A stretch of DNA of 64,000 bases, taken from the NCBI GenBank assembly GCA_025602905.1, contig JAHLKI010000028.1, forward strand, positions 124,001-188,000. The letters run 5' to 3'. The position numbers and the translations under genes were made by a program. Below the pieces are notes generated by a model. The model made no database searches. It was given only the letters and a program-made list of their open reading frames with translations, and was not told the DNA's origin. This stretch comes from Phlyctochytrium arcticum. Taxonomy: Eukaryota; Chytridiomycota; Chytridiomycetes; Chytridiales; Chytridiaceae. Positions 1-64,000 of this stretch are shown here, in pieces (position 1 is the first letter of the stretch; each line of letters starts with the position of its first letter).

Positions 1-983
1 GTTGGAATCACCGGTGAGGATACAGGAGCGGTCTCGCATGGCGACATGAACTGCGAATTTGGCAGATTCCCGCACCACCGCCATCCTTGCACCTCCTTCG
101 TCCGTCCCTTTCCCTCTCTCCCCAATCGCGGTATGAGACTTGCCGTGTTCAAACACTGTCGTGGCGCTGGTGGTGGAGAAGACATCAGGAGGGGGAAGAC
201 AAGGTTAATAAGTTGCTTGCCTATTGGGTACTCAACGACGAGCATCGGTCCGAGATTGACTTTGAAGTTAGCAAGATCGCCGGCTGACTGACAGCTGTGG
301 TAGCGTCGATCTCTTTCGTAGTTCGATCCCAGCGCGGAGTCCGCAGGTGAGTCGTGACGCCAATGTCCCTGCACCACGATGAATACTTGTTAGCAGTGTA
401 GCAAACAAGTGATGGCCCCCTCCTCTGAGGACGCCCTATATAAACTAAACTCCTGATTCGTTGGGCCCAACTTCAACTTTCGGATCACAGCAGCGGGTAA
501 TCTTTGACATTATTTTCTTGTACCGTTGCATTGCTTTCCATTGCCATTACTCTTACTTTGCTTTCCGCCAATGCTATTGTCACTACTGTAGCTTTGCCTT
601 TGCCGCTACATTTGCCCTCTTCTGTACTCCTCTTGCTCTGTTGCCGGCTCGCTCGGTGCCACTACTTAAGTGCCTTGCTTGCGTTTATTGCCCTCTTCGA
701 CGATGCCATTTACCCTGTCTGCCATTGCTGTTGCTCTCTAGCTTTTGTTAACACCGTGAAAATATGCCGAGGTCTTCGCAAATCAATCTGCAGCTGTGTC
801 GTCGGAGTTCAGGTCAGAGTTCAGGTCGGAGTTCGCGAAACAGCTACGAAACTGTTTAATCAAGACAAATTCGGCTTAAATGAGACAAGTCACATGACCA
901 ACTCGCGACCGACGAGCCCATTTTCGCATTGCGATACAATTGATTGAAGCCCTCTCATCTCCCACGCCAATACAGAGCTTTTG
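1..983. other. Upstream region, no supported gene
   Basis: I see no recognisable protein or RNA here. A TATA-like stretch (ctatataaac, near 436) precedes a 147-codon open frame (504-947) that begins with a hydrophobic, signal-peptide-like stretch. Its composition comes from repetitive 'tgccattgc'-type sequence and it resembles nothing I know, so I do not call it a gene. Confidence 0.4.
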
Positions 984-1323
984 GTAAGTGAGGATCCAGC
1001 TACTGCCCCATTGGACGAGACGTGAACGGTGCGAGGATTCTGGATGACGGATGGATGCAACTTTCCGTGGACGAACGGCGAATCAGAATGATGGATGGAT
1101 GGATGGATGGATTAGCAGTAGAAGTGAAAGTGCACTGAATGGTGGAATGCGTGGAATTGGCAGAACCTAACGACTGAAAGAAAGAACATGCGCAATTGCT
1201 AGCCTGGACTGCGAGGGGATTGGAAATGTGTTTGCTGAGCGGCTTCGGCCAACAACGACAAAGGCCATTGTCAAAATCTGTCCACCCTCGATCTTATCGG
1301 CTAACATGGTTCTCTACTTTCAG
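984..1323 (+). other. 5'UTR intron of the uL6 gene (predicted)
   Basis: A consensus donor (ttg|gtaagtgagg) at 984 and a pyrimidine-rich acceptor (ctctactttcag) ending at 1323 define a roughly 340-base intron just upstream of the uL6 start codon at 1341. Ribosomal protein genes often carry an intron at or near the start. A short GGAT microsatellite (about 1090-1112) lies inside. The assignment rests on splice-site sequence only. Confidence 0.5.
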
Positions 1324-1340
1324 GCCGGAAACTCTCAGTC

Positions 1341-1965
1341 ATGAAGTCCATCTCTCAAGAAACGGATGTTATTATCCCTGAGGGCGTGACTGTTGATGTC
1401 AAGTCCCGTCGTGTCCGCGTCAAGGGCCCCCGTGGTACCCTTCACAAGGAACTGAAGCACGTCAACATGGAGATTACGCGCATCTCCGCCACCAAGCTGA
1501 ACATCAAAGTTTGGCACGGTGTCCGCAAGCACAACGCTTGCATCCGTACCATCGCTTCCCACATCAAGAACATGATCACCGGTGTCACCAAGGGATTCGA
1601 GTACAAGATGCGATTCGTCTACGCCCATTTCCCCATCAACGTCAATGTAGTTGACGATGGTTCGGAAGTTGAGATCCGTAACTTCTTGGGAGAGAAGCGA
1701 ATTCGTCGCATCAAGATGTTGGGTGGTGTCAAGATCGAGCACTCCACTGCCCAGAAGGATGAGATTATCTTGACCGGAAACGACATTGACAACGTTTCTC
1801 AGTCTGCCGCCTCCATCCAGCAGTCCACCAACGTCCGTAACAAGGATATCCGTAAGTTCTTGGACGGTATCTACGTTTCCGAGAAGGTAAGCTCAATTCT
1901 CCCATTTCTGAACATGAATGCCATTATTAACTCTTTCTCAATAGGGTCTCTTGGTCAAGGATTAG
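1341..1965 (+). CDS. RPL9: Large-subunit ribosomal protein uL6 (eukaryotic L9)
   Basis: Structural protein of the 60S ribosome. The CDS joins 1341-1886 and 1945-1965, giving 188 residues, close to the roughly 190 usual for eukaryotic L9. The first exon shows family landmarks in order: VKGPRGTL near the N-terminus, YAHFPINV mid-protein, EIRNFLGEK, and [15 protein letters not shown] near the end. The 58-base intron (gtaagc...caatag) splits the last codons. Splicing yields a short tail GLLVKD, whereas reading through would add an unrelated extension. The ATG follows a probable 5'UTR intron. The gene looks intact and is a good host anchor. Confidence 0.95.
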
Positions 1966-3449
1966 ATTTGATTTGGGGGGTTCCGGGAGTCTTTTGTATC
2001 TATAAAAAAAATACATTTCAGGCTGATCCCTTTCGTCGAGGCCAAACATCGAAAGGGGCGATAACTGCCATTCCGTATACTCTGGTTCCACATTGGCCTC
2101 TTTACCCGCTGTGTTTTTCATTGTGTGTTTCGGTAGCGTAGGTGCATAGCATAGTCCCTGAGCGTAGTTTGGAGAGTGCACCGGATCACCACTGGCACTT
2201 TGGCATATCCGGTGCACTGTTCTCATGTCTAGCTTTAGCATTCCTAGGATAGCGTACAGTAGTAGCCGTCTCTAGGATCCCTCGCATGCTGAAAAAGGCT
2301 GGATCGGCTTCAATAAAATACAGCTTCAATACAGCACCAAAAGTCTCCATATCCAATGTGTCTTCACCCTTTGTGGAGTGTGAGGAACGGAATACCAAAG
2401 CATTTTGAGCCCAACCAAAATACCTGGGTATCTGTTTAGCCAAGGATATGAGACATATATGAGCAATTGGAACATCATATAATAGACTGGATGCTTCCCC
2501 TCTCAGGGCCATCGACCGTTTACAGTCAAGATTTCGCCTGCCACTCACGTAGGGCTCCTAAATCTGAGGGTGGGAATCAGAATGTGCTGCGCAAGACGCG
2601 TGAACAATTGTTGATAAACTCACTTGCCACGATTGCTTCCTCTTCGTCGCACTCATTTGCCAGCACCTCCCGTACATCGAGATGCTGTTCATCGAGTTCA
2701 ATTGTCATTTGTGGTTATCATCAGGGGGGACGGTGATGGACTTTTGCGGAAAATCTATTCGTGTCCTAAAGAGTCGTTTGAGGGGAGACTCTTTGTTCAT
2801 GCGAGTGCGGAATAGGAGGTGGAAACACGGCACAATCTCAAACTATTCGATGGATAGTAAGAGTGTTTACTTTTGACCTCAGTGCACATCCCAGATGTTT
2901 AGAGGGTGTTCTTGTGACTGTGCCCCCATGCAACATTCCCACATTGTTAGCTGAACAAGTCAGTCTCAAATGAGGAGCACCGCCGAAAAGAAGATAAATG
3001 AGAGGCAAGGCGGCTATGAAGCAGGGGAGATTGTGAACAATATGAAGAAAGAAGTCTATTTCGCCGGGGCGTGTAATCATGAGACTGGCAATTTTCTCCC
3101 TGACCACAGGGGAAGTCTCTTTGATGCCATTTTCCCAAATAAGTATTTGAACAGGTCAGTCTCTCTCATGCAACGAATTCAATTTGTAGAAATGGGTAGA
3201 CTTTCAATACGTGCTCAATAAGCAGTATTTCCCGACTCAGTGACCGTATCGATGTTAAGACAAACTACAACTCACTTTGATTATTTTAGTAAGGTTGTGG
3301 TGTATAACGGATTATGAGAGTGAGCCAGGATCTGACTATTTGAGTCACCGCCTTCCATCTATGCTACCCCAAACAGTTCTCGGGGCTAGTAGTACTCGGA
3401 GTTGACAACGCATGTATCCAGCACAGGGTTCATAGTTATTATATTTAAG
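1966..3449. other. Intergenic or decayed sequence
   Basis: After the uL6 stop there is 3'UTR-like sequence and then about 1.4 kb without a gene I recognise. The minus strand from 2548 to 2186 encodes a 120-codon frame of fairly normal composition (for example YFGWAQNALVFRSSHS). It may be a fragment of an older gene, but it has no family resemblance I can name and no clear splice context. Confidence 0.35.
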
Positions 3450-3770
3450 TTACAAAAGCATCAAGCGTGAGGGCTCAAGCTGGCTACAACCAAAACAAAA
3501 CAAACCAAAATCAGTCAATTCAAATTCTGCCCCGACCTGGCCAAGATATTCATCGGCGGAGTCGGCGTCAATTCCCATCACTTTAAAGACGAGTCTCGCG
3601 TATTCTTTTTTGGTACACATCATGTTGATGTATGAAAACGGGATGCTGTCAACCTCGCGCCAGATGTGGTCAATATAGTTGGCATCAAAGTATGGCAGGG
3701 TCCATGTGTTCTTAACGGATTTGTCAAGGGATTCATAGGCTTTCTTCACTTGACCACGAATTTCAGACTT
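3450..3770 (-). pseudogene. Unrecognised coding fragment
   Basis: A 99-codon minus-strand frame of protein-like composition (motifs DANYIDHIWREVD, DADSADEYLGQ). The frame stays open a little upstream of its first Met, so it may be the last exon or fragment of a longer gene. It lies just downstream of the truncated ADCY10-like copy but has no counterpart in the longer copy at 5.6-8.9 kb. I do not recognise the family. Confidence 0.3.
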
Positions 3771-3810
3771 GGACAGTCATATCAAATATAAAAGTCCGAT
3801 TCTGACATTC

Positions 3811-4820
3811 TCAATTATGGCACCAGAATTTGCCCAGACTCAATTTGACCCCCGGACAAAAAAAGACCGTGACACTGTATAGTGCAGTGATAACGGAGGA
3901 GCAGCAATCCTCGGGCAAGATGTGGCCGAAATCAAAGTTGTTTCCTTGAGGAGTTAGGATGCTGACTTGATCAATTCTGTACCTCCTCGACTCCTGAAAA
4001 GCCATGAGAAGAAACTTGATGTACAACGGCGTTCCTTCACTTCAGTGGAAGATCTGCTCAACAATGTTGAGATGGACGCCCTTGTTGAGGGATCCAGGCC
4101 AAGAGAGCATGATCAAGTCATGAGTGTCAGTCAGCGTGAGCCCTGGCACTGAATGCATCTTGAAAGAGGTCAGATTTTGTCGGTGGGCCGAAGACATATT
4201 ATGGGAAATGTCATTCTTGATATAACTTGGGAGACCGAATTCGAGCAGACCTTCGACGCCAGGAGGGTTGTGGTGGAGGATGACAAGCATTTCCTTGCTG
4301 AACAGACAGATATGGTGGACAGTGAATGGTATCAATGAGGTCTCCGTGGGCGGTAACATGGAAAGGGTGTGATCAGGTCGGTTATAGCCGATAGAGACGC
4401 TCTCTAGCATTCTACTTTGAACCGTCCAGATCGCAAATTCCGGACTTTTCTGCCCGCCCTGAACAGAAAATCCCACATTCGAGTCCGCTTCCAGCGGTAT
4501 TTGCTTAACGTTTGGGCTGTGTCAAACACATATTTTAGCTGATGGCAAAGTCCTACAATCGCGAATATAAACGTTACCTGGTTTATTTGGTGGTACGAAG
4601 TCGGGATATATGCCCTTCCGGTCCACAGCATGACCTCCAAAATTACTTCGGTGGTGATTTTGGGATGGGAAGGTTCATCAACAAAATTGCCGAGGCATAA
4701 AGCTGTCCTTCTTGATGTTCCTCCTCCAAAGCCCAGGTTAGATATGCTTGAGCCTGAAGGACTCGGCGGCAGGGAGAGAGAGTAGGGGGAATGAAGCCAT
4801 CCCCAGTGAGGGTCTCCCAT
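3811..4820 (-). pseudogene. Truncated duplicate of the ADCY10-like ATPase gene
   Basis: Minus-strand fragments match the longer gene at 5584-8935 but are broken between frames. GLTLTDTHDLIMLSWPG followed by KGVHLNIVEQIF (4042-4476) parallels GMTLTDTRDMIMISWPG and KGVHPDLVEQIF in the long copy. FQESRRYRIDQVSILTPQ (3811-4026) parallels FHESGQYRINQDRILTTQ. Its upstream flank (4843-5045) is also a repeat of the long copy's upstream flank. This is a tandem duplication in which one copy lost most of its body. No open frame spans it, so it is a pseudogene. Confidence 0.65.
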
Positions 4821-4842
4821 AATGTATTTCTCGAGGTTTGGT

Positions 4843-5045
4843 TTACGTTATAATTCATTACAAACAAAGTACGAACGGACGTTTGTCGAACGAGTGAGAG
4901 GAAAGAACAGCAGGGAACGAGAGAGTTGCATTTGATTGTGAGACGGAAGCGTAAAAGTTGCCTCTTGGTAAAGCTAAATAGTGCTCGTAGAAAAGTTATC
5001 GTATACCGTATCTTGGAAATTCTTGAAAGTTGTGTAACGTCACTA
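4843..5045. repeat. Direct repeat, upstream copy 1 (pairs with 9028-9238)
   Basis: About 200 bases are repeated with few differences at 9028-9238. Shared stretches include cattacaaacaaa, cgaacggacgttt, gaaagaacagcaggga and gaaagttgtgtaacgtcact. In both places the segment lies upstream of an ADCY10-like minus-strand gene body, so it is best read as the duplicated promoter or 5' flank. Confidence 0.75.
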
Positions 5046-5101
5046 GTTGGCTCTACGGGTTCTATATTCAATCAGATATTCAATACAAACTTGAGTAACT
5101 A

Positions 5102-5593
5102 CATAAAGTAGGACACTTTTTCCAAAATTCATAAAATAGGACACTTTTCCAGGTCCATAAGTTATAGTCTGGGCAGGAAGGTATGCGGGCAAGTCGAGAA
5201 CAGGTTCAAAGTGAAGCATCAATTGACAAAACAACCCATTTTGTCTCGGTCTCATCCAGAGGCCTGGAGAAAGTGGTCACATCCATTGGCCCTCCCCAAT
5301 CGAGAAACTCCTAATGTACTGTTGTTGGGTACTTTGTCTGGTATGTCAATTCTTTTCATACTGTTTTGACCATAATCCATTAATGTTCCATGACCAAAAT
5401 CGCTGACTTCTTCAGCTCATGTAATTCTATATGCCATATGTCTACTTTCCACAAGCCTTTCAAGCTTCTTTCTTGTTGGACCTCAACGCTGCGCAGACTA
5501 TACTTTATGGACCTGCAAAAGTGTCCTACTTTGTGAATTTTCAAAAATGTGTCCTATTTTGTGAATTTCGGTTGAAAAGTGTCCTATTTTATG
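5102..5593. mobile_element. MITE, Tc1/mariner-like
   Basis: A 492-base element with terminal inverted repeats. The left end starts cataaagtaggacact at 5102 and the right end finishes with gtgtcctattttatg at 5593, each flanked by TA (5100-5101 and 5594-5595). The inverted similarity extends inward over about 75 bases, including the 'ggtccataa...tatagtctg' part. The right arm carries an extra copy of the 'gtgtcctattttgtgaatt' unit. No transposase is encoded, so it is non-autonomous. Its right arm supplies the stop codon of the neighbouring ADCY10-like frame. Confidence 0.75.
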
Positions 5594-8500
5594 TAATCAC
5601 TATACAAAATTGCAATAAGGATGCAAAGCTCCCTGGAAATTTTTTGGTGCTTCCTGCTTCCTCTGTCCCAAAGTTTGTGGATTTTTGCCAATAGTTTGTT
5701 CTTTGGCTCGTATCGTGAAAGGTAGAGAGCCCATAGCGCCAGAAATCGGCGGAAAATGATCTTCAACGGAAAGTTGTAGCTCAAGTTGAGCCCAGTGGTG
5801 ATGCACCACATTAACTCGCGGCGACGGTCGAGACGAAGGTTAATCTCTGCCAGAATGAGTAAGGTCAAGAGCACCTTGTGCTGCCGGGCCATCTTTGGGT
5901 CACGGGCAATCAAATCGACGAGATCGGAGTCTGATGAACCATATTGGCGAGGAGATGCCGAGAAAAGATTGGCATGCAAATGCTTAGGAACCAATGAGAG
6001 ATATGCCCTTATCTCCGACTGAAAGTGGTCGCTCAGCGTCAGTCTAGGCTGATCAGCAATATCGGCTCTCTCGGCGAAGGAACCGACAAGCTCAATCCGA
6101 CTGGTTTCACGCACGCTCTTGGCTGACTTTTGATAAATGTCTCGTGCAGCGTCGAGATTTGATCGATGAACAGGATCCATCTCTTTCGCATCCTTCTGCA
6201 TTTTCTCGTAGGGAGCCTGTTCCTTACGCCATACCTTCTCGTTGGCGCGACGAGCTTTGCAAATGTCAAATTCTAAGCGGATGCAACTTGTAGGCATGGG
6301 GCATCTTAGATATTTGAGAGCTTTTAGAGCATTGATCTTTGCGCTATTAACATTGTCCTGCCACATGTAAGCCTCTGCTAAGTGGCGGTGCCAGTCCGAG
6401 CGCATGTCCGCAGTGTAGAACGTTTGATCTATTTGGTGCCGGTCAACCATCGCAAACAGCGCTTCGTAGTGCATGATAGTCTCAGAGACCAAGCGCTTTT
6501 CCCAGCAAACGCCCGCTACCTCTTCCATATATTGAATACGTTTCATGACTTGACTGTTGTCGGCCTTCTTATAATGCTCAAGCAGAGAAAAAAGGAGTAC
6601 CGGACGCAGATCCTTGTCCTTTGTGATTCGGTTTTCGTAATTTAATGCTATGTTGAGGTGAAGCTGCTGTCGTTGAGTGTCATCCATCATGTCATAGATA
6701 CAATTTCGTACAGTATTTGACTTGAATTGATAAGTAAGTCCCTCCTGTGTATCCGAGGATTCGCATCGTTTTAGAAAGCCATATTTGTCATTTTGATCAA
6801 TGTTAAAGGGCACTTGTTTCTGGTGGACTCTGAAAGCCTTGGTAGAGACAGGAGTGTCCTTGAAACATGTAACTACATCGTCAACCTGAAATCGCTCGCC
6901 TAGGGCTGAAGCAATTTTGAGGAATAATTGAAAAGTCGGGTCCAGCCCGCTGTATCGTGCAGTAATGAGGGAGCGCCCGACTCTCGAGCTTTGTCTGCCG
7001 AGTATAAGTTTGTCTTCTTGAGTAGTCAAGATCCTGTCTTGATTAATCCGGTACTGCCCCGATTCATGAAAATCCACGACATGAGCCTCAATAAATAACG
7101 GCCTCCCTTTGGATAAGCTGAAGATCTGCTCAACGAGGTCGGGATGGACGCCCTTGATGAATGCCCCGGGCCAAGAGATCATTATCATGTCGCGAGTGTC
7201 CGTCAGCGTCATCCCTTTCAGTGTATGCATCCCGAAAGAGATATCATTGTGTCGTTGCACCTTGTTGTAAACCACAGACTTGTAGCTGTAGGTGGCAATC
7301 GGTTGCGTGAATATGAAAACTGGCAAACCGTGCGGATTGCTGTTCAGAACGTCATACAAAAGTTCCCAGGAAGAAGAATCCATCCATTGACCTTCAGGAA
7401 AAGCGAGAACAATTGTATTGTTATCAAGAGCAGCTCTGATCAAGTCACACACGACCTTGCTGAGTTCTTTAATGTAGGGTTTCCCGGAGATCAGAACGCC
7501 ATGGTCCATTTGAGGAAGCTCGTATTCTCCCGGGAAAACAAGCCCAAACAAATGCGCGACGCGGGTGTCATCGTAGCCAACTCGCTGCAAAGCAATTTTA
7601 ATGGTTTCTTTCAGTGGCCTACGCTCGATCATATCTACGGCACTGAGGGGGGTCGCCAACGCTGCCTCTGGACTTTTGATCTTCTTGTCTTCTGCGACAC
7701 CTTTCAGTTTGCCTTGGCAGAAATCGGTTGTCTATTCAATTTGACTAGGTCTCATAGTGATTGAGGCAGATGATGCAGAGCGCTGCATTTCGCCTGACTC
7801 TGGAAAGGAAATGGAGATTGATTTCCGACCGGACTCCTCCGGAGATCGTTGCCCGACCGCACTCCAGATATCGCGACGTTGTGAAGGAGTAGAATGCTGT
7901 ACATCAGTTGAAGCTTCCGCGGCGGGGGCCGGCTTTGCCTGTGTATCTTCCTCCGACAAAGGGTGGGCGAAAAGGTTTCGGGTTTGGAACCTAAGTCTCT
8001 TGCATTCATGCACGTGAGCATTTGCGATCAAGTTGAATAGATCACGTAGAAGACTCCGCCAGGCAAGGCATAGAGCGGCGTCGACTTTTCGGTTTCCGTC
8101 GCACTGGCAGTACTATGGGCAAGCGAAATAAGTTAAAAGTCGAGAAGGGCGCCGATCTGGTCGGAATATGAAACGTACCACATGGCGACCTCAAAGTTGT
8201 TTGCCGCCTCTACCCTTGCATAATCGAGAAGCGTGGACAATCCTTGTCCCCCCTCTGCTTCAAAGACCAGAACTGAGCTGACGATGTGACGGTTATATGC
8301 CTTGAATTGCCGCAACTCTCTCGTAATAATGTCCTTTTCAACGTGGCGACCAACGAGCTGGCCTTTTCCCAAGGTAATGTCCGCGCTGGGAACAGGTTGA
8401 GGTGTGCTGCGCTCAGATCCGGCCAAAAAAGTAGTGCTGGTGGATCCAGGAATGTTGCTGATAGTTCCGGATGGCCCAGAGGAACTGTGCAGAGTTCCTT

Positions 8501-8935
8501 GTATGCCGACACCGGGGACCAGAGAGCCAGTCATTTTTTCGAGGAACTCTAAGTTGGCTTCTGCTTCGGACATTGCGGTACTGCTGGAAGCAACAACTTC
8601 CATGGCTGAATACATACGAGAAATTAATCAGTATCAGTTTGCGTTTTGCGATGAGGGATCGTTTACTTACCCGCTTCATTGGCTGATGTACTATGTCCTG
8701 GAGCGGCTTTTCTCTCAGAGTCTTTGAACCACCGCTGGTGCCATCGGCGAATTATCTTGTTTATGCGACGACCCATATTGATAAGATGACGGGAAAGTGA
8801 AAGGACGGTCAAAATGCGATGAGGTCCGGAATCTGAACTTGGGGGCAAAAAGAGTGGGGGGGAATGAAACGCTCCAACGGATTTCCCGATAGTTTGACCC
8901 CAGATTGATTTAGTGAGCAAGTGAGGGTCTACCAT
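5584..8935 (-). pseudogene. ADCY10-like AAA-type ATPase gene, disabled
   Basis: Resembles the ATPase/helical-repeat part of soluble adenylyl cyclase (ADCY10) and related STAND-like ATPases. No cyclase catalytic domain is visible. Exons on the minus strand: from 8935 to 8671, 8605 to 8179, then 8112 down to 5584, with 65- and 66-base GT-AG introns. Visible parts are a weak P-loop (EGGQGLSTLL), the STPLYA/WRSLLRDLF region, a Walker-B-like region ending GQWMDSSSWELL, and a long helical-repeat tail. Disabling features are a frame break near 8060, where a small insertion separates STPLYA from WRSLL; an in-frame TAG at 7732-7734 with open coding on both sides; and a 3' end inside a MITE. A small unrecognised intron could in principle remove the stop. 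Confidence 0.6.
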
Positions 8936-9027
8936 AGCTCCGTGGGACTTTCCGAGATGTGAGGGACGATCCGAAATTTTAATCGGGCCTTTCTATATAT
9001 ATCTGGATTTTTGGCCACGACATGGGG

Positions 9028-9238
9028 GTTTTGTTTACGTTGTATTTCATTACAAACAAATTACGAACGGACGTTTGGCGAACGAGTGTGAGGAAAGAAC
9101 AGCAGGGAACCAGAGAGATGCATTTAATTGTGAGACGGAAGTGTAAAAGTTGCTTCTTGGTAAAGCTATATTAGTGCTTGTAGAAAAGTTATCGTATCTT
9201 TGGAAATTCTTGAAAGTTGTGTAACGTCACTACTGGGC
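9028..9238. repeat. Direct repeat, upstream copy 2 (pairs with 4843-5045)
   Basis: Second copy of the roughly 200-base flank described at 4843-5045, here immediately upstream of the longer ADCY10-like gene on the minus strand. Together the two copies define the tandem duplication unit. Confidence 0.75.
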
Positions 9239-11545
9239 ATTATATTCAATTCAAGTTTTCAATAGGGACGCAAAACGATGGTACGATCTGCAAAATGGTT
9301 CAATGATTGGATTAGTTTTCTGGTAATTTTTTGGGACAATGAAGCGATACTTATTCATTCTAAACTCAATTTTGTAGTTCATAACAGCACTTCAGTTTGC
9401 CATAGTCAGGGGCATCCTGCATTTCCTTAGATAAATCACAAGATATGGACGGCCCGAGAATGGACTGGGATTCGAGTTCGTCAAATGCTCTACCTCTGTG
9501 CCCATAACAGCTCTTTGACAAGCTCGGGGGCAAAGACCAAATGCGTTCATTTCATACATGCTCCGTGAGAAATTTGGACAACAAAAAATACGTGCGCAGT
9601 TCTTCTTATGTAGCAAGCTGTGCATACTGGAACTTTGGTCGATTAGGTTTTTCGATTCCCGTCTTGCAGCTAAAGCCATCACAATTTGTAAAAAACTGCA
9701 GATGTATTTGTTGGCTGTTTGTGTGCAATTATCAACGTATGCGCATTGATAGCTATCATTTTTTCCATCGAGGACCATGGGAAAACTAAATAGACAAAAT
9801 AGAAGCCAATGAGAATGTCCGAATACGGTAGTAAATTAGGTGGGCGGTTCGGGATCAAAACCAAGAGCAAAAAAAGCATGATGCTAAAGCGACTCGATGG
9901 CGTATAACAAGACGGGAAAAAGTGATTCGCGAGTGCCAGACTGGACGAGTTTTTGGGCTACCGCAACGAGTATTTGCCAGTATTTGGATTGTCCGATTGT
10001 GCAAAGCCTTTGTCAAATGGTCATCGGAATTCACCGGAGGTGCATAAGTGAATCCACTATCCAGTACGCGTTCTCTGGCAGCTGTCACTCAGGATCCAGG
10101 ATCCTTCGTGTCGTAGATTTCCCACCTCAAAACTACAGTACAAGACGCTCTGTTCACCTACCACTGAATATGCTGTTACGGTCGCCACAACGCAAATACA
10201 TTGTTGGGTATCGCCAACGCCATTCCCCTGCAAAACTAGCGAGAATCCATCGGATATCGCGTCAATCAGATCGACAAGTTCTACGACCGTATGTAATGGC
10301 ACTTTCACCCAAGAGTCATTGCCTACCTGGAGATTCCGAAGTTAGATGATCTTTCTCACTCATGTCGACTTCCCGAAGGCGGCATTCTGCTGAACATTCG
10401 TGACCAATTGCGAGACAATCTGCTACACGGAAACGGAAAAGGAATGTAGGAAACTTGATCACAAGGAAAGATATGCAGGGTTCGTGCCCTCTGAGGATTA
10501 CCTGTCCACAGTATAAACTGGTCCTGGACCAAGTAGCTCAGAAACTCGCAGATGCGCTGACCCAGGAATCTCGGACCAGATCTCGAACGCTAAAAGCTTG
10601 GCCACTTTTCTGCCCACTTCCCTCCAATCTGGCGCAGCGACAAGTATGCGAACTATTGATCTTGCAAAGGATCGGTGACCTGGCACCCCTCGGACAAGGA
10701 GAGCATGTGATGACTATGCATCTGGGCAAAGATCCTTCAATGGAGGCATACGACTGGTTGGTTCCGTTTTACGACATTTCCCTGGGCGGAATTGGTCCGC
10801 GTACCCATGTGCAAAGCATTGTCAACCTGATTCAAACCGTCCAAGACCTGATGCCAATTAAAGCACGTCACCATAATATGTTGACGAGTCTATTTCTTGG
10901 ACCTTTTCGTGATGTGTACGATTTTTTGCGCCTTGGCGGTGATTCCCTTGGTGCGAATGGTCTGTTGGAAGCCAATATGACTACCAACTCTGGGAAAGAA
11001 GAACATGGAGAGAGCCAAGCTTCTGTCGGCACCGTCAGTGAGCATCCGGAAATCAGCAGCGTCAGCTTTTCGAAAAAGTAGTGTTGACGGTCAGTATATC
11101 TGTTGTGTCAAGATCATTCGAGGAGGCACAGAGGCAATGAAAGGAAACTGCATGATTGCCTCCACGACCATCTCTCCAACAATGTACTTGGGACGATTTG
11201 ACGGTAAATTTTTCTGCGCGAGGTGCTGCTGACCCACACTCATTTGCAATCCGTTGCCTTTAGGCGAAGATTTTACCCTGTATGAACTATCTTTGGGAAA
11301 GGGAGTCTTTCTTTGCTACGGAATGGGTGATTTCAAGTTGCCAACAAACCTTGGCGAGGGTTGCGCCGAATGTTGCATGAAGGCAGTGATCTTTGCTGAT
11401 CAACTGATGACAAGGGTTCGGAATGTGAGCAAAACATTCACGATGCCGGGCGTTCAAAAGGAAAGCCAGCAGCACCTGAATTCTTCTTGCCGGCGTCCCC
11501 CACGAACAACCAGTAGCTTCCAGATGCAGCGGAGGTAATTTAGAA
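9239..11545. other. Unrecognised degenerate coding region
   Basis: Several moderately long plus-strand frames (9897-10349, 10455-11081, 11254-11538) change frame repeatedly with no clean splice sites linking them. Protein-like stretches include FHPRVIAYLEIPKLDDLS, LPEGGILLNIRDQLRDN and YELSLGKGVFLCYGMGDF. This looks like one decayed gene lying between the ADCY10-like pair and the mobile island. I could not match it to a family. Confidence 0.3.
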
Positions 11546-11945
11546 AAAAATCCGCGAAATACGGCTGGACAACAGCAAAAAATTCAAACAGCTAAAGATA
11601 CGAGAAGAACAAACTCAAGTCAAAAATCCGCGAAATTTTGCTAGACAGCAGCAAAAAATTCAAACAGCTGAGGCGTAAATACGTTGACGCAATTATTTTG
11701 TTCGGATACCTAAAAAGTGTCCAGGACGCGCTCATTAAAGAACACATGACCTGTGAGCGGCTCACTCGGGTGCGTATCGGGCGCTGCAGAGCGAAGCTAA
11801 AAATTTCTAAGTCCGCAAAAAGGTGCCAGACTATGGCGAGACTATATGTGTGCAAACTACAATACTATATAGATATGTTGATTATGAAAAACAGCAGGAC
11901 GAGCTTTTTCTACTAATATATACCTTGATAGTGTTCCCCTGACGG
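11546..11945 (+). pseudogene. Charged coiled-coil-like fragment with internal repeat
   Basis: A roughly 50-base segment (11549-11598 and 11622-11672) occurs twice. Both copies read as a charged helix (IREIRLDNSKKFKQL then IREILLDSSKKFKQL) and lead into an open frame to 11916 (KSVQDALIKEHMTCERL). The frame is lost upstream. It may be the tail of the degenerate gene before it. The family is unknown. Confidence 0.3.
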
Positions 11946-11946
11946 T

Positions 11947-12966
11947 CTATCTAGTTAGGCTTTGAGTAGTTGGTGTCGAAAACGTCCAGGTTTTGCATGA
12001 TTCTTCCGTAACAAAACTTTCCAGATTTTCAATGAATTGAGTAAGTCGCTCGGTGGCAAACGGATCACCTTCCGTAACTTTGTCCTCGAGCCGGAAGTAG
12101 TGATTCAGCAGTCTTTCCTCCGCTTCTTTCACTTGACGCTTTCTGTAGTTTCTGTAGATGTCGACTGGGCTGACCTCTTCTCGTTCCACTGCTACGCGAA
12201 CCTTCGTCTCATATACCTCAAAACCACACTCATCAAACAAAAGTGCAAACTGATCCCAAACCTCATCGGTCAATATGGTCTCCTCTGCAAACATATCAGC
12301 ATGAAAGGTATGTTTACATGGCAACAGGTATTGCCTGGCAAAGAGGCAGTTACAATCCAGAGTATCGTAGTCAGGGGCTGGCTTGCCTTTTGCGAGTCGG
12401 TACTCCACCGCCCTGTACTGGTCGATCAAAAGGCGTTGAATGGGCAATGGGAATCGAGCTATGTTTGGATGGTCTTCAGTATCCTTCAGAACCTTTGACC
12501 GAAACAAGATCTCAGCACGATCTGCCTCCAGGCGGCGCTGTGTATTGACTTTGCACAAGCCAACACAAGCTTTCTGAATACTAGAGAACCTTCCACAGTT
12601 AGTGTCTGCTTTGACCAATCGGTGATAGGACTCCAAGGGGTTTGTCGAGGTCACTTGTAGCAGGGTTGGCGAATGTTGCCGTGCGGCCATCGTCCAGCAA
12701 TCGAGCTCGGCGGGGTTCGTCCAGTTCTTCTCGAGGTAATCTGCAAGTTTTTCGGGAGCGTCCCTGATTGCCTCACGCAACAATCCGGTGGCTCCAATCA
12801 TCGTGGTCTTGTTGATTGCCTGAAGCATTTTCGCATACGTTGGCTTGTGCGTACCTATGCGCCGCATGAGAGTGCGGGCGACATGAACCTATGATAGTTC
12901 AAAGCATAGAAATGCGTTCTTTCACTCGGATCAAAACATTACCTTACAATACCGAACTTTGACCTC
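11947..12966 (-). pseudogene. C-terminal half of a MULE (Mutator-like) transposase
   Basis: The minus strand encodes the second half of a MULE transposase: KVHVARTLMRR, then STNPLESYHRLVK, and a SWIM-type zinc motif (CNCLFARQYLLPCKH, i.e. CxC...CxH). A 54-base intron (12889-12942) joins an upstream exon beginning EVKVRYCK to the rest. The exon starts exactly at the 60-base palindrome at 12967. Its first bases (gaggt, plus-strand acctc at 12962-12966) repeat the last bases of the N-terminal half at 46284-46288. The two halves would fuse in frame as ...GEEEV-KVRYC. The gene is therefore one half of a transposase split by insertion of the P unit. Confidence 0.8.
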
Positions 12967-13026
12967 TGTGATAGTGCACTTAAAATCCCATAGTATATAC
13001 TATGGGATTTTAAGTGCACTATCACA
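12967..13026. repeat. 60-base perfect palindrome at the P-unit terminus, copy 1
   Basis: The sequence from tgtgatagtgcac to gtgcactatcaca is its own reverse complement over all 60 bases, so a single strand could fold into a 30-bp hairpin. It begins TG and ends CA. In this copy one more base pair (c/g) extends it. It touches the MULE half directly. Confidence 0.95.
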
Positions 13027-13035
13027 GGGGAGATT

Positions 13036-13141
13036 CCAACTATGGGCCAACTATGCCCCAACTATGCGGCAACTGTGAAGCCCGCTATGTGACCTTACTA
13101 TAAGGCCGCTTCTCCACTATGTGACCTTATGATAAGGTCGC
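13036..13141. promoter_or_regulatory. Iteron-like array and hairpins, possible replication origin, copy 1
   Basis: Four tandem 11-base units of the form ccaactatgSS run from 13036 to 13079, the last degenerate (gcaactgtgaa). They are followed by two copies of 'ctatgtgacctta...ataagg', each with inverted halves (for example gaccttat/ataaggtc). Repeats of this kind next to a terminal palindrome and a replicative helicase gene resemble origins. The function is inferred. Confidence 0.45.
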
Positions 13142-13628
13142 CTCCATCAAACATCGAGCCATCTCACACATTATGAATCATTCCTCTCCATATTTCATCG
13201 AGTGGTGCCGCTTGTCACGGGAAAGGGACTTCCACATTACACCGTGTAATAGGCTGCTTACGTAAGCATCGTGTCTCATCTCCTCACACTCTATCCAAAA
13301 AAGCAACGACCCCCCGGGTTGATCGTTGCTCTCCTTTCAGAGATACCAAATTTATCTTTTAGTGACCTTGGTGAAGACACTGTATCGAGCCATCGAGACC
13401 TGAATCGTTGTGAATCGCTTATGGAGCGGGCCCTTTACGGGACTTTCAATCCTTTATAACATTCTCCGTAATATCGATATAACGCAATATCGATAATCTA
13501 GGATCATCGGGATCATCAGGAGTATCGATATCGCCCCCTGATATTGCTATGTCCCTCTCTGTGTCATTTTTTAATCTCCCCCGATTCTTCAACTTCTCAC
13601 TTATTGAAATGTTTGATTCATTCCCCCG
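13142..13628. other. P-unit leader, noncoding, hairpin-rich
   Basis: No gene is seen. Short inverted repeats include ttacaccgtgtaa, gcttacgtaagc and agcaacga...tcgttgct. A 'gataatctaggatcatc' segment near 13471-13538 is a diverged version of the G6...C6 motif found at the right end of the unit. Confidence 0.5.
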
Positions 13629-13880
13629 ATTGAATCTAACACTTCTAGCCCTTTTTCACCCTCTTTTTTGCCTCTCTCATTCTCAATTTCATTTTACTTT
13701 TTTAAAAAACGTTTTTCTTTTCTCTTTGTCAAATTTTTACAAAAATACCGGCTAGAATGGCTAGGTTTTCTCTCTTCATGTTTTTTTCTACATAAATAAA
13801 AAAAAAAGAATCTCTTTTCTCCATGTTTCTAGACAAAAAAAACCTAGATCGAAAAGGCTATGTCTAGTCTATGATCCTCT
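13629..13880. repeat. Left inverted repeat of the P-unit gene module, copy 1
   Basis: About 250 bases, the reverse complement (with differences) of 16971-17220. Shared landmarks in the left orientation are cacttctagccc, tgcctctctcattctc, ataccggctagaatggctagg and ggctatgtctagtctatgat. The inner edge overlaps the 3' end of the Cys-rich gene. The pair brackets the three-gene module and each arm sits at the 3' end of a gene. Confidence 0.85.
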
Positions 13881-14081
13881 TCTTTCTTCCTTTTTCTCAT
13901 ACATCTTTAATGCGCAGTACGCACATTTATCGGTCCAACTTTGTCTGTCTCTTGGCACTTTCCCGATACACCCAGTCGCTTTATTGACACAAGGCTTAAA
14001 GGAAGTCCAACACCGGTCACAATAGGTCTTTGCATTTCGAATTGTTGTGTTACAATCGGTAGTTTTACAAGGTTTCGGCAT
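13869..14081 (-). CDS. Small Cys-rich (zinc-ribbon-like) protein, P unit copy 1
   Basis: A 70-residue protein with regularly spaced cysteines: CKTTDC near the N-terminus, YCDRCW, CVNKATGC, then CAYC before a basic tail. The CxxC pairs suggest two small zinc knuckles. I do not know the family. It is identical in the second P copy (47191-47403) and remains intact while the helicase is broken. It could be a structural, regulatory or DNA-binding protein of the element. It is transcribed away from the helicase, behind the HTH gene. Confidence 0.65.
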   Translation of the reverse strand: MPKPCKTTDCNTTIRNAKTYCDRCWTSFKPCVNKATGCIGKVPRDRQSWTDKCAYCALKMYEKKEERRGS

Positions 14082-14119
14082 TGTATGACAATGTTTAACT
14101 ATATACTTCTACTGAATGT

Positions 14120-14329
14120 TTAAATGACATTGCGGGTTGCAACTCTTGGTATCCGGTGGATTTTTGCATCGAGATATGTGTGCTTCTCTGGATGTTTCAG
14201 TATTTTATGTGCTGTTACATGCGAAATGCCGAGTTTTTGTGCAAGTTCTCGAATACTGGCTGCCATGACAATCTTTTGTTCATCGAGAAATCGGACAATA
14301 GCAATATAATCAGAATCCGATGCTGGCAT
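14120..14329 (-). CDS. Small helix-turn-helix protein, P unit copy 1
   Basis: A 69-residue protein whose centre reads as a helix-turn-helix (SIRELAQKLGISHVTAHKIL: helix, GIS turn, recognition helix). It is divergently placed from the PrimPol-helicase with about 130 bases between the start codons, the usual arrangement for a repressor acting on both promoters. It is the same in copy 2 (47442-47651). The role as element regulator is inferred from position and fold. Confidence 0.65.
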   Translation of the reverse strand: MPASDSDYIAIVRFLDEQKIVMAASIRELAQKLGISHVTAHKILKHPEKHTYLDAKIHRIPRVATRNVI

Positions 14330-14462
14330 TGTTCAATAGTTTACTACTATTAGCCTATCTTTATATAATATTACACTGATATTTTTGAAATCCGCTATGC
14401 GTTTGCTAGTATTTAAAGTTCTGTTTGGTGATTAATAGGATAGGACAACATTTTATCACAGA
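14330..14462. promoter_or_regulatory. Divergent promoter between HTH and PrimPol genes
   Basis: An AT-rich 133-base gap between two divergent start codons. It contains tatataatatta near 14362, which could serve as a TATA element. Copy 2 differs by one base here (ctatctttata versus ctatctgtata). No operator could be assigned with confidence. Confidence 0.4.
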
Positions 14463-16970
14463 ATGCCACAAACAGAACTTTTCAAATACGCGAAGAAAAT
14501 GAAGCGCGCCAATCCCGCATTTGTTCCCATTCCCGCGTCTACAGTGACAAAAAGACCGCTTGGGAAATGGTCACTAAACAATTATCTATTTGAGCGGGAC
14601 TTTCCCAAGCGTGAAGGATGGGAATCTAACTGTAATATCGGTTTATTGGTATCCGACGAATATTGTTGATGTTGACGCAAAACCTCCGGCTGTTAATGGA
14701 AAAAAGAACACTTACTCGAATAATCACGGAACTGTGGATTTCCAAACGCTTATCGAGCAAAACGAACCACTTCCTGTCACTTTAACTGTTACTACTCCTA
14801 GCGGAGGGAAACATTACTATTTTTCATTAACCGGTAAAGAAGGAGAAGAAAGACTTAAGAACTGGACATCCTGCATGAATGTCAATAATCGTTTAATCGC
14901 TGTTGACATTAGAAAAAAGGGCGGTTATGTTATGTGCCCACCCTCTTTAAAAGGAACAAAACGCTACAGATGGGACACTAACGATGAATTCAATGTTCCC
15001 ATGGCGCCTTTTCCGAATTGGATTCTAAAAAACATCACGACTACAATGACCAAGCATCAAAAACATTTTGAGATGCAAAACTACACAAGCAATCCAGTTG
15101 AAAATACAGAGTTAAACGATGAAGATGTCGAAACTCTCATGTCGAGCAAATTTTGGCAGAATTGCTTCAAAATTGCAAGTTCGTCTACTGTTAACAATTT
15201 GTATATCATCACCGCCACAGCACCTTATTATTGTGACATTTGTGAAAGACAACATATAACAAACTCTAATCATCCATTTCTGGTAAGAAATAACGGTATT
15301 TTAAAATTTGTTTGTCGTCCTGGTAAAGGATTTAATCGAACTCTCGATATTGACTATTTAAAGTTGTGGGAAGATTTTCATCCACCTACTAAAACACTTA
15401 TTGAAAATATGGATGTTTCTAATCGGGCTGTTTCTGAATTACTTTTTCAACACCTCAATAATACCGTCTTACCTACGGCTAACATGAACAAATGGTTGGT
15501 CTTTGATGAGAAAACCGGAGTATGGAGAGAAGAATTTCGGAATGTTATTTTACGTCCGGTTACGGACTATTTCGTGAAATTAGTAAAGGAACTTTCCCAA
15601 ATTTGCTTAAAGTTGCGAGCAGTGGATTCTCTCCAAAGTAATACATGGGAATCACGAATGACAGCGGCGACCGATTTAGACCACTCGCTATCCATGACTA
15701 GTAAGAAAAATGATCACTTGGCAGCACTTTTTGAATTGATACGCGATAGTCGTAAAGACGCACTGTTCAACACGAAACGGGGGCTTCTTCATTGTGCCAA
15801 TGGTGTTTATGACTTGGAAAAAGAAGAATTCAGAGAAGCACGACCTGATGATTATTCTACCGTGTCGTCTAATATAAAATACTTGAACTACGATGAGCAT
15901 CCAAAGGAGAAGCGAGATATCATCGAGAAATTTCTTGATGATGTAATGCTGGGACGTACTGAATTAATCGAATTTTTGCTGAAAATCATGTCATCAACAT
16001 TAGACGGATATGTGCGAGATCAATTCTTCTTTTTCTTTCATGGTGTGGGTGCCAATGCAAAGTCACTTTTGATAAAACTATTGAAGATATGTTTAGGTGA
16101 TTATGGTGCAACCATTCCTTCAGCACTTGTTACTAAAGCAAATGTGAATGCCCAGGCAGCATCTCCCGCTTTGGTGGCTCTAGCACACAAGCGGGGGTCA
16201 TTTTTAACTAGGGGACAAAGTTCTCTTTACGGAATTCTTGAAAATGGTGGCTGGAGGGGATCAGACAAGCGGAAGAGCACTTTACAAAGAACAAGTTGTT
16301 GTTGATCTTATGACAAAGGTGTTTATTGCTGTGAATGATTTACCAAATATTGAGGATAAAACACCGCGGTTTCTGGCGAAAAGTTGTTATAATCCCTTTT
16401 GATTGTTCATTTACTGACGATCCTAAACTACCCCATGAAAAAAAAATCATTGAAAGATACGAGGAAACCCTTCTACAATGTGCTGATACTTTTCTGGCAC
16501 TTTTGATCAAAACTTACATCACGAGTTACAAAAAAGACGGGATTCGTCGTGTTGACCATCCAAAGATTGTTACTGATTTGGTTTCCAAATATGAAGAATC
16601 ACAAAATATCCCTCTCCAGTTTGTGAATGGATCCATATCTAAAACGAACGACAAAAACATGATTATTAGTACAGCAAGCATTGATGAAGCATTTAACAAC
16701 TTTTGCCGAGCAAAAGGAATCACAAAGAACTCGCAGATTGTTAAACATCTCTATGAAATGTTGGATAAGTTGTTTCCCCCTAAAAATGAACGTCGTCAAG
16801 TGTGGAGTGATGGGAAAAATGTACGCGCATGGGTTGGTGGCCGGCTGTTGAACGATTGGGAACTTGCAGGTGATGATGATGAAGTGTATGAGAATGTCAA
16901 CAAAAAGACCTCCGGGAAAAATGGGACGCTCGTGCAGCGAGCAACTCAGCAATGGTACGCTGAAGAATGA
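14463..16970 (+). pseudogene. PrimPol-SF3 (D5-like) primase-helicase, frame-broken, P unit copy 1
   Basis: Predicted replication protein. The N-terminal part is an archaeo-eukaryotic primase/PrimPol domain: NIGLLVSDEY, the catalytic DVDAKP, GGKHYYF, and VDIRKKGGYVMCPPS. The middle is D5_N-like (LVFDEKTGVWREE). The C-terminal superfamily-3 helicase has Walker A GVGANAKSLL and, in another frame, VAGGDQTSGRALYKEQ and WRKVVIIPFD. Coding runs through three consecutive frames (14463-14669, 14590-16305, 16335-16970), so at least three shifts are needed, near 14660, before 16255 and near 16370. The same breaks occur in copy 2, so they predate duplication or reflect unusual decoding. The copy 1 C-terminus differs from copy 2 by a one-base deletion near 16907. 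Confidence 0.85.
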
Positions 16971-17220
16971 AGAGAATCATAGACTAGACATAGCCTTTTT
17001 GAACTAGGTTTTTTTTGTCTCGAAACATGAAGAGAAAAGAGATTTTTTTTTTAAATTTTGTAGAAAAAAACATGAAGAGAGAAATCCTAGCCATTCTAGC
17101 CGGTATTTGAGAGATATTTCTTGAAACAGAAATGAAAAACGTTTTTTATAAAAGTAAAATGAAAATGAGAATGAGAGAGGCAAAAAAAAGGCCGAAAATG
17201 GGCTAGAAGTGTGAGGAATC
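16971..17220. repeat. Right inverted repeat of the P-unit gene module, copy 1
   Basis: Partner of 13629-13880 in inverted orientation. It begins right after the helicase stop codon with atcatagactagacatagcc. A run of ten T's here is eleven in copy 2. Confidence 0.85.
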
Positions 17221-17255
17221 AATAGTAACATCCCCCCATAGCACACCCGTAAAAA

Positions 17256-17334
17256 GGGGGGTCAAATCGTTGATCTTGATAATCTCGATAATCTAGGATC
17301 ATCAGGAACATTAGGATTATCGATATTACCCCCC
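17256..17334. terminator. G6...C6 nested hairpin motif, P unit copy 1
   Basis: A 79-base motif opening with ggggggtcaaatcg and closing with tattacccccc, with an internal inverted pair cgataatct/aggattatcg. Similar motifs occur at 18417-18494, 24753-24830 (inverted) and 50580-50658. One lies between two convergent genes. A transcript-end or packaging role is possible but inferred. Confidence 0.45.
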
Positions 17335-17490
17335 TTTTTTCCTATATGACATGGGATATTTTGTAAAAACAAAGTCCAAACTCTGACATAATGTCGGACT
17401 TTTTTTAAAGTTTGTGTTATTTGCTAGACTTATCAGGATACAAAAGAACAACAAGACGATCAGAATCATTGCTTTAACCCCCCATTCAGA

Positions 17491-18392
17491 ATGTACCGCA
17501 CGGCTCAACAAACTCCAAATCTCATCGAGGATGTGTACAAGAACTTGAAGAAAATAGACGAGTCTTTCTGGGCAATTGGTGAAAGGGCTGAACCAATGAG
17601 TGAGATTATCGAAAAATGGACTCCCATTCATGAAGCCGGACCGTACATTTTCGAACATTTGGATTCTATCCGCGAAATTCAAAAGTCTTTTGATCAACTT
17701 ATGAAGATTCACTTGGAGTGTGACGAAGATGAAGAGGAAGAAGCAAGAAATCTCTACAATGAGACGGAACTCCTACTATATGATATAGTGGCAAACATTG
17801 ACTCGGTTTCACCGGACATGTTTAAAAAATCGTCGACACCTACACCAGAACCAGAACCAGAACCAGCACCTATACACCAGAACCAGAACCAACACCACTC
17901 CCTTCAACCCAGCCAGTACTTCAACAAATGTACGTGCCCGACCCCACACAAGAGATTGAAACTCCACAACCTTCGCCAAGTAAACACGAACTGAAGAAAA
18001 GGGAACGTTTTCAAAAGGAAAGAGAGAGTCTGGTAGACACCATGCGAAATGTTGTCAAATCTTTTAAAATGGATGGACATTACGAGAGCCAGGAGAATTT
18101 CAAACGCTTTTTCTTTCTCAATCTGTCAACACATACAAAATCACGAGGCACCAATAAGAAGATCACCAAAGAATCGGTTTGGAGACTATACGAAACAGTG
18201 ATGGAAACGGACAGATTTGTACAAGTTCATCAGTATTTCTGCAAAGAATGTGACAATTTCTGGAAAAGAGGATGCTGCGATAAGTACAAAAAGTCAACTC
18301 GTGGGAATCGACTGTGGATTGTCAAGAATGCATGTTTTCCAGACAAGTTTCATGAGCATTGTCGCGAAGGCGCAAAATGTGGAAAATGTTGA
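17491..18392 (+). pseudogene. Element protein of unknown function, frame-broken (A unit, left)
   Basis: About 300 residues in two frames. The first part is acidic and helical (DEDEEEEARNLYNETELLL). Then comes a Pro-Glu repeat linker (PTPEPEPEPAP), a basic stretch (KHELKKRERFQKERE) and a Cys-rich C-terminus (CKECDNFWKRGCCDKY ... HCREGAKCGKC) that probably binds zinc. The frame changes inside the PEPEP repeat near 17870 (ORFs 17491-17994 and 17928-18392), where one extra base explains the break. The same break is in the right arm. I do not recognise the family. Confidence 0.6.
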
Positions 18393-18416
18393 AAGGTAGT
18401 TTCAAGGCTTAAGAAC

Positions 18417-18494
18417 GGGGGTCAAATCGTTAATCTTGATAATCTCGATAATCTAGAATTATCAGGAACAATAGGATTATCGAGATAACCCCCC
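18417..18494. terminator. G6...C6 hairpin motif between convergent genes
   Basis: A version of the motif at 17256-17334 (gggggtcaaatcg ... ataacccccc) placed between the A-unit gene (plus) and the integrase remnant (minus). That position fits a bidirectional transcript end. Confidence 0.45.
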
Positions 18495-18504
18495 ACCCCC
18501 CCAT

Positions 18505-18924
18505 AAATCGTGCTTTTGCTTCTGCCGAAATATTTTCATCACCCCGCTCCATTTCGTTTGGAGAAAACCCTGTTGCTGTTTACTTTACCGAATTGATATT
18601 GTCAATAACTGTCTGAAGATTATTAACCCATTTTTTATCATTATTTGACCCCATGATTTGGTCTAACTGACGTTTAATATCGCCTCCTCTTCTCTCAACG
18701 TACGCATTACTTTGCGGTCTGGCTACTTGTGAATAAAAATGTTTGATTCCATTATCACCGAGTTCCCTTTTGAAAGATTTATTGAAATTGCGCGCCTTGA
18801 TCCGTTTGCATTATTGAGATTTTCTTTCCTTCTCGTCGAGCATTGCCAAGGCACTTCTTTAATGCTTCGGTCACTTCTTCTTCACTTTCGCCTCTAAGTG
18901 GAGCAGCATATCCTTTTAGCGACA
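18505..18924 (-). pseudogene. Retroviral-type (DDE) integrase remnant, left
   Basis: The minus strand encodes a broken rve-type integrase core related to Polinton-like integrases: GYAAPLRGESEEEVTEAL, MQTDQGAQF (second catalytic Asp), then in another frame ARPQSNAYVERRGGD (catalytic Glu kept) and TGFSPNEME. The region of the first catalytic Asp is replaced (SSMSLKGYAAP). There is a frameshift after GAQFQ and a stop before TGFSPN. From 18662 toward lower coordinates it lies within the 1235-base identical arm. Confidence 0.75.
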
Positions 18925-18993
18925 TGGATGAAATGTAGAATGTTGTGTGGATTGTATAAATCAAATGTATTGTGATCTTTCCTATGTAAATGA

Positions 18994-19215
18994 TCAATTA
19001 TTCGGTTCAAACTCGTAAATTGCTTCCCTATTGTCTCCAAAATCTCCAAGCGGAACCCACGAATTGTCTTGTGGGTTGTTATACCCGACCCACTTAACAA
19101 GGAATTCGACAACTTCCTCTCCATCTACCATGCGAGTTCGCTTGTCAATGATGTAGTCTACCTCGTAATATCCTTCCTGATTTGGTGGAGGATTGACGGG
19201 CTGAGCGGGTTGCAA
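18994..19215 (-). pseudogene. Chromodomain fragment
   Basis: The minus strand encodes a chromodomain: YYEVDYIIDKRTR, VEFLVKWVGYNNPQDNSWVP, ending FEPNN and a stop. Chromodomains form the C-terminus of Polinton and chromovirus integrases, where they bind modified histones. Here it precedes the integrase core in reading direction instead of following it, so it is probably the tail of a different integrase copy. Its upstream part is cut off near 19247 by the Crinkler unit. Confidence 0.75.
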
Positions 19216-19430
19216 AAGTCCTTGGAGGGCGAGGATCTATATGAATGCACTGTACTGGTTCTAGTGCTGCATCTAGTGCTGCCTCTAGTACACTACTGCC
19301 CTCTGCACAGAACCGATGTTTTCACGCCGCCCACGCGCTGCTTTTTGATATCTGTGCCACTGACTGCAGTTGTTGACTGACTGACCATTCCAGTAGCCGA
19401 AATACGGCAAGCAAGATTCAGGAAACAACC

Positions 19431-20941
19431 ATGACGACAATTTGGTTTCAACTAACTACTGCCAACGGCAAGAGAGTACCTGGAACAGTTGATTTTGTCG
19501 AACTGGCGAAAACTTCGACTGTGGGCAATCTGCGCGATGCTGTGAAGGGGAAGTGCGCCAACGACTTGGAGAAGGTGGACGCAAACAAACTCCTTGTGTA
19601 CGCCAACGCAGAAGCACTAAAGAGGGACAAAGACGAACCCGAACCCAAGCACTGGTTGAAAGCGGGGAAAACGCTGGACTCGGTACTGGAAGAAGCAAAA
19701 GACCACTCGGATGAGAACCCGCTGCTGATTGTGGTGCCGGAGCGAGTCCCGCCGACAAATAGTGGTAAGGGAGGGGTTCGTGTCGAGTATTTATAGCGTC
19801 TTTGCTAACGATTCAGTTTGTCCCGCTTTCTCTTTGGCCTCTTCACCTCTACCTGCATTTCTCGCATGTAGATGCTGCCGTCGAAACGGGCGTGGTTCGT
19901 CTGCAGTTGTTCCTTGGAAAGGCAAAAAAACCCAACTTAAATACAAATGTGCCCACGTTCAATCATAAGATTCACATCCCGAGTTATCTAGTTCAACATG
20001 GCTTGCGCACCATTTTTCGAATTGATGGCGAGAAAGACGTCGACATTCCAACGGACAGCAACGGGTATACCATTCTTACATGGGAGGCGAAAAAGGTGTA
20101 CAAGATCCGCGGTCGACAGGCTGGGGATGCAGATCAAGAGATTTCATTTTCCTCAGACCATGCAAAAGACCTTTTTAAGGTGGAAGATGATTTCAACATC
20201 AAAGACTCATCATTGTTTTTGACAATGACAACTGCCGTGGAAGTGCCGGAAAAATCGATTGATTATGTTTGCCATTTCCTGACAATTTTCTGCAAGCACC
20301 ACACGAAGAGGTTGGAATCGTCGCGACGCTTTGTTGTGGGGCTTTTCTTGAATGAAGCCATTGATCAAGTAGCGATAAGCCTATCCCGTCTCATCATTGA
20401 TGAGGAGATGGAGATATCCGTTATTACTGAAGTGAACAAACGACCTGGAAAGCCATTTCTTGTCAAGTATCATGGCGCAGTTGATTTTGCGGTTGGTCAT
20501 GCTGTTCGGGTTGGGGAGCGACTACGGAATGACACTGCAGTCGTTGCAATTGAGGTGAAGCGAGGTACGACTTATGCTGAATCAGAAGCACAAGTGCTTG
20601 CGCAAGCGGCGACATCGCTTTTGGTGCGACAGAAACAGAAACGAGGGTGGCAACTCGGGGAGGACGTAGTCTATTATATCCGAACCACTGGCGAAACATG
20701 GGAGTTTGGACGGCTAATCTCGGAGGGCGACGGTTCCCTCCTGAGGGAAAAAAGCGAGTCGGTGTACCTAGACTTGTCGTCGGAATCAGTAGACCGCGGG
20801 GAGGTAGGGCAAGTCCTGTCTTGGTTCGTATTTATCTTGAACAAGGCAAAGGACTCTAGTCCCCGCGCTTCCTTGGTAGAATTACGCCCGGATTCTAGAG
20901 TGGAGAATCTGGCGAGTAGAGTTAGTAGGTTGAACGTATAA
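19431..20941 (+). CDS. Crinkler (CRN) family protein with PD-(D/E)xK nuclease-like domain
   Basis: The CDS joins 19431-19764 and 19872-20941 across a 107-base GT-AG intron, giving 467 residues. Residues 1-105 resemble the ubiquitin-like CRN header (WFQLTTANGKRVPG ... HWLKAGKTLDSVLEEA ... NPLLIVVPE). The C-terminal part resembles a restriction-endonuclease fold: GAVDFAVG, then VAIEVKRG (E-x-K), then EAQVLAQAA and YYIRTTGETWEFGRL. Crinkler proteins are known as effectors in oomycetes and as large families in chytrids, and the nuclease class has been linked to transposon proteins. No signal peptide is evident. The frame is intact while the partner NTPase is broken. Whether it is a host effector or the element's nuclease is open. 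Confidence 0.8.
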
Positions 20942-21892
20942 TGAGCGCTTTCTTGCTTGGAAATGAAATCGCCCGAGTTTCTTGAAATATTCGAGCCAGT
21001 AAACCGCAGCGATCGCCAAGTATTCGAACCGTCCACTCAGTAAGCGCATCAAGGTGGTTCACACTTCTCCGGAGACTGCACAACTTATCCGTCTTCAACC
21101 CTTTGCCCTGAATGAAGAACAGCGGTCTGTGTTACAAAAGCGGCTGTGGCTGTCACTGTTTGCCGATAATTGTGAGCCGGGGGAACACCTTGTATATCAT
21201 GACGTGGCGAGGAGGACGGAGAATGAATGGTTATCTATGTATGCATGAGTTAGCGGTTGGGAGGATGGTTGGAGAGAAAGTGAAGATTGCGATTGTTAGC
21301 CTCGCATTTGTATCGATGTAAAGGTGCAGAGGAAGGAGCATTTAAGGGCGTGGTATTTGTATAGTATCATAGATCATCACTTTGAAAGACGATTCAAAGT
21401 TAACGTCTGTATTGACGCCAAGTCCCTTCCGACACATTTGAAGTCCGTCTCCGTTGCGTAGGCTACGGAGGCCATGGAGACAAATTGTTGAAGGAAGCAG
21501 AAAGTGGAAAGTATGTAGCAAGTGAGGTCGAAAAGTGAAGAAACTGCGGGTGTACTTTTGACCAAAGATTCATGTAGTGCATCGCTTGTAACTTTGTCGT
21601 ACTCGAGAAGTCTGTAGCAAATGAAGATTGTTTGTAAATTTGGTTGATGAAAATGTAAACAAGTGAGGCGCGTGTGTGGGAAAATTGCGGGTAGCATTCA
21701 CCAGTGAAGCGGAAAGTTGCAAAAGTGCGTTTTAAGTCGCTAAAGTCATTCCAATTGACGGTTTTCGAATGTTTTTTACCATTTTGATGGTTTATCGACA
21801 TAAACAGGGTGAAAACGGGGTGAAAACGGGTGTTTTTCACACATTCCCATTTTGGCAAAATTAGGATAACCCTTTTTCCTTGAGTTGTCTCG
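20942..21892 (+). other. Spacer within Crinkler unit with a remnant NTPase C-terminus
   Basis: About 950 bases. A 64-codon frame (21054-21248) is not recognised. The stretch 21580-21690 repeats 23520-23645 with differences. It would read as a degraded copy of the NTPase C-terminus (VVLEKSVANED versus VSVLDKSVANKE), followed by the shared tail gtgtgggaaaattgcgggt. So an older NTPase copy ended here. Confidence 0.5.
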
Positions 21893-23612
21893 ATGAAATC
21901 AAAACCATTTGAAATTGGAAAAACTGAAATCATGGAGTACGGCTCTCCATCGCTCTCCATGTTTTCACACATCGATGAAGAGGTCTCTCCATCGGCTGCA
22001 GACGAAACTACATGCTATTGGATTGAAGCGCAGCCATGCCACTCCATCGGACTCCAAGATTACATAAATCAGTGGCTTAACAACCGCACTGAAGTCTTTT
22101 GCAAACGCTCAATTGGTTGAAGAATACATTCAGTCTCAAGACCAAACGTTGCTCCCATATCCTCCAGACAAAATCGAAAAACTTTACGTCAGGCAGTGCT
22201 ATAAAGACGTTTATGAATTGCTCTTGACATCTATTGGTGGAGACGAGGAATCTTTTGCAATATCTGGGACACCAGGCATCGGAAAGTCACTATTCTTTCT
22301 CTACATCTTGTACCGCTTGATGGATGACCTTCGCCCGCAAACTCTGCCTTCAAATCCCGATACTCTGCTTTTCAAGCCGAAGCGGGTTGTCTATCAACAA
22401 CGCTCCTCGTACATATGCTTTGATTTGCAGCAACAACGCGTTACCAGCATCACGCAGGCTCAGGCGGGCGCATTGGTTTTTGAACAACATACATTCTACG
22501 TTATTGATGGAAAGTCTGCGCCGCTCCTTTCCAAATGTGTTACACTGTTCATTTCATCTCCCCATAAAGACTCGTTCAAGGAAATCGTGAAGCAGAAGAA
22601 GGGCAAGAAATGGTACTTGCCTGTTTGGACCCTGGCCGAGTTGCAGACTTGTCGGCAGCACTGCTATACGGGCGTCCTCCCTGAAACGCTTTGAGAAAGG
22701 CATCGTGTCTGTGGTGGAGTCGCTCGCTTTGTGTTTCACGCGGATTATGTCAGTACAGTGGAAACGGACATAAAAAGTGCTTTGGCTGATGTTGATGCTG
22801 TTCGGGGTCAAATATGTCGGAGAAACCACAAGGATCTTTCCACAATCACATGTGCTGATGCACATACTGGTGGGAAATGAGGAGGATGGGAATGCTACCA
22901 GTTTACCGACTTGGATGTGGCGTCAAAGTATATCGCGGAACAATTGTGGATACGGCATTCTGCCCAAATGCTTACCAATCTGCGGGATATGTTCGGCGGT
23001 AGCCCCAACGAGATTTCAAAACATTTGTTTGAGATATATGGACATAGGGTTTTTTCTGTTGGTGGTCGAAATCACAAATGCAGATGCTTGAAAAGTGGCA
23101 CCGAATCCGAAATTGCATTGAATGGTTACAATGGCGAACGAACTCAGTGTGGAACAAATAGCATCCCTACTATTGAATACCTTCCGAGACCAAGATAATT
23201 TTCCAGCAATTGATTCTCTCAGTTCTCAAGGAATGTTCCAATTTACAGTAGCAGCCGAGCATGCAATTCGCGGGTTTGAAATTTTGCGCAAATTTTGCAA
23301 CTTGTACGACAAACCGAGACTATTTCGTTGTTCCTCCCCATCGGTATGCTGCCTTGAAGAAACAGCCTTTCAAAGCAAAAAAGGGCAATGCTGATGTGCA
23401 GGAAATCCATGGATTGGAGCAATATGTTTTGGAACTCCCCTGTCGAATAGTAAACCTGTCGTTGTATTTTTTGCAATTTGTTTCATAAGAAGGAGGATGT
23501 ATTTGCTAAATTGAACATAGGAAATCAAATTGCTCTCGGTAATGTCGTTTCCGTACTCGATAAGTCCGTCGCAAATAAGGAATGTTCGTATTATTTGTCG
23601 ATGAAAATGTAG
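21893..23612 (+). pseudogene. Crinkler-type P-loop NTPase, frame-broken
   Basis: Family landmarks appear in order but in changing frames: AQPCHSIGLQDYINQWL, then Walker A SGTPGIGKSLFF near 22262, YQQRSSYICFDLQQ, GGVARFVFHADYV, DVASKYIAEQLW, HLFEIYGHRVFSVGG, NFPAIDSLSSQGMFQF, YFVVPPHRYAALKKQPF, GLEQYVLELP, and finally SVLDKSVANKE with a stop at 23610-23612. Frame shifts fall near 22090, after 22690, between 22800 and 22900, near 23190 and near 23330-23460. Such NTPases accompany the nuclease domain in Crinkler/RHS-type proteins. Here the gene is dead, so the unit is probably no longer autonomous. Confidence 0.75.
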
Positions 23613-23731
23613 CAAGTGAGGCTCTTGTGTGGGAAAATTGCGGGTGGCGGCTGTGGCAGTCTGAAAACATCTGAGACATCAGTTCTGTACAGAGGGCAGT
23701 ACTAGAGGCAGCACTAGAACCAGTACAGTGC

Positions 23732-24310
23732 GTTGATATTTTTCTGAATCTTACCCCGGAACCTCAATTTTTCTCATGTGCGATTCTGGAATCATGACTG
23801 TTGAAGCGTATCTAAAAAGGTGAAAGGGCAGGTCAACTTTCAATTCCGTACGTATGGGATACTAGCCCAACTTTCGTCTGACTGCAAGAATGGATCTTAG
23901 AGTGGCGGTCGCCACAAATTCCGTATGCTTCATTGGACCGAAGAAATCGTCAACGCTCACTCAGGCTGAAAAGACAAGCGATTGCTGAAATATGAAGCAT
24001 GTAATTTAGCGGGTTTGAATGAGAAAGTCTATGAAGTCTCTGGAGACTCTAGGGACACTAGAGACATGAAGAGACCATCATCCTTATTCGATTAAGATTT
24101 GTATTTATGGAACAAACTGGAAATTCAGACGAAAAAACTGCGGGTGTAATTTTGCGGGTTCTCAAAAGTTGGAAGAAGTGCCGTTTTAGGTCGATGAACG
24201 CCAGTTTTTGCCACGTTTTACACTTGTTTTTGCATGGTTTGCGTTTCATCGATAGAAATGGAGTGTAAACGGCCTATAAACACCCGTTCTTCGTACTTGG
24301 CCACTTCCAC
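23732..24310. other. Spacer between Crinkler unit and right integrase remnant
   Basis: No gene is seen. The part 24150-24290 (gtgccgttttaggtcg ... taaacaccc) resembles 21720-21835 inside the Crinkler unit (gtgcgttttaagtcgc ... aaacgggtg). This suggests another partial Crinkler-unit flank or promoter copy lies here. Confidence 0.4.
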
Positions 24311-24740
24311 ATGATTGACGAATTCACAAAAACGGGATACGCTCAACCGCTTAGAGGCTAAAGCGAAGAAGAAGTAACGGAAGCATTGAAGAAGTGTTTA
24401 CAAAAGGCTGATGCTGAAGGTAAAAAAGTGTCAAGTATGCAAACAGATCGAGGCGCACATTTCCAACAAATCTTTAAACAAGAACTCGAAGATCGCGGGG
24501 TGAAGTATTTCTACAGTCAAGCGGCAAGACCGCAATCAAATGCCTTTGTCAAGCGCCGTGGAGGTGATATAAAAAGACAATTATACCAAATCATGGGGTC
24601 AAATAATGATAAAAAATGGGTTAATAATCTTCAGACAGTTATTGACAATATCAATTCGGTAAAGTAAACAGCAACAGGGTTTTCTCCAAACGAAATGGAG
24701 CGGGGTGATGAAAATATTTCGGCAGAAGCAAAAGCACGAT
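24311..24740 (+). pseudogene. Retroviral-type (DDE) integrase remnant, right
   Basis: The plus strand encodes the integrase core: MIDEFTKTGYAQPLRG (first catalytic Asp), a stop, SEEEVTEALKKCLQ, MQTDRGAHF (second Asp), KYFYSQAARPQSNAFVKRRGG, NDKKWVNNLQTVIDNI, a stop, TGFSPNEMERG. The catalytic Glu position is Lys (FVKRRGG versus YVERRGG in the left copy). From 24585 the sequence is part of the 1235-base inverted repeat; before that it differs from the left remnant at roughly 30 percent of bases. It is inactive. Confidence 0.75.
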
Positions 24741-25819
24741 TTATGGGGGGGTGGGGGGTTATCTCGATAATCCTATTGTTCCTGATAATTCTAGATTATC
24801 GAGATTATCAAGATTAACGATTTGACCCCCGTTCTTAAGCCTTGAAACTACCTTTCAACATTTTCCACATTTTGCGCCTTCGCGACAATGCTCATGAAAC
24901 TTGTCTGGAAAACATGCATTCTTGACAATCCACAGTCGATTCCCACGAGTTGACTTTTTGTACTTATCGCAGCATCCTCTTTTCCAGAAATTGTCACATT
25001 CTTTGCAGAAATACTGATGAACTTGTACAAATCTGTCCGTTTCCATCACTGTTTCGTATAGTCTCCAAACCGATTCTTTGGTGATCTTCTTATTGGTGCC
25101 TCGTGATTTTGTATGTGTTGACAGATTGAGAAAGAAAAAGCGTTTGAAATTCTCCTGGCTCTCGTAATGTCCATCCATTTTAAAAGATTTGACAACATTT
25201 CGCATGGTGTCTACCAGACTCTCTCTTTCCTTTTGAAAACGTTCCCTTTTCTTCAGTTCGTGTTTACTTGGCGAAGGTTGTGGAGTTTCAATCTCTTGTG
25301 TGGGGTCGGGCACGTACATTTGTTGAAGTACTGGCTGGGTTGAAGGGAGTGGTGTTGGTTCTGGTTCTGGTGTATAGGTGCTGGTTCTGGTTCTGGTTCT
25401 GGTGTAGGTGTCGACGATTTTTTAAACATGTCCGGTGAAACCGAGTCAATGTTTGCCACTATATCATATAGTAGGAGTTCCGTCTCATTGTAGAGATTTC
25501 TTGCTTCTTCCTCTTCATCTTCGTCACACTCCAAGTGAATCTTCATAAGTTGATCAAAAGACTTTTGAATTTCGCGGATAGAATCCAAATGTTCGAAAAT
25601 GTACGGTCCGGCTTCATGAATGGGAGTCCATTTTTCGATAATCTCACTCATTGGTTCAGCCCTTTCACCAATTGCCCAGAAAGACTCGTCTATTTTCTTC
25701 AAGTTCTTGTACACATCCTCGATGAGATTTGGAGTTTGTTGAGCCGTGCGGTACATTCTGAATGGGGGGTTAAAGCAATGATTCTGATCGTCTTGTTGTT
25801 CTTTTGTATCCTGATAAGT
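24585..25819. repeat. 1235-base inverted repeat, right arm (A unit)
   Basis: Reverse complement of 17428-18662. It includes the G6...C6 motif (24753-24830, inverted) and the A-unit gene on the minus strand. It ends ctgataagt at 25819, after which host-like unique sequence begins. Confidence 0.85.
24855..25756 (-). pseudogene. Element protein of unknown function, frame-broken (A unit, right)
   Basis: Minus-strand twin of 17491-18392: acidic helical N-terminus, Pro-Glu linker, basic stretch, Cys-rich C-terminus, and the identical frame break in the linker. A longer in-frame start (25825) exists here because the flank differs, but MYRTAQQ at 25756 is the start shared by both copies. Confidence 0.6.
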
Positions 25820-26187
25820 GTTCATGTCTCTGACTCAAGACGCGATGGATGTAGACTCCGACCCCAGGTCAACTGAGAGTCAATGTGGTTGGATGCCGCG
25901 GTGGATGCGGTGGACGAAGAGGCGACATTGGAGGATGAGGATAGGGACAGTTTTTTGGTGGTTTTACAAGGCAAAGAATCAGTCTCGTCTACTTCCTTAT
26001 CTGTAGAGGTGGAGAGGTGGACGAGACTGTCGGAAAAAGAAAGATGGGGGATAAATATTCTTTTAGGGAGCAGTTAGAGAAAAAGACCAAGATGTGACTT
26101 CTATCTGACTTGTGTACAGTATGTAAATCGTAAAGTTAAAAAAATAGGTGTTACTGCAAAAAAGAGGGCTGGCTTCCTGGCTTCAGA
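25820..26187 (+). other. Short gene fragment at the island's right edge
   Basis: Just outside the inverted repeat, an acidic coding-like stretch begins MSLTQDAMDVDSDP. In another frame it continues LDAAVDAVDEEATLEDEDRD and VERWTRLSEKERWGIN to a stop at 26077. It could be the remains of a host gene cut by the island. I do not recognise it. Confidence 0.3.
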
Positions 26188-27441
26188 CTATGATGGTATA
26201 ACGGGAGTCGCCTTGACATTCTGGCCAAATGACAGTGCCGAGAAATCAACAGGGAGAAGCGTGTGCAAAAATTCGTAGGTCATGAGCGTCACTCCAAACT
26301 GAGGCGACGATCGTAGGACGCGGGCCACACCGCCCTTGAAAAAGGCCCGGGGTCCTTCTTCGCGCAAGATTTTGGTAAAGGCATCACGGATGCCCGTATA
26401 CGAAGTCTCGCCTTTGCGGGCGGCGACTTGGAGCCGGGTTTTTATGACATCGGCGGGAGTGACGAGGTAGGCGGCGGGCATGCCGGCAATAGCACCGGCC
26501 GTCAGAAGCTCGAGGGGGTTGAGTTTTTTGCCGTCGCGGCCTTCGTGGAAGACGTTTTTCTTCAAATGGGCGTACGTGGGAAAGTAGATTCCGGAAAAGG
26601 GAATGTCGCGCAACAAGCAGGCTCCAACGCCCTTGTAGAGACCAAGGAGACCCAACGTTCGGACAATATGGATGGCTGTGTGCTTGGGGACAGCTTCTAC
26701 GGCCGTCTTGGCTGCCTCGCCCTGAACTTGCAATCGAATCTTGACAATTTCGAGGGGATTGGTAAACATGACTTGACTTCCACCGGCCACACAACCCGAT
26801 AAAATCTCGCCTCCAATGGTAATCTGTCCGGTTTTCTTGTCCTTGAGGCGAGACCGCATCAAATCGTTCATGGTCAACTTGATGGCCTTTTCAGGGGCGA
26901 CACCAACAAGTTGTGGAAGAAGACCCGAGTAGAGACCTTTGAACCCTTCATTCTTGACTACTTTTCGGAAACAGTCCATACTATTCTTGTACAACAGTTG
27001 TCCGACCACCTTTGACCGTTGATTCTGCATACGCGTCTTGACCAAATCTGGCAAAAAAAATATGCGTCAAATTTCACGGTAAAAATGTAAGGTCAGCATC
27101 TGCTACTCACCAATGGGGTATACGACAGTGGCTCCCACCGCTCCCGCCACGGCACCCAGGGTAAAATTATACACACTCCGCAAAGCATCAATCGCCGCAG
27201 ACATGGCCACAAGTTGATTTGAGAGGTCCTCCACCTGTCCCGCCGTAACCGCTTTAGCTACAGCTGTAGCAGCCAACGGCGATATATGTTGTGGTATAGA
27301 GTGGGAGTTCAATAACCGCTCAACCGGAACGATGGGTACCCGTTTTGTTTCTGAGCCATGGTCCATATTGGAGAGGGTATTGACTTCCATGGGACTTGAG
27401 GTGTTCAATCGAGACATTTCAGATAATGGGGGTGCGACCAT
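26188..27441 (-). CDS. Mitochondrial carrier (SLC25), aspartate/glutamate-carrier type
   Basis: Inner-membrane transporter. Minus-strand CDS: exon from 27441 to 27111, 63-base intron, exon from 27047 to 26188, giving 396 residues. The three carrier signatures are present: [10 protein letters not shown] (created by splicing across the intron), [10 protein letters not shown] and [10 protein letters not shown]. Each is followed by its repeat (for example [24 protein letters not shown] and [23 protein letters not shown]). The sequence is closest in my memory to AGC1/aralar-type carriers that exchange aspartate for glutamate. The roughly 100-residue N-terminal extension lacks EF-hands, as in yeast Agc1, so calcium control is not expected. 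The exact substrate is inferred. Confidence 0.85.
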
Positions 27442-28322
27442 GTCCTCTTTGCCGAATCAAAGTTTGTAAGGGCCGTAAAAAGTTAAAAAAGAAGAAAATG
27501 ATGCTTCGGGTCAATTGTTTTTTGTTGGTTCGCGAGCGGAGTTTTTTTCTTGGTCTATTTCCGGATCTTTCGTCGGGTGTCTTGTTTTCCCCGGCAGAAG
27601 CTTGATCTATAGTAACAGAAGGTGCACGCAAACCCCGATATAACTTGGTGCTCTATCGCCGAGAGGGAAGGATCTCAATGTCCTTTTGGAGTTCCTCGTG
27701 GTTGGGCCTTTGGCGATTTGGGAGATCCCGGGATTGCTCGCCGGTATTCGTGTGGCGCTGTTCAGAAAAACCCGCTAGCGGTTGCCGCGTGGTAGAACTT
27801 GGCGAAACAGAGGGAGATGAGGTGGTCAACTATGGGATAAATGGCAACGGGGGAAACTAACGACGGCGGCCCGCAACGCCCTTTCACAGGACTATGAGGA
27901 TCTCAGAGGTCGGCACGGCCAGCAACACAACCAGACAGATTGTTCCGCGGAAGCACAAATAGGGCCCTGATTTATATAAGTTTTGCCATCGGATCTGTCT
28001 GGCGATCTGTGGGGGAGCGCTGCCGGGAGCCTCAATATCAGAATGGCAATATATTTCTGTCTCGCATACGACTGGATGTGTGAAAGACATGATTGACGGG
28101 AAGGGTGCTATTGACAGACTCGCAAAACATCTAGGGGCATCAAGGGACGTTCACATTGACTGTGATTGACATTTGCGCAAATCAAGAGAAAGGGGCATCA
28201 AAGTTTGGATTGCTATTGTGTATATATGATATGATATATGACATGGTAAGACTTGGAGGAGGGGAGAACTCGTTGAGAGATTAATGATTTTGTGGGATGA
28301 GACGGAGGGGATAGAGGCACGT
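27442..28322. other. Intergenic region
   Basis: About 880 bases between the carrier start and the 3' end of the Ser-rich gene. Only short frames without recognisable content are present. The part next to 27441 is presumably the carrier promoter. Confidence 0.5.
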
Positions 28323-29014
28323 TTATTCGTCACTTGGTTTCGAGCTTCCGGTTGCTGGTGATGATGTTGCTGCTGATGATGGGGTCGTTCTTGATGCTTC
28401 GGAGGAGGAGTGAGAAGACGGTGCACCTCGTCGACGCGGCTGCAAGAAAAGATATTGTAAACATTCAAGTCGCAATATTTGTTTACTTTGGTCAAAAGGC
28501 TTACCTTGAGAATGGTGGGAAGAGGCAGGGACGAGGACCAAGCATCCAGGGCGTCCCGAGATGACTGTTTGCTGGCAGCAGCACTGGTGCTAGCTGCCCG
28601 CAGCTTGTGGGCGCACGCCGTGCATGTGTGTCCTCCGCATTGGTGTCCAGCACCCGATGCTCCTTTTCCCCGTGGTGCCGCTGAAGATGATGAAGAAGAT
28701 GCCGAGAGGCCGCTCCCGTTGCTTCTACCCGCCAAAGAAGTGACTGCTCGTGGTTTTGAAATGGCACCTTCACTCGCACTTGCGACTGCTCCAATGCCCG
28801 AGGGTCCGACAAAGGGTGATGGGGGTGGAGTTGGCGGGGTGATGAATGCGGGGCGAGCTTGGGCAAAGGGAGGGTAGCCCAGGAATGCGGGCATGGAGGA
28901 AGCGGGGCGGGCAGGAGCCTTGAGGGATGAAGTTTGTGATGGAGAGGATGCGTTGGACAGTGTTCGGGCCGTCAATGCGACCTTCCTGACATGGCTGCTG
29001 CTGCTGCTGTTCAT
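28323..29014 (-). CDS. Ser/Pro/Ala-rich hypothetical protein with a short Cys/His motif
   Basis: Minus-strand CDS: exon from 29014 (MNSSSSS) to 28505, 65-base intron, exon from 28439 to 28323, giving about 208 residues. An upstream in-frame ATG at 29143 would add 43 residues. The protein is low-complexity and Ser/Pro-rich, with one distinctive spot, HQCGGHTCTACAHKL, whose HxC..H.C..C.H spacing could bind a metal. The intron has a clean donor (gtaagcc) and acceptor (tcttgcag). Splicing gives a short Ser-rich tail ending SKPSDE. No family is recognised; it is probably a disordered regulatory protein. Confidence 0.5.
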
Positions 29015-29206
29015 TCTGCTACTTGTCTGATATGGATAGTGTGGTGCGGTGAACGTCTTTTGTGAGGAAGGAATTCGGCCTCCCACAATGCTTTTAAATA
29101 CCTGCCAGAGCCGCTCACAGAGCCGAGCCGGTCGCCATTCCAAAGCTCCGACCGCCGCGGACCGCCGGCCAATCAGCGCGCACCCTTACGAAAGTCACAT
29201 GTGCGC

Positions 29207-29400
29207 CGCACTGGCAGTCTTTTCCCAACGGTTTTTTTTTATCCTGGCAATCTTGGCGATGGATCTATGAGTTGCGTTAATGTTGCAGAAGCGTCGTCTT
29301 GAGCTTCTGGTCTGCATCGTCCATCCTCTGGTTGAAGTGCGTTGTTCTATTCAGACACCGTCGTACTACATTTGAAAGATTCACTCGAAATCCAATCTCC
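29207..29400. repeat. Direct repeat copy 1 (pairs with 30780-30970)
   Basis: Shared with 30780-30970: cagtcttttcccaacgg, then cctggcaatcttgg, gaagcgtcgtc, gagcttctggtctgca, cagacaccgtcgtacta and gaaagattc. The repeat brackets 1.4 kb of rearranged sequence. Confidence 0.7.
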
Positions 29401-30779
29401 AAGACGGGGGCGTTCAAAAATACACAGGAGTTGAAGTAAAAAGTACATGTAGAGAAATGCAAAGCAGATGAGAAAATGGAAGAGGATAACGGCGAATTTT
29501 GGGAGAAGTGTAGAAAATTACAAGAAGAGGAGGGAGAAGAACGAGCGTGACGGTTTTGGCGTCTACACCGTGACGACGATCCAGCAGCAGAATCTAATAC
29601 AAGTCGTGAACAGTGAACATCGTCAGATCCAGAAGCAGAATCTAACAGCTGGCAAGATGTAGTCAAATTTCACGTTGCTCGGGACTAGTGTGTAAATATG
29701 TTGCTTAGAATTATATACAGTTTGGGGACGTCGACAGCAGCACTATCGAAATGTCGGCTTCAGTGCCAAAGCTTTCTCTGACCGCCACCAACTCTCAAGT
29801 CGTGACCTGGTTGAAGGAATATCTGCTTGACGGAGAGCTCTCAATCAGTCTTGCCGACAAGTGGACAGGTCGCGGCAATGCCAAGTTTGGTGAAGGATAT
29901 GGAATAGTGCTATTCAAGGACTTGATGGTCGGTCTAAAGTCATCAGTGACAAAGGGTCTGAAATCCGGAATAGTGCTATTCAAGGATTTGATGGTCGGTC
30001 TAAAATCATCAGTGACAAAGGATCTGAAATCCGCTTCCGCGGTATGTCACGGGTTTGACGGCGTAGAGATAAACGTCTATTTCACCCGAGAACTGTTTTC
30101 TGATGCGTTTTTCGTAGTACTCGGTGAGAAACGCTTTTATCCCTTCGTCAGACAGCCGTCTGCCCTCCTTGAGAAAGTCTTCTTCTTCAGAGAAGCCCCC
30201 GTGAAAGTTTAAATACAGCTGTCTCTGGATTTTGTTGCGAACCGAGTCGTCTACTGCGCCTGTCAGGTCGGAGTGAACTGCCGATGCTACTAGATGAGCT
30301 GGATAAAAGATGAGATACTGGCTTTGTAACATCAAACAAGTCTTTCACTCGACTTTACCGTAAGTAGGCGGCGGTGGATGCAGACACTCATAAATGCTGA
30401 CACCCTCGACACCGAAGATGGTAGTAAGTGTGTCCGCGCTGTGTACACCAGTTGTTCTTCCAGCTCAGCGTTCGTTCGGGATCTCACGCATGCTTGCCAG
30501 TCGGGTATCTTGTCAGACCACGAAGGTTGGTATATCGGCTCAGAGTAAAGTATCTTGGCGTTGCTGCGACCTGTCCACTTGTCGGCAAGACTGATTGAGA
30601 GCCCTCCGTCAAGCAGATATCTTTCAACCAGGTCACGACTTGAGAGTTGGTGGCGGTCAGAGAAAGCTTTGGCACTGAAGCCGACTTTTCGATAGTGCTG
30701 CTGTCAACGCTTGCTGTCAAGTTCTCGGAGTTCTCAACGCGTCGCTTGCCGTCCAAACCGGCGCGCGCGGTGACTGCGC
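29401..30779. repeat. Rearranged segment with inverted and tandem repeats
   Basis: A roughly 135-base segment at 29750-29885 (atgtcggcttcagtgcc onward, reading SVPKLSLTATNSQVVTWL) recurs inverted at about 30560-30690 with differences. A 63-base unit (ggaatagtgctattcaagg...) is tandemly duplicated at 29909-30032. A minus-strand frame 30335-30009 (RQLYLNFHGGFSEEEDFL) looks coding but is isolated. This appears to be a degenerate duplication, with no intact gene. Confidence 0.45.
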
Positions 30780-30970
30780 CGCACTGCAGTCTTTTCCCAA
30801 CGGTTTTTTTTCCTGGCAATCTTGGAGGTGGAGCTTTGAAAAGCAGCTAAACATCCCGTAGGAGAAGCGTCGTCGTGAGCTTCTGGTCTGCATTGTCCAT
30901 CCTCTGCTCATGGCGCGTTGTTCTGGTTCAGACACCGTCGTACTACTTTGAAAGATTCTCAGGTCGAAAA
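30780..30970. repeat. Direct repeat copy 2 (pairs with 29207-29400)
   Basis: Second copy of the roughly 190-base direct repeat. It lies about 330 bases upstream of the RRM gene, so it may include old promoter sequence. Confidence 0.7.
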
Positions 30971-31294
30971 GCCAAGATGGTGATTCTGAATGGACAATGA
31001 ATGAAGTCGGACATCTCGTGATTGGCATGTTTGCGAGTATTTGCGAGTTTCTCCAGCAAGTCCACGTCCTCTAGCACTTCCTATACTTGTTTCAAGTCGA
31101 AAACGCAATCTTGCACAAAGATCCGCCGTTCAGGTGTCGTGGACCTTGAGGGTTTTTACCTTGGGTCAAAATTTGAGGGTCCTGGGGTCCATGGGCACAG
31201 AAAAAAGGCATAAAATAGTTTGTAGCCATCTTTTTGCATTGAATAGTGCTCTGGTAGAAATCAGCAACACTTTGAAGGCAGCAATAGGTCAACT

Positions 31295-32461
31295 ATGAGC
31301 CGACTCGAATCTGGGCGAGGCGCTGCTCCAAGGGGATTTACGAGCACTGGAGGGTTTGCTAGTAGAGACGATGTCGGCACACTTCGAAGGCCTTCCAGTG
31401 GTTTGCCCTGGGCCCCTTCTCGGCAGCCTACGGGCCCTCCCCCGGATCATGCCAAAGAAACACCTCCTCCTCAGGACCGCGCTCAGACGGCAAAGGCGAT
31501 CGAGGAAGGACGACGCGTCTATCTCGGAAATCTACCCTACGCGGCAAAGACGAAAGATGTTGAAGAGTTTTTCAAATGGCATAATGTCAAGGTCCTCAAG
31601 CTGGACATGTCTGTGGATCCCTTTACCGGCCGCAATCCATCTTACGCCTTTGTCGAGCTGGAATCAAAGAAGGCAGCAGAAGAGGCCATGGCCGAATTGA
31701 CCGGACTCACTATTCTGGACCGGCCCGTCATACTCAAGCCTTGCCTGAACAGCAGACGCGATAATCCTTCATGGGTCTTCAACCGATGGCAGAGGACCGA
31801 CGCCGAAAAGCATTGGGAGGGATATGGCGATGAGGGCCGTCGACTGTTTGTAGCCGGCCTGCCTAGGATGGACAGTCAGCTTGTTGCGGATGGTGAAGTG
31901 AGGAAATTATTTCACGAGTTTCCCGTTGAGGCCATCAGTAAAGTCATTTCTCCGCCGGAAACCGACAAAAACAAGGAAATAATCAACAAGCGCTACGTTT
32001 TTGTCGACCTTCCAAGTGCGGAAATTGCCCAGCAGGCGATAAAAGCACTGGATAAGACATACAGATGGGGCGCTCGAATCAAGGTCGCACTATGCCAATT
32101 TGATTCATCCATCAAGATTCGCAACCCCGAAAATATAGAACCAGCAAGAGTATGGCGGGCCACTCCAAAAGATGAACACCCGGACGAACTATGGCGACCC
32201 GCTGAATCACCTCGCAGCCTACCAGCAGAACGAAGACTCGATGAACAATGGCGCCCGGCCGAACCACCTCGCAGCCTAGAACTGAAACCCGATGCACCAC
32301 CTTGCAATTTAGAGGGAGTACCACCTCGCAACCTACAAGCAGAACGAAAACTTGATGAGCCATGGCGCGCTGCTGAATGCAACCTAGAACCAAAACCCAA
32401 TGAGCAACCTTACAATTCAGACGAAGACGAAGAGGGTGAATACGTAGATTTTCCCGTGTAG
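31295..32461 (+). CDS. RNA-binding protein with two RRM domains
   Basis: A single-exon 388-residue protein. The first RRM (about residues 73-150) has RNP2 VYLGNLP and RNP1-like SYAFVEL. The second (about 183-265) has RLFVAGLP and RYVFVDLP. The C-terminal 110 residues are disordered and carry imperfect repeats of the type LDEQWRPAEPPRSL, then an acidic end (DEDEEGEYVDF). The domain order suggests a nuclear or cytoplasmic mRNA-binding factor, but RNP residues alone do not tell the target. The upstream region lacks an obvious further exon. Confidence 0.8.
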   Translation: MSRLESGRGAAPRGFTSTGGFASRDDVGTLRRPSSGLPWAPSRQPTGPPPDHAKETPPPQDRAQTAKAIEEGRRVYLGNLPYAAKTKDVEEFFKWHNVKVLKLDMSVDPFTGRNPSYAFVELESKKAAEEAMAELTGLTILDRPVILKPCLNSRRDNPSWVFNRWQRTDAEKHWEGYGDEGRRLFVAGLPRMDSQLVADGEVRKLFHEFPVEAISKVISPPETDKNKEIINKRYVFVDLPSAEIAQQAIKALDKTYRWGARIKVALCQFDSSIKIRNPENIEPARVWRATPKDEHPDELWRPAESPRSLPAERRLDEQWRPAEPPRSLELKPDAPPCNLEGVPPRNLQAERKLDEPWRAAECNLEPKPNEQPYNSDEDEEGEYVDFPV

Positions 32462-33017
32462 TTATGCATTTTTTTTCTTACCATTTGTCACATCCCCACC
32501 CACATATTTATTTTTTAAAAGTAAAGAATCTGTTGTAATGTTGCTAATGGAGATCACTGTTTGACAGACAACTTATGTGTGCGTCCTCGGATCTGATTGT
32601 CTATTCAGTTCTCTGGTAAAGTTCTTAAGTTCTCAACCTGTATCCTCCCATCCCATTGACCGGATTCATAACAGAATCAATACATACAGCCTGATTCTAA
32701 AATTACCCAAAAATAGATCTTGGCAGGCTGGATAAAATCTAGACCGAACGCTTAAAGTCTGTTAAAACTAACTCAGATCTCATTTCATAAGTTTCAAACA
32801 ATATGAAACAAAGGGCCAGATTTAGAATTTGGCCAGGGGGCTCTGCTCTAAAATTTTTTTTTGTGAACGCGTTTGGTCACCGAGCGGAGATTGGCGGCTG
32901 CGGCCAGAAAATCGTATATAAACAGCTTTTGGTCTTGGCATTTCCCACTTTCAAAAACTTTTTCCTTATAGAACATCTTGCTTTATTTAATACCATCAAG
33001 TAGTAGAAGCAGCAGTC
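32462..33017. other. Intergenic region
   Basis: About 550 AT-rich bases, probably the RRM gene 3'UTR followed by the promoter of the F-box/ankyrin gene (tatataaacagc near 32915 is a TATA-like site). Nothing else is seen. Confidence 0.5.
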
Positions 33018-34403
33018 ATGCAGATCCACCAGCACAACAGCACCACCACAACAACAACGACGGTTGCCGATACTGCCAGCATGGCATCCGTGCCGGCCGA
33101 AATCCTGCTACTCATTCCAAAATATTTATCTTTGTCTGACACTCTTGCCTTTGCATCTTCCTGTCGCCGCAATGCCGCCTTTCTCCTTCCCAGTAATCCC
33201 CTCACAACGTCCACCATCACTTCCTCAACAGCAGCATCAACAACAACAATAGTGACAAGCGCAGCAACAGTGACCCGGATATCAGCCGTCAATTATTGGG
33301 AATTGGCCAAGAGTCATGCCTACTACCGCACCGCCCACAACATGTCTCTCCTCAACACATTCGGCCCCCCTTCATTCTTCGCATACCTAGTTCTTCACCT
33401 TCACCGATTTGGCGCCCCACGGATCGGCCTGGTCCGCACCCCCGAAACTGCAAATGGGGATTCAGATGCAACTTCATTTGGTTGGAAAGCATTGCGATAC
33501 CTTGCTACCGTTGCCCCAGCTTCTACTTCCTCTTCAGATACCACCACTGTTCCTTCCATCGACTCGCCAAAACGAACTCTAGCTGCCGCGGCGGCTCTCT
33601 TGCGCGAAGGAGCATTTGTTGATCATCGCGATTGGTCCCTCCCTTCTGAAGTTTTCCCCAATGGATTTGCCGACTGGCCGGTCAACACGGACGGATTCTG
33701 GAAGAGCTTGCCGGCTGGTACTTTCGTCACTTACTGGGGCTCAACACCGCTCTCCGAAGCCGCCACCCGCGGGAACGAGAAACTCGTCAAGCTCCTGCTC
33801 GACGCAGGCGCCAACCCCAACTTACTATTCAACCACCGCATGGAAAACCAATCTCGCGTCACAGCCGAGAAACGAGCACTCTGGGCCCCCTTTGCGCATC
33901 GTAAACAATCCACTGCGTTTGACGAAGCGTTGCTGCGCGGTCATTTGGATGTGTGCCGCGCGCTGGTTGGTGCTGGATTTGCCGCTTCTGCTCACGCCGA
34001 CCGTCTTTGCGTGGAATTTGCCGCTACGGATAACGCTCCCGTCCTACAAACGCTCATCAATGATTTTGGCTTTGCCCCATTCCTGACACTTCGTTCCGCC
34101 TCAGCCATTGCCAAGTCTGGGGCTCGCCAGTGCTGGCTTCTCTTACGCAACCTGGTCGCTGACGATTTCCGGACCTTGGTCGCCGCTGAATGGGTCGCCA
34201 AACCCGTATCCGTTCAAGCTGTCGCTTCAAGTACGGCGGGAAACCCCCGCTTCATTCCACGCTCAGAATCCCTTGCCTCGGTTGCGTCTGATGTCTCGGC
34301 CACTGAGGAGAATGTCATTACGGTTGCACAAATATCTGCCATGGCTGGCCCTCCCGTCACACCGGCCATGCTTTTGGCTGCTGCTGAGCGCATTGGTCGA
34401 TAA
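33018..34403 (+). CDS. F-box/ankyrin-repeat protein
   Basis: A single-exon 461-residue protein. A Thr/Ser-rich start (an alternative Met is at residue 22) leads into an F-box-like segment (VPAEILLLIPKYLSLSDTLAF, then SCRRNAAFLL), which would bind Skp1 in an SCF ubiquitin ligase. Two ankyrin-type repeats are clear: TPLSEAATRGNEKLVKLLLD with GANPN, and FDEALLRGHLDVCRALVGAGF. Such proteins recruit substrates through the repeats. The target is unknown. The frame is intact. Confidence 0.7.
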   Translation: MQIHQHNSTTTTTTTVADTASMASVPAEILLLIPKYLSLSDTLAFASSCRRNAAFLLPSNPLTTSTITSSTAASTTTIVTSAATVTRISAVNYWELAKSHAYYRTAHNMSLLNTFGPPSFFAYLVLHLHRFGAPRIGLVRTPETANGDSDATSFGWKALRYLATVAPASTSSSDTTTVPSIDSPKRTLAAAAALLREGAFVDHRDWSLPSEVFPNGFADWPVNTDGFWKSLPAGTFVTYWGSTPLSEAATRGNEKLVKLLLDAGANPNLLFNHRMENQSRVTAEKRALWAPFAHRKQSTAFDEALLRGHLDVCRALVGAGFAASAHADRLCVEFAATDNAPVLQTLINDFGFAPFLTLRSASAIAKSGARQCWLLLRNLVADDFRTLVAAEWVAKPVSVQAVASSTAGNPRFIPRSESLASVASDVSATEENVITVAQISAMAGPPVTPAMLLAAAERIGR

Positions 34404-35871
34404 TCTTCATTTCACTCCCTTAACCCCCATCCCCGTCTCACATCTACATTACGGACAATGTATTTATTATATCCCATAGACCTTACTATCTTTTGTTTTG
34501 CATCTATCTACCTCCTAATATTCGTAATATTATTGCCGTGTCAGACAATCCTCCTTCATCTCAAACGTCGACTTTCTTTGCGAATACCTTTATACACATT
34601 GGTGGCCGCGTACAAATGTCAAAAACTTTTCATGTAAGGACGCTGCGGCTGTTGCAGGATACATTCGCGACGTTTCCCACAATCGTATCTGATATAGAAT
34701 GCGGCATCAGAAGAGGGCGGTAAGGGCGGCTAGGGCAGATATCGCAGGTGTGGGTAATATTCTGAACGCTACATTTTGTAGATCTCATGTTACCAGGACA
34801 TTGCAAGGCTACATGTATCAATCATCCTTTAAAGATGTGGGACGCTTGCGGCGGCACAGTCACACCATTTAGAACGTTAGGGAGGATATACATGTGACAC
34901 TTTCTCGTTTCGCCTCCAAAAACAACGGTAGACTACTACAAGTTTCACGGCATACAATGCCCATCTTGTGCTGAGGGAGAAGTGGGCGGTCGCTTTCGAA
35001 ACCCAATGAAACTGAATGAAAATGCTCAAGCACGTGTGATGAGCTCAAAGACGAAGCGCCCCAGTATACTGTCACATACGTTCCAGTTCACGCGTGAGAA
35101 TGTCCCATATGAATGGGTCAATCAATGTCGTTGGTTGTAGAGCGGGTGGAGCAAGTTTACGTCCATTCATTCAACTTGGAAAGTCCAACGACGAGAGCAG
35201 GGTTTTACTTAGACACCGAGTGAAGGCCATATACAAGATTCGAAAGATCACACTACAGTACAAGCTAGCCAGTTTGTCACTGTGCCGCATTGACAACGGG
35301 ATCGAATAAACTCTGTGTGGCAGCCGGAAACCAACATTATGGACTTAACACTGGCAAAAAGAATTCGCCTTGACAAGATTTACGAGTAGAGGTCGTCTGG
35401 GCCGGCATGGGCTTGCACAACTATAGTCGCTGCAGTTGAACACCGGTACAAACTTTGCGTTATTGCAGGCATCGGCTCGCAGGAAGCTTAACCTATCTCG
35501 AATAAACTCTAGCATCAATATTAGAGCTTAGGTATGAGAAGTTTTTGTGGTTCTTGTGTATCTTCTGCAATCAACTCGTAAATCCAGCGATTTGACTTGC
35601 ATCGCAAAACAAAACAAACATTCGAATTTTTTTTTCCCCAAGAGAGCCATGATTGACTGCAAGGTTCACCCTCTCAAGTGTCTTATGTCTGGTATTATCT
35701 GGTAATAAAAATGTCTAGTTGGCAGTTGTCAATGGTCGTTTCAATGGGAGCCCGTCTGTCCCCACTTCGTCCAACGTCTCGTGAGAAGCCAAGCCCCTTG
35801 TGACTTGGCCTTTGCTTGAACCAAAACCTCCATAATCCTCCACGGCATTACTTTCAATTTCAAATGCGACA
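34404..35871. other. Intergenic region
   Basis: About 1.5 kb with only short frames of no recognisable content. The 3' part is presumably the promoter of the Zn2Cys6 gene. Confidence 0.5.
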
Positions 35872-37578
35872 ATGACTGATACAGACTTGACCAGCTTGCA
35901 TGGCGGGGAGCACTCGGCCAACGGAGGAGGTGGTGGTGGTGGGGGTCCTAGTGGGGGTGCCGAGAATGAGAGCAGGAACAAGCGGAAAAAGGCCTCGCGG
36001 GCCTGTGGACATTGTCAAAAAGCTCACTTGACTTGCGATGACAGTACGTATTTGTTCTATCGAGTCGTTCTATCATCAATCATGTCAAGCTCACCGTTTT
36101 GTGCAATTTGTTTAGGCCGGCCTTGTTCACGCTGTGTAAAACGCGAACTGGCAGCGACTTGTGCCGATGGAGTCCGGAAAAAGGCCAAATACCTACTGGA
36201 CGTTGATGGTTAGTTTCCGCATTTTGTTCAGGAAATATGCCAGTAGAATAGGTAGGGATAAACTAAATTCAATATTGCAGAAGAGGTACTTGCTCAGCAA
36301 GCCGGATCATCTTCCCCGTCTGGATATCCGCACCATACCCATTCCCCGCCAGGTATGACTTGGGGTTTTCCGTGACTCTTAGAAACAGTAAAGATGAGCT
36401 GACTGTCTGTATCTGGGTACATAGCAGATATATCAGCACCGGATCCCACCTCACCCGCAGCTCTGGAAACAACACTTATCCCCTTCCCCCTCGCCCCTAA
36501 TTTTAACTTTGGATCCAAAACCGTCAATCTCGAATACTCCTTCCTCTCAAATATGCTGGGTGCCCCACCCATTGTCGACAATGGTCAACCATCGCCGTTC
36601 CAAATCAATGCCGACTTGAATCAGATGGGCCTGAACGCCATCGACCCCTCACAAGCAGCATCGCACCCACAGCCGCATCTACATCAGCAGCAGCAGCAGC
36701 CGCAACAGCACGAGGGCGAAGACATGTTTGGGGCAGTGCCCCGGCGGGAATCTATGGCGACATCAAATTCACCGCTCAATACACCCGAGCAGGTCTACAA
36801 GGATGCCCGAGCAGAGATTGTGTACAAAAGTGTGATGCATCCGTATGACTACCGTGAAGGATTTCACTCGTTGGTCCGTTATGTGAAAGAAAGGTTCGCA
36901 TTTCCCACACAGTAATACCCGGACACGACAATTGACAATATTTACAGGATGGAAAAGCCAGATATTATGAGGATATGTCGTGCGCTGGCGCAATTCCGAC
37001 CCTCTTTTATGGCTCAGATTATGAATTTGTCTGAAGAAGATTTGGTGTTTATGGAGAAATGCTTTCAACGAACTCTCATGGTAAGCATTTTGTTGTGTTC
37101 GCCGGCGCGGATTGGGTCCCGGTTTTAACAGTAGACTATTGTAGGAGTTTGACAAGTTGATTGGCTCATCCGGTACGCCTACAGTCGTCTGGCGACGCAC
37201 CGGGGAGATTGCCCTTGTAGGCAAAGAGTTTTCTATCCTGACTTCATGGCCGCGCGAACAGCTCCTCGGCAAGAAGACCTACATTTACGAATTGATGGAC
37301 AACTCATCGGCTGTCGAGTACTGGGAAAAGTTTAGCTTAATTGCCTTTGACAACTCACAGCAATCTGTCATGACTACTGCTACGTTGGTGGGACCATCTG
37401 GACGACCTGTCCCATGCGCGTTTTGCTTTACGATCAAACGCGACATCTTTGATGTACCCTTGGCCATTGTGGGCAACTTCTTGCCACTGTAAGTCACCCA
37501 ACTCTGACTCGTTCGTTTATGATTGAGGGCTTGTCGCTAACACAGACTTTTTGCCTTACTAGGTTTCGCCCTGTATAA
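35872..37578 (+). CDS. Zn2Cys6-PAS transcription factor, ERT1/AcuK type
   Basis: Fungal regulator related to Ert1/Rds2/AcuK, which controls gluconeogenic and respiratory genes on non-fermentable carbon. Seven exons: 35872-36043, 36116-36208, 36281-36352, 36425-36893, 36948-37080, 37145-37488, 37563-37578; 432 residues; all introns GT-AG. The zinc cluster is assembled by splicing: [15 protein letters not shown], then [15 protein letters not shown], then [12 protein letters not shown], typical of this subfamily. After a Gln/His-rich linker come [12 protein letters not shown] and a C-terminal PAS domain ([16 protein letters not shown] ... VVGNFLPLF-like end). A 3-base ambiguity remains at the exon 4 acceptor. 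A poly-Gly run follows the N-terminus. Confidence 0.88.
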
Positions 37579-37899
37579 ACTACATCTAATTATTGCTCCT
37601 TTTTCCCAAATTCTTCTCCAATTGGAAATCTTTTTTTTTCAAACAATCTTCCTGCGCATGCCATAGAGATGCAATAGAGAGTATATATACATTGTTTTTC
37701 GTATGTCGTCCATTGATGGAAATGTTTGCCAATGGGAATTTCGTGAATGTTCGATTCACCATGGCAACAAATAAATGATCGGAAAGTGTCAGATCCCCGC
37801 CAAAATCAACAAGTCACCACAGTCAGTCGCACCATTCTCGACGCATCCCACTCACAAATCAGCTACTGCAACTAGGAGAATTCGTTAGCGGACGACAAC

Positions 37900-39948
37900 A
37901 TGGTCCTGGCACCAGTCTTTCAAAATCACGGTCGGCGCACGGCAGTGTATTTGGCACTCGACCCATGCTTGGGCAAGATCTCGCAGACCCGGAATATATC
38001 CTATGGACGGGCTACACCGACAAGTCTGACAGGCTCCCCACCGCAATCAGATGCGTTCTCGGCACGGAGCAAGACTATGTGGTCCAAAAATTGTGATAAG
38101 TTACGGAATCGGCGGAGTATGGGTGAAAAAGTGAGACATTTTGTTGAGCACGCGCAAGGCCCCAAACTGTCAACGAGGAACTTACTTTGATACCCTTAGC
38201 GATGCTTTCATGCTACACCACCAGCATCTGCGGCCAAGAAGGATGCATACAAGGTCCTGAATGTCAGTAAAGACGCTTCAGCTAGTGAGATCAAAAAGGC
38301 GTACTACAAGGTGAGACATTTGCTTTTGGAGACTTTAATGCATCATAGAACAACTCTTAACGTTCCTGTGTTGTTAGCTCGCGCGCGATTTCCACCCTGA
38401 TACCAGCAAGGATCCGAATGCCAAGGATAAGTTTATTGAGATTCAGGAGGCGTATGATGTGAGTTTTGTACTTTGCTAGAGCGTTGGATTTAGTGGAGCC
38501 ACAGTACTTAAACTTTTCTCTGTTAGATCCTGTCGGATGATCAGAAGCGAGCAAATTACGATCAATTTGGACACTCTGCTTTTGGAGGTAAAGAAATTAG
38601 CATGCGTACTACAGTCGTTTGTTTGTATAGAAGCTAAAGCCAGATATTAGGCGGAGAAGGACCAACTGGCGCAGGAGGTTTTGGTGATTTTGGTGGTTTT
38701 GGTGGAGGGGGTAACCCCTTCGGAGGCGGCTTCGGCAGCACAAAGGATATCTTTGAGCACATTTTTTCAGGTGGCATGGGCGGAATGCCGGGAATGGGCG
38801 GCATGGGTGGGGGCGGCCGCGGTGGTTTCGATAGTGTCGGACGTAACATGAAAACGTCCATCAACATTTCCTTCATGGATGCTGCCAAAGGAACTTCACG
38901 GACGATTCGATTCAAGAGTATCGGGAAATGTAAGCCATGTACTGGATCAGGGCTCAAGCCGGGCAAGAAGGCGAATCGCTGCACTGTATGCGGAGGATCT
39001 GGACAGGTTGCTTTCATCCGTGGTGGATTTCAGATGGCGACGACTTGTCAGGCATGCGGGGGTGCTGGATCTCAGGTGCCGGAAGACGCCAAATGTACTA
39101 GCTGTGAAGGTCAAGGCCGCGTCGAGGAAACCCGCACAGTTGAGGTCACTGTTCCTCCCGGCGTCTACGACGGCATCGAGCTCCGTCTTGCTCGACAGGG
39201 TAATGCACCTCTGGAAGGCAACGGTCCCGAAGGCGATTTATTCGTGACACTCCGCGTCATGCCTCACCCAACCTTCCACCGCGAGGGCGCTGACGTCCTT
39301 GTTGATGCCGAAGTTCCCCTCTCTACAGCCATCCTGGGTGGCACTATCCGCGTCCCGACGATTGATGGCGACGTTGAACTCTCTGTTCCAGCCGGAACAC
39401 AACCCAACGATCGCAAACGGCTACGACAGCGCGGTGTCCGCAAGATTGACCGTGCGGGAGACGAGCGAGGCGACGAATGGGTCACGCTTAAAATCAAAAT
39501 CCCGAAAACATTAACTCCTTTGCAAAAATCGTTGCTCGAAGAAGCGTTTGGAGTGAAGAAACCTGCGTCGTCATCATCATCATCTTCATCATCCAATTCG
39601 TCTTCCTCACCCTCTTCTTCATCATCATCATCATCATCATCCAAAAACTCTGATTCTACGTCCAAGTCAACAGACTCTACTTCAACCACATCTTCCTCCT
39701 CGTCATCTCAACAACAACAACAACAAAAACAACGATCTCCCCCCACGTCCTCTTCCTCCTCCTCGTCTACTTCAACCAAAACTTCATCCCCCTTTTCTAA
39801 ACCAAAGGGATTTTTCCGCGGTGCCCTCGATCGCATCAAGAAGGAAGTCTGTGACGATTCAGACAGTCCCGACTCCACAACCAACAAGAAGAAAAAGACT
39901 GACTCGTCAACTGACAAACCCGCGGACTCGGCTTCCGCCTCGTCTTGA
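37900..39948 (+). CDS. MDJ1: Mitochondrial type I DnaJ (Hsp40) co-chaperone
   Basis: Co-chaperone of mitochondrial Hsp70. Exons 37900-38130, 38200-38310, 38378-38458, 38527-38587 and 38651-39948 give 593 residues. The J domain has the HPD motif (LARDFHPDTSKDPNAK) after DAYKVLNVSKDAS. A Gly/Phe-rich region follows (GGFGDFGGFGGGG). Then all four zinc motifs appear in order (CKPCTGSG, CTVCGGSG, CQACGGAG, CTSCEGQG), then the substrate-binding domain. RCFHATPPAS at the start of exon 2 looks like a mitochondrial presequence end. The 77-residue exon 1 is less certain. The C-terminus is a long Ser-rich tail with a Gln run, unusual for the family. Confidence 0.88.
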
Positions 39949-41388
39949 TATCCATTATGTTGGCACTCCATCTTTGGGTGGTTTTTTTTTTCAGGAATAC
40001 ATTGCATGACTGTTTTTTTATTTTTTTTTATGTACTGTCTGTCACAATATCATTATTCCCCTCTGCCTCAATCTGCCAGATGCCAATACAGTACTATGAA
40101 ATGATGGGTGATAAGACTCATCGTATCTTGAAATTCTCTGTCATATGCCAGGACCAATATGCACTCTAAATGTTTCTTAGCCCCCCCCCCCCCCCCCCCC
40201 CGACATTCCCATCACCATAAGGTTGTATCGAGAGGATGTGAGGTTGTGGAAGATTTTTCCTGATCTGATACGCTGATACTCCAAGAAAATTTCCCACGGT
40301 CCAGGAATTTGTTTTTTTTTTCGACAAGAGTTAGGAGCATGCAGATGAAGAGGCGGCAACAACATGATAAAGAACGAAGGAAAAGGTGTGCGTGACATGT
40401 ACACATAGGATAAAAGTAGAACCTTCACATCGAATCCCTACCAAGTCATTCGGAACGACACCCGCAACATACACTTGCCATTTTACTATGTCTTGTCGCC
40501 ATGTTTAAAACTTGGTTTATGCAGTTGTAGTAAAGGTTACTAAAGTTATTCGTATGATGATGGGTAGGTCTGGATCAGAGGGGCGGCGAGAGAAGACCAG
40601 CATGGGCAACAATGTCTAATCTAACCGACAACCCGATGGAAACCTTGTTACGACGCTCGTGTAGTCCTATTTATGATCTGTGTGACGGATAAAGAGTATG
40701 CATCACGGTCACCGCCTTTACAATTTTATTACGAGAAACTATTGCATACACGCGTTCAAAAGTTATCCTGGTCTCCACTCACAAGGTCCGTGGCTGCGCA
40801 TGTTCCTCGCGTCTCTCAGTCACAAGCACGTGGAACTGTGCCACAACGCCACACGGGTATCCTTGACCTGTTTTGCTTGTGAGCGAAAGTATCCTTGGTC
40901 TGTTTTGAAAGTATCCTGGGTCTCCAGTCACAACCACTAAGTAGCCTCAAAGTATCCGGGTCAAAATCGACTTTTACACGTATTGAAGACATAAAATACC
41001 AGACAGACACCATTGGGCGGGTCATTTATGAATGACATGAGACTGGGTGGTAGTTGTTTGTGGTATGTGCCATGTACGGTGGCCAGAATGTCGTTTGATT
41101 TCTGGGAATTTTTGGCAGACGCGTCGAGAGCCCGGGTATCCAACATCAATATGCAAGAACATGCACTGCTATCCACTCAAACTACTTCGTAAAGATTCAG
41201 TGTTGCATCTAGCAGGATGGTAGACCATTTTATAAAAGAAAAACTATAACAAATAAATAAAGATGTGACAAAAAATGAACGGAAAATGAGAAACTACGCC
41301 AATCAATAGAAGGAACTAGACGAACTATGAACAAAACCACGCTGCAAACGAACTGATAAGGAGAAGACTGTACGCCGCCTAGAGATAA
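39949..41388. other. Intergenic region with a C21 tract and degenerate repeats
   Basis: About 1.4 kb without a supported gene. A run of 21 C's lies at 40181-40201. Around 40760-40960 a short unit of the type 'gtatccttggtctgttttg' recurs about five times with differences. Confidence 0.5.
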
Positions 41389-44300
41389 TTAGTTTGTGGT
41401 CAGATAGGTGATAATATCATCGCCTTGCTCTAACAACATGGCTTGGAACCTGGACAGGGACGGGGCTACTGTACCGAGGCCTAATCTGTAGTAAAACAAT
41501 AATCGCATTGTTAGAACTGCTACGAGTTAAATGTCCGTCTCAAAGCAAATGAACCTGATGTGTATCGCGAGTCGCTCCTGCTCCAAACGCTGGGCAGCTT
41601 GCAGATTGCTTCTAGCTGTGGCCGAGGCTAAACGCGTCACAGCATCGTAGAGAGGCTTGCGCTTACTCCAAAACTGTCGGTCTGATGGACTGTTCCTCCA
41701 CCGCGCTTGCCACTTGTCTTCAAGCTCCTGTGCACACAAGTTAGCCCAAGGGTTGGCAGAAATAAGAATGAACAGCGCAAGGCAACCTTGCAGGGTAGTC
41801 CACCAGAAGGACCAACTTCATACTCTGTCCATGCGGCCGTCACCGTTTTGATTGTCCGGCATTGCTTCTGCACGGGGACCTGCTCTACTTGAGCTGCTGA
41901 AAATCAGTGATATGCTGTCCGCTTGATACAATGGTGTGAAAATACGAACCTGCTGCTGCCTCGGCTCCGATTGCATTGTCGCGAGTTTCGGATGATCCAG
42001 CTGACGTTGCTTGCGTAGAAGCTGTACAGAATTAAAAACAACCTGAACCATGAATGCAAGAGCAGCCGTTGTTACCTCCTTGGGGTTGGGGTTGAAGACC
42101 AACATTTAGTTGGGACTGTGATGTGGATGATGCTGAGTTGGGCTGTGGGAAGAGGTGCATCAGCGATTGATAGACCTCGCGGTTCCCCTGAAGATGCGTC
42201 TCAGTGTTTCTTGCAATCTGCGACATGACGGTCGTGGCTACGTCGGCAGCTGCAGTTGTGTGGGTGCGACCGCTCGCAACCAGAATCGCATGGTATGCAT
42301 TGACAGTTTGTTGTAAGTTGAGGATGGCGTCCGTCAGCCGGGCTGTAGTGCCAATCAAGGTAGACTGCCGGGTCTGGAACTGTTCTAGCTGAGTGTCGAC
42401 ACGGTCGATCTGATAAGAAGAGTATAGAGTCCGGGTCAGCTAGGGATCTCACAGAAGACTTATACTCGTATAACGCACCCGCTCGACTGTGTGTGCAACG
42501 TCTGTGCCAATGACTTTCATGGCCACATCTTGGGTGGTGAGGCGGTCGTTAAGAAAGGGAGCGATGGCGGCAAACGTTGAATCTCTCGGGTTGACGGCAG
42601 TTGCTGATACCTGGAGGTTGTGATCCTTGTACCTCAGGAAAGCAGGACTTTTAAAGAAGCTATGCTGCCAAATAGCGTGATTCGGATACATTTGCATCAA
42701 AGTTGGCGCGTCCTGGCAAATGACCTTGCGGCAAGCCTTCAGGCATCGCAAAAACCCTAGGGCAGCCAACATGCCCGCACTCTCGGTGTGAACTTGATGG
42801 CATTTTTGCTCCAGCTCCTCAATCCACGGGAAAATGGACTGCAGAAGCTCTTGCGGGACTGGCACCGCTCTAGCTAGAAAAAAGCAGCTGCCATTAATTG
42901 GAAAGTCTCCTAACGCACGGATGGCTTGATAGGGCAGGCCGGTGGTATAGGCTCCGTTTTTGGCATCACGCGCCCAACCTCCCATTCGGCCATTCTGATC
43001 CCCGTCGACTCCCTTGCGCTCATTTTCCATTGCAGCCCATTTACGGCAGCAGTGAGTTACTTTGGAGGATAGAACGCCGCACGCGTCCAGCGCAGTGCGT
43101 TGCAGATTGTACTGGGTATCATACGTGATCCCTACTTCTTCCTCCGGGTCGTTCTGGTCGTCTTCGTCCTCCACGGGATCCGCGCCATCCCAGACTCCAA
43201 TAATGATGGGTTGTCTTGCCGGCCCTTTTGCTTTGCGCTTTCTTTTGCGGGTCGCCATCGCTGCCTGTTGCTGATCGGAAGGCTGGCAAAAGCACATTAA
43301 AACGTGATGATTTGAACATGCATATCTGCCAAGACCCTACCTTCATAAAAAAGATGTCATACCATTCCGCGGAGACATCGCACTTGGGTGGTTGCTCTTG
43401 ATTGATCTCGTAGCGTTCGAAAACCCAAAACGCCATAGAATTCCATGGACACAGCAATATATCTTTGTGACGGATGAACGCATAGTCCTCGCGCTTGGCT
43501 TCCGTATTGGTTTTAGACTTGTTGCATGTGAATGCGGCAATGTCACACTCAGTGACACCCTCATCGTTAACAACCTTGCATGCGATGTCAGAGAGTTTCA
43601 GGCGTCTCATGAACTGGGAACGTTGCATGACCGCGCGGAGGCAGTTGTGGTGAGCGCGATTACGAAGCCCCGTTTGGGGTAAGTTCCACCAGAAGACATT
43701 GAGTTTGCGATCGTCTGCTATATCATACTGGTCTACAATTCCATTGATGCCTTTGTCCTTAAACGTTCGGTCATCATGGTTTTGCTTTTGGGCCTGCATT
43801 TGTTCTAAGATGGCATTCACCGGGGAGATACGAGGATGCGGATGGGATCTGTTATGTGCGATCAGGCTATTAAGGCTCAATAAGATGCTCTAGTATCACT
43901 TACTGATCTGAAATTAGTCCTTGATCTTTCTGCAGGCTCCACAAATCAACGACTGACTTGACGACCATCTTAATTGTTCCAAATTCATATTGCACGAATT
44001 CAGGATGTCCTGTCATTGTAGATTAGGTTTTGGGTTCAATGAAGTCCGTACCGAGTGGTCAGCACCTTTCTTTTTGTAAGTTCCAGGCTCCCCCTTATCA
44101 TCCACCATCTCGTATGTAAACTGTGTTCCACTTCCACTAGCGATTCCACTAGCATCTCCACTGCCGCTACCACTACCACCACCGCTACCACTACCTCCAA
44201 CACCAGCGCCAACACCACTGCCACTGCGAGAGCCGGCATTAGCACGAACGGCAGCCCTTTGGTTTTTCTGCTTCTGCTTCTTATTTCCCGGCACATAACC

Positions 44301-44690
44301 GACACGATTCTTTGCCTGATTGCCCATCGCCAGTACGCAATCCTTGAGAAACATATGCAGCTTTCGACCCGATACCAATGACTTGCACTTGGTCCCTACC
44401 AACGTGGTCTCCAAAGGGTACCCAAGTGTGCCGTCATTTTGGACCATGCATCCAACAGCCGCGGTACCCTCGCACCAGTGAATGTATTCCCTCTGCCATC
44501 GAGAGTATGCTTTTTCGGTGTTGGAGTTTCTGGTCGATCTGGCTTGCCGAGTGGTAGAGGCTACCGACTGTTGTTCGAGGTAGCGAGCATGGTCTTCGGG
44601 AGATAATGCAGCAATTTCCTCTGCGGTCAATGATATCTCATGGTACATATACAGGGGAACCCCCTGCACCTTTCTGGCCCTTCGTGGCAT
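41389..44690 (-). CDS. Crypton-type tyrosine recombinase / Ndc10-GCR1-domain protein
   Basis: Minus-strand gene with nine exons: 44690-44066, 44009-43904, 43866-43341, 43282-42479, 42409-42076, 42021-41950, 41896-41787, 41727-41555, 41485-41389. Together they encode 948 residues without a stop; the introns are 37-69 bases, GT-AG. The middle matches the Ndc10 domain-II/Crypton recombinase pattern: LRAVMQRSQFMRRLKLSDI, RHKDILLCPWNSMAFWVFE, YDTQYNLQRTALDACGV, THCCRKWAAMENERKGV (the HxxR box), then GAYTTGLPY with a candidate nucleophilic Tyr. The C-terminus has a GCR1_C-like DNA-binding block (AAWTEYEVGPSGGLPCK, then KWQARWRNSPSDRQFWSKRKPLY). Fungal Cryptons combine exactly these parts, so this is either an intact Crypton or a domesticated regulator. 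Confidence 0.8.
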
Positions 44691-45218
44691 GATGGATAGG
44701 CTAAAATGGCATTCAGATGTATATTAATAAGTTTGTCCGAAATTATAAACAAAGCTCGCCAGCAAGCACATACATTCAGCTACGGAATAAAATCAACTCC
44801 TATGATACAGCAAAAGATGATGACGGGGTAGGTAGAAAGAGAACGAGTGTAAAGTATGGGTAAAAGAACGGGGGTGAGGACTTTGTCGCAAAGCAATGCT
44901 GGAAAGAAAGGAAAGGCCAACAAGCGAGCGGAGTTTGGCGGAGTTGAAAGTATCAGTGCGCGTCTGTGATCTCAGTGACAAGCCCATTGAATCAATTAGT
45001 TGTGAGCCGGGCGCTGTGGAATTTGGTTCGATCCACTTCTGCCGCGTCTCAGTCGCATCTGAAACTTATAACTTTTGCAGATCTTCTCAGATCGTGTTTC
45101 CCTTCAAACTCTTTTCTCGGAGTCAGAGCATCCAGTACTTCGATAAATCCAGTTCCCCAACTGTGAGACTTCAGCCCCCCTGCCTCTTCTTGCAAAAACC
45201 CCGGATCTTCAGTCTGAA
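44691..45218. other. Spacer between Crypton gene and MULE half
   Basis: About 530 bases with an AT-rich part next to the Crypton start. No terminal repeat of the MULE could be recognised without its other end for comparison. Confidence 0.4.
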
Positions 45219-46288
45219 ATGTCTCAGCTTCGTGCCGCCAACTATGCTCGTGCAAGAAATTCGTCTTTGTACTATCGCCGCGAACGACTCTTTCATCCCG
45301 TCACTGCCGTCCAAATCCCCATCGAGGAGTTTGAGGCAGAGTGGAAACTTGGCGACAACTTCTGGACGCAATACAATGTCTACAATTATAAACGCAATGG
45401 GAACAAGTTGATAAGTTACAAGTGCAAATTTGACAAGCATCGCCAATCCAAAGGTAAACGACCCGACAAGGAAGGCGCTCCGCAAAAAAAGAGAAGGATT
45501 ACAAGCGTTTTCAGTCAAATTCCATGCACCGCACGCTTGGATGTATTCTTCAACAATTACACCAAGATGGTGACCTTCCAACATCCAACAGGATATGCCG
45601 AACACTCTGAAGGACACGACATTGGGGATGCTGATGACCGTCATTTATGTGGCCACGCATGCGACCTTATCAAGGCGGAAGCAGAATCGCCCTATGCTCA
45701 TAAAGACGTTGCAAAAGCTTTACCCTTGATTATTAAACGTTCAACATCCCCCAACCGTGCCAGCGCCCTCGGTCTAGATCGCATTTCTGCACGTGCTGTG
45801 TACAACGCTCGTTGGAGAGAGCGTCAGGAGCAGGCGGCCCCCCCAGGTTCGCTAGCGGACGACGCGATGCATGCTATTGACTACTTGTCGGCTGAAGGTT
45901 ACATCGTCAAGAGGTTCTTAACGGATGGATCTGACGAACAAGCCGCTGAAGGGTTTGCATTTGCAGTAAAGGAATCATTGAAACTACTTCCCAGCTGTAG
46001 TTATTTAGTTTTACTAGACTCCACCCATAAAACGAACCGATACGACTGGAGACTATTTACATGCATGATCAGAAACCAACAAGGCAGTTGGCTACCAGCG
46101 GCGCAGTTCTTTGTCAGTAACGAAAATGGGGATGCAGTATTCCAGGGCTTGGAGAAAGTTAGAGAAATGGTAGTGGAGGTGTGCGGGGTCGAATGGCAGC
46201 CGCGAAACATGCAGGTTGATCAATCAAACATTGAGAAGAATGGGATTATGCTTGCTTTCCCTGGCATGTCCGCGGGAGAAGAGGAGGT
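45219..46288 (+). pseudogene. N-terminal half of a MULE (Mutator-like) transposase
   Basis: The plus-strand frame carries an N-terminal FLYWCH/FAR1-like zinc region (YNVYNYKRNGNKLISYKC, later HPTGYAEHSEGHD). It is followed by the MULE transposase core: LLDSTHKTNRYDWRLF (catalytic Asp), GSWLPAAQFFVSNENGD, and QVDQSNIEKNGIMLAFPG (second Asp). The frame reaches GEEEV and then enters the palindrome of P unit copy 2 at 46289. The last five bases, gaggt, recur next to the C-terminal half (12962-12966, complement). The gene is therefore the other half of the transposase at 11947-12966. Confidence 0.85.
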
Positions 46289-46348
46289 TGTGATAGTGCA
46301 CTTAAAATCCCATAGTATATACTATGGGATTTTAAGTGCACTATCACA
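46289..46348. repeat. 60-base perfect palindrome at the P-unit terminus, copy 2
   Basis: Identical to 12967-13026. Unlike copy 1 it is not extended by an extra base pair, because the flanking base is t instead of c. Confidence 0.95.
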
Positions 46349-46357
46349 GGGGAGATT

Positions 46358-46463
46358 CCAACTATGGGCCAACTATGCCCCAACTATGCGGCAACTGTGA
46401 AGCCCGCTATGTGACCTTACTATAAGGCCGCTTCTCCACTATGTGACCTTATGATAAGGTCGC
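46358..46463. promoter_or_regulatory. Iteron-like array and hairpins, copy 2
   Basis: Same four 11-base units and hairpin pair as 13036-13141, unchanged. Confidence 0.45.
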
Positions 46464-46950
46464 CTCCATCAAACATCGAGCCATCTCACACATTATGAAT
46501 CATTCCTCTCCATATTTCATCGAGTGGTGCCGCTTGTCACGGGAAAGGGACTTCCACATTACACCGTGTAATAGGCTGCTTACGTAAGCATCGTGTCTCA
46601 TCTCCTCACACTCTATCCAAAAAAGCAACGACCCCCCGGGTTGATCGTTGCTCTCCTTTCAGAGATACCAAATTTATCTTTTAGTGACCTTGGTGAAGAC
46701 ACTGTATCGAGCCATCGAGACCTGAATCGTTGTGAATCGCTTATGGAGCGGGCCCTTTACGGGACTTTCAATCCTTTATAACATTCTCCGTAATATCGAT
46801 ATAACGCAATATCGATAATCTAGGATCATCGGGATCATCAGGAGTATCGATATCGCCCCCTGATATTGCTATGTCCCTCTCTGTGTCATTTTTTAATCTC
46901 CCCCGATTCTTCAACTTCTCACTTATTGAAATGTTTGATTCATTCCCCCG

Positions 46951-47202
46951 ATTGAATCTAACACTTCTAGCCCTTTTTCACCCTCTTTTTTGCCTCTCTC
47001 ATTCTCAATTTCATTTTACTTTTTTAAAAAACGTTTTTCTTTTCTCTTTGTCAAATTTTTACAAAAATACCGGCTAGAATGGCTAGGTTTTCTCTCTTCA
47101 TGTTTTTTTCTACATAAATAAAAAAAAAAGAATCTCTTTTCTCCATGTTTCTAGACAAAAAAAACCTAGATCGAAAAGGCTATGTCTAGTCTATGATCCT
47201 CT
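46951..47202. repeat. Left inverted repeat of gene module, copy 2
   Basis: Same as 13629-13880. Pairs with 50294-50544. Confidence 0.85.
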
Positions 47203-47403
47203 TCTTTCTTCCTTTTTCTCATACATCTTTAATGCGCAGTACGCACATTTATCGGTCCAACTTTGTCTGTCTCTTGGCACTTTCCCGATACACCCAGTCG
47301 CTTTATTGACACAAGGCTTAAAGGAAGTCCAACACCGGTCACAATAGGTCTTTGCATTTCGAATTGTTGTGTTACAATCGGTAGTTTTACAAGGTTTCGG
47401 CAT
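47191..47403 (-). CDS. Small Cys-rich protein, P unit copy 2
   Basis: Identical 70-residue protein to 13869-14081, with the same CxxC pairs and basic C-terminus. Its unbroken state in both copies contrasts with the helicase. Confidence 0.65.
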   Translation of the reverse strand: MPKPCKTTDCNTTIRNAKTYCDRCWTSFKPCVNKATGCIGKVPRDRQSWTDKCAYCALKMYEKKEERRGS

Positions 47404-47441
47404 TGTATGACAATGTTTAACTATATACTTCTACTGAATGT

Positions 47442-47651
47442 TTAAATGACATTGCGGGTTGCAACTCTTGGTATCCGGTGGATTTTTGCATCGAGATATG
47501 TGTGCTTCTCTGGATGTTTCAGTATTTTATGTGCTGTTACATGCGAAATGCCGAGTTTTTGTGCAAGTTCTCGAATACTGGCTGCCATGACAATCTTTTG
47601 TTCATCGAGAAATCGGACAATAGCAATATAATCAGAATCCGATGCTGGCAT
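47442..47651 (-). CDS. Small helix-turn-helix protein, P unit copy 2
   Basis: Identical 69-residue protein to 14120-14329, again divergent from the helicase with the same 133-base gap (one substitution in the gap near 47685). Confidence 0.65.
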   Translation of the reverse strand: MPASDSDYIAIVRFLDEQKIVMAASIRELAQKLGISHVTAHKILKHPEKHTYLDAKIHRIPRVATRNVI

Positions 47652-47784
47652 TGTTCAATAGTTTACTACTATTAGCCTATCTGTATATAATATTACACTG
47701 ATATTTTTGAAATCCGCTATGCGTTTGCTAGTATTTAAAGTTCTGTTTGGTGATTAATAGGATAGGACAACATTTTATCACAGA

Positions 47785-50286
47785 ATGCCACAAACAGAAC
47801 TTTTCAAATACGCGAAGAAAATGAAGCGCGCCAATCCCGCATTTGTTCCCATTCCCGCGTCTACAGTGACAAAAAGACCGCTTGGGAAATGGTCACTAAA
47901 CAATTATCTATTTGAGCGGGACTTTCCCAAGCGTGAAGGATGGGAATCTAACTGTAATATCGGTTTATTGGTATCCGACGAATATTGTTGATGTTGACGC
48001 AAAACCTCCGGCTGTTAATGGAAAAAAGAACACTTACTCGAATAATCACGGAACTGTGGATTTCCAAACGCTTATCGAGCAAAACGAACCACTTCCTGTC
48101 ACTTTAACTGTTACTACTCCTAGCGGAGGGAAACATTACTATTTTTCATTAACCGGTAAAGAAGGAGAAGAAAGACTTAAGAACTGGACATCCTGCATGA
48201 ATGTCAATAATCGTTTAATCGCTGTTGACATTAGAAAAAAGGGCGGTTATGTTATGTGCCCACCCTCTTTAAAAGGAACAAAACGCTACAGATGGGACAC
48301 TAACGATGAATTCAATGTTCCCATGGCGCCTTTTCCGAATTGGATTCTAAAAAACATCACGACTACAATGACCAAGCATCAAAAACATTTTGAGATGCAA
48401 AACTACACAAGCAATCCAGTTGAAAATACAGAGTTAAACGATGAAGATGTCGAAACTCTCATGTCGAGCAAATTTTGGCAGAATTGCTTCAAAATTGCAA
48501 GTTCGTCTACTGTTAACAATTTGTATATCATCACCGCCACAGCACCTTATTATTGTGACATTTGTGAAAGACAACATATAACAAACTCTAATCATCCATT
48601 TCTGGTAAGAAATAACGGTATTTTAAAATTTGTTTGTCGTCCTGGTAAAGGATTTAATCGAACTCTCGATATTGACTATTTAAAGTTGTGGGAAGATTTT
48701 CATCCACCTACTAAAACACTTATTGAAAATATGGATGTTTCTAATCGGGCTGTTTCTGAATTACTTTTTCAACACCTCAATAATACCGTCTTACCTACGG
48801 CTAACATGAACAAATGGTTGGTCTTTGATGAGAAAACCGGAGTATGGAGAGAAGAATTTCGGAATGTTATTTTACGTCCGGTTACGGACTATTTCGTGAA
48901 ATTAGTAAAGGAACTTTCCCAAATTTGCTTAAAGTTGCGAGCAGCGGATTCTCTCCAAAGTAATACATGGGAATCACGAATGACAGCGGCGACCGATTTA
49001 GACCACTCGCTATCCATGACTAGTAAGAAAAATGATCACTTGGCAGCACTTTTTGAATTGATACGCGATAGTCGTAAAGACGCACTGTTCAACACGAAAC
49101 GGGGGCTTCTTCATTGTGCCAATGGTGTTTATGACTTGGAAAAAGAAGAATTCAGAGAAGCACGACCTGATGATTATTCTACCGTGTCGTCTAATATAAA
49201 ATACTTGAACTACGATGAGCATCCAAAGGAGAAGCGAGATATCATCGAGAAATTTCTTGATGATGTAATGCTGGGACGTACTGAATTAATCGAATTTTTG
49301 CTGAAAATCATGTCATCAACATTAGACGGATATGTGCGAGATCAATTCTTCTTTTTCTTTCATGGTGTGGGTGCCAATGCAAAGTCACTTTTGATAAAAC
49401 TATTGAAGATATGTTTAGGTGATTATGGTGCAACCATTCCTTCAGCACTTGTTACTAAAGCAAATGTGAATGCCCAGGCAGCATCTCCCGCTTTGGTGGC
49501 TCTAGCACACAAGCGGGGGTCATTTTTAACTAGGGGACAAAGTTCTCTTTACGGAATTCTTGAAAATGGTGGCTGGAGGGGATCAGACAAGCGGAAGAGC
49601 ACTTTACAAAGAACAAGTTGTTGTTGATCTTATGACAAAGGTGTTTATTGCTGTGAATGATTTACCAAATATTGAGGATAAAACACCGCGGTTTCTGGCG
49701 AAAAGTTGTTATAATCCCTTTTGATTGTTCATTTACTGACGATCCTAAACTACCCCATGAAAAAAAAATCATTGAAAGATACGAGGAAACCCTTCTACAA
49801 TGTGCTGATACTTTTCTGGCACTTTTGATCAAAACTTACATCACGAGTTACAAAAAAGACGGGATTCGTCGTGTTGACCATCCAAAGATTGTTACTGATT
49901 TGGTTTCCAAATATGAAGAATCACAAAATATCCCTCTCCAGTTTGTGAATGGATCCATATCTAAAACGAACGACAAAAACATGATTATTAGTACAGCAAG
50001 CATTGATGAAGCATTTAACAACTTTTGCCGAGCAAAAGGAATCACAAAGAACTCGCAGATTGTTAAACATCTCTATGAAATGTTGGATAAGTTGTTTCCC
50101 CCTAAAAATGAACGTCGTCAAGTGTGGAGTGATGGGAAAAATGTACTCGCATGGGTTGGTGGCCGGCTGTTGAACGATTGGGAACTTGCAGGTGATGATG
50201 ATGAAGTGTATGAGAATGTCAACAAAAAAGACCTCCGGGAAAAATGGGACGCTCGTGCAGCGAGCAACTCAGCAATGGTACGCTGA
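47785..50286 (+). pseudogene. PrimPol-SF3 primase-helicase, frame-broken, P unit copy 2
   Basis: Same domain order and the same three frame breaks as copy 1 (ORFs 47785-47991, 47912-49627, 49657-50286). Two amino-acid changes are visible: LRAADSL versus LRAVDSL, and NVLAWVGG versus NVRAWVGG. An extra A near 50228 restores a different C-terminus (KDLREKWDARAASNSAM), which reads as the more natural end. Copy 1 therefore has an additional break that copy 2 lacks. Confidence 0.85.
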
Positions 50287-50293
50287 AGAATGA

Positions 50294-50544
50294 AGAGAAT
50301 CATAGACTAGACATAGCCTTTTTGAACTAGGTTTTTTTTGTCTCGAAACATGAAGAGAAAAGAGATTTTTTTTTTTAAATTTTGTAGAAAAAAACATGAA
50401 GAGAGAAATCCTAGCCATTCTAGCCGGTATTTGAGAGATATTTCTTGAAACAGAAATGAAAAACGTTTTTTATAAAAGTAAAATGAAAATGAGAATGAGA
50501 GAGGCAAAAAAAAGGCCGAAAATGGGCTAGAAGTGTGAGGAATC
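50294..50544. repeat. Right inverted repeat of gene module, copy 2
   Basis: Partner of 46951-47202, one T longer than in copy 1. Confidence 0.85.
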
Positions 50545-50579
50545 AATAGTAACATCCCCCCATAGCACACCCGTAAAAA

Positions 50580-50658
50580 GGGGGGTCAAATCGTTGATCT
50601 TGATAATCTCGATAATCTAGGATCATCAGGAACATTAGGATTATCGATATTACCCCCC
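50580..50658. terminator. G6...C6 nested hairpin motif, P unit copy 2
   Basis: Same as 17256-17334. Followed by a second hairpin (aaagtcc...ggacttt with gacataatgtc inside) before the unit ends at 50754. Confidence 0.45.
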
Positions 50659-50754
50659 TTTTTTCCTATATGACATGGGATATTTTGTAAAAACAAAGTC
50701 CAAACTCTGACATAATGTCGGACTTTTTTTAAAGTTTGTGTTATTTGCTAGACT

Positions 50755-51215
50755 CAGGACTTCAAAAGAGACAGCATATGATCCGATGTCTAACATGACC
50801 TGAAATCGTTCGAATCCCGTATCATAGACGATGAAGAGGTCGATGACAGCGATACAAGACACATACATTCGCCCATTGCAGCATCAGTTGGGTTCCCTCC
50901 TGTAGTTTTTCCACCATATGACCACCCTTCTCGACCCTTGATGACCGTTTTCACCCAGTCCTGACAATTATTAATAGTTGCCAGATTCATTTCGAAGTTT
51001 TCGCTCAATTCTATTAACAACTGATGCGTCTGATGGAAAGTGAGATTTGTCCGCCCGATCGTCTCTGGTTCTCCTAAAAGTGAAGGGGATTCAGGGCGAA
51101 ACCTCATGCAATCATACTGCGACATTCCGTCTTCGAACTTTTGGATGTGATGGACTGGTTGAGTAACAATTCCGTCTTCGGGTTCTGTCGTGATGTAAAG
51201 CAACGCCCAGTGTGA
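50755..51215 (-). pseudogene. Unrecognised gene fragment truncated by P unit copy 2
   Basis: The minus-strand frame from about 51215 reads LLYITTEPEDGIVTQP, RFRPESPSLLGEPETIGR, QLLIELSENFEMNLATIN, GREGWSYGGKTTGGNPTD. In a shifted frame it reads YVSCIAVIDLFIVYDTGFE and GSYAVSFEVL, where it stops abruptly at the P-unit boundary. Composition is protein-like. The family is not recognised. It is either a host gene fragment or further element cargo. Confidence 0.4.
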
Positions 51216-51239
51216 TAATTCAAAAGATGGAGCATATTA

Positions 51240-51650
51240 TCCGGTGTGGCAATGAGGATATCAGAAGAACATTTTGTTTCTTCCCCTTACGACACCGCTA
51301 CGATCCATTGGCCCTTCACAATCTTGCCCCGATTGTATTTGTGCTTACCAAATATAGTCTCATCGATCTCCACCTCTTTGACAGGTCCTTCCCCCAATAT
51401 TTCGTCGTTGTTGAGAAGTTCGATATAGTCGCAGCAGACATTGCGACGGAGGTCGTACCATTCTACAACCGTTTTGGGGCCTTCGGTGCTGCTCTGATGA
51501 CCGGCGTGGTGCTGAAGGGCTTTCTGACACCATTTCCAGATGACAGTCAGAAGTTGCTGAAGATCGAGCCGACTTTCGTCAAACATCGAACTGTACCGAA
51601 CGATTCTGGAGACTTGGCAGCCGTGGTATCGCCATCAGTGACCGTCCACG
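51240..51650 (-). pseudogene. Merlin (IS1595/ISXO2-like) transposase remnant
   Basis: The minus strand encodes a transposase fragment: SSMFDESRLDLQQLLTVIWKW, TVVEWYDLRRNVCCDYI, then VEIDETIFGKHKYNRGK and GQWIV. The EIDE(T)xFGKxKYNRG block contains the first catalytic Asp of DDE_Tnp_IS1595 transposases, found in Merlin elements. After QWIV the frame shifts (VGGVVRGRNKMFF) and the remaining catalytic residues are lost. It is a dead remnant. Confidence 0.75.
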
Positions 51651-51980
51651 CAGGACTTTCTTGACCTTGAGGGGAAGATGTCAGGAAGATGTGTGGAAGG
51701 TCGCTACGCGTTTGACGGGCTGCGCACTGCTGCGCACTCTGGCTGTGCCGCTGCGCGCAATATAACTGTTTCCGGACAGACCCGAACCGCGTCGGTCCAA
51801 TCGTGAAGCGTCACCAGCGTCTCCACCCATTTGTATCCAAAGTCGCCTTATCAGCGCATTTCCAGAGCGTATCTAGCATAACCCCAGCTGCTTTTTTTTC
51901 TGTACAGTTTTGGACCGGCATCGATCGCGGGTATAAATAACGAGATCAGTCACCAAGGAACATCAGAAACTACCATCGCA
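51651..51980 (+). promoter_or_regulatory. Spacer and probable promoter of the oxidoreductase gene
   Basis: Repeats of 'ctgcgcactctgg/ctgctgcgcact' near 51720. A TATA-like site (gtataaataacg near 51931) lies about 50 bases before the start codon at 51981. Confidence 0.4.
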
Positions 51981-53518
51981 ATGACCAACAGCAACAGCAA
52001 GGACCAAGGAGGGCCTTTGAGGGTCGCCTTTATTGGAGCGGGCGGAGTCAACTTTGGATCTTCAGAGGGGCCTTGGAATCACTCGTCTTGCCTGGAAAGG
52101 TATGTGTGGAAAAATTAACGAGATTGAGACAATGAGCTGATCTAGCAACTTTTAGGATCCTGGGCAAACAGTTGATTGTGTCTGCCGTCGTTGATCCGTT
52201 CCCGGCTGCGCGTGAGCGAGTCCTGGCTGCAAAGCGAGCGACACCTTCGGCCACCACTGCTGGGGCCTACAAATTGACTCGTCAATATGCAAACATTCAC
52301 GAATTCATTGCTGATGTCGCCCCTGCCCCATCGCCCGTCAGTGAATCCGGGACGGGAGCATCAACCCCCATTGATTTGGGAGAGATTGACGAAGGGTTTG
52401 CCCCGCACATGATCTTGATTGGAATTCCCCCCGCCCATCATGGAGGATCGCGGGAAGGAGTCGATATGGAAATCACGCTGGCCAAGGCCTTTCCGGACGC
52501 TGCCCTGTTTGTCGAAAAGCCCCTTTCAAGTAGTCCCGTTGAAGAGGTGAGGAGTGTCGCTCAGCACTTGACCGATCATGTTGTATCCGTCGGATACTTT
52601 ATGCGCTACCTCCGAGCCGTGCAAAAGATGAAGCAAATCATTCGCGAAAATAATTTGACTGTCATGGCGACACAAGCCCGCTACGCATCTTGCTACCCTA
52701 GCATCCAGAAACGCGACTGGTGGATGAAGTCCATTTCGTGCACACCTATCGTCGAGCAAGGCACGCATTTCGCCGATTTGTCGCGTTACTTTGGCGGCGA
52801 TGTCATTGTCAACTCGGTTGCTGCGCACGGTATTGACCATGATGAAACTCCTGGACAGCTGTCCAAATGCCCCATTGATGAATCGGCCATCCCACCTTCG
52901 GACCGTATCCCGCGAGTCACATCAGCTGTCTGGAAATACACTTCCGGAGCAGTCGGGTCCCTCCTTCACACCATTTCCCTCCATGGCGTTTCCTACGCGT
53001 GCGAACTGGAAGTGTTTTGCGATGGGTGGATGCTGCGTCTGGTTGACCCCTATGCCGCAGACGGCCCACCCAAAGTCTACGTCCGGTCCCCAACCGATCA
53101 TACGGAACGACTCGTCTTTCAAGAAGTAGACGACGCGTATTGGTCGCAAATGAATGTCTTGGTCAATGCCGTCCGACAGCGCCGCGCATACAAGCTCGAG
53201 CAACGCCAGCTCTTGACTCAGCATTTGTACTCTCTCTCGACCATCGCCGAGCCATCCCAGCCAATCAACACCCCGCTATCGCTGAGTACAGAGTCATTGA
53301 ACATCCCAGGATCGGATACCCCCCTCTCGGCAAATTCCGAAGCCTCATCGCAGAGCTCCCTCTTGCCTCCCGTCCCGGTTCCCAACAAGATTCAGTCCAC
53401 CGAGATTCTTTGCGATTGGGAGGACGGTAGCCGGAGCTATGAATTGACTTGGGCTATCCGTCGGGCGGCTGAACAGAGTCGACGGGAGCATGGGGGCGAA
53501 GTTGCCATCTCTCATTAG
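51981..53518 (+). CDS. Gfo/Idh/MocA-family NAD(P)-dependent oxidoreductase
   Basis: CDS joins 51981-52099 and 52156-53518 (56-base intron), 493 residues. Exon 1 supplies the dinucleotide-binding loop (RVAFIGAGGVNFG). Exon 2 continues LIVSAVVDPFPAARERVLAAKR, typical of the Rossmann domain, then LFVEKPLSSS (the EKP motif of the family) and VGYFMRYLRAV. The C-terminal domain includes WKYTSGAVGSLLHT. The C-terminus is Ser/Pro-rich and longer than in bacterial homologues. The substrate, probably a sugar or polyol derivative, cannot be told from the sequence. The first exon is short but clearly required for the nucleotide-binding motif. Confidence 0.82.
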
Positions 53519-53794
53519 CTGATTTTAATTGTGCTTTTGTGTGTGTATTAAGTAGTTTTGTTGTTTTTTCATGTTGTCTTTCTTGCTTTCCCTTTTTTTA
53601 AATTTATTTCATGTCACTTTGCATTTTTGCCCATATCAGTCCTTTGATCTTTTTGCAATGACCCTTCAAGGTCGTCGATTTTGACCTGTCATTTTCTGAG
53701 CCCGTTGTCAAGGACACCAGGAGTCCAAGTAGCCAGCCACAAAGCCCCTGTCCGTGGCAAATTGCCAGCTTCTCCTGGCAACGAAACCTCCACA

Positions 53795-54489
53795 ATGCTG
53801 CTTTCGCGCACACTTCCACTCATCCGATATTCAGCAACATCTGCTTCTTCTCTCGCACCCTCTGCAACCCGCTTCTTTCACGCTTCTTCACGAACAATGG
53901 TTAGAAAAAAAAAACGTCTCTTTGCGCAATTTTGGAGTGTCCATCTCACACCATCTTGCTTTCCCCATCGTGTAGGGTGTTACAAAGGAAACCATTTCTC
54001 CCGGTGACGGCAAGAACTTCCCCAAGAAGGTTTGCTTTCCCTGAGCATCATTAACTGGGGATCGAGTATCAGTGGCTTACATTTTATCGTAGGGCGACAC
54101 TGTTACCATGCACTACGTCGGAACCGTACGTCAATCCATTACTGCACGCTCCCTCCCATGATGGCTAAAACAAAAACATTTATAGTTCACTAAAGACGGT
54201 GGAAAGTTTGATTCATCCCGCGACCGTGGCCAGCCTTTTGTCACAAAGATTGGTGTCGGTTCCGTCATCAAGGGCTGGGACGAGGGTGTCCCACAAATGT
54301 CTTTGAACGAAAAGGCCAAGCTCCTCATCACTTACGACTTTGCCTACGGTGAACGGTAAGTCACATCCTGTTTACACTAAAGTCGTGTTTGCTGAATGTT
54401 GTGTGTGTATTTTTCTTAGTGGACACCCCGCTGGTATTCCCCCCAAGGCTGACTTGACCTTTGAGGTCGAGCTCCTCAAGATCAACTAA
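53795..54489 (+). CDS. FPR1: FKBP12-type peptidyl-prolyl isomerase, with a possible mitochondrial presequence
   Basis: Cis-trans prolyl isomerase, the cellular receptor of FK506/rapamycin in fungi. Exons 53795-53899, 53976-54029, 54093-54125, 54186-54355 and 54420-54489 encode 143 residues. The last 109, from an internal Met that ends exon 1, are a complete FKBP12: [54 protein letters not shown]. The first 34 residues ([16 protein letters not shown] ... RFFHASSRT) have the Arg/Ser-rich, acid-free look of a mitochondrial targeting sequence. Two starts could give mitochondrial and cytosolic forms. The frame is intact. Confidence 0.9.
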
Positions 54490-54632
54490 GGGAGTCTTTT
54501 GTATCTGCCGCGACTCATTTTTTGTAAATTTCATATAAATCAGGATTATTTCTTTGATTCTTAAAAAAATTTGCTTTATTTACAATGGCGGGGTGATGGA
54601 TGAGTGGCAGTGGGAGGGTAGAATTAGGGAGG

Positions 54633-55667
54633 TCAGAAACCGGAGCCTGCAGCGGCAATATCGGCGTCTGCATCCGGATCAAGCCCTCCATAGATGTATC
54701 CGTTTGTCTTGTCAATCAACCGGGCCAGCTTGAGCACACTCTCCGGACTTTCAATGCTCAAGGTCTGAAATCCGACCAGACTATAATCCTTGACCAACTC
54801 ACACAGCGCCTCGTTCAACTTGACCCACTTTTTCCCAAACGTCCCTTCATTCAACCGATCCAACAGATAATTCAAATCCTGCACTTCGGTATAGAAATCC
54901 CAACTGAAATCCAGCTCTCCGTACCCCTCCACCAAATCCATCTTGCTGAGCACATTGACATGGGGTAACTCTAGCTGCATCATGGTCTTTAATGACAGTA
55001 GCAGCAACGCGACATACTTGGAGGGGTCGACGCAGTAATGTGCGTCCACGAGATGGGTGCAGACCAGCCGGTAATCCAGCGCGGGGGAAGTGAGATGGTG
55101 AAGGAGGGATTGGAGACTGGTATGGTGGGTAAAAAGTTCGACTTGGCCTGGGCAGTCTATTATAATGTACTTGTCTGAAACCCCAAAAATCAAATTAGTC
55201 GTCTGTTGTTTTTGTTTATTCTGGATTTTGGGATTTTGATTTCACCTTTGACACTTTCCAACCGCTCCACCAACCAGTCCTTATTCTTCTCGAGGTACTC
55301 CATACAATACACTAATCCTCCATTAGGTCCCAGCCCAAATTCCTGCATCGTGTCTTCCAACGTAATGAGTTCGGAGATATCAATGTCAGGGGTATACCTA
55401 AACAGACCCCGTCAATCAAAAACATTCTCCTTAATCAGAAAAAAGGCCAAACATACGGAAGAGCATCATTGGCCGGATCGAGGTTGACAATCGCTACTTC
55501 TCTATAGACGCATCGGAATCATCAGATATGCAACGAGTTTGTGGCGGAAAGAATTGGAAAAGCAGTTTACCTTACCGCTTGGTAGATCGGAGGAATTGGG
55601 CCATGCCATGGCAATAGGTTGTCTTGCCTGAGCCGGGTGGACCGACTACTATCTGACCAAAGGGCAT
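54633..55667 (-). CDS. GPN2: GPN-loop GTPase 2
   Basis: Small GTPase needed for RNA polymerase II assembly and nuclear import. Minus-strand exons: 55667-55576, 55501-55457, 55397-55246, 55174-54633; 276 residues, a little shorter than usual. Family motifs: P-loop [13 protein letters not shown], the NLDPAND box, the GPN loop [12 protein letters not shown], the [12 protein letters not shown] box, and NVLSKMDLV (guanine specificity). Downstream are the usual GPN2 features [12 protein letters not shown] and a [16 protein letters not shown] end. All introns are GT-AG. The gene is convergent with FKBP12; the stops are 144 bases apart. Confidence 0.93.
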
Positions 55668-56163
55668 TATGGTGTCTACCTTGGGTCAAAGATGTTGGTA
55701 AAGACTTTGTGGGTGTTCAAAATGTGAAATCCAAAAACATTGAGACCCAACCCTAGCGTCGATCACTGTGAACTTGCCAAGGCAAATGAAATCTTTTGCC
55801 GTAAAGCATTGCGGCTACTCGAACCTTTACCACTGGTCTAAATCAAGTTTCTCGGTTCTATAAAACTCCCAACTTCCATACGGACGGACTGCGTCTAACA
55901 GTTTGTGGGTAATGGCACGCTTTTAAATAGAATGGATCGATTGTAATCACGTTGTTCAAAGGTGGGTTATGCTTGTTTCGGAGTTTCGGCCAGGCAGCTT
56001 TGACTAATGAAGGACAATCTCGACAAATTTTTAGGTAGCGTGCTATCAGAACTTCCTCGGCATCTTTGCCACGACTTGATAGGAGGGGAGCTCTTGGGGA
56101 TACGTGCATTATATTGTTTGGAGATACGAAACGAACGAACCCATCATTTGAGTTAGAGGAACA
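55668..56163. other. Divergent intergenic region
   Basis: About 500 bases between the divergent starts of GPN2 and the large ASH-repeat gene. An 83-codon minus-strand frame (56109-55858) has no recognisable content. Both promoters are presumably here. Confidence 0.5.
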
Positions 56164-59100
56164 ATGGAGACGTTAGCTGCAGGCAACAGCGGCAACACGG
56201 GTGTGACGACCGGCAAATCTGCTTCTTCGCCGCCATTACTAGAGCTTGTCCACATTTCTCACAGGCTGGTGCTTGATGGTGTCTATTTGAACGGTTTGCA
56301 TGCACTTCGAAGGTTTGAACTTCGAAATGTATCAAGCGGTGTCATCACGGTCAAGCTTAGATCCACCTTGGGCGCACAGATTGCATTTCAACTTACCAAT
56401 GAGAATCTTCCGGATCATGATGGAGATGGCAAGTTTTTGGATCGAAAGGAGGAAGAGGGAACTATAGGCTCGCTTGAGTCTAGCTTCTCGGACTTGGGGT
56501 TGGCGGATAATGAAGGGGGCCTTGCGCTAAACTCACAACCACCACTACCAGTTCAACCCGCGTCAATACCAGCAACCGCCATTTCCTCCAAGAGTGATCC
56601 ACGCGTTACGACCAACACTGTGGCTGCAGCTGCCATCGGTGTCTTTGGATCCTCCGAACAGAACACGCTTCATGGTCATCAGTTTAACCAGCTGTTCAAT
56701 TATGTCAATCACATACACGAGATTACCATTCAACCCGGTGAATCGCAAAAGATTATTCTGGCGTTTTTGCCAGATACCCCAGGAAAGTCTCGGCGGGAGA
56801 ATGGTGAAGGGGAAGCAAAGATCAAGGTGGATGGCGTGGCAAACGACGATGAAAAGTACGATTTTTTCGACATCAATGGTTTATTGTTTTTCTTTGCCTA
56901 TAAAGGAGATGGTGGTGACAAGTCGTTGGCGGATGGCTCGGATGGGACCAATGGTGTACCTCGCAACAGTGTGTCCGCGTCTGATTCTGGAACTGCTAGG
57001 CGTCGACCCCGGTCAGCGGGTATAGAGAGTGATGCAAACTCTGCTCTTGTTCGGTCGCGCCCTTCGACTGCTAGTATGCAGGCTACCGCAGCAGCAGCCG
57101 CTGCGCTTGGGGCTGCACTTCCTGCTGCACCAAATAGTAATGCTAGCTCTTTATCAGCCTCAATTACTGCATCAGCGCTTGAAGATGACTTCACCACCAT
57201 GACAACCCCGACAAACAACAGCAGTACTATTGTAACTAGTACTCAGTCATCTCCTGACCAGGAAATATCCCTAAAGTTTCGTTCGCGTGTTTGTCGCTCT
57301 GTTCTTTGGACCGACATTTCAGACACCGGAATCTTGTTCGATGACTGTGTTGTTGGCGGGACGTACTCCCAAGATTTCACTGTCTGGAATCGCTCGGAAA
57401 TCGACTTGTACTGGATCATGAACATGGTGGATCTATCCAACCGGCAGGACAACACCTGGCTCAAACTCTCAGACTATGAAACGGGAGAACCGCTGGACGG
57501 CTCGAAACCTATATCGTCCTATTCTCACCAACGCATTCGTCTCACATTCCGTCCACGTGAAGTGGGCGAGTTCAAGTATGATTTGCAACTCGAGAACGCA
57601 AATGATGCCGGAAACACGGTCAGCGCAACGATTGATGCGATTGTACGCGCAGCGGCCCGTGAAGAATGCTTAGTTGTTAGCTCGGGCAACGTGCTGGATT
57701 TCGGAGATTGTGTGACTGGGCAATGGGCAAAGCAACGCATTGTTCTGCGCAATGTGTCGGAAATGCCGTTGGAAATTGGCTTTGCTAGCGAGATTGCAGG
57801 TGTCGTCTTTCAGCGTGAAGACGTGGTTCATGAAGCAAGCACTGTAGTAGAGCCGGATGCCGAGGGTATAGTAACGCTTGAGGGGAACTCTGGAACTTCC
57901 GAAACAACAGGGGACAAGTTGATGGAACGACTGAGGGCCCTGTCCACCACTAGTCTAGGTCAACATCACCAGTTGTCACAGCAGCAGCATACTAGACATG
58001 GAAGCAGCGACACTTCGTTTGTAACGAGTAGCGCAGTCAGCTCCAGGCCGCCATCTCCACCATTGATAGCTAAACTGGATAGTGAAATGGACCAGTCACT
58101 GCTACTGAATCAGACAAAGACAATGGCGATTGTACCGTTCATGACAGATGGGTTGGAGACGTCGCCGCCAGGAGTGACTATGATACCTGTTCTCAGTAAT
58201 ACCTCGAATGCGATTATCGCTTACCACGGAGTCGCCACCTCGCCTACGAATGCTCTCGCCACCATGAATGTCCCCGAGGACGACCCAGATGATGATGCCG
58301 AGTCCGAAGACTCTGATACTTTTGAGCGGACTTTAGGCGAAGGTGTCGGTACCAATGGTGAAGAGTATCGCCGGATTGAGGAGATGATTTTGCGCCCTGG
58401 AAACGAGCGGATTGTCGAAGTTTGTTATCGCCCGGAACGGGATCCTTGGACGGCTGATTACCGCGGAGGCCGTTTGAGCCGCCGCAATTTCCGGATAACC
58501 CTTTCATACTCTGCCTACCGTGCAAGGAACAAAGAGAAGAAGAATATTCAGTGCAAAGCCCGCACTTGCACATCTTTCATCGAAGTAAACCCACCCCTCA
58601 TCAACTTTGGTGATACAGATGTCGGTACTTTAAAGGCCTTACCTATTACCATCACCAATATGTCCGATCTGGCTGCATACGTCGAATTGCGCTTCGTTTC
58701 AAAAGTACTCAATGCCTCTCGCGATCCTCTCCAAATACTCCCCAAATCATCCATGGAGCTCAAGATCGAAATATACCCCCGCAAAGTCAATCCTGATTAC
58801 CGCAAGCAAATCACAGTTGTAAACTTGTTGAATCGTGGAGACAATAGCAAAACTGTTGAAGTGCGGTCAACAAATATTGACAAGAACCGAGTCACATTTC
58901 ATTCCTTATTTTATCGTATATTAACGCCAACATCTACTAATTTTATTGATTTTGGAGCGGCAATCATCAATGCGGTTGTCGTGCGCTCGTTCACCATTGC
59001 AAACATTTCAAAAAAGCGGCTCGTACTGGAAGTCGAAACCTCTGCACCGGATGAAATTTGCACGTACATCAAAAGGAAACTGCCGGAGCTAGATGATGGT

Positions 59101-62100
59101 TCCAAACCACCAACAGTTGCAGCAAGTATGGCCAGTGTCATGTCCAGCGGTGGAGGCGTTGCCAACATGACCAGTAATCGTAGCAGCAGTTCTACACACA
59201 CCACCACGCCTGTTACGACAACCACGGCAGCGGCGGCTGTGCAGCGACGAGAACGACTATTGGAGTTCATTAGCGATCACCGCAAGTTGCAACGCCCTGA
59301 AGGGTCTAGTACCAGCGGCACTACACCAACAGTCACAAGTACGAAAGTTCCGGTTGCCAACAATGGCCCCAATAATCTCAAGTTGTTGCGTGCATTTGGT
59401 GATCTGCCTGATGCAGGAACTTCGGCAGATTATCTAGATCTGGCGTCCTCCGTATCGATAGCGAAGAACGATGGACGCAAGAGTCCCCGTAGGCGACAAC
59501 ATACGCAGCATTTCTTACCAGGCACTTTGAAGCAACTGAGAACTCAGTTTCGTGAACGGAATAAGTCCCTAATGAATCTGGAGGATTTGTTTTCTGCAAC
59601 GTCTGGAGCAACACCGACAACAGGCGGACTGGCTAGCGGGGCGACGCCGGTGGGCAGTAGCAGTGGTGCAGGGGCTAATCCAATGCTAGTATCATCAACG
59701 TTGCAGGGCACTCCCAGTGGAAACATAGGAGCCAGTGGCGGAACTGGCACAAACAGTGAAGGTGGCAGAGACACTGGGCGCAAAGATTCCACGGGCGGGG
59801 GAGCTGTTGCTGATCGTCTGGATGCCACTGAAGCGCATCCACCTGGATCCCATACAACCCCAGCCAATTTTGTCGAGCACATGAATCATCAGCACGAGCA
59901 AGATCATTTTTCCCCGCCCGAAGAAGACGAAGAGGACGATGATGACGATCATCACGACAGTCGCTCATCAACATCTTATCAATCTCGCGCGCCCCTCTCC
60001 CCCTCTACATCCCATCAACATCGTCGATCTCGCCACGCCGCCCCTCAATCTACGCAACATGAACCATCCTCACTGTCTCTGCTTCCTCCTGCCGCAGTGG
60101 ATCCTGCATCTCTCTCCCTCGACCATCTGATTCAAATGGCGGAATCGGCAACAGGAAAGTATCCACCAGCCATACCCCGACTCGCCAGTGAAGAAGCCTA
60201 TGTGAAGAGCCGCTTACAGCTCAACAGAGAGCTTGAGGCTGCCATTAGTGATGGACGACTCGAACCAGTGTCGGTTGTTGATATAGCACCCGATGAAGAC
60301 GTTCTGGTCGTGGTCATCTTTAAACCCAAGGGGGTCAATAAAGCCAATATTCAGGTAGGCTTGTTATGTTTCCGACTTGTAGTAGCCAAAGCTGACCCAG
60401 TTCTAGACCACACCTAAAAAGCAAGATGGTCGAATTTTCCTGAAACTGGTCGAATTTGATAAACAGATTCAGCAGCCTCAGTTTGAGCAACTCTTGCAAG
60501 GGGACCAAAATCTGATTCCTGTCAGAGAGCTGTTACTCCGTTCGTCCCTGTGTCGTTCCATCATGGACCTTAATCAGAAAAACATCAATTTTGGCTCTTT
60601 AAACAAGAATGAGCACCGTATGAAATCCATCGTGATTCGCAACAAGAGTGAAGCGCCCCTTGTTTATGCCATTCGTAAATCAGGGTCAATCGCCAGTGGA
60701 GATATCATTTTGGGTGACGGGCGGATGGGCGTTGTACGAGGATTTGGGAAGCGCGAGGTTGAATTCATGTTTGATCCATCCCTTGCGGGTGCATTTCACG
60801 AGCGACTAACCATTGAGAATGTGATGGATCGGGAAAATGACCAAGTTCTCTCGGTCAAGGCGCAAATTCGCAAGCCAGCCCCTTTCACGATCGAAAGCCA
60901 CTCGGTGGACTTTGGAATCGGCAAAGTTGGTACCGCATTACCTCGAACACAGTACGTTGTCATCTCCAACACAAGTTTCAAAAAGAGTCGCACGTTTGAA
61001 GTTCGTGTTGATCCCGAGGAGCTACGCTTTGGACACTGTATTGGTCACGTAGAGTTTACACTCGTTGAGCATGACGAAGAGTTGGAGGAGGATGTGGAAG
61101 AAGCTGTTGCGGATGATGATGTATTGGTCGAAGGGCAGGGAGACGATGACACACCAAGTCGGAATCCAACTGTCCGAAAGCGACGACGGAGGCGGCCAAC
61201 GATGATGCTGAGCAAGGAAACGGAGGAAGAAATTGAGCATTTGGAGCAAAAACTGAAAATTGCGAAACGCAAAGGTCGCAATGAGAAAGTGAAGAAGCTC
61301 ATGGAAAAATTGGATAATCTGCGGCACGGAATCGTTGACGATCGGTACGTGGAAAAGGAGGACAAGGTAAAGGATAAGGATACCAAGGATGAGACAGAAA
61401 AAGAGAGTCAAAGTCGTCCATCATCGGCGGGACCCACATCAAAGAGTGTCGAGGCTGAAGCAGATAAGGTTAGCGATCCGTCAAGGAGGGCCTCTACGGG
61501 AGTCTTGTCGAAATTTGGCATAAATGTACCTAGTCTACCAACGGAGAGTTCTATAGTTTCTGATGGAGCATTTGGGTCCAGCCCGCCAATGGTTGCCGCA
61601 AGTGCACCCGTGGAAGCACCAAGCACGGTTGTTGGGGCCTCACAACCTGTGCCGACGTTGCCGCCCCTGCCAGTGGCACCAAAAGTAAAACGTACAGAAA
61701 CAAGCATCGTTTTTACAGCCGACCCGAGAACTATTCGAACTGTAGCTGTCGTATTTCGCACAACCGAAAGACCCGCGCATGTCCATCCCACACCTTCATC
61801 TACCGGCCCAACTCGTCATCAAGAATATTCCACTGCCTTGTCACCATCTCAATCTCGTCGCCGGCAGGCCTCGACTTCCCCGTCTTCTTCAGCATGTCCT
61901 TCCACCGAAACTTGCTTGGGATCTGTCTATGTCCATGAACACAGAAACACTGATATCATCAAGGAAGTATCGTTTAAAGCGACAGTGTGCTACACATCTT
62001 CAGCATATCATCAAGCTTTAGAAGCGGATCTTCATCATGGTCATACATCAAGTTCGAGGCGGCATGAGATCAACGCTGCTCATAATGAAGATGGCTTGGC

Positions 62101-64000
62101 TGGTGGGGGGGAAGGAGCTTGGACCCCATCACCATCACATGGTCAACGAAGCAGAGATACAGAGCGTGAGCACACCAGTGAAGTTTCGTCTGGACTGAGC
62201 ACTCCGGGGAGCGTTGCGAATGGAGCGTTGGGTCTAGGCTCATACGTAGCGGCGGCACCTACTACTGCCACCTCGCTGATCGCCTCTTTACTGGGAACTT
62301 TGACCGCAGGTGATGGTCTGGCCAAATTGACTGGTCTCGCATCCACAGCGACGGACACTGAGTCTCAACGCCCACCCTCTCCACTGCCGACGCTACTCTC
62401 CATAGACCAACCAATAATTGATATCGGCAACATCAAAGTGAATGAGCGCAAAGACTGTTATTTCACACTCGTAAACCGCAATGCAACTGCTCTCTCATAT
62501 ACTGTCATACCGAACCCGGATGATTCTGACCTACAATTTTCACAAGGCGCATTAGTCGGCACCCTTGACGCGAAAGAGACGCGACGGGTTGACTTTGCAA
62601 TCCAACCGACAACTTCCGGACGATCCAAGCGCGTTATCCAAATCCAGAATCATTCCACCCAGCAGGACGATTTGATGGTTACTTTCAACTTCTACGCACT
62701 CTCCCCCAATTATTTGGCGTTTCCGGCGCTGCCCGATCCACTCGCTGGTTCAGGCGAGTTAGATCTTGGAGTCTGCTACCTAGACGCGAATAAGAAGTAC
62801 GCCAGAATCGTGCCTTATCAAGTGCAGAATGTGTCATCTGAAGATCTGTACCTTGCGGCTGTATCAAATCTCACCCAGCAGTGCTACATATTTGCAGACC
62901 AAGCCAGCGAGACTCCGGTAGTCGATTTGCTACTTAAATGTGGCCAGCAAGTAACTGTATATATTGCCTTACAGCCATATTTGGGCGGGGCAAGTGGAGG
63001 GTCGCGAAGAGGTGTCGCTAGTGGCGGCGGGAGTAAAGGGGGCACTGATAGAGGTGCAAATACTGGGAGGTCTGGAGAGGAAGAATGTCGAACACTTGTT
63101 GGTGGCATCAAATTCAGCGTATCAAATCGGGAGGAGGTAGAGAATGGAAAGGAGAGCCTATACCACTTGACGTCGTACACGACGCGTTTCAGTGCTCTGA
63201 TTGGACAATCTCTGCTCGGCGTCTCTTCGTCCGTTGTTGACCTCGGTTGCGCCTATGAGCCTGGACAACTGGTTACGGGAAGTTTTGAAGTGCACAATGT
63301 TTCGCGAAGACTTCCAGGAGAATTTGTTGTCTCATGCCGCTCGACGGAAATCGAAGTTGATGCATACAGCGGAAGATTGGACGGGAAACGAGATGGCGGA
63401 ACGGGTGACAGTGCAACCACATCAGCGGATTCTGCCGGAAATGCACCAACGGAGCCTGTTTTGCAAGAGACCATTAATTTCAAGATCCGGTGCCCTCCAT
63501 ATGGTCTTCTCTCTGAAATGATTGAGATTGTGAATACCCACAATTCCGCGCAAAAGCTTCTTGTGCAGGTGCGGCACTTTGTGGATCGCGGGACATTGAA
63601 GTTGGAACTCAACAATTCATCTGAATGCGAAACTCCCCGTGAAATATCAACAAGGACGTTTCCGCAATTGTCGTGGGAAGATGTTTATGTGGAGCTTACA
63701 AGGGGAAGCGGGAGTGGAGCAGCTGCTGGGTCGGACGAGAGTTCGGCAATGGTAACGTTGGCAAAATCCGTACGCGACGACGCCGTACCCAATTATGATC
63801 AGGAGGTTCTCGTCAGAAATCTAAAACCGGAGGCAGTCTCAATCATTCTGTCCAGCGACTTGAACTTGACAGTGAAGGTCTTGGCGGCGGGCAATTTGCT
63901 GGTAGATACAGCACCGATCGCGCTTTGCAATGACTCTGAGCAACCGCGGGCCAGCGCACCGACCATAACCATCGCAGGACTTGACACAATACGACTAGTC
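56164..64000 (+). CDS. Very large ASH/MSP-type Ig-repeat protein, partial at 3' end
   Basis: Exons 56164-60354 and 60407 onward (52-base intron); the second runs past the window, so at least about 2595 residues. Repeated beta-rich units of the ASH/MSP/HYDIN type are seen: ILFDDCVVGGTYSQDFTVWN, VLDFGDCVTGQWAKQRIVL, LINFGDTDVGTLKALPITI, NFIDFGAAIINAVVVRSF, NINFGSLNKNEHRMKSIVI, SVDFGIGKVGTALPRTQY, IIDIGNIKVNERKDCYF, SSVVDLGCAYEPGQLV. Each follows the pattern hydrophobic-DFG/NFG-x-h-x-x-G. Long Ser/Thr/Gly/His-rich linkers separate them, and a Lys/Glu coiled-coil-like stretch lies near 61200-61330. Such repeats are common in ciliary, centrosomal and some membrane-associated proteins. The exact orthologue is uncertain. 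Confidence 0.75.

Follow-up and report, generated by a model that had tools for sequence, protein, structure and literature searches.

Sequence comparisons indicate that the two near-identical units in the 64,000-nucleotide stretch of Phlyctochytrium arcticum DNA analyzed here (the window) form the two long inverted termini of one defective insertion, a capsid-less derivative of a polinton-like virus (PLV) with 5.7-kb inverted ends. The mirror-symmetric tips of this insertion and of its relatives in the same genome suggest that the DNA of these PLVs is copied through hairpin-shaped tips in a poxvirus-like manner.

Each end of the insertion starts with an exact 60-bp palindrome of the same sequence (end A, 12967-13026; end B, 46289-46348), which confirms the terminal palindrome reported in the preliminary description. 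The outer flanks of both ends carry one common 5-bp target-site duplication, GAGGT (12962-12966, minus strand; 46284-46288, plus strand), and correspond to the two halves of one MULE transposase gene, with the C-terminal half (11947-12966, minus strand, near-identical to 13 genomic copies) beside end A and the N-terminal half (PF10551; 45219-46288, plus strand) beside end B. All 13 of 13 near-identical MULE paralogs are continuous across the empty site, where the two halves overlap by exactly 5 bp. On the basis of the shared duplication and the uninterrupted paralogs, both copies are assigned to one insertion, of which each forms one end, and the same evidence rules out a stand-alone 4.46-kb replicon. 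The copies starting at 12967 and 46289 show 5 differences in 4,466 alignment columns; the second copy (46289-50754, plus strand) is thus near-identical, as had been described, but it is the other end of one insertion and not a second insertion. Position 17430, previously taken as the end of the unit, marks where the homology between ends A and B stops, yet the inverted repeat carries on at 24585-25819, so that the 5.7-kb terminal repeat on side A (12967-18662, plus strand) is partnered by 46289-50754 plus 24585-25819. The inner part of the other repeat (24585-25819, minus strand) is an exact inverted copy of 17428-18662, identical over 1,235 bp, after which the sequences continue into two different integrase alleles. 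These are rve remnants detected by tblastn at 18505-18946 (minus strand, matching residues 101-249 of L013_328_1689) and at 24305-24742 (plus strand), the latter diverging from the side-A remnant past the repeat boundary. The insertion was split by a later rearrangement, and the separation of its two ends could be explained by one inversion, of 25820-50754. In an alternative scenario, a 4.46-kb replicon would have inserted twice, independently, at the same site of two MULE copies, with one side then lost from each insertion; two targets do exist, as the MULE is present in multiple copies (14 near-identical N-halves, the one in the window among them). This scenario is nevertheless quite improbable, as it requires an identical target base twice and two reciprocal losses, whereas one insertion with the GAGGT duplication and one inversion account for the layout, including the exact inner repeat, the outer edge of which is the expected attachment point of end B.

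The PrimPol-SF3 helicase gene (14463-16970, plus strand) is split among several frames, and a Pfam scan of the frame at 14590-16305 identified the Prim-Pol (PF09250, E 2e-14) and D5_N (PF08706, E 2e-11) domains, in agreement with the primase and D5-like helicase first proposed. The same gene is broken in both window copies, with its pieces in different frames and containing stops, in comparison to an intact 843-aa relative (intact relatives measure 839 and 843 aa). The earlier view of a small mobile replicon in two copies therefore gives way to a single defective insertion with its replicase broken in both ends. The HTH-like 69-aa ORF (14120-14329, minus strand) has a counterpart in the C4 element (L011 6506-6715, 97%), but its top match, HTH_10 (E 3e-4), falls under the Pfam cut-off; the predicted HTH regulator accordingly stands as an HTH-like ORF and not as a family assignment. 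The Cys-rich protein was recovered as a 70-aa ORF (13869-14081, minus strand; C4 element counterpart at L011 6754-6957, 91%) with no significant Pfam family, and the inverted repeats that had been noted are two arms of a ∼260-bp intergenic virus repeat (13629-13889, plus strand, and 16962-17223, minus strand, 88%). In the larger elements described below, this repeat is present between other genes too. Two overlapping ORFs of 167 and 154 aa (17491-18392, plus strand) have related DNA on C17 and matched no significant family in the Pfam scan; C47 and C39 resemble only the sequence just upstream of them, from 17237 to at most 17457. The region flanked by the two repeats (18663-24584), which forms the center of the defective element, includes a segment (18910-19791) related to C8 and C24 loci with Crinkler-like genes, and an nSTAND-like match at 22113-22691 was not significant (E 0.05). 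When the ORFs of the C4 and C23 elements were compared with the window by tblastn, only PrimPol, the small ORFs, end-repeat matches, and integrase pieces were found, and the capsid, penton, and ATPase genes were absent from the insertion.

Larger relatives with the same ends, 23.8-25.1 kb between ends, are present in the genome and encode a double-jelly-roll capsid protein, an A32/FtsK-type packaging ATPase (PF04665, E 1e-7), a chromodomain rve integrase (rve plus Chromo domains in the C23 element), and an intact PrimPol-SF3; they terminate in exact palindromes. A longer version with capsid and ATPase, which the preliminary description proposed to look for, thus exists, and the suggested origin as a fragment of a PLV is supported. 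Not all copies lie within a transposon family that is already fully described, nor are the helicase homologs confined to host genes. The TIR of the C4 element spans 1,201 bp at 100%. Identical 5-bp target-site duplications flank 6 of 8 near-clade pairs and 5 of 5 clade-2 elements; the flanks are non-identical in the two remaining near-clade pairs, C4:900741-925880 (TGGTG/TTGTG) and C5:1119671-1128805. The C1:1308260/1323978 pair has the flanks of the C3 element and was excluded as an independent insertion. No partner was found in a search for that of the C18 end, and joining C45:20150 with C45:39506 as one element was rejected because both are right-hand ends. A placement of PrimPol as the end-most gene in clade 2 was also discarded, as L049-L053 are interior loci and ends were found only in L054 and L055. 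The hexon is 64% identical to that of Powellomyces chytrid fungus MELD virus 5, and a candidate penton, assigned by sequence match, is 64% identical to the deposited 'penton' of the same virus; capsid protein homologs in Spizellomyces punctatus show 68-69% identity. A third clade in the P. arcticum genome, with loci such as C25:402889 and C54:4733, has an MCP at about 27-31%. As judged from the integrated sequences, PLVs have invaded this chytrid many times. A Pfam scan of 19 viral proteins of the C4 and C23 elements (excluding small ORFs and the long fibre-like ORF of C4) recognized PrimPol-SF3 as the sole large replication gene and gave no match to a PolB domain, a HUH nicking endonuclease, or a telomere or Holliday-junction resolvase, several of these proteins being family-less. 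A search of IMG/VR with the MCP, PrimPol, and two palindrome patterns returned no free virus carrying such ends or proteins, and the MCP alignment, searched against PDB sequences, produced one insignificant match (E 0.23). All data derive from integrated copies, and no extrachromosomal form was seen.

Searches with the palindrome patterns yielded 32 and 6 forward matches versus 0 with the reversed-pattern control. For the near clade, 37 of 38 pattern matches were read, all except C22:7405, and 32 of the 37 are exactly self-complementary. They comprise 13 distinct sequences, but some types are one edit apart, so the 13 types do not represent 13 independent cases. Clade 2 has a different end sequence, and unbroken stems were observed in 21 of its 22 ends (10 distinct sequences). 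The palindrome interiors vary among elements, and in two elements also between the two ends, with the arms changing jointly; the outer 10-12 bp, which served as the search pattern, are constant across the ends found. Opposite loop orientations at the two ends were seen in two of three informative elements (C41 and C3), and both loops share one orientation in the third. The palindromic ends of C4:1108570-1159050 are decayed, and this element is probably old on the basis of that decay and its 50-kb span.

Because the palindromes are exact, their arms change together, and the loops can be oppositely oriented, we infer hairpin tips; the pattern would be the expected trace of hairpin telomeres like those of poxviruses and ASFV or of rolling-hairpin ends like those of parvoviruses. 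The viral genome would be linear outside the chromosome, with each tip folding into a hairpin through which replication proceeds. Every passage through the hairpin would rewrite one arm from the other, such that the palindrome stays perfect while its sequence drifts and the loop may flip. The PrimPol-SF3 protein, kin of the ASFV C962R primase, may start or drive tip synthesis. In the next step, cleavage by the rve integrase would take place at the outer edges of an end that has been extended in full, and the DNA would be inserted through a cut with a 5-bp stagger, after which the palindrome would no longer be renewed and would be free to decay. A covalently closed end would hold only half of the palindrome that is present whole at an integrated end, and the model therefore requires a further step of opening or extension. 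We consider this whole explanation, in which the window unit is a defective integrated PLV end and its relatives combine hairpin-tip replication with rve integration, to be probable.

Alternatively, the palindromes could be kept exact on the chromosome by host template switching (quasi-palindrome correction), a process known for palindromes generally, or by hairpin-mediated repair. The end at C22:7405, with its duplicated, template-switch-like structure, is consistent with such events. We regard this reading as unlikely, since a one-arm change in the C3:1361091 palindrome, missing from its duplicate C1:1308260, was left uncorrected, the C4:1108570-1159050 ends have decayed, and no other palindrome with a 14-16 bp stem, no more than one mismatch, and a loop of up to 6-8 nt was found in seven clade-2 loci. 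A repeat search of L051 gave two weaker 16-nt pairs (94%) with arms 9 and 79 nt apart. Host correction also fails to account for why the palindromes lie precisely at the termini in two clades of differing sequence and why the two loops are oppositely oriented in C41 and in C3. Were each palindrome merely an integrase recognition site with symmetry held by binding selection, the constant outer 10-12 bp (again the search pattern), which place the same site on both arms, and the TG...CA ends, usual for rve integrases, would be accounted for; binding selection would, however, restrict the sequence, whereas the inner part varies (13 and 10 types) with self-complementarity kept, making this reading very unlikely. 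Protein-primed replication as in true Polintons, with incidental palindromes, is barely credible given the lack of a PolB domain in the 19 scanned proteins, despite the capsid and integrase ancestry common to PLVs and Polintons and the rare pPolB noted among cryptophyte PLVs in passages of PMC12220804.

The hairpin-tip model bears on the question of how ends are copied in PLVs that lack the Polinton polymerase; many elements have no detectable polymerase, and another replication mode is considered possible in a section of PMC10120064. The integrated copies in P. arcticum provide a readable record of end replication, with dozens of palindromes whose arms changed jointly, and they make hairpin replication in PLVs directly testable and provide a simple sequence test applicable to other PLV genomes. 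A literature search found no account of such palindromic ends in PLVs. A broader proposal, that the PLVs of chytrids are linear, possess true hairpin telomeres, replicate by an ASFV-like PrimPol-SF3 enzyme, and integrate by a retroviral-type integrase, is offered tentatively, at somewhat less than even likelihood. If it is true, giant-virus end copying and polinton-type integration would be joined in a single genome of 25 kb, the replicase gene would be exchangeable with the telomere design retained, and the hairpin telomeres of giant viruses may predate those viruses.

The nearest published group that we found is that of the Spizellomyces punctatus PLVs (Bellas and Sommaruga 2021, PMC7805220), which, like Powellomyces chytrid fungus MELD virus 2 and 5, share a chytrid host with the P. 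arcticum PLVs. As described in portions of that paper, these are integrated elements with inverted repeats, as in P. arcticum, and three have target-site duplications of 5-7 bp; its passages on these elements are silent on terminal palindromes and hairpin ends, whereas palindromic ends occur in two clades here. The PLVs with a primase-SF3 helicase in cryptophytes and other protists, as presented in excerpts of PMC12220804, PMC10120064, and PMC4642659, resemble the P. arcticum PLVs in having a primase-helicase in place of pPolB, MCP, ATPase, and TIRs, and in exchanging replication genes between capsid lineages; their TIRs span several hundred bp, and palindromic tips are unmentioned in those excerpts. 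Maverick/Polinton elements have 6-bp duplications, according to part of PMC12747079, versus 5 bp here. They share the rve integrase, capsid genes, and TIRs with the P. arcticum PLVs, which differ in their palindromic tips and in that pPolB was not found among the 19 proteins. Poxviruses, ASFV, and phycodnaviruses are much larger than the P. arcticum PLVs, and to our knowledge integration with a target duplication is not normal for their genomes. A D5/C962R-type primase-helicase is common to these viruses and the P. arcticum PLVs. Vaccinia has a known Holliday-junction resolvase (described in a section of PMC8956199), in contrast to the 19 P. arcticum PLV proteins, among which none was recognized. 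The inverted-repeat concatemer junctions, flip/flop forms, and TIRs of the poxvirus, ASFV, and phycodnavirus telomeres, as outlined in parts of PMC8956199, PMC11788076, and PMC12085832, do resemble the P. arcticum PLV ends, which may link PLVs with the hairpin telomeres found in poxviruses and asfarviruses.

The genome searched comprised 31.5 Mb in 91 contigs, with the window at C28:124001-188000. The unit at 12967-17430 contains, as the preliminary description had it, a PrimPol-D5/SF3 gene, an HTH-like ORF, a Cys-rich ORF, a terminal palindrome and an inverted repeat; the palindrome is exact over 60 bp, and the arms of the 260-bp inverted repeat are 88% identical. The primase-helicase is broken, an intact 843-aa relative being matched by pieces in differing frames. 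The second near-identical copy reported from 46289 onward does differ from the first in only 5 of 4,466 columns, with identical replicase breaks in both, but the two are not separate units. Both ends are flanked on the left by part of a MULE transposase gene, end A (12967 onward) by its C-terminal half and end B (46289 onward) by its N-terminal half, and GAGGT adjoins the palindrome at both ends. A genome search found 13 near-identical N-halves outside the window, and in all 13 copies the C-half was directly continuous with the N-half, the halves overlapping by exactly 5 bp. From this overlap and the shared GAGGT, we conclude that a single insertion has A and B as its ends. Within the inverted repeat, the inner part at 17428-18662 recurs without a difference, in inverted orientation, at 24585-25819, and end B should attach at 25819, the outer edge of the latter. 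Undoing the inversion that we infer, of 25820-50754, would restore one element, about 17.3 kb long, whose inverted ends measure 5.7 kb. Because no capsid, penton or ATPase gene was found in the window element, it is a defective derivative; that the same broken replicase stands at both ends points either to mobilisation in trans or to ends that were homogenised afterwards. Past the repeat boundary, 18663-18946 and 24305-24584 hold differing integrase alleles, as if the element had been recombined from two viruses. Its middle (18910-19791) is related to DNA of loci on C8 and C24, where Crinkler-like N-terminal sequences (PF20147; L023 9377-9979 and L026 1373-1879) lie near genes of polinton-like viruses (PLVs); the scores in these relatives (E of 8e-5 and 2e-3) were weak and below the cut-off, and the fibre, Crinkler and nSTAND labels all rest on weak matches.

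Chytrid PLVs are not new, being described in an earlier account (PMC7805220) and represented by deposited MELD virus genes. Among the papers listed in full-text searches of the open PMC library, which takes in few subscription papers and no preprints, we recognised none on palindromic or hairpin ends in PLVs. Using two patterns that fixed the outer 12 bp and nothing else, a genome search returned 38 ends (32 and 6) of the window element's group, the near clade, and the reversed-pattern control returned 0. Among the 37 ends read (C22:7405 was left out), 32 were exactly self-complementary and three mismatched only at the centre (a 2-3 nt loop); the ends of C4:1108570-1159050 (target-site duplication [TSD] CAGAA) had 1 and 20 position mismatches or, counted as edits between the arms, 1 and 9. 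There were 13 distinct palindrome sequences; within one palindrome the arms were 0 or 1 edit apart in 12 of these, and across types they were 1 to 27 edits apart. The elements at C23:264889 (TSD TTACC) and C42:122036-154553 (TSD GCCAT) carry unlike palindromes at their two ends, each exact. The terminal inverted repeats, palindromes included, have 11 differences in 300 bp in the C17 element; in the C23 element, about 300 bp contain 20 mismatches and 6 gaps. Symmetry is thus upheld within each end and not by end-to-end copying.

Another clade of PLVs (clade 2), with a different end sequence, has capsids about 41-43% identical to P0017, a near-clade protein, and a PrimPol identity of about 49-51%. 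A scan of loci L049-L055 for near-perfect palindromes allowed one mismatch at most and asked for a stem of at least 14 with a loop up to 8 nt (in L049-L051, a stem of at least 16 with a loop up to 6 nt); two were found, one each on C15 and C18; a repeat search gave two weaker 16-nt repeat pairs in L051. The C15 and C18 palindromes have CACGGTGCAT...ATGCACCGTG in common and unrelated interiors. A genome search with that outer sequence yielded 22 ends of 10 distinct kinds, and 20 of the 22 were read together with their flanks. In 21 of the 22 the stem is unbroken and 27-31 bp long, the loop measuring 0-5 nt. Five two-ended elements (C3, C4:348971, C15, C23:393498 and C41) all have TG...CA ends and a TSD of exactly 5 bp; the C18 end had no partner among the 22. 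Where loops are asymmetric, those at the two ends of C41 and of C3 are oppositely oriented, and those of C23:393498 share one orientation. A clade-2 PLV also encodes adenine (D12) and cytosine-5 DNA methyltransferases (L051 1337-3070), between PrimPol and a weakly labelled fibre-like ORF.

Replicases differ among elements: the PrimPol-SF3 protein of C23:264889-289396 is of another type (835 aa), and a third type (870 aa, DUF5906) lies beside a near-clade palindromic end on C24. The 260-bp repeat recurs between gene blocks of the larger elements; the gene that it flanks is PrimPol in the window but an HNH gene in C17 and C23. It looks as though modules were swapped at this repeated intergenic sequence, and replication-gene exchange among PLVs has already been described (PMC12220804). 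The HNH-AP2 endonuclease gene (L014 5915-6388 on C23, L017 6639-7112 on C17; family assigned by a domain scan of the L014 copy) sits beside the repeat in one terminal region, and no such ORF was among those listed at the opposite end of either PLV. On C47 and C39 (L019 4617-8000, L022 85-2931), Helitron-type genes (Helitron_like_N, PIF1 helicase) separate a palindromic PLV end from a piece of PLV primase. The C4 PLV (L009 4627-5495) has genes for two proteins, one a response-regulator receiver and the other F-box-like, which is unusual cargo for so small a virus. At C4:875379-925880 (L009, L011, L038), two PLV-sized elements are separated by 584 bp; the right flank of the second starts with TTGTG, the TSD of the first, and its left flank is TGGTG. 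On C9, C17, C24, C29, C32, C37 and C67, several PLV ends are no more than about 5 kb from the end of the contig, which may reflect assembly breakage or subtelomeric preference.

Sequence symmetry, co-variation, flip/flop, target duplications and gene content are established directly, from integrated copies. Exact, drifting and co-varying arms at the extreme ends, with flip/flop loops, are the product expected of terminal-hairpin replication, the most likely mechanism. Outside the chromosome the viral DNA would be linear, its tips would be hairpins copied by PrimPol-SF3, and the integrase would cut the extended end at its outer edges; closed-hairpin and open rolling-hairpin ends would fit the present data alike. 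Correction of the palindromes on the chromosome, the main rival, is disfavoured: C1 and C3 are one duplicated site whose C3 copy has a one-arm change left uncorrected, the C4:1108570-1159050 element has decayed, and the scanned clade-2 DNA held no further near-perfect palindromes. For terminal-hairpin replication there are viral parallels. The solved sequence closest to the replicase is primase C962R, an ASFV protein. For the family of that virus, flip-flop hairpin termini are cited (PMC11788076). At the poxvirus concatemer junction, an inverted repeat of this sort is extruded and then cut to give hairpin ends (PMC8956199).
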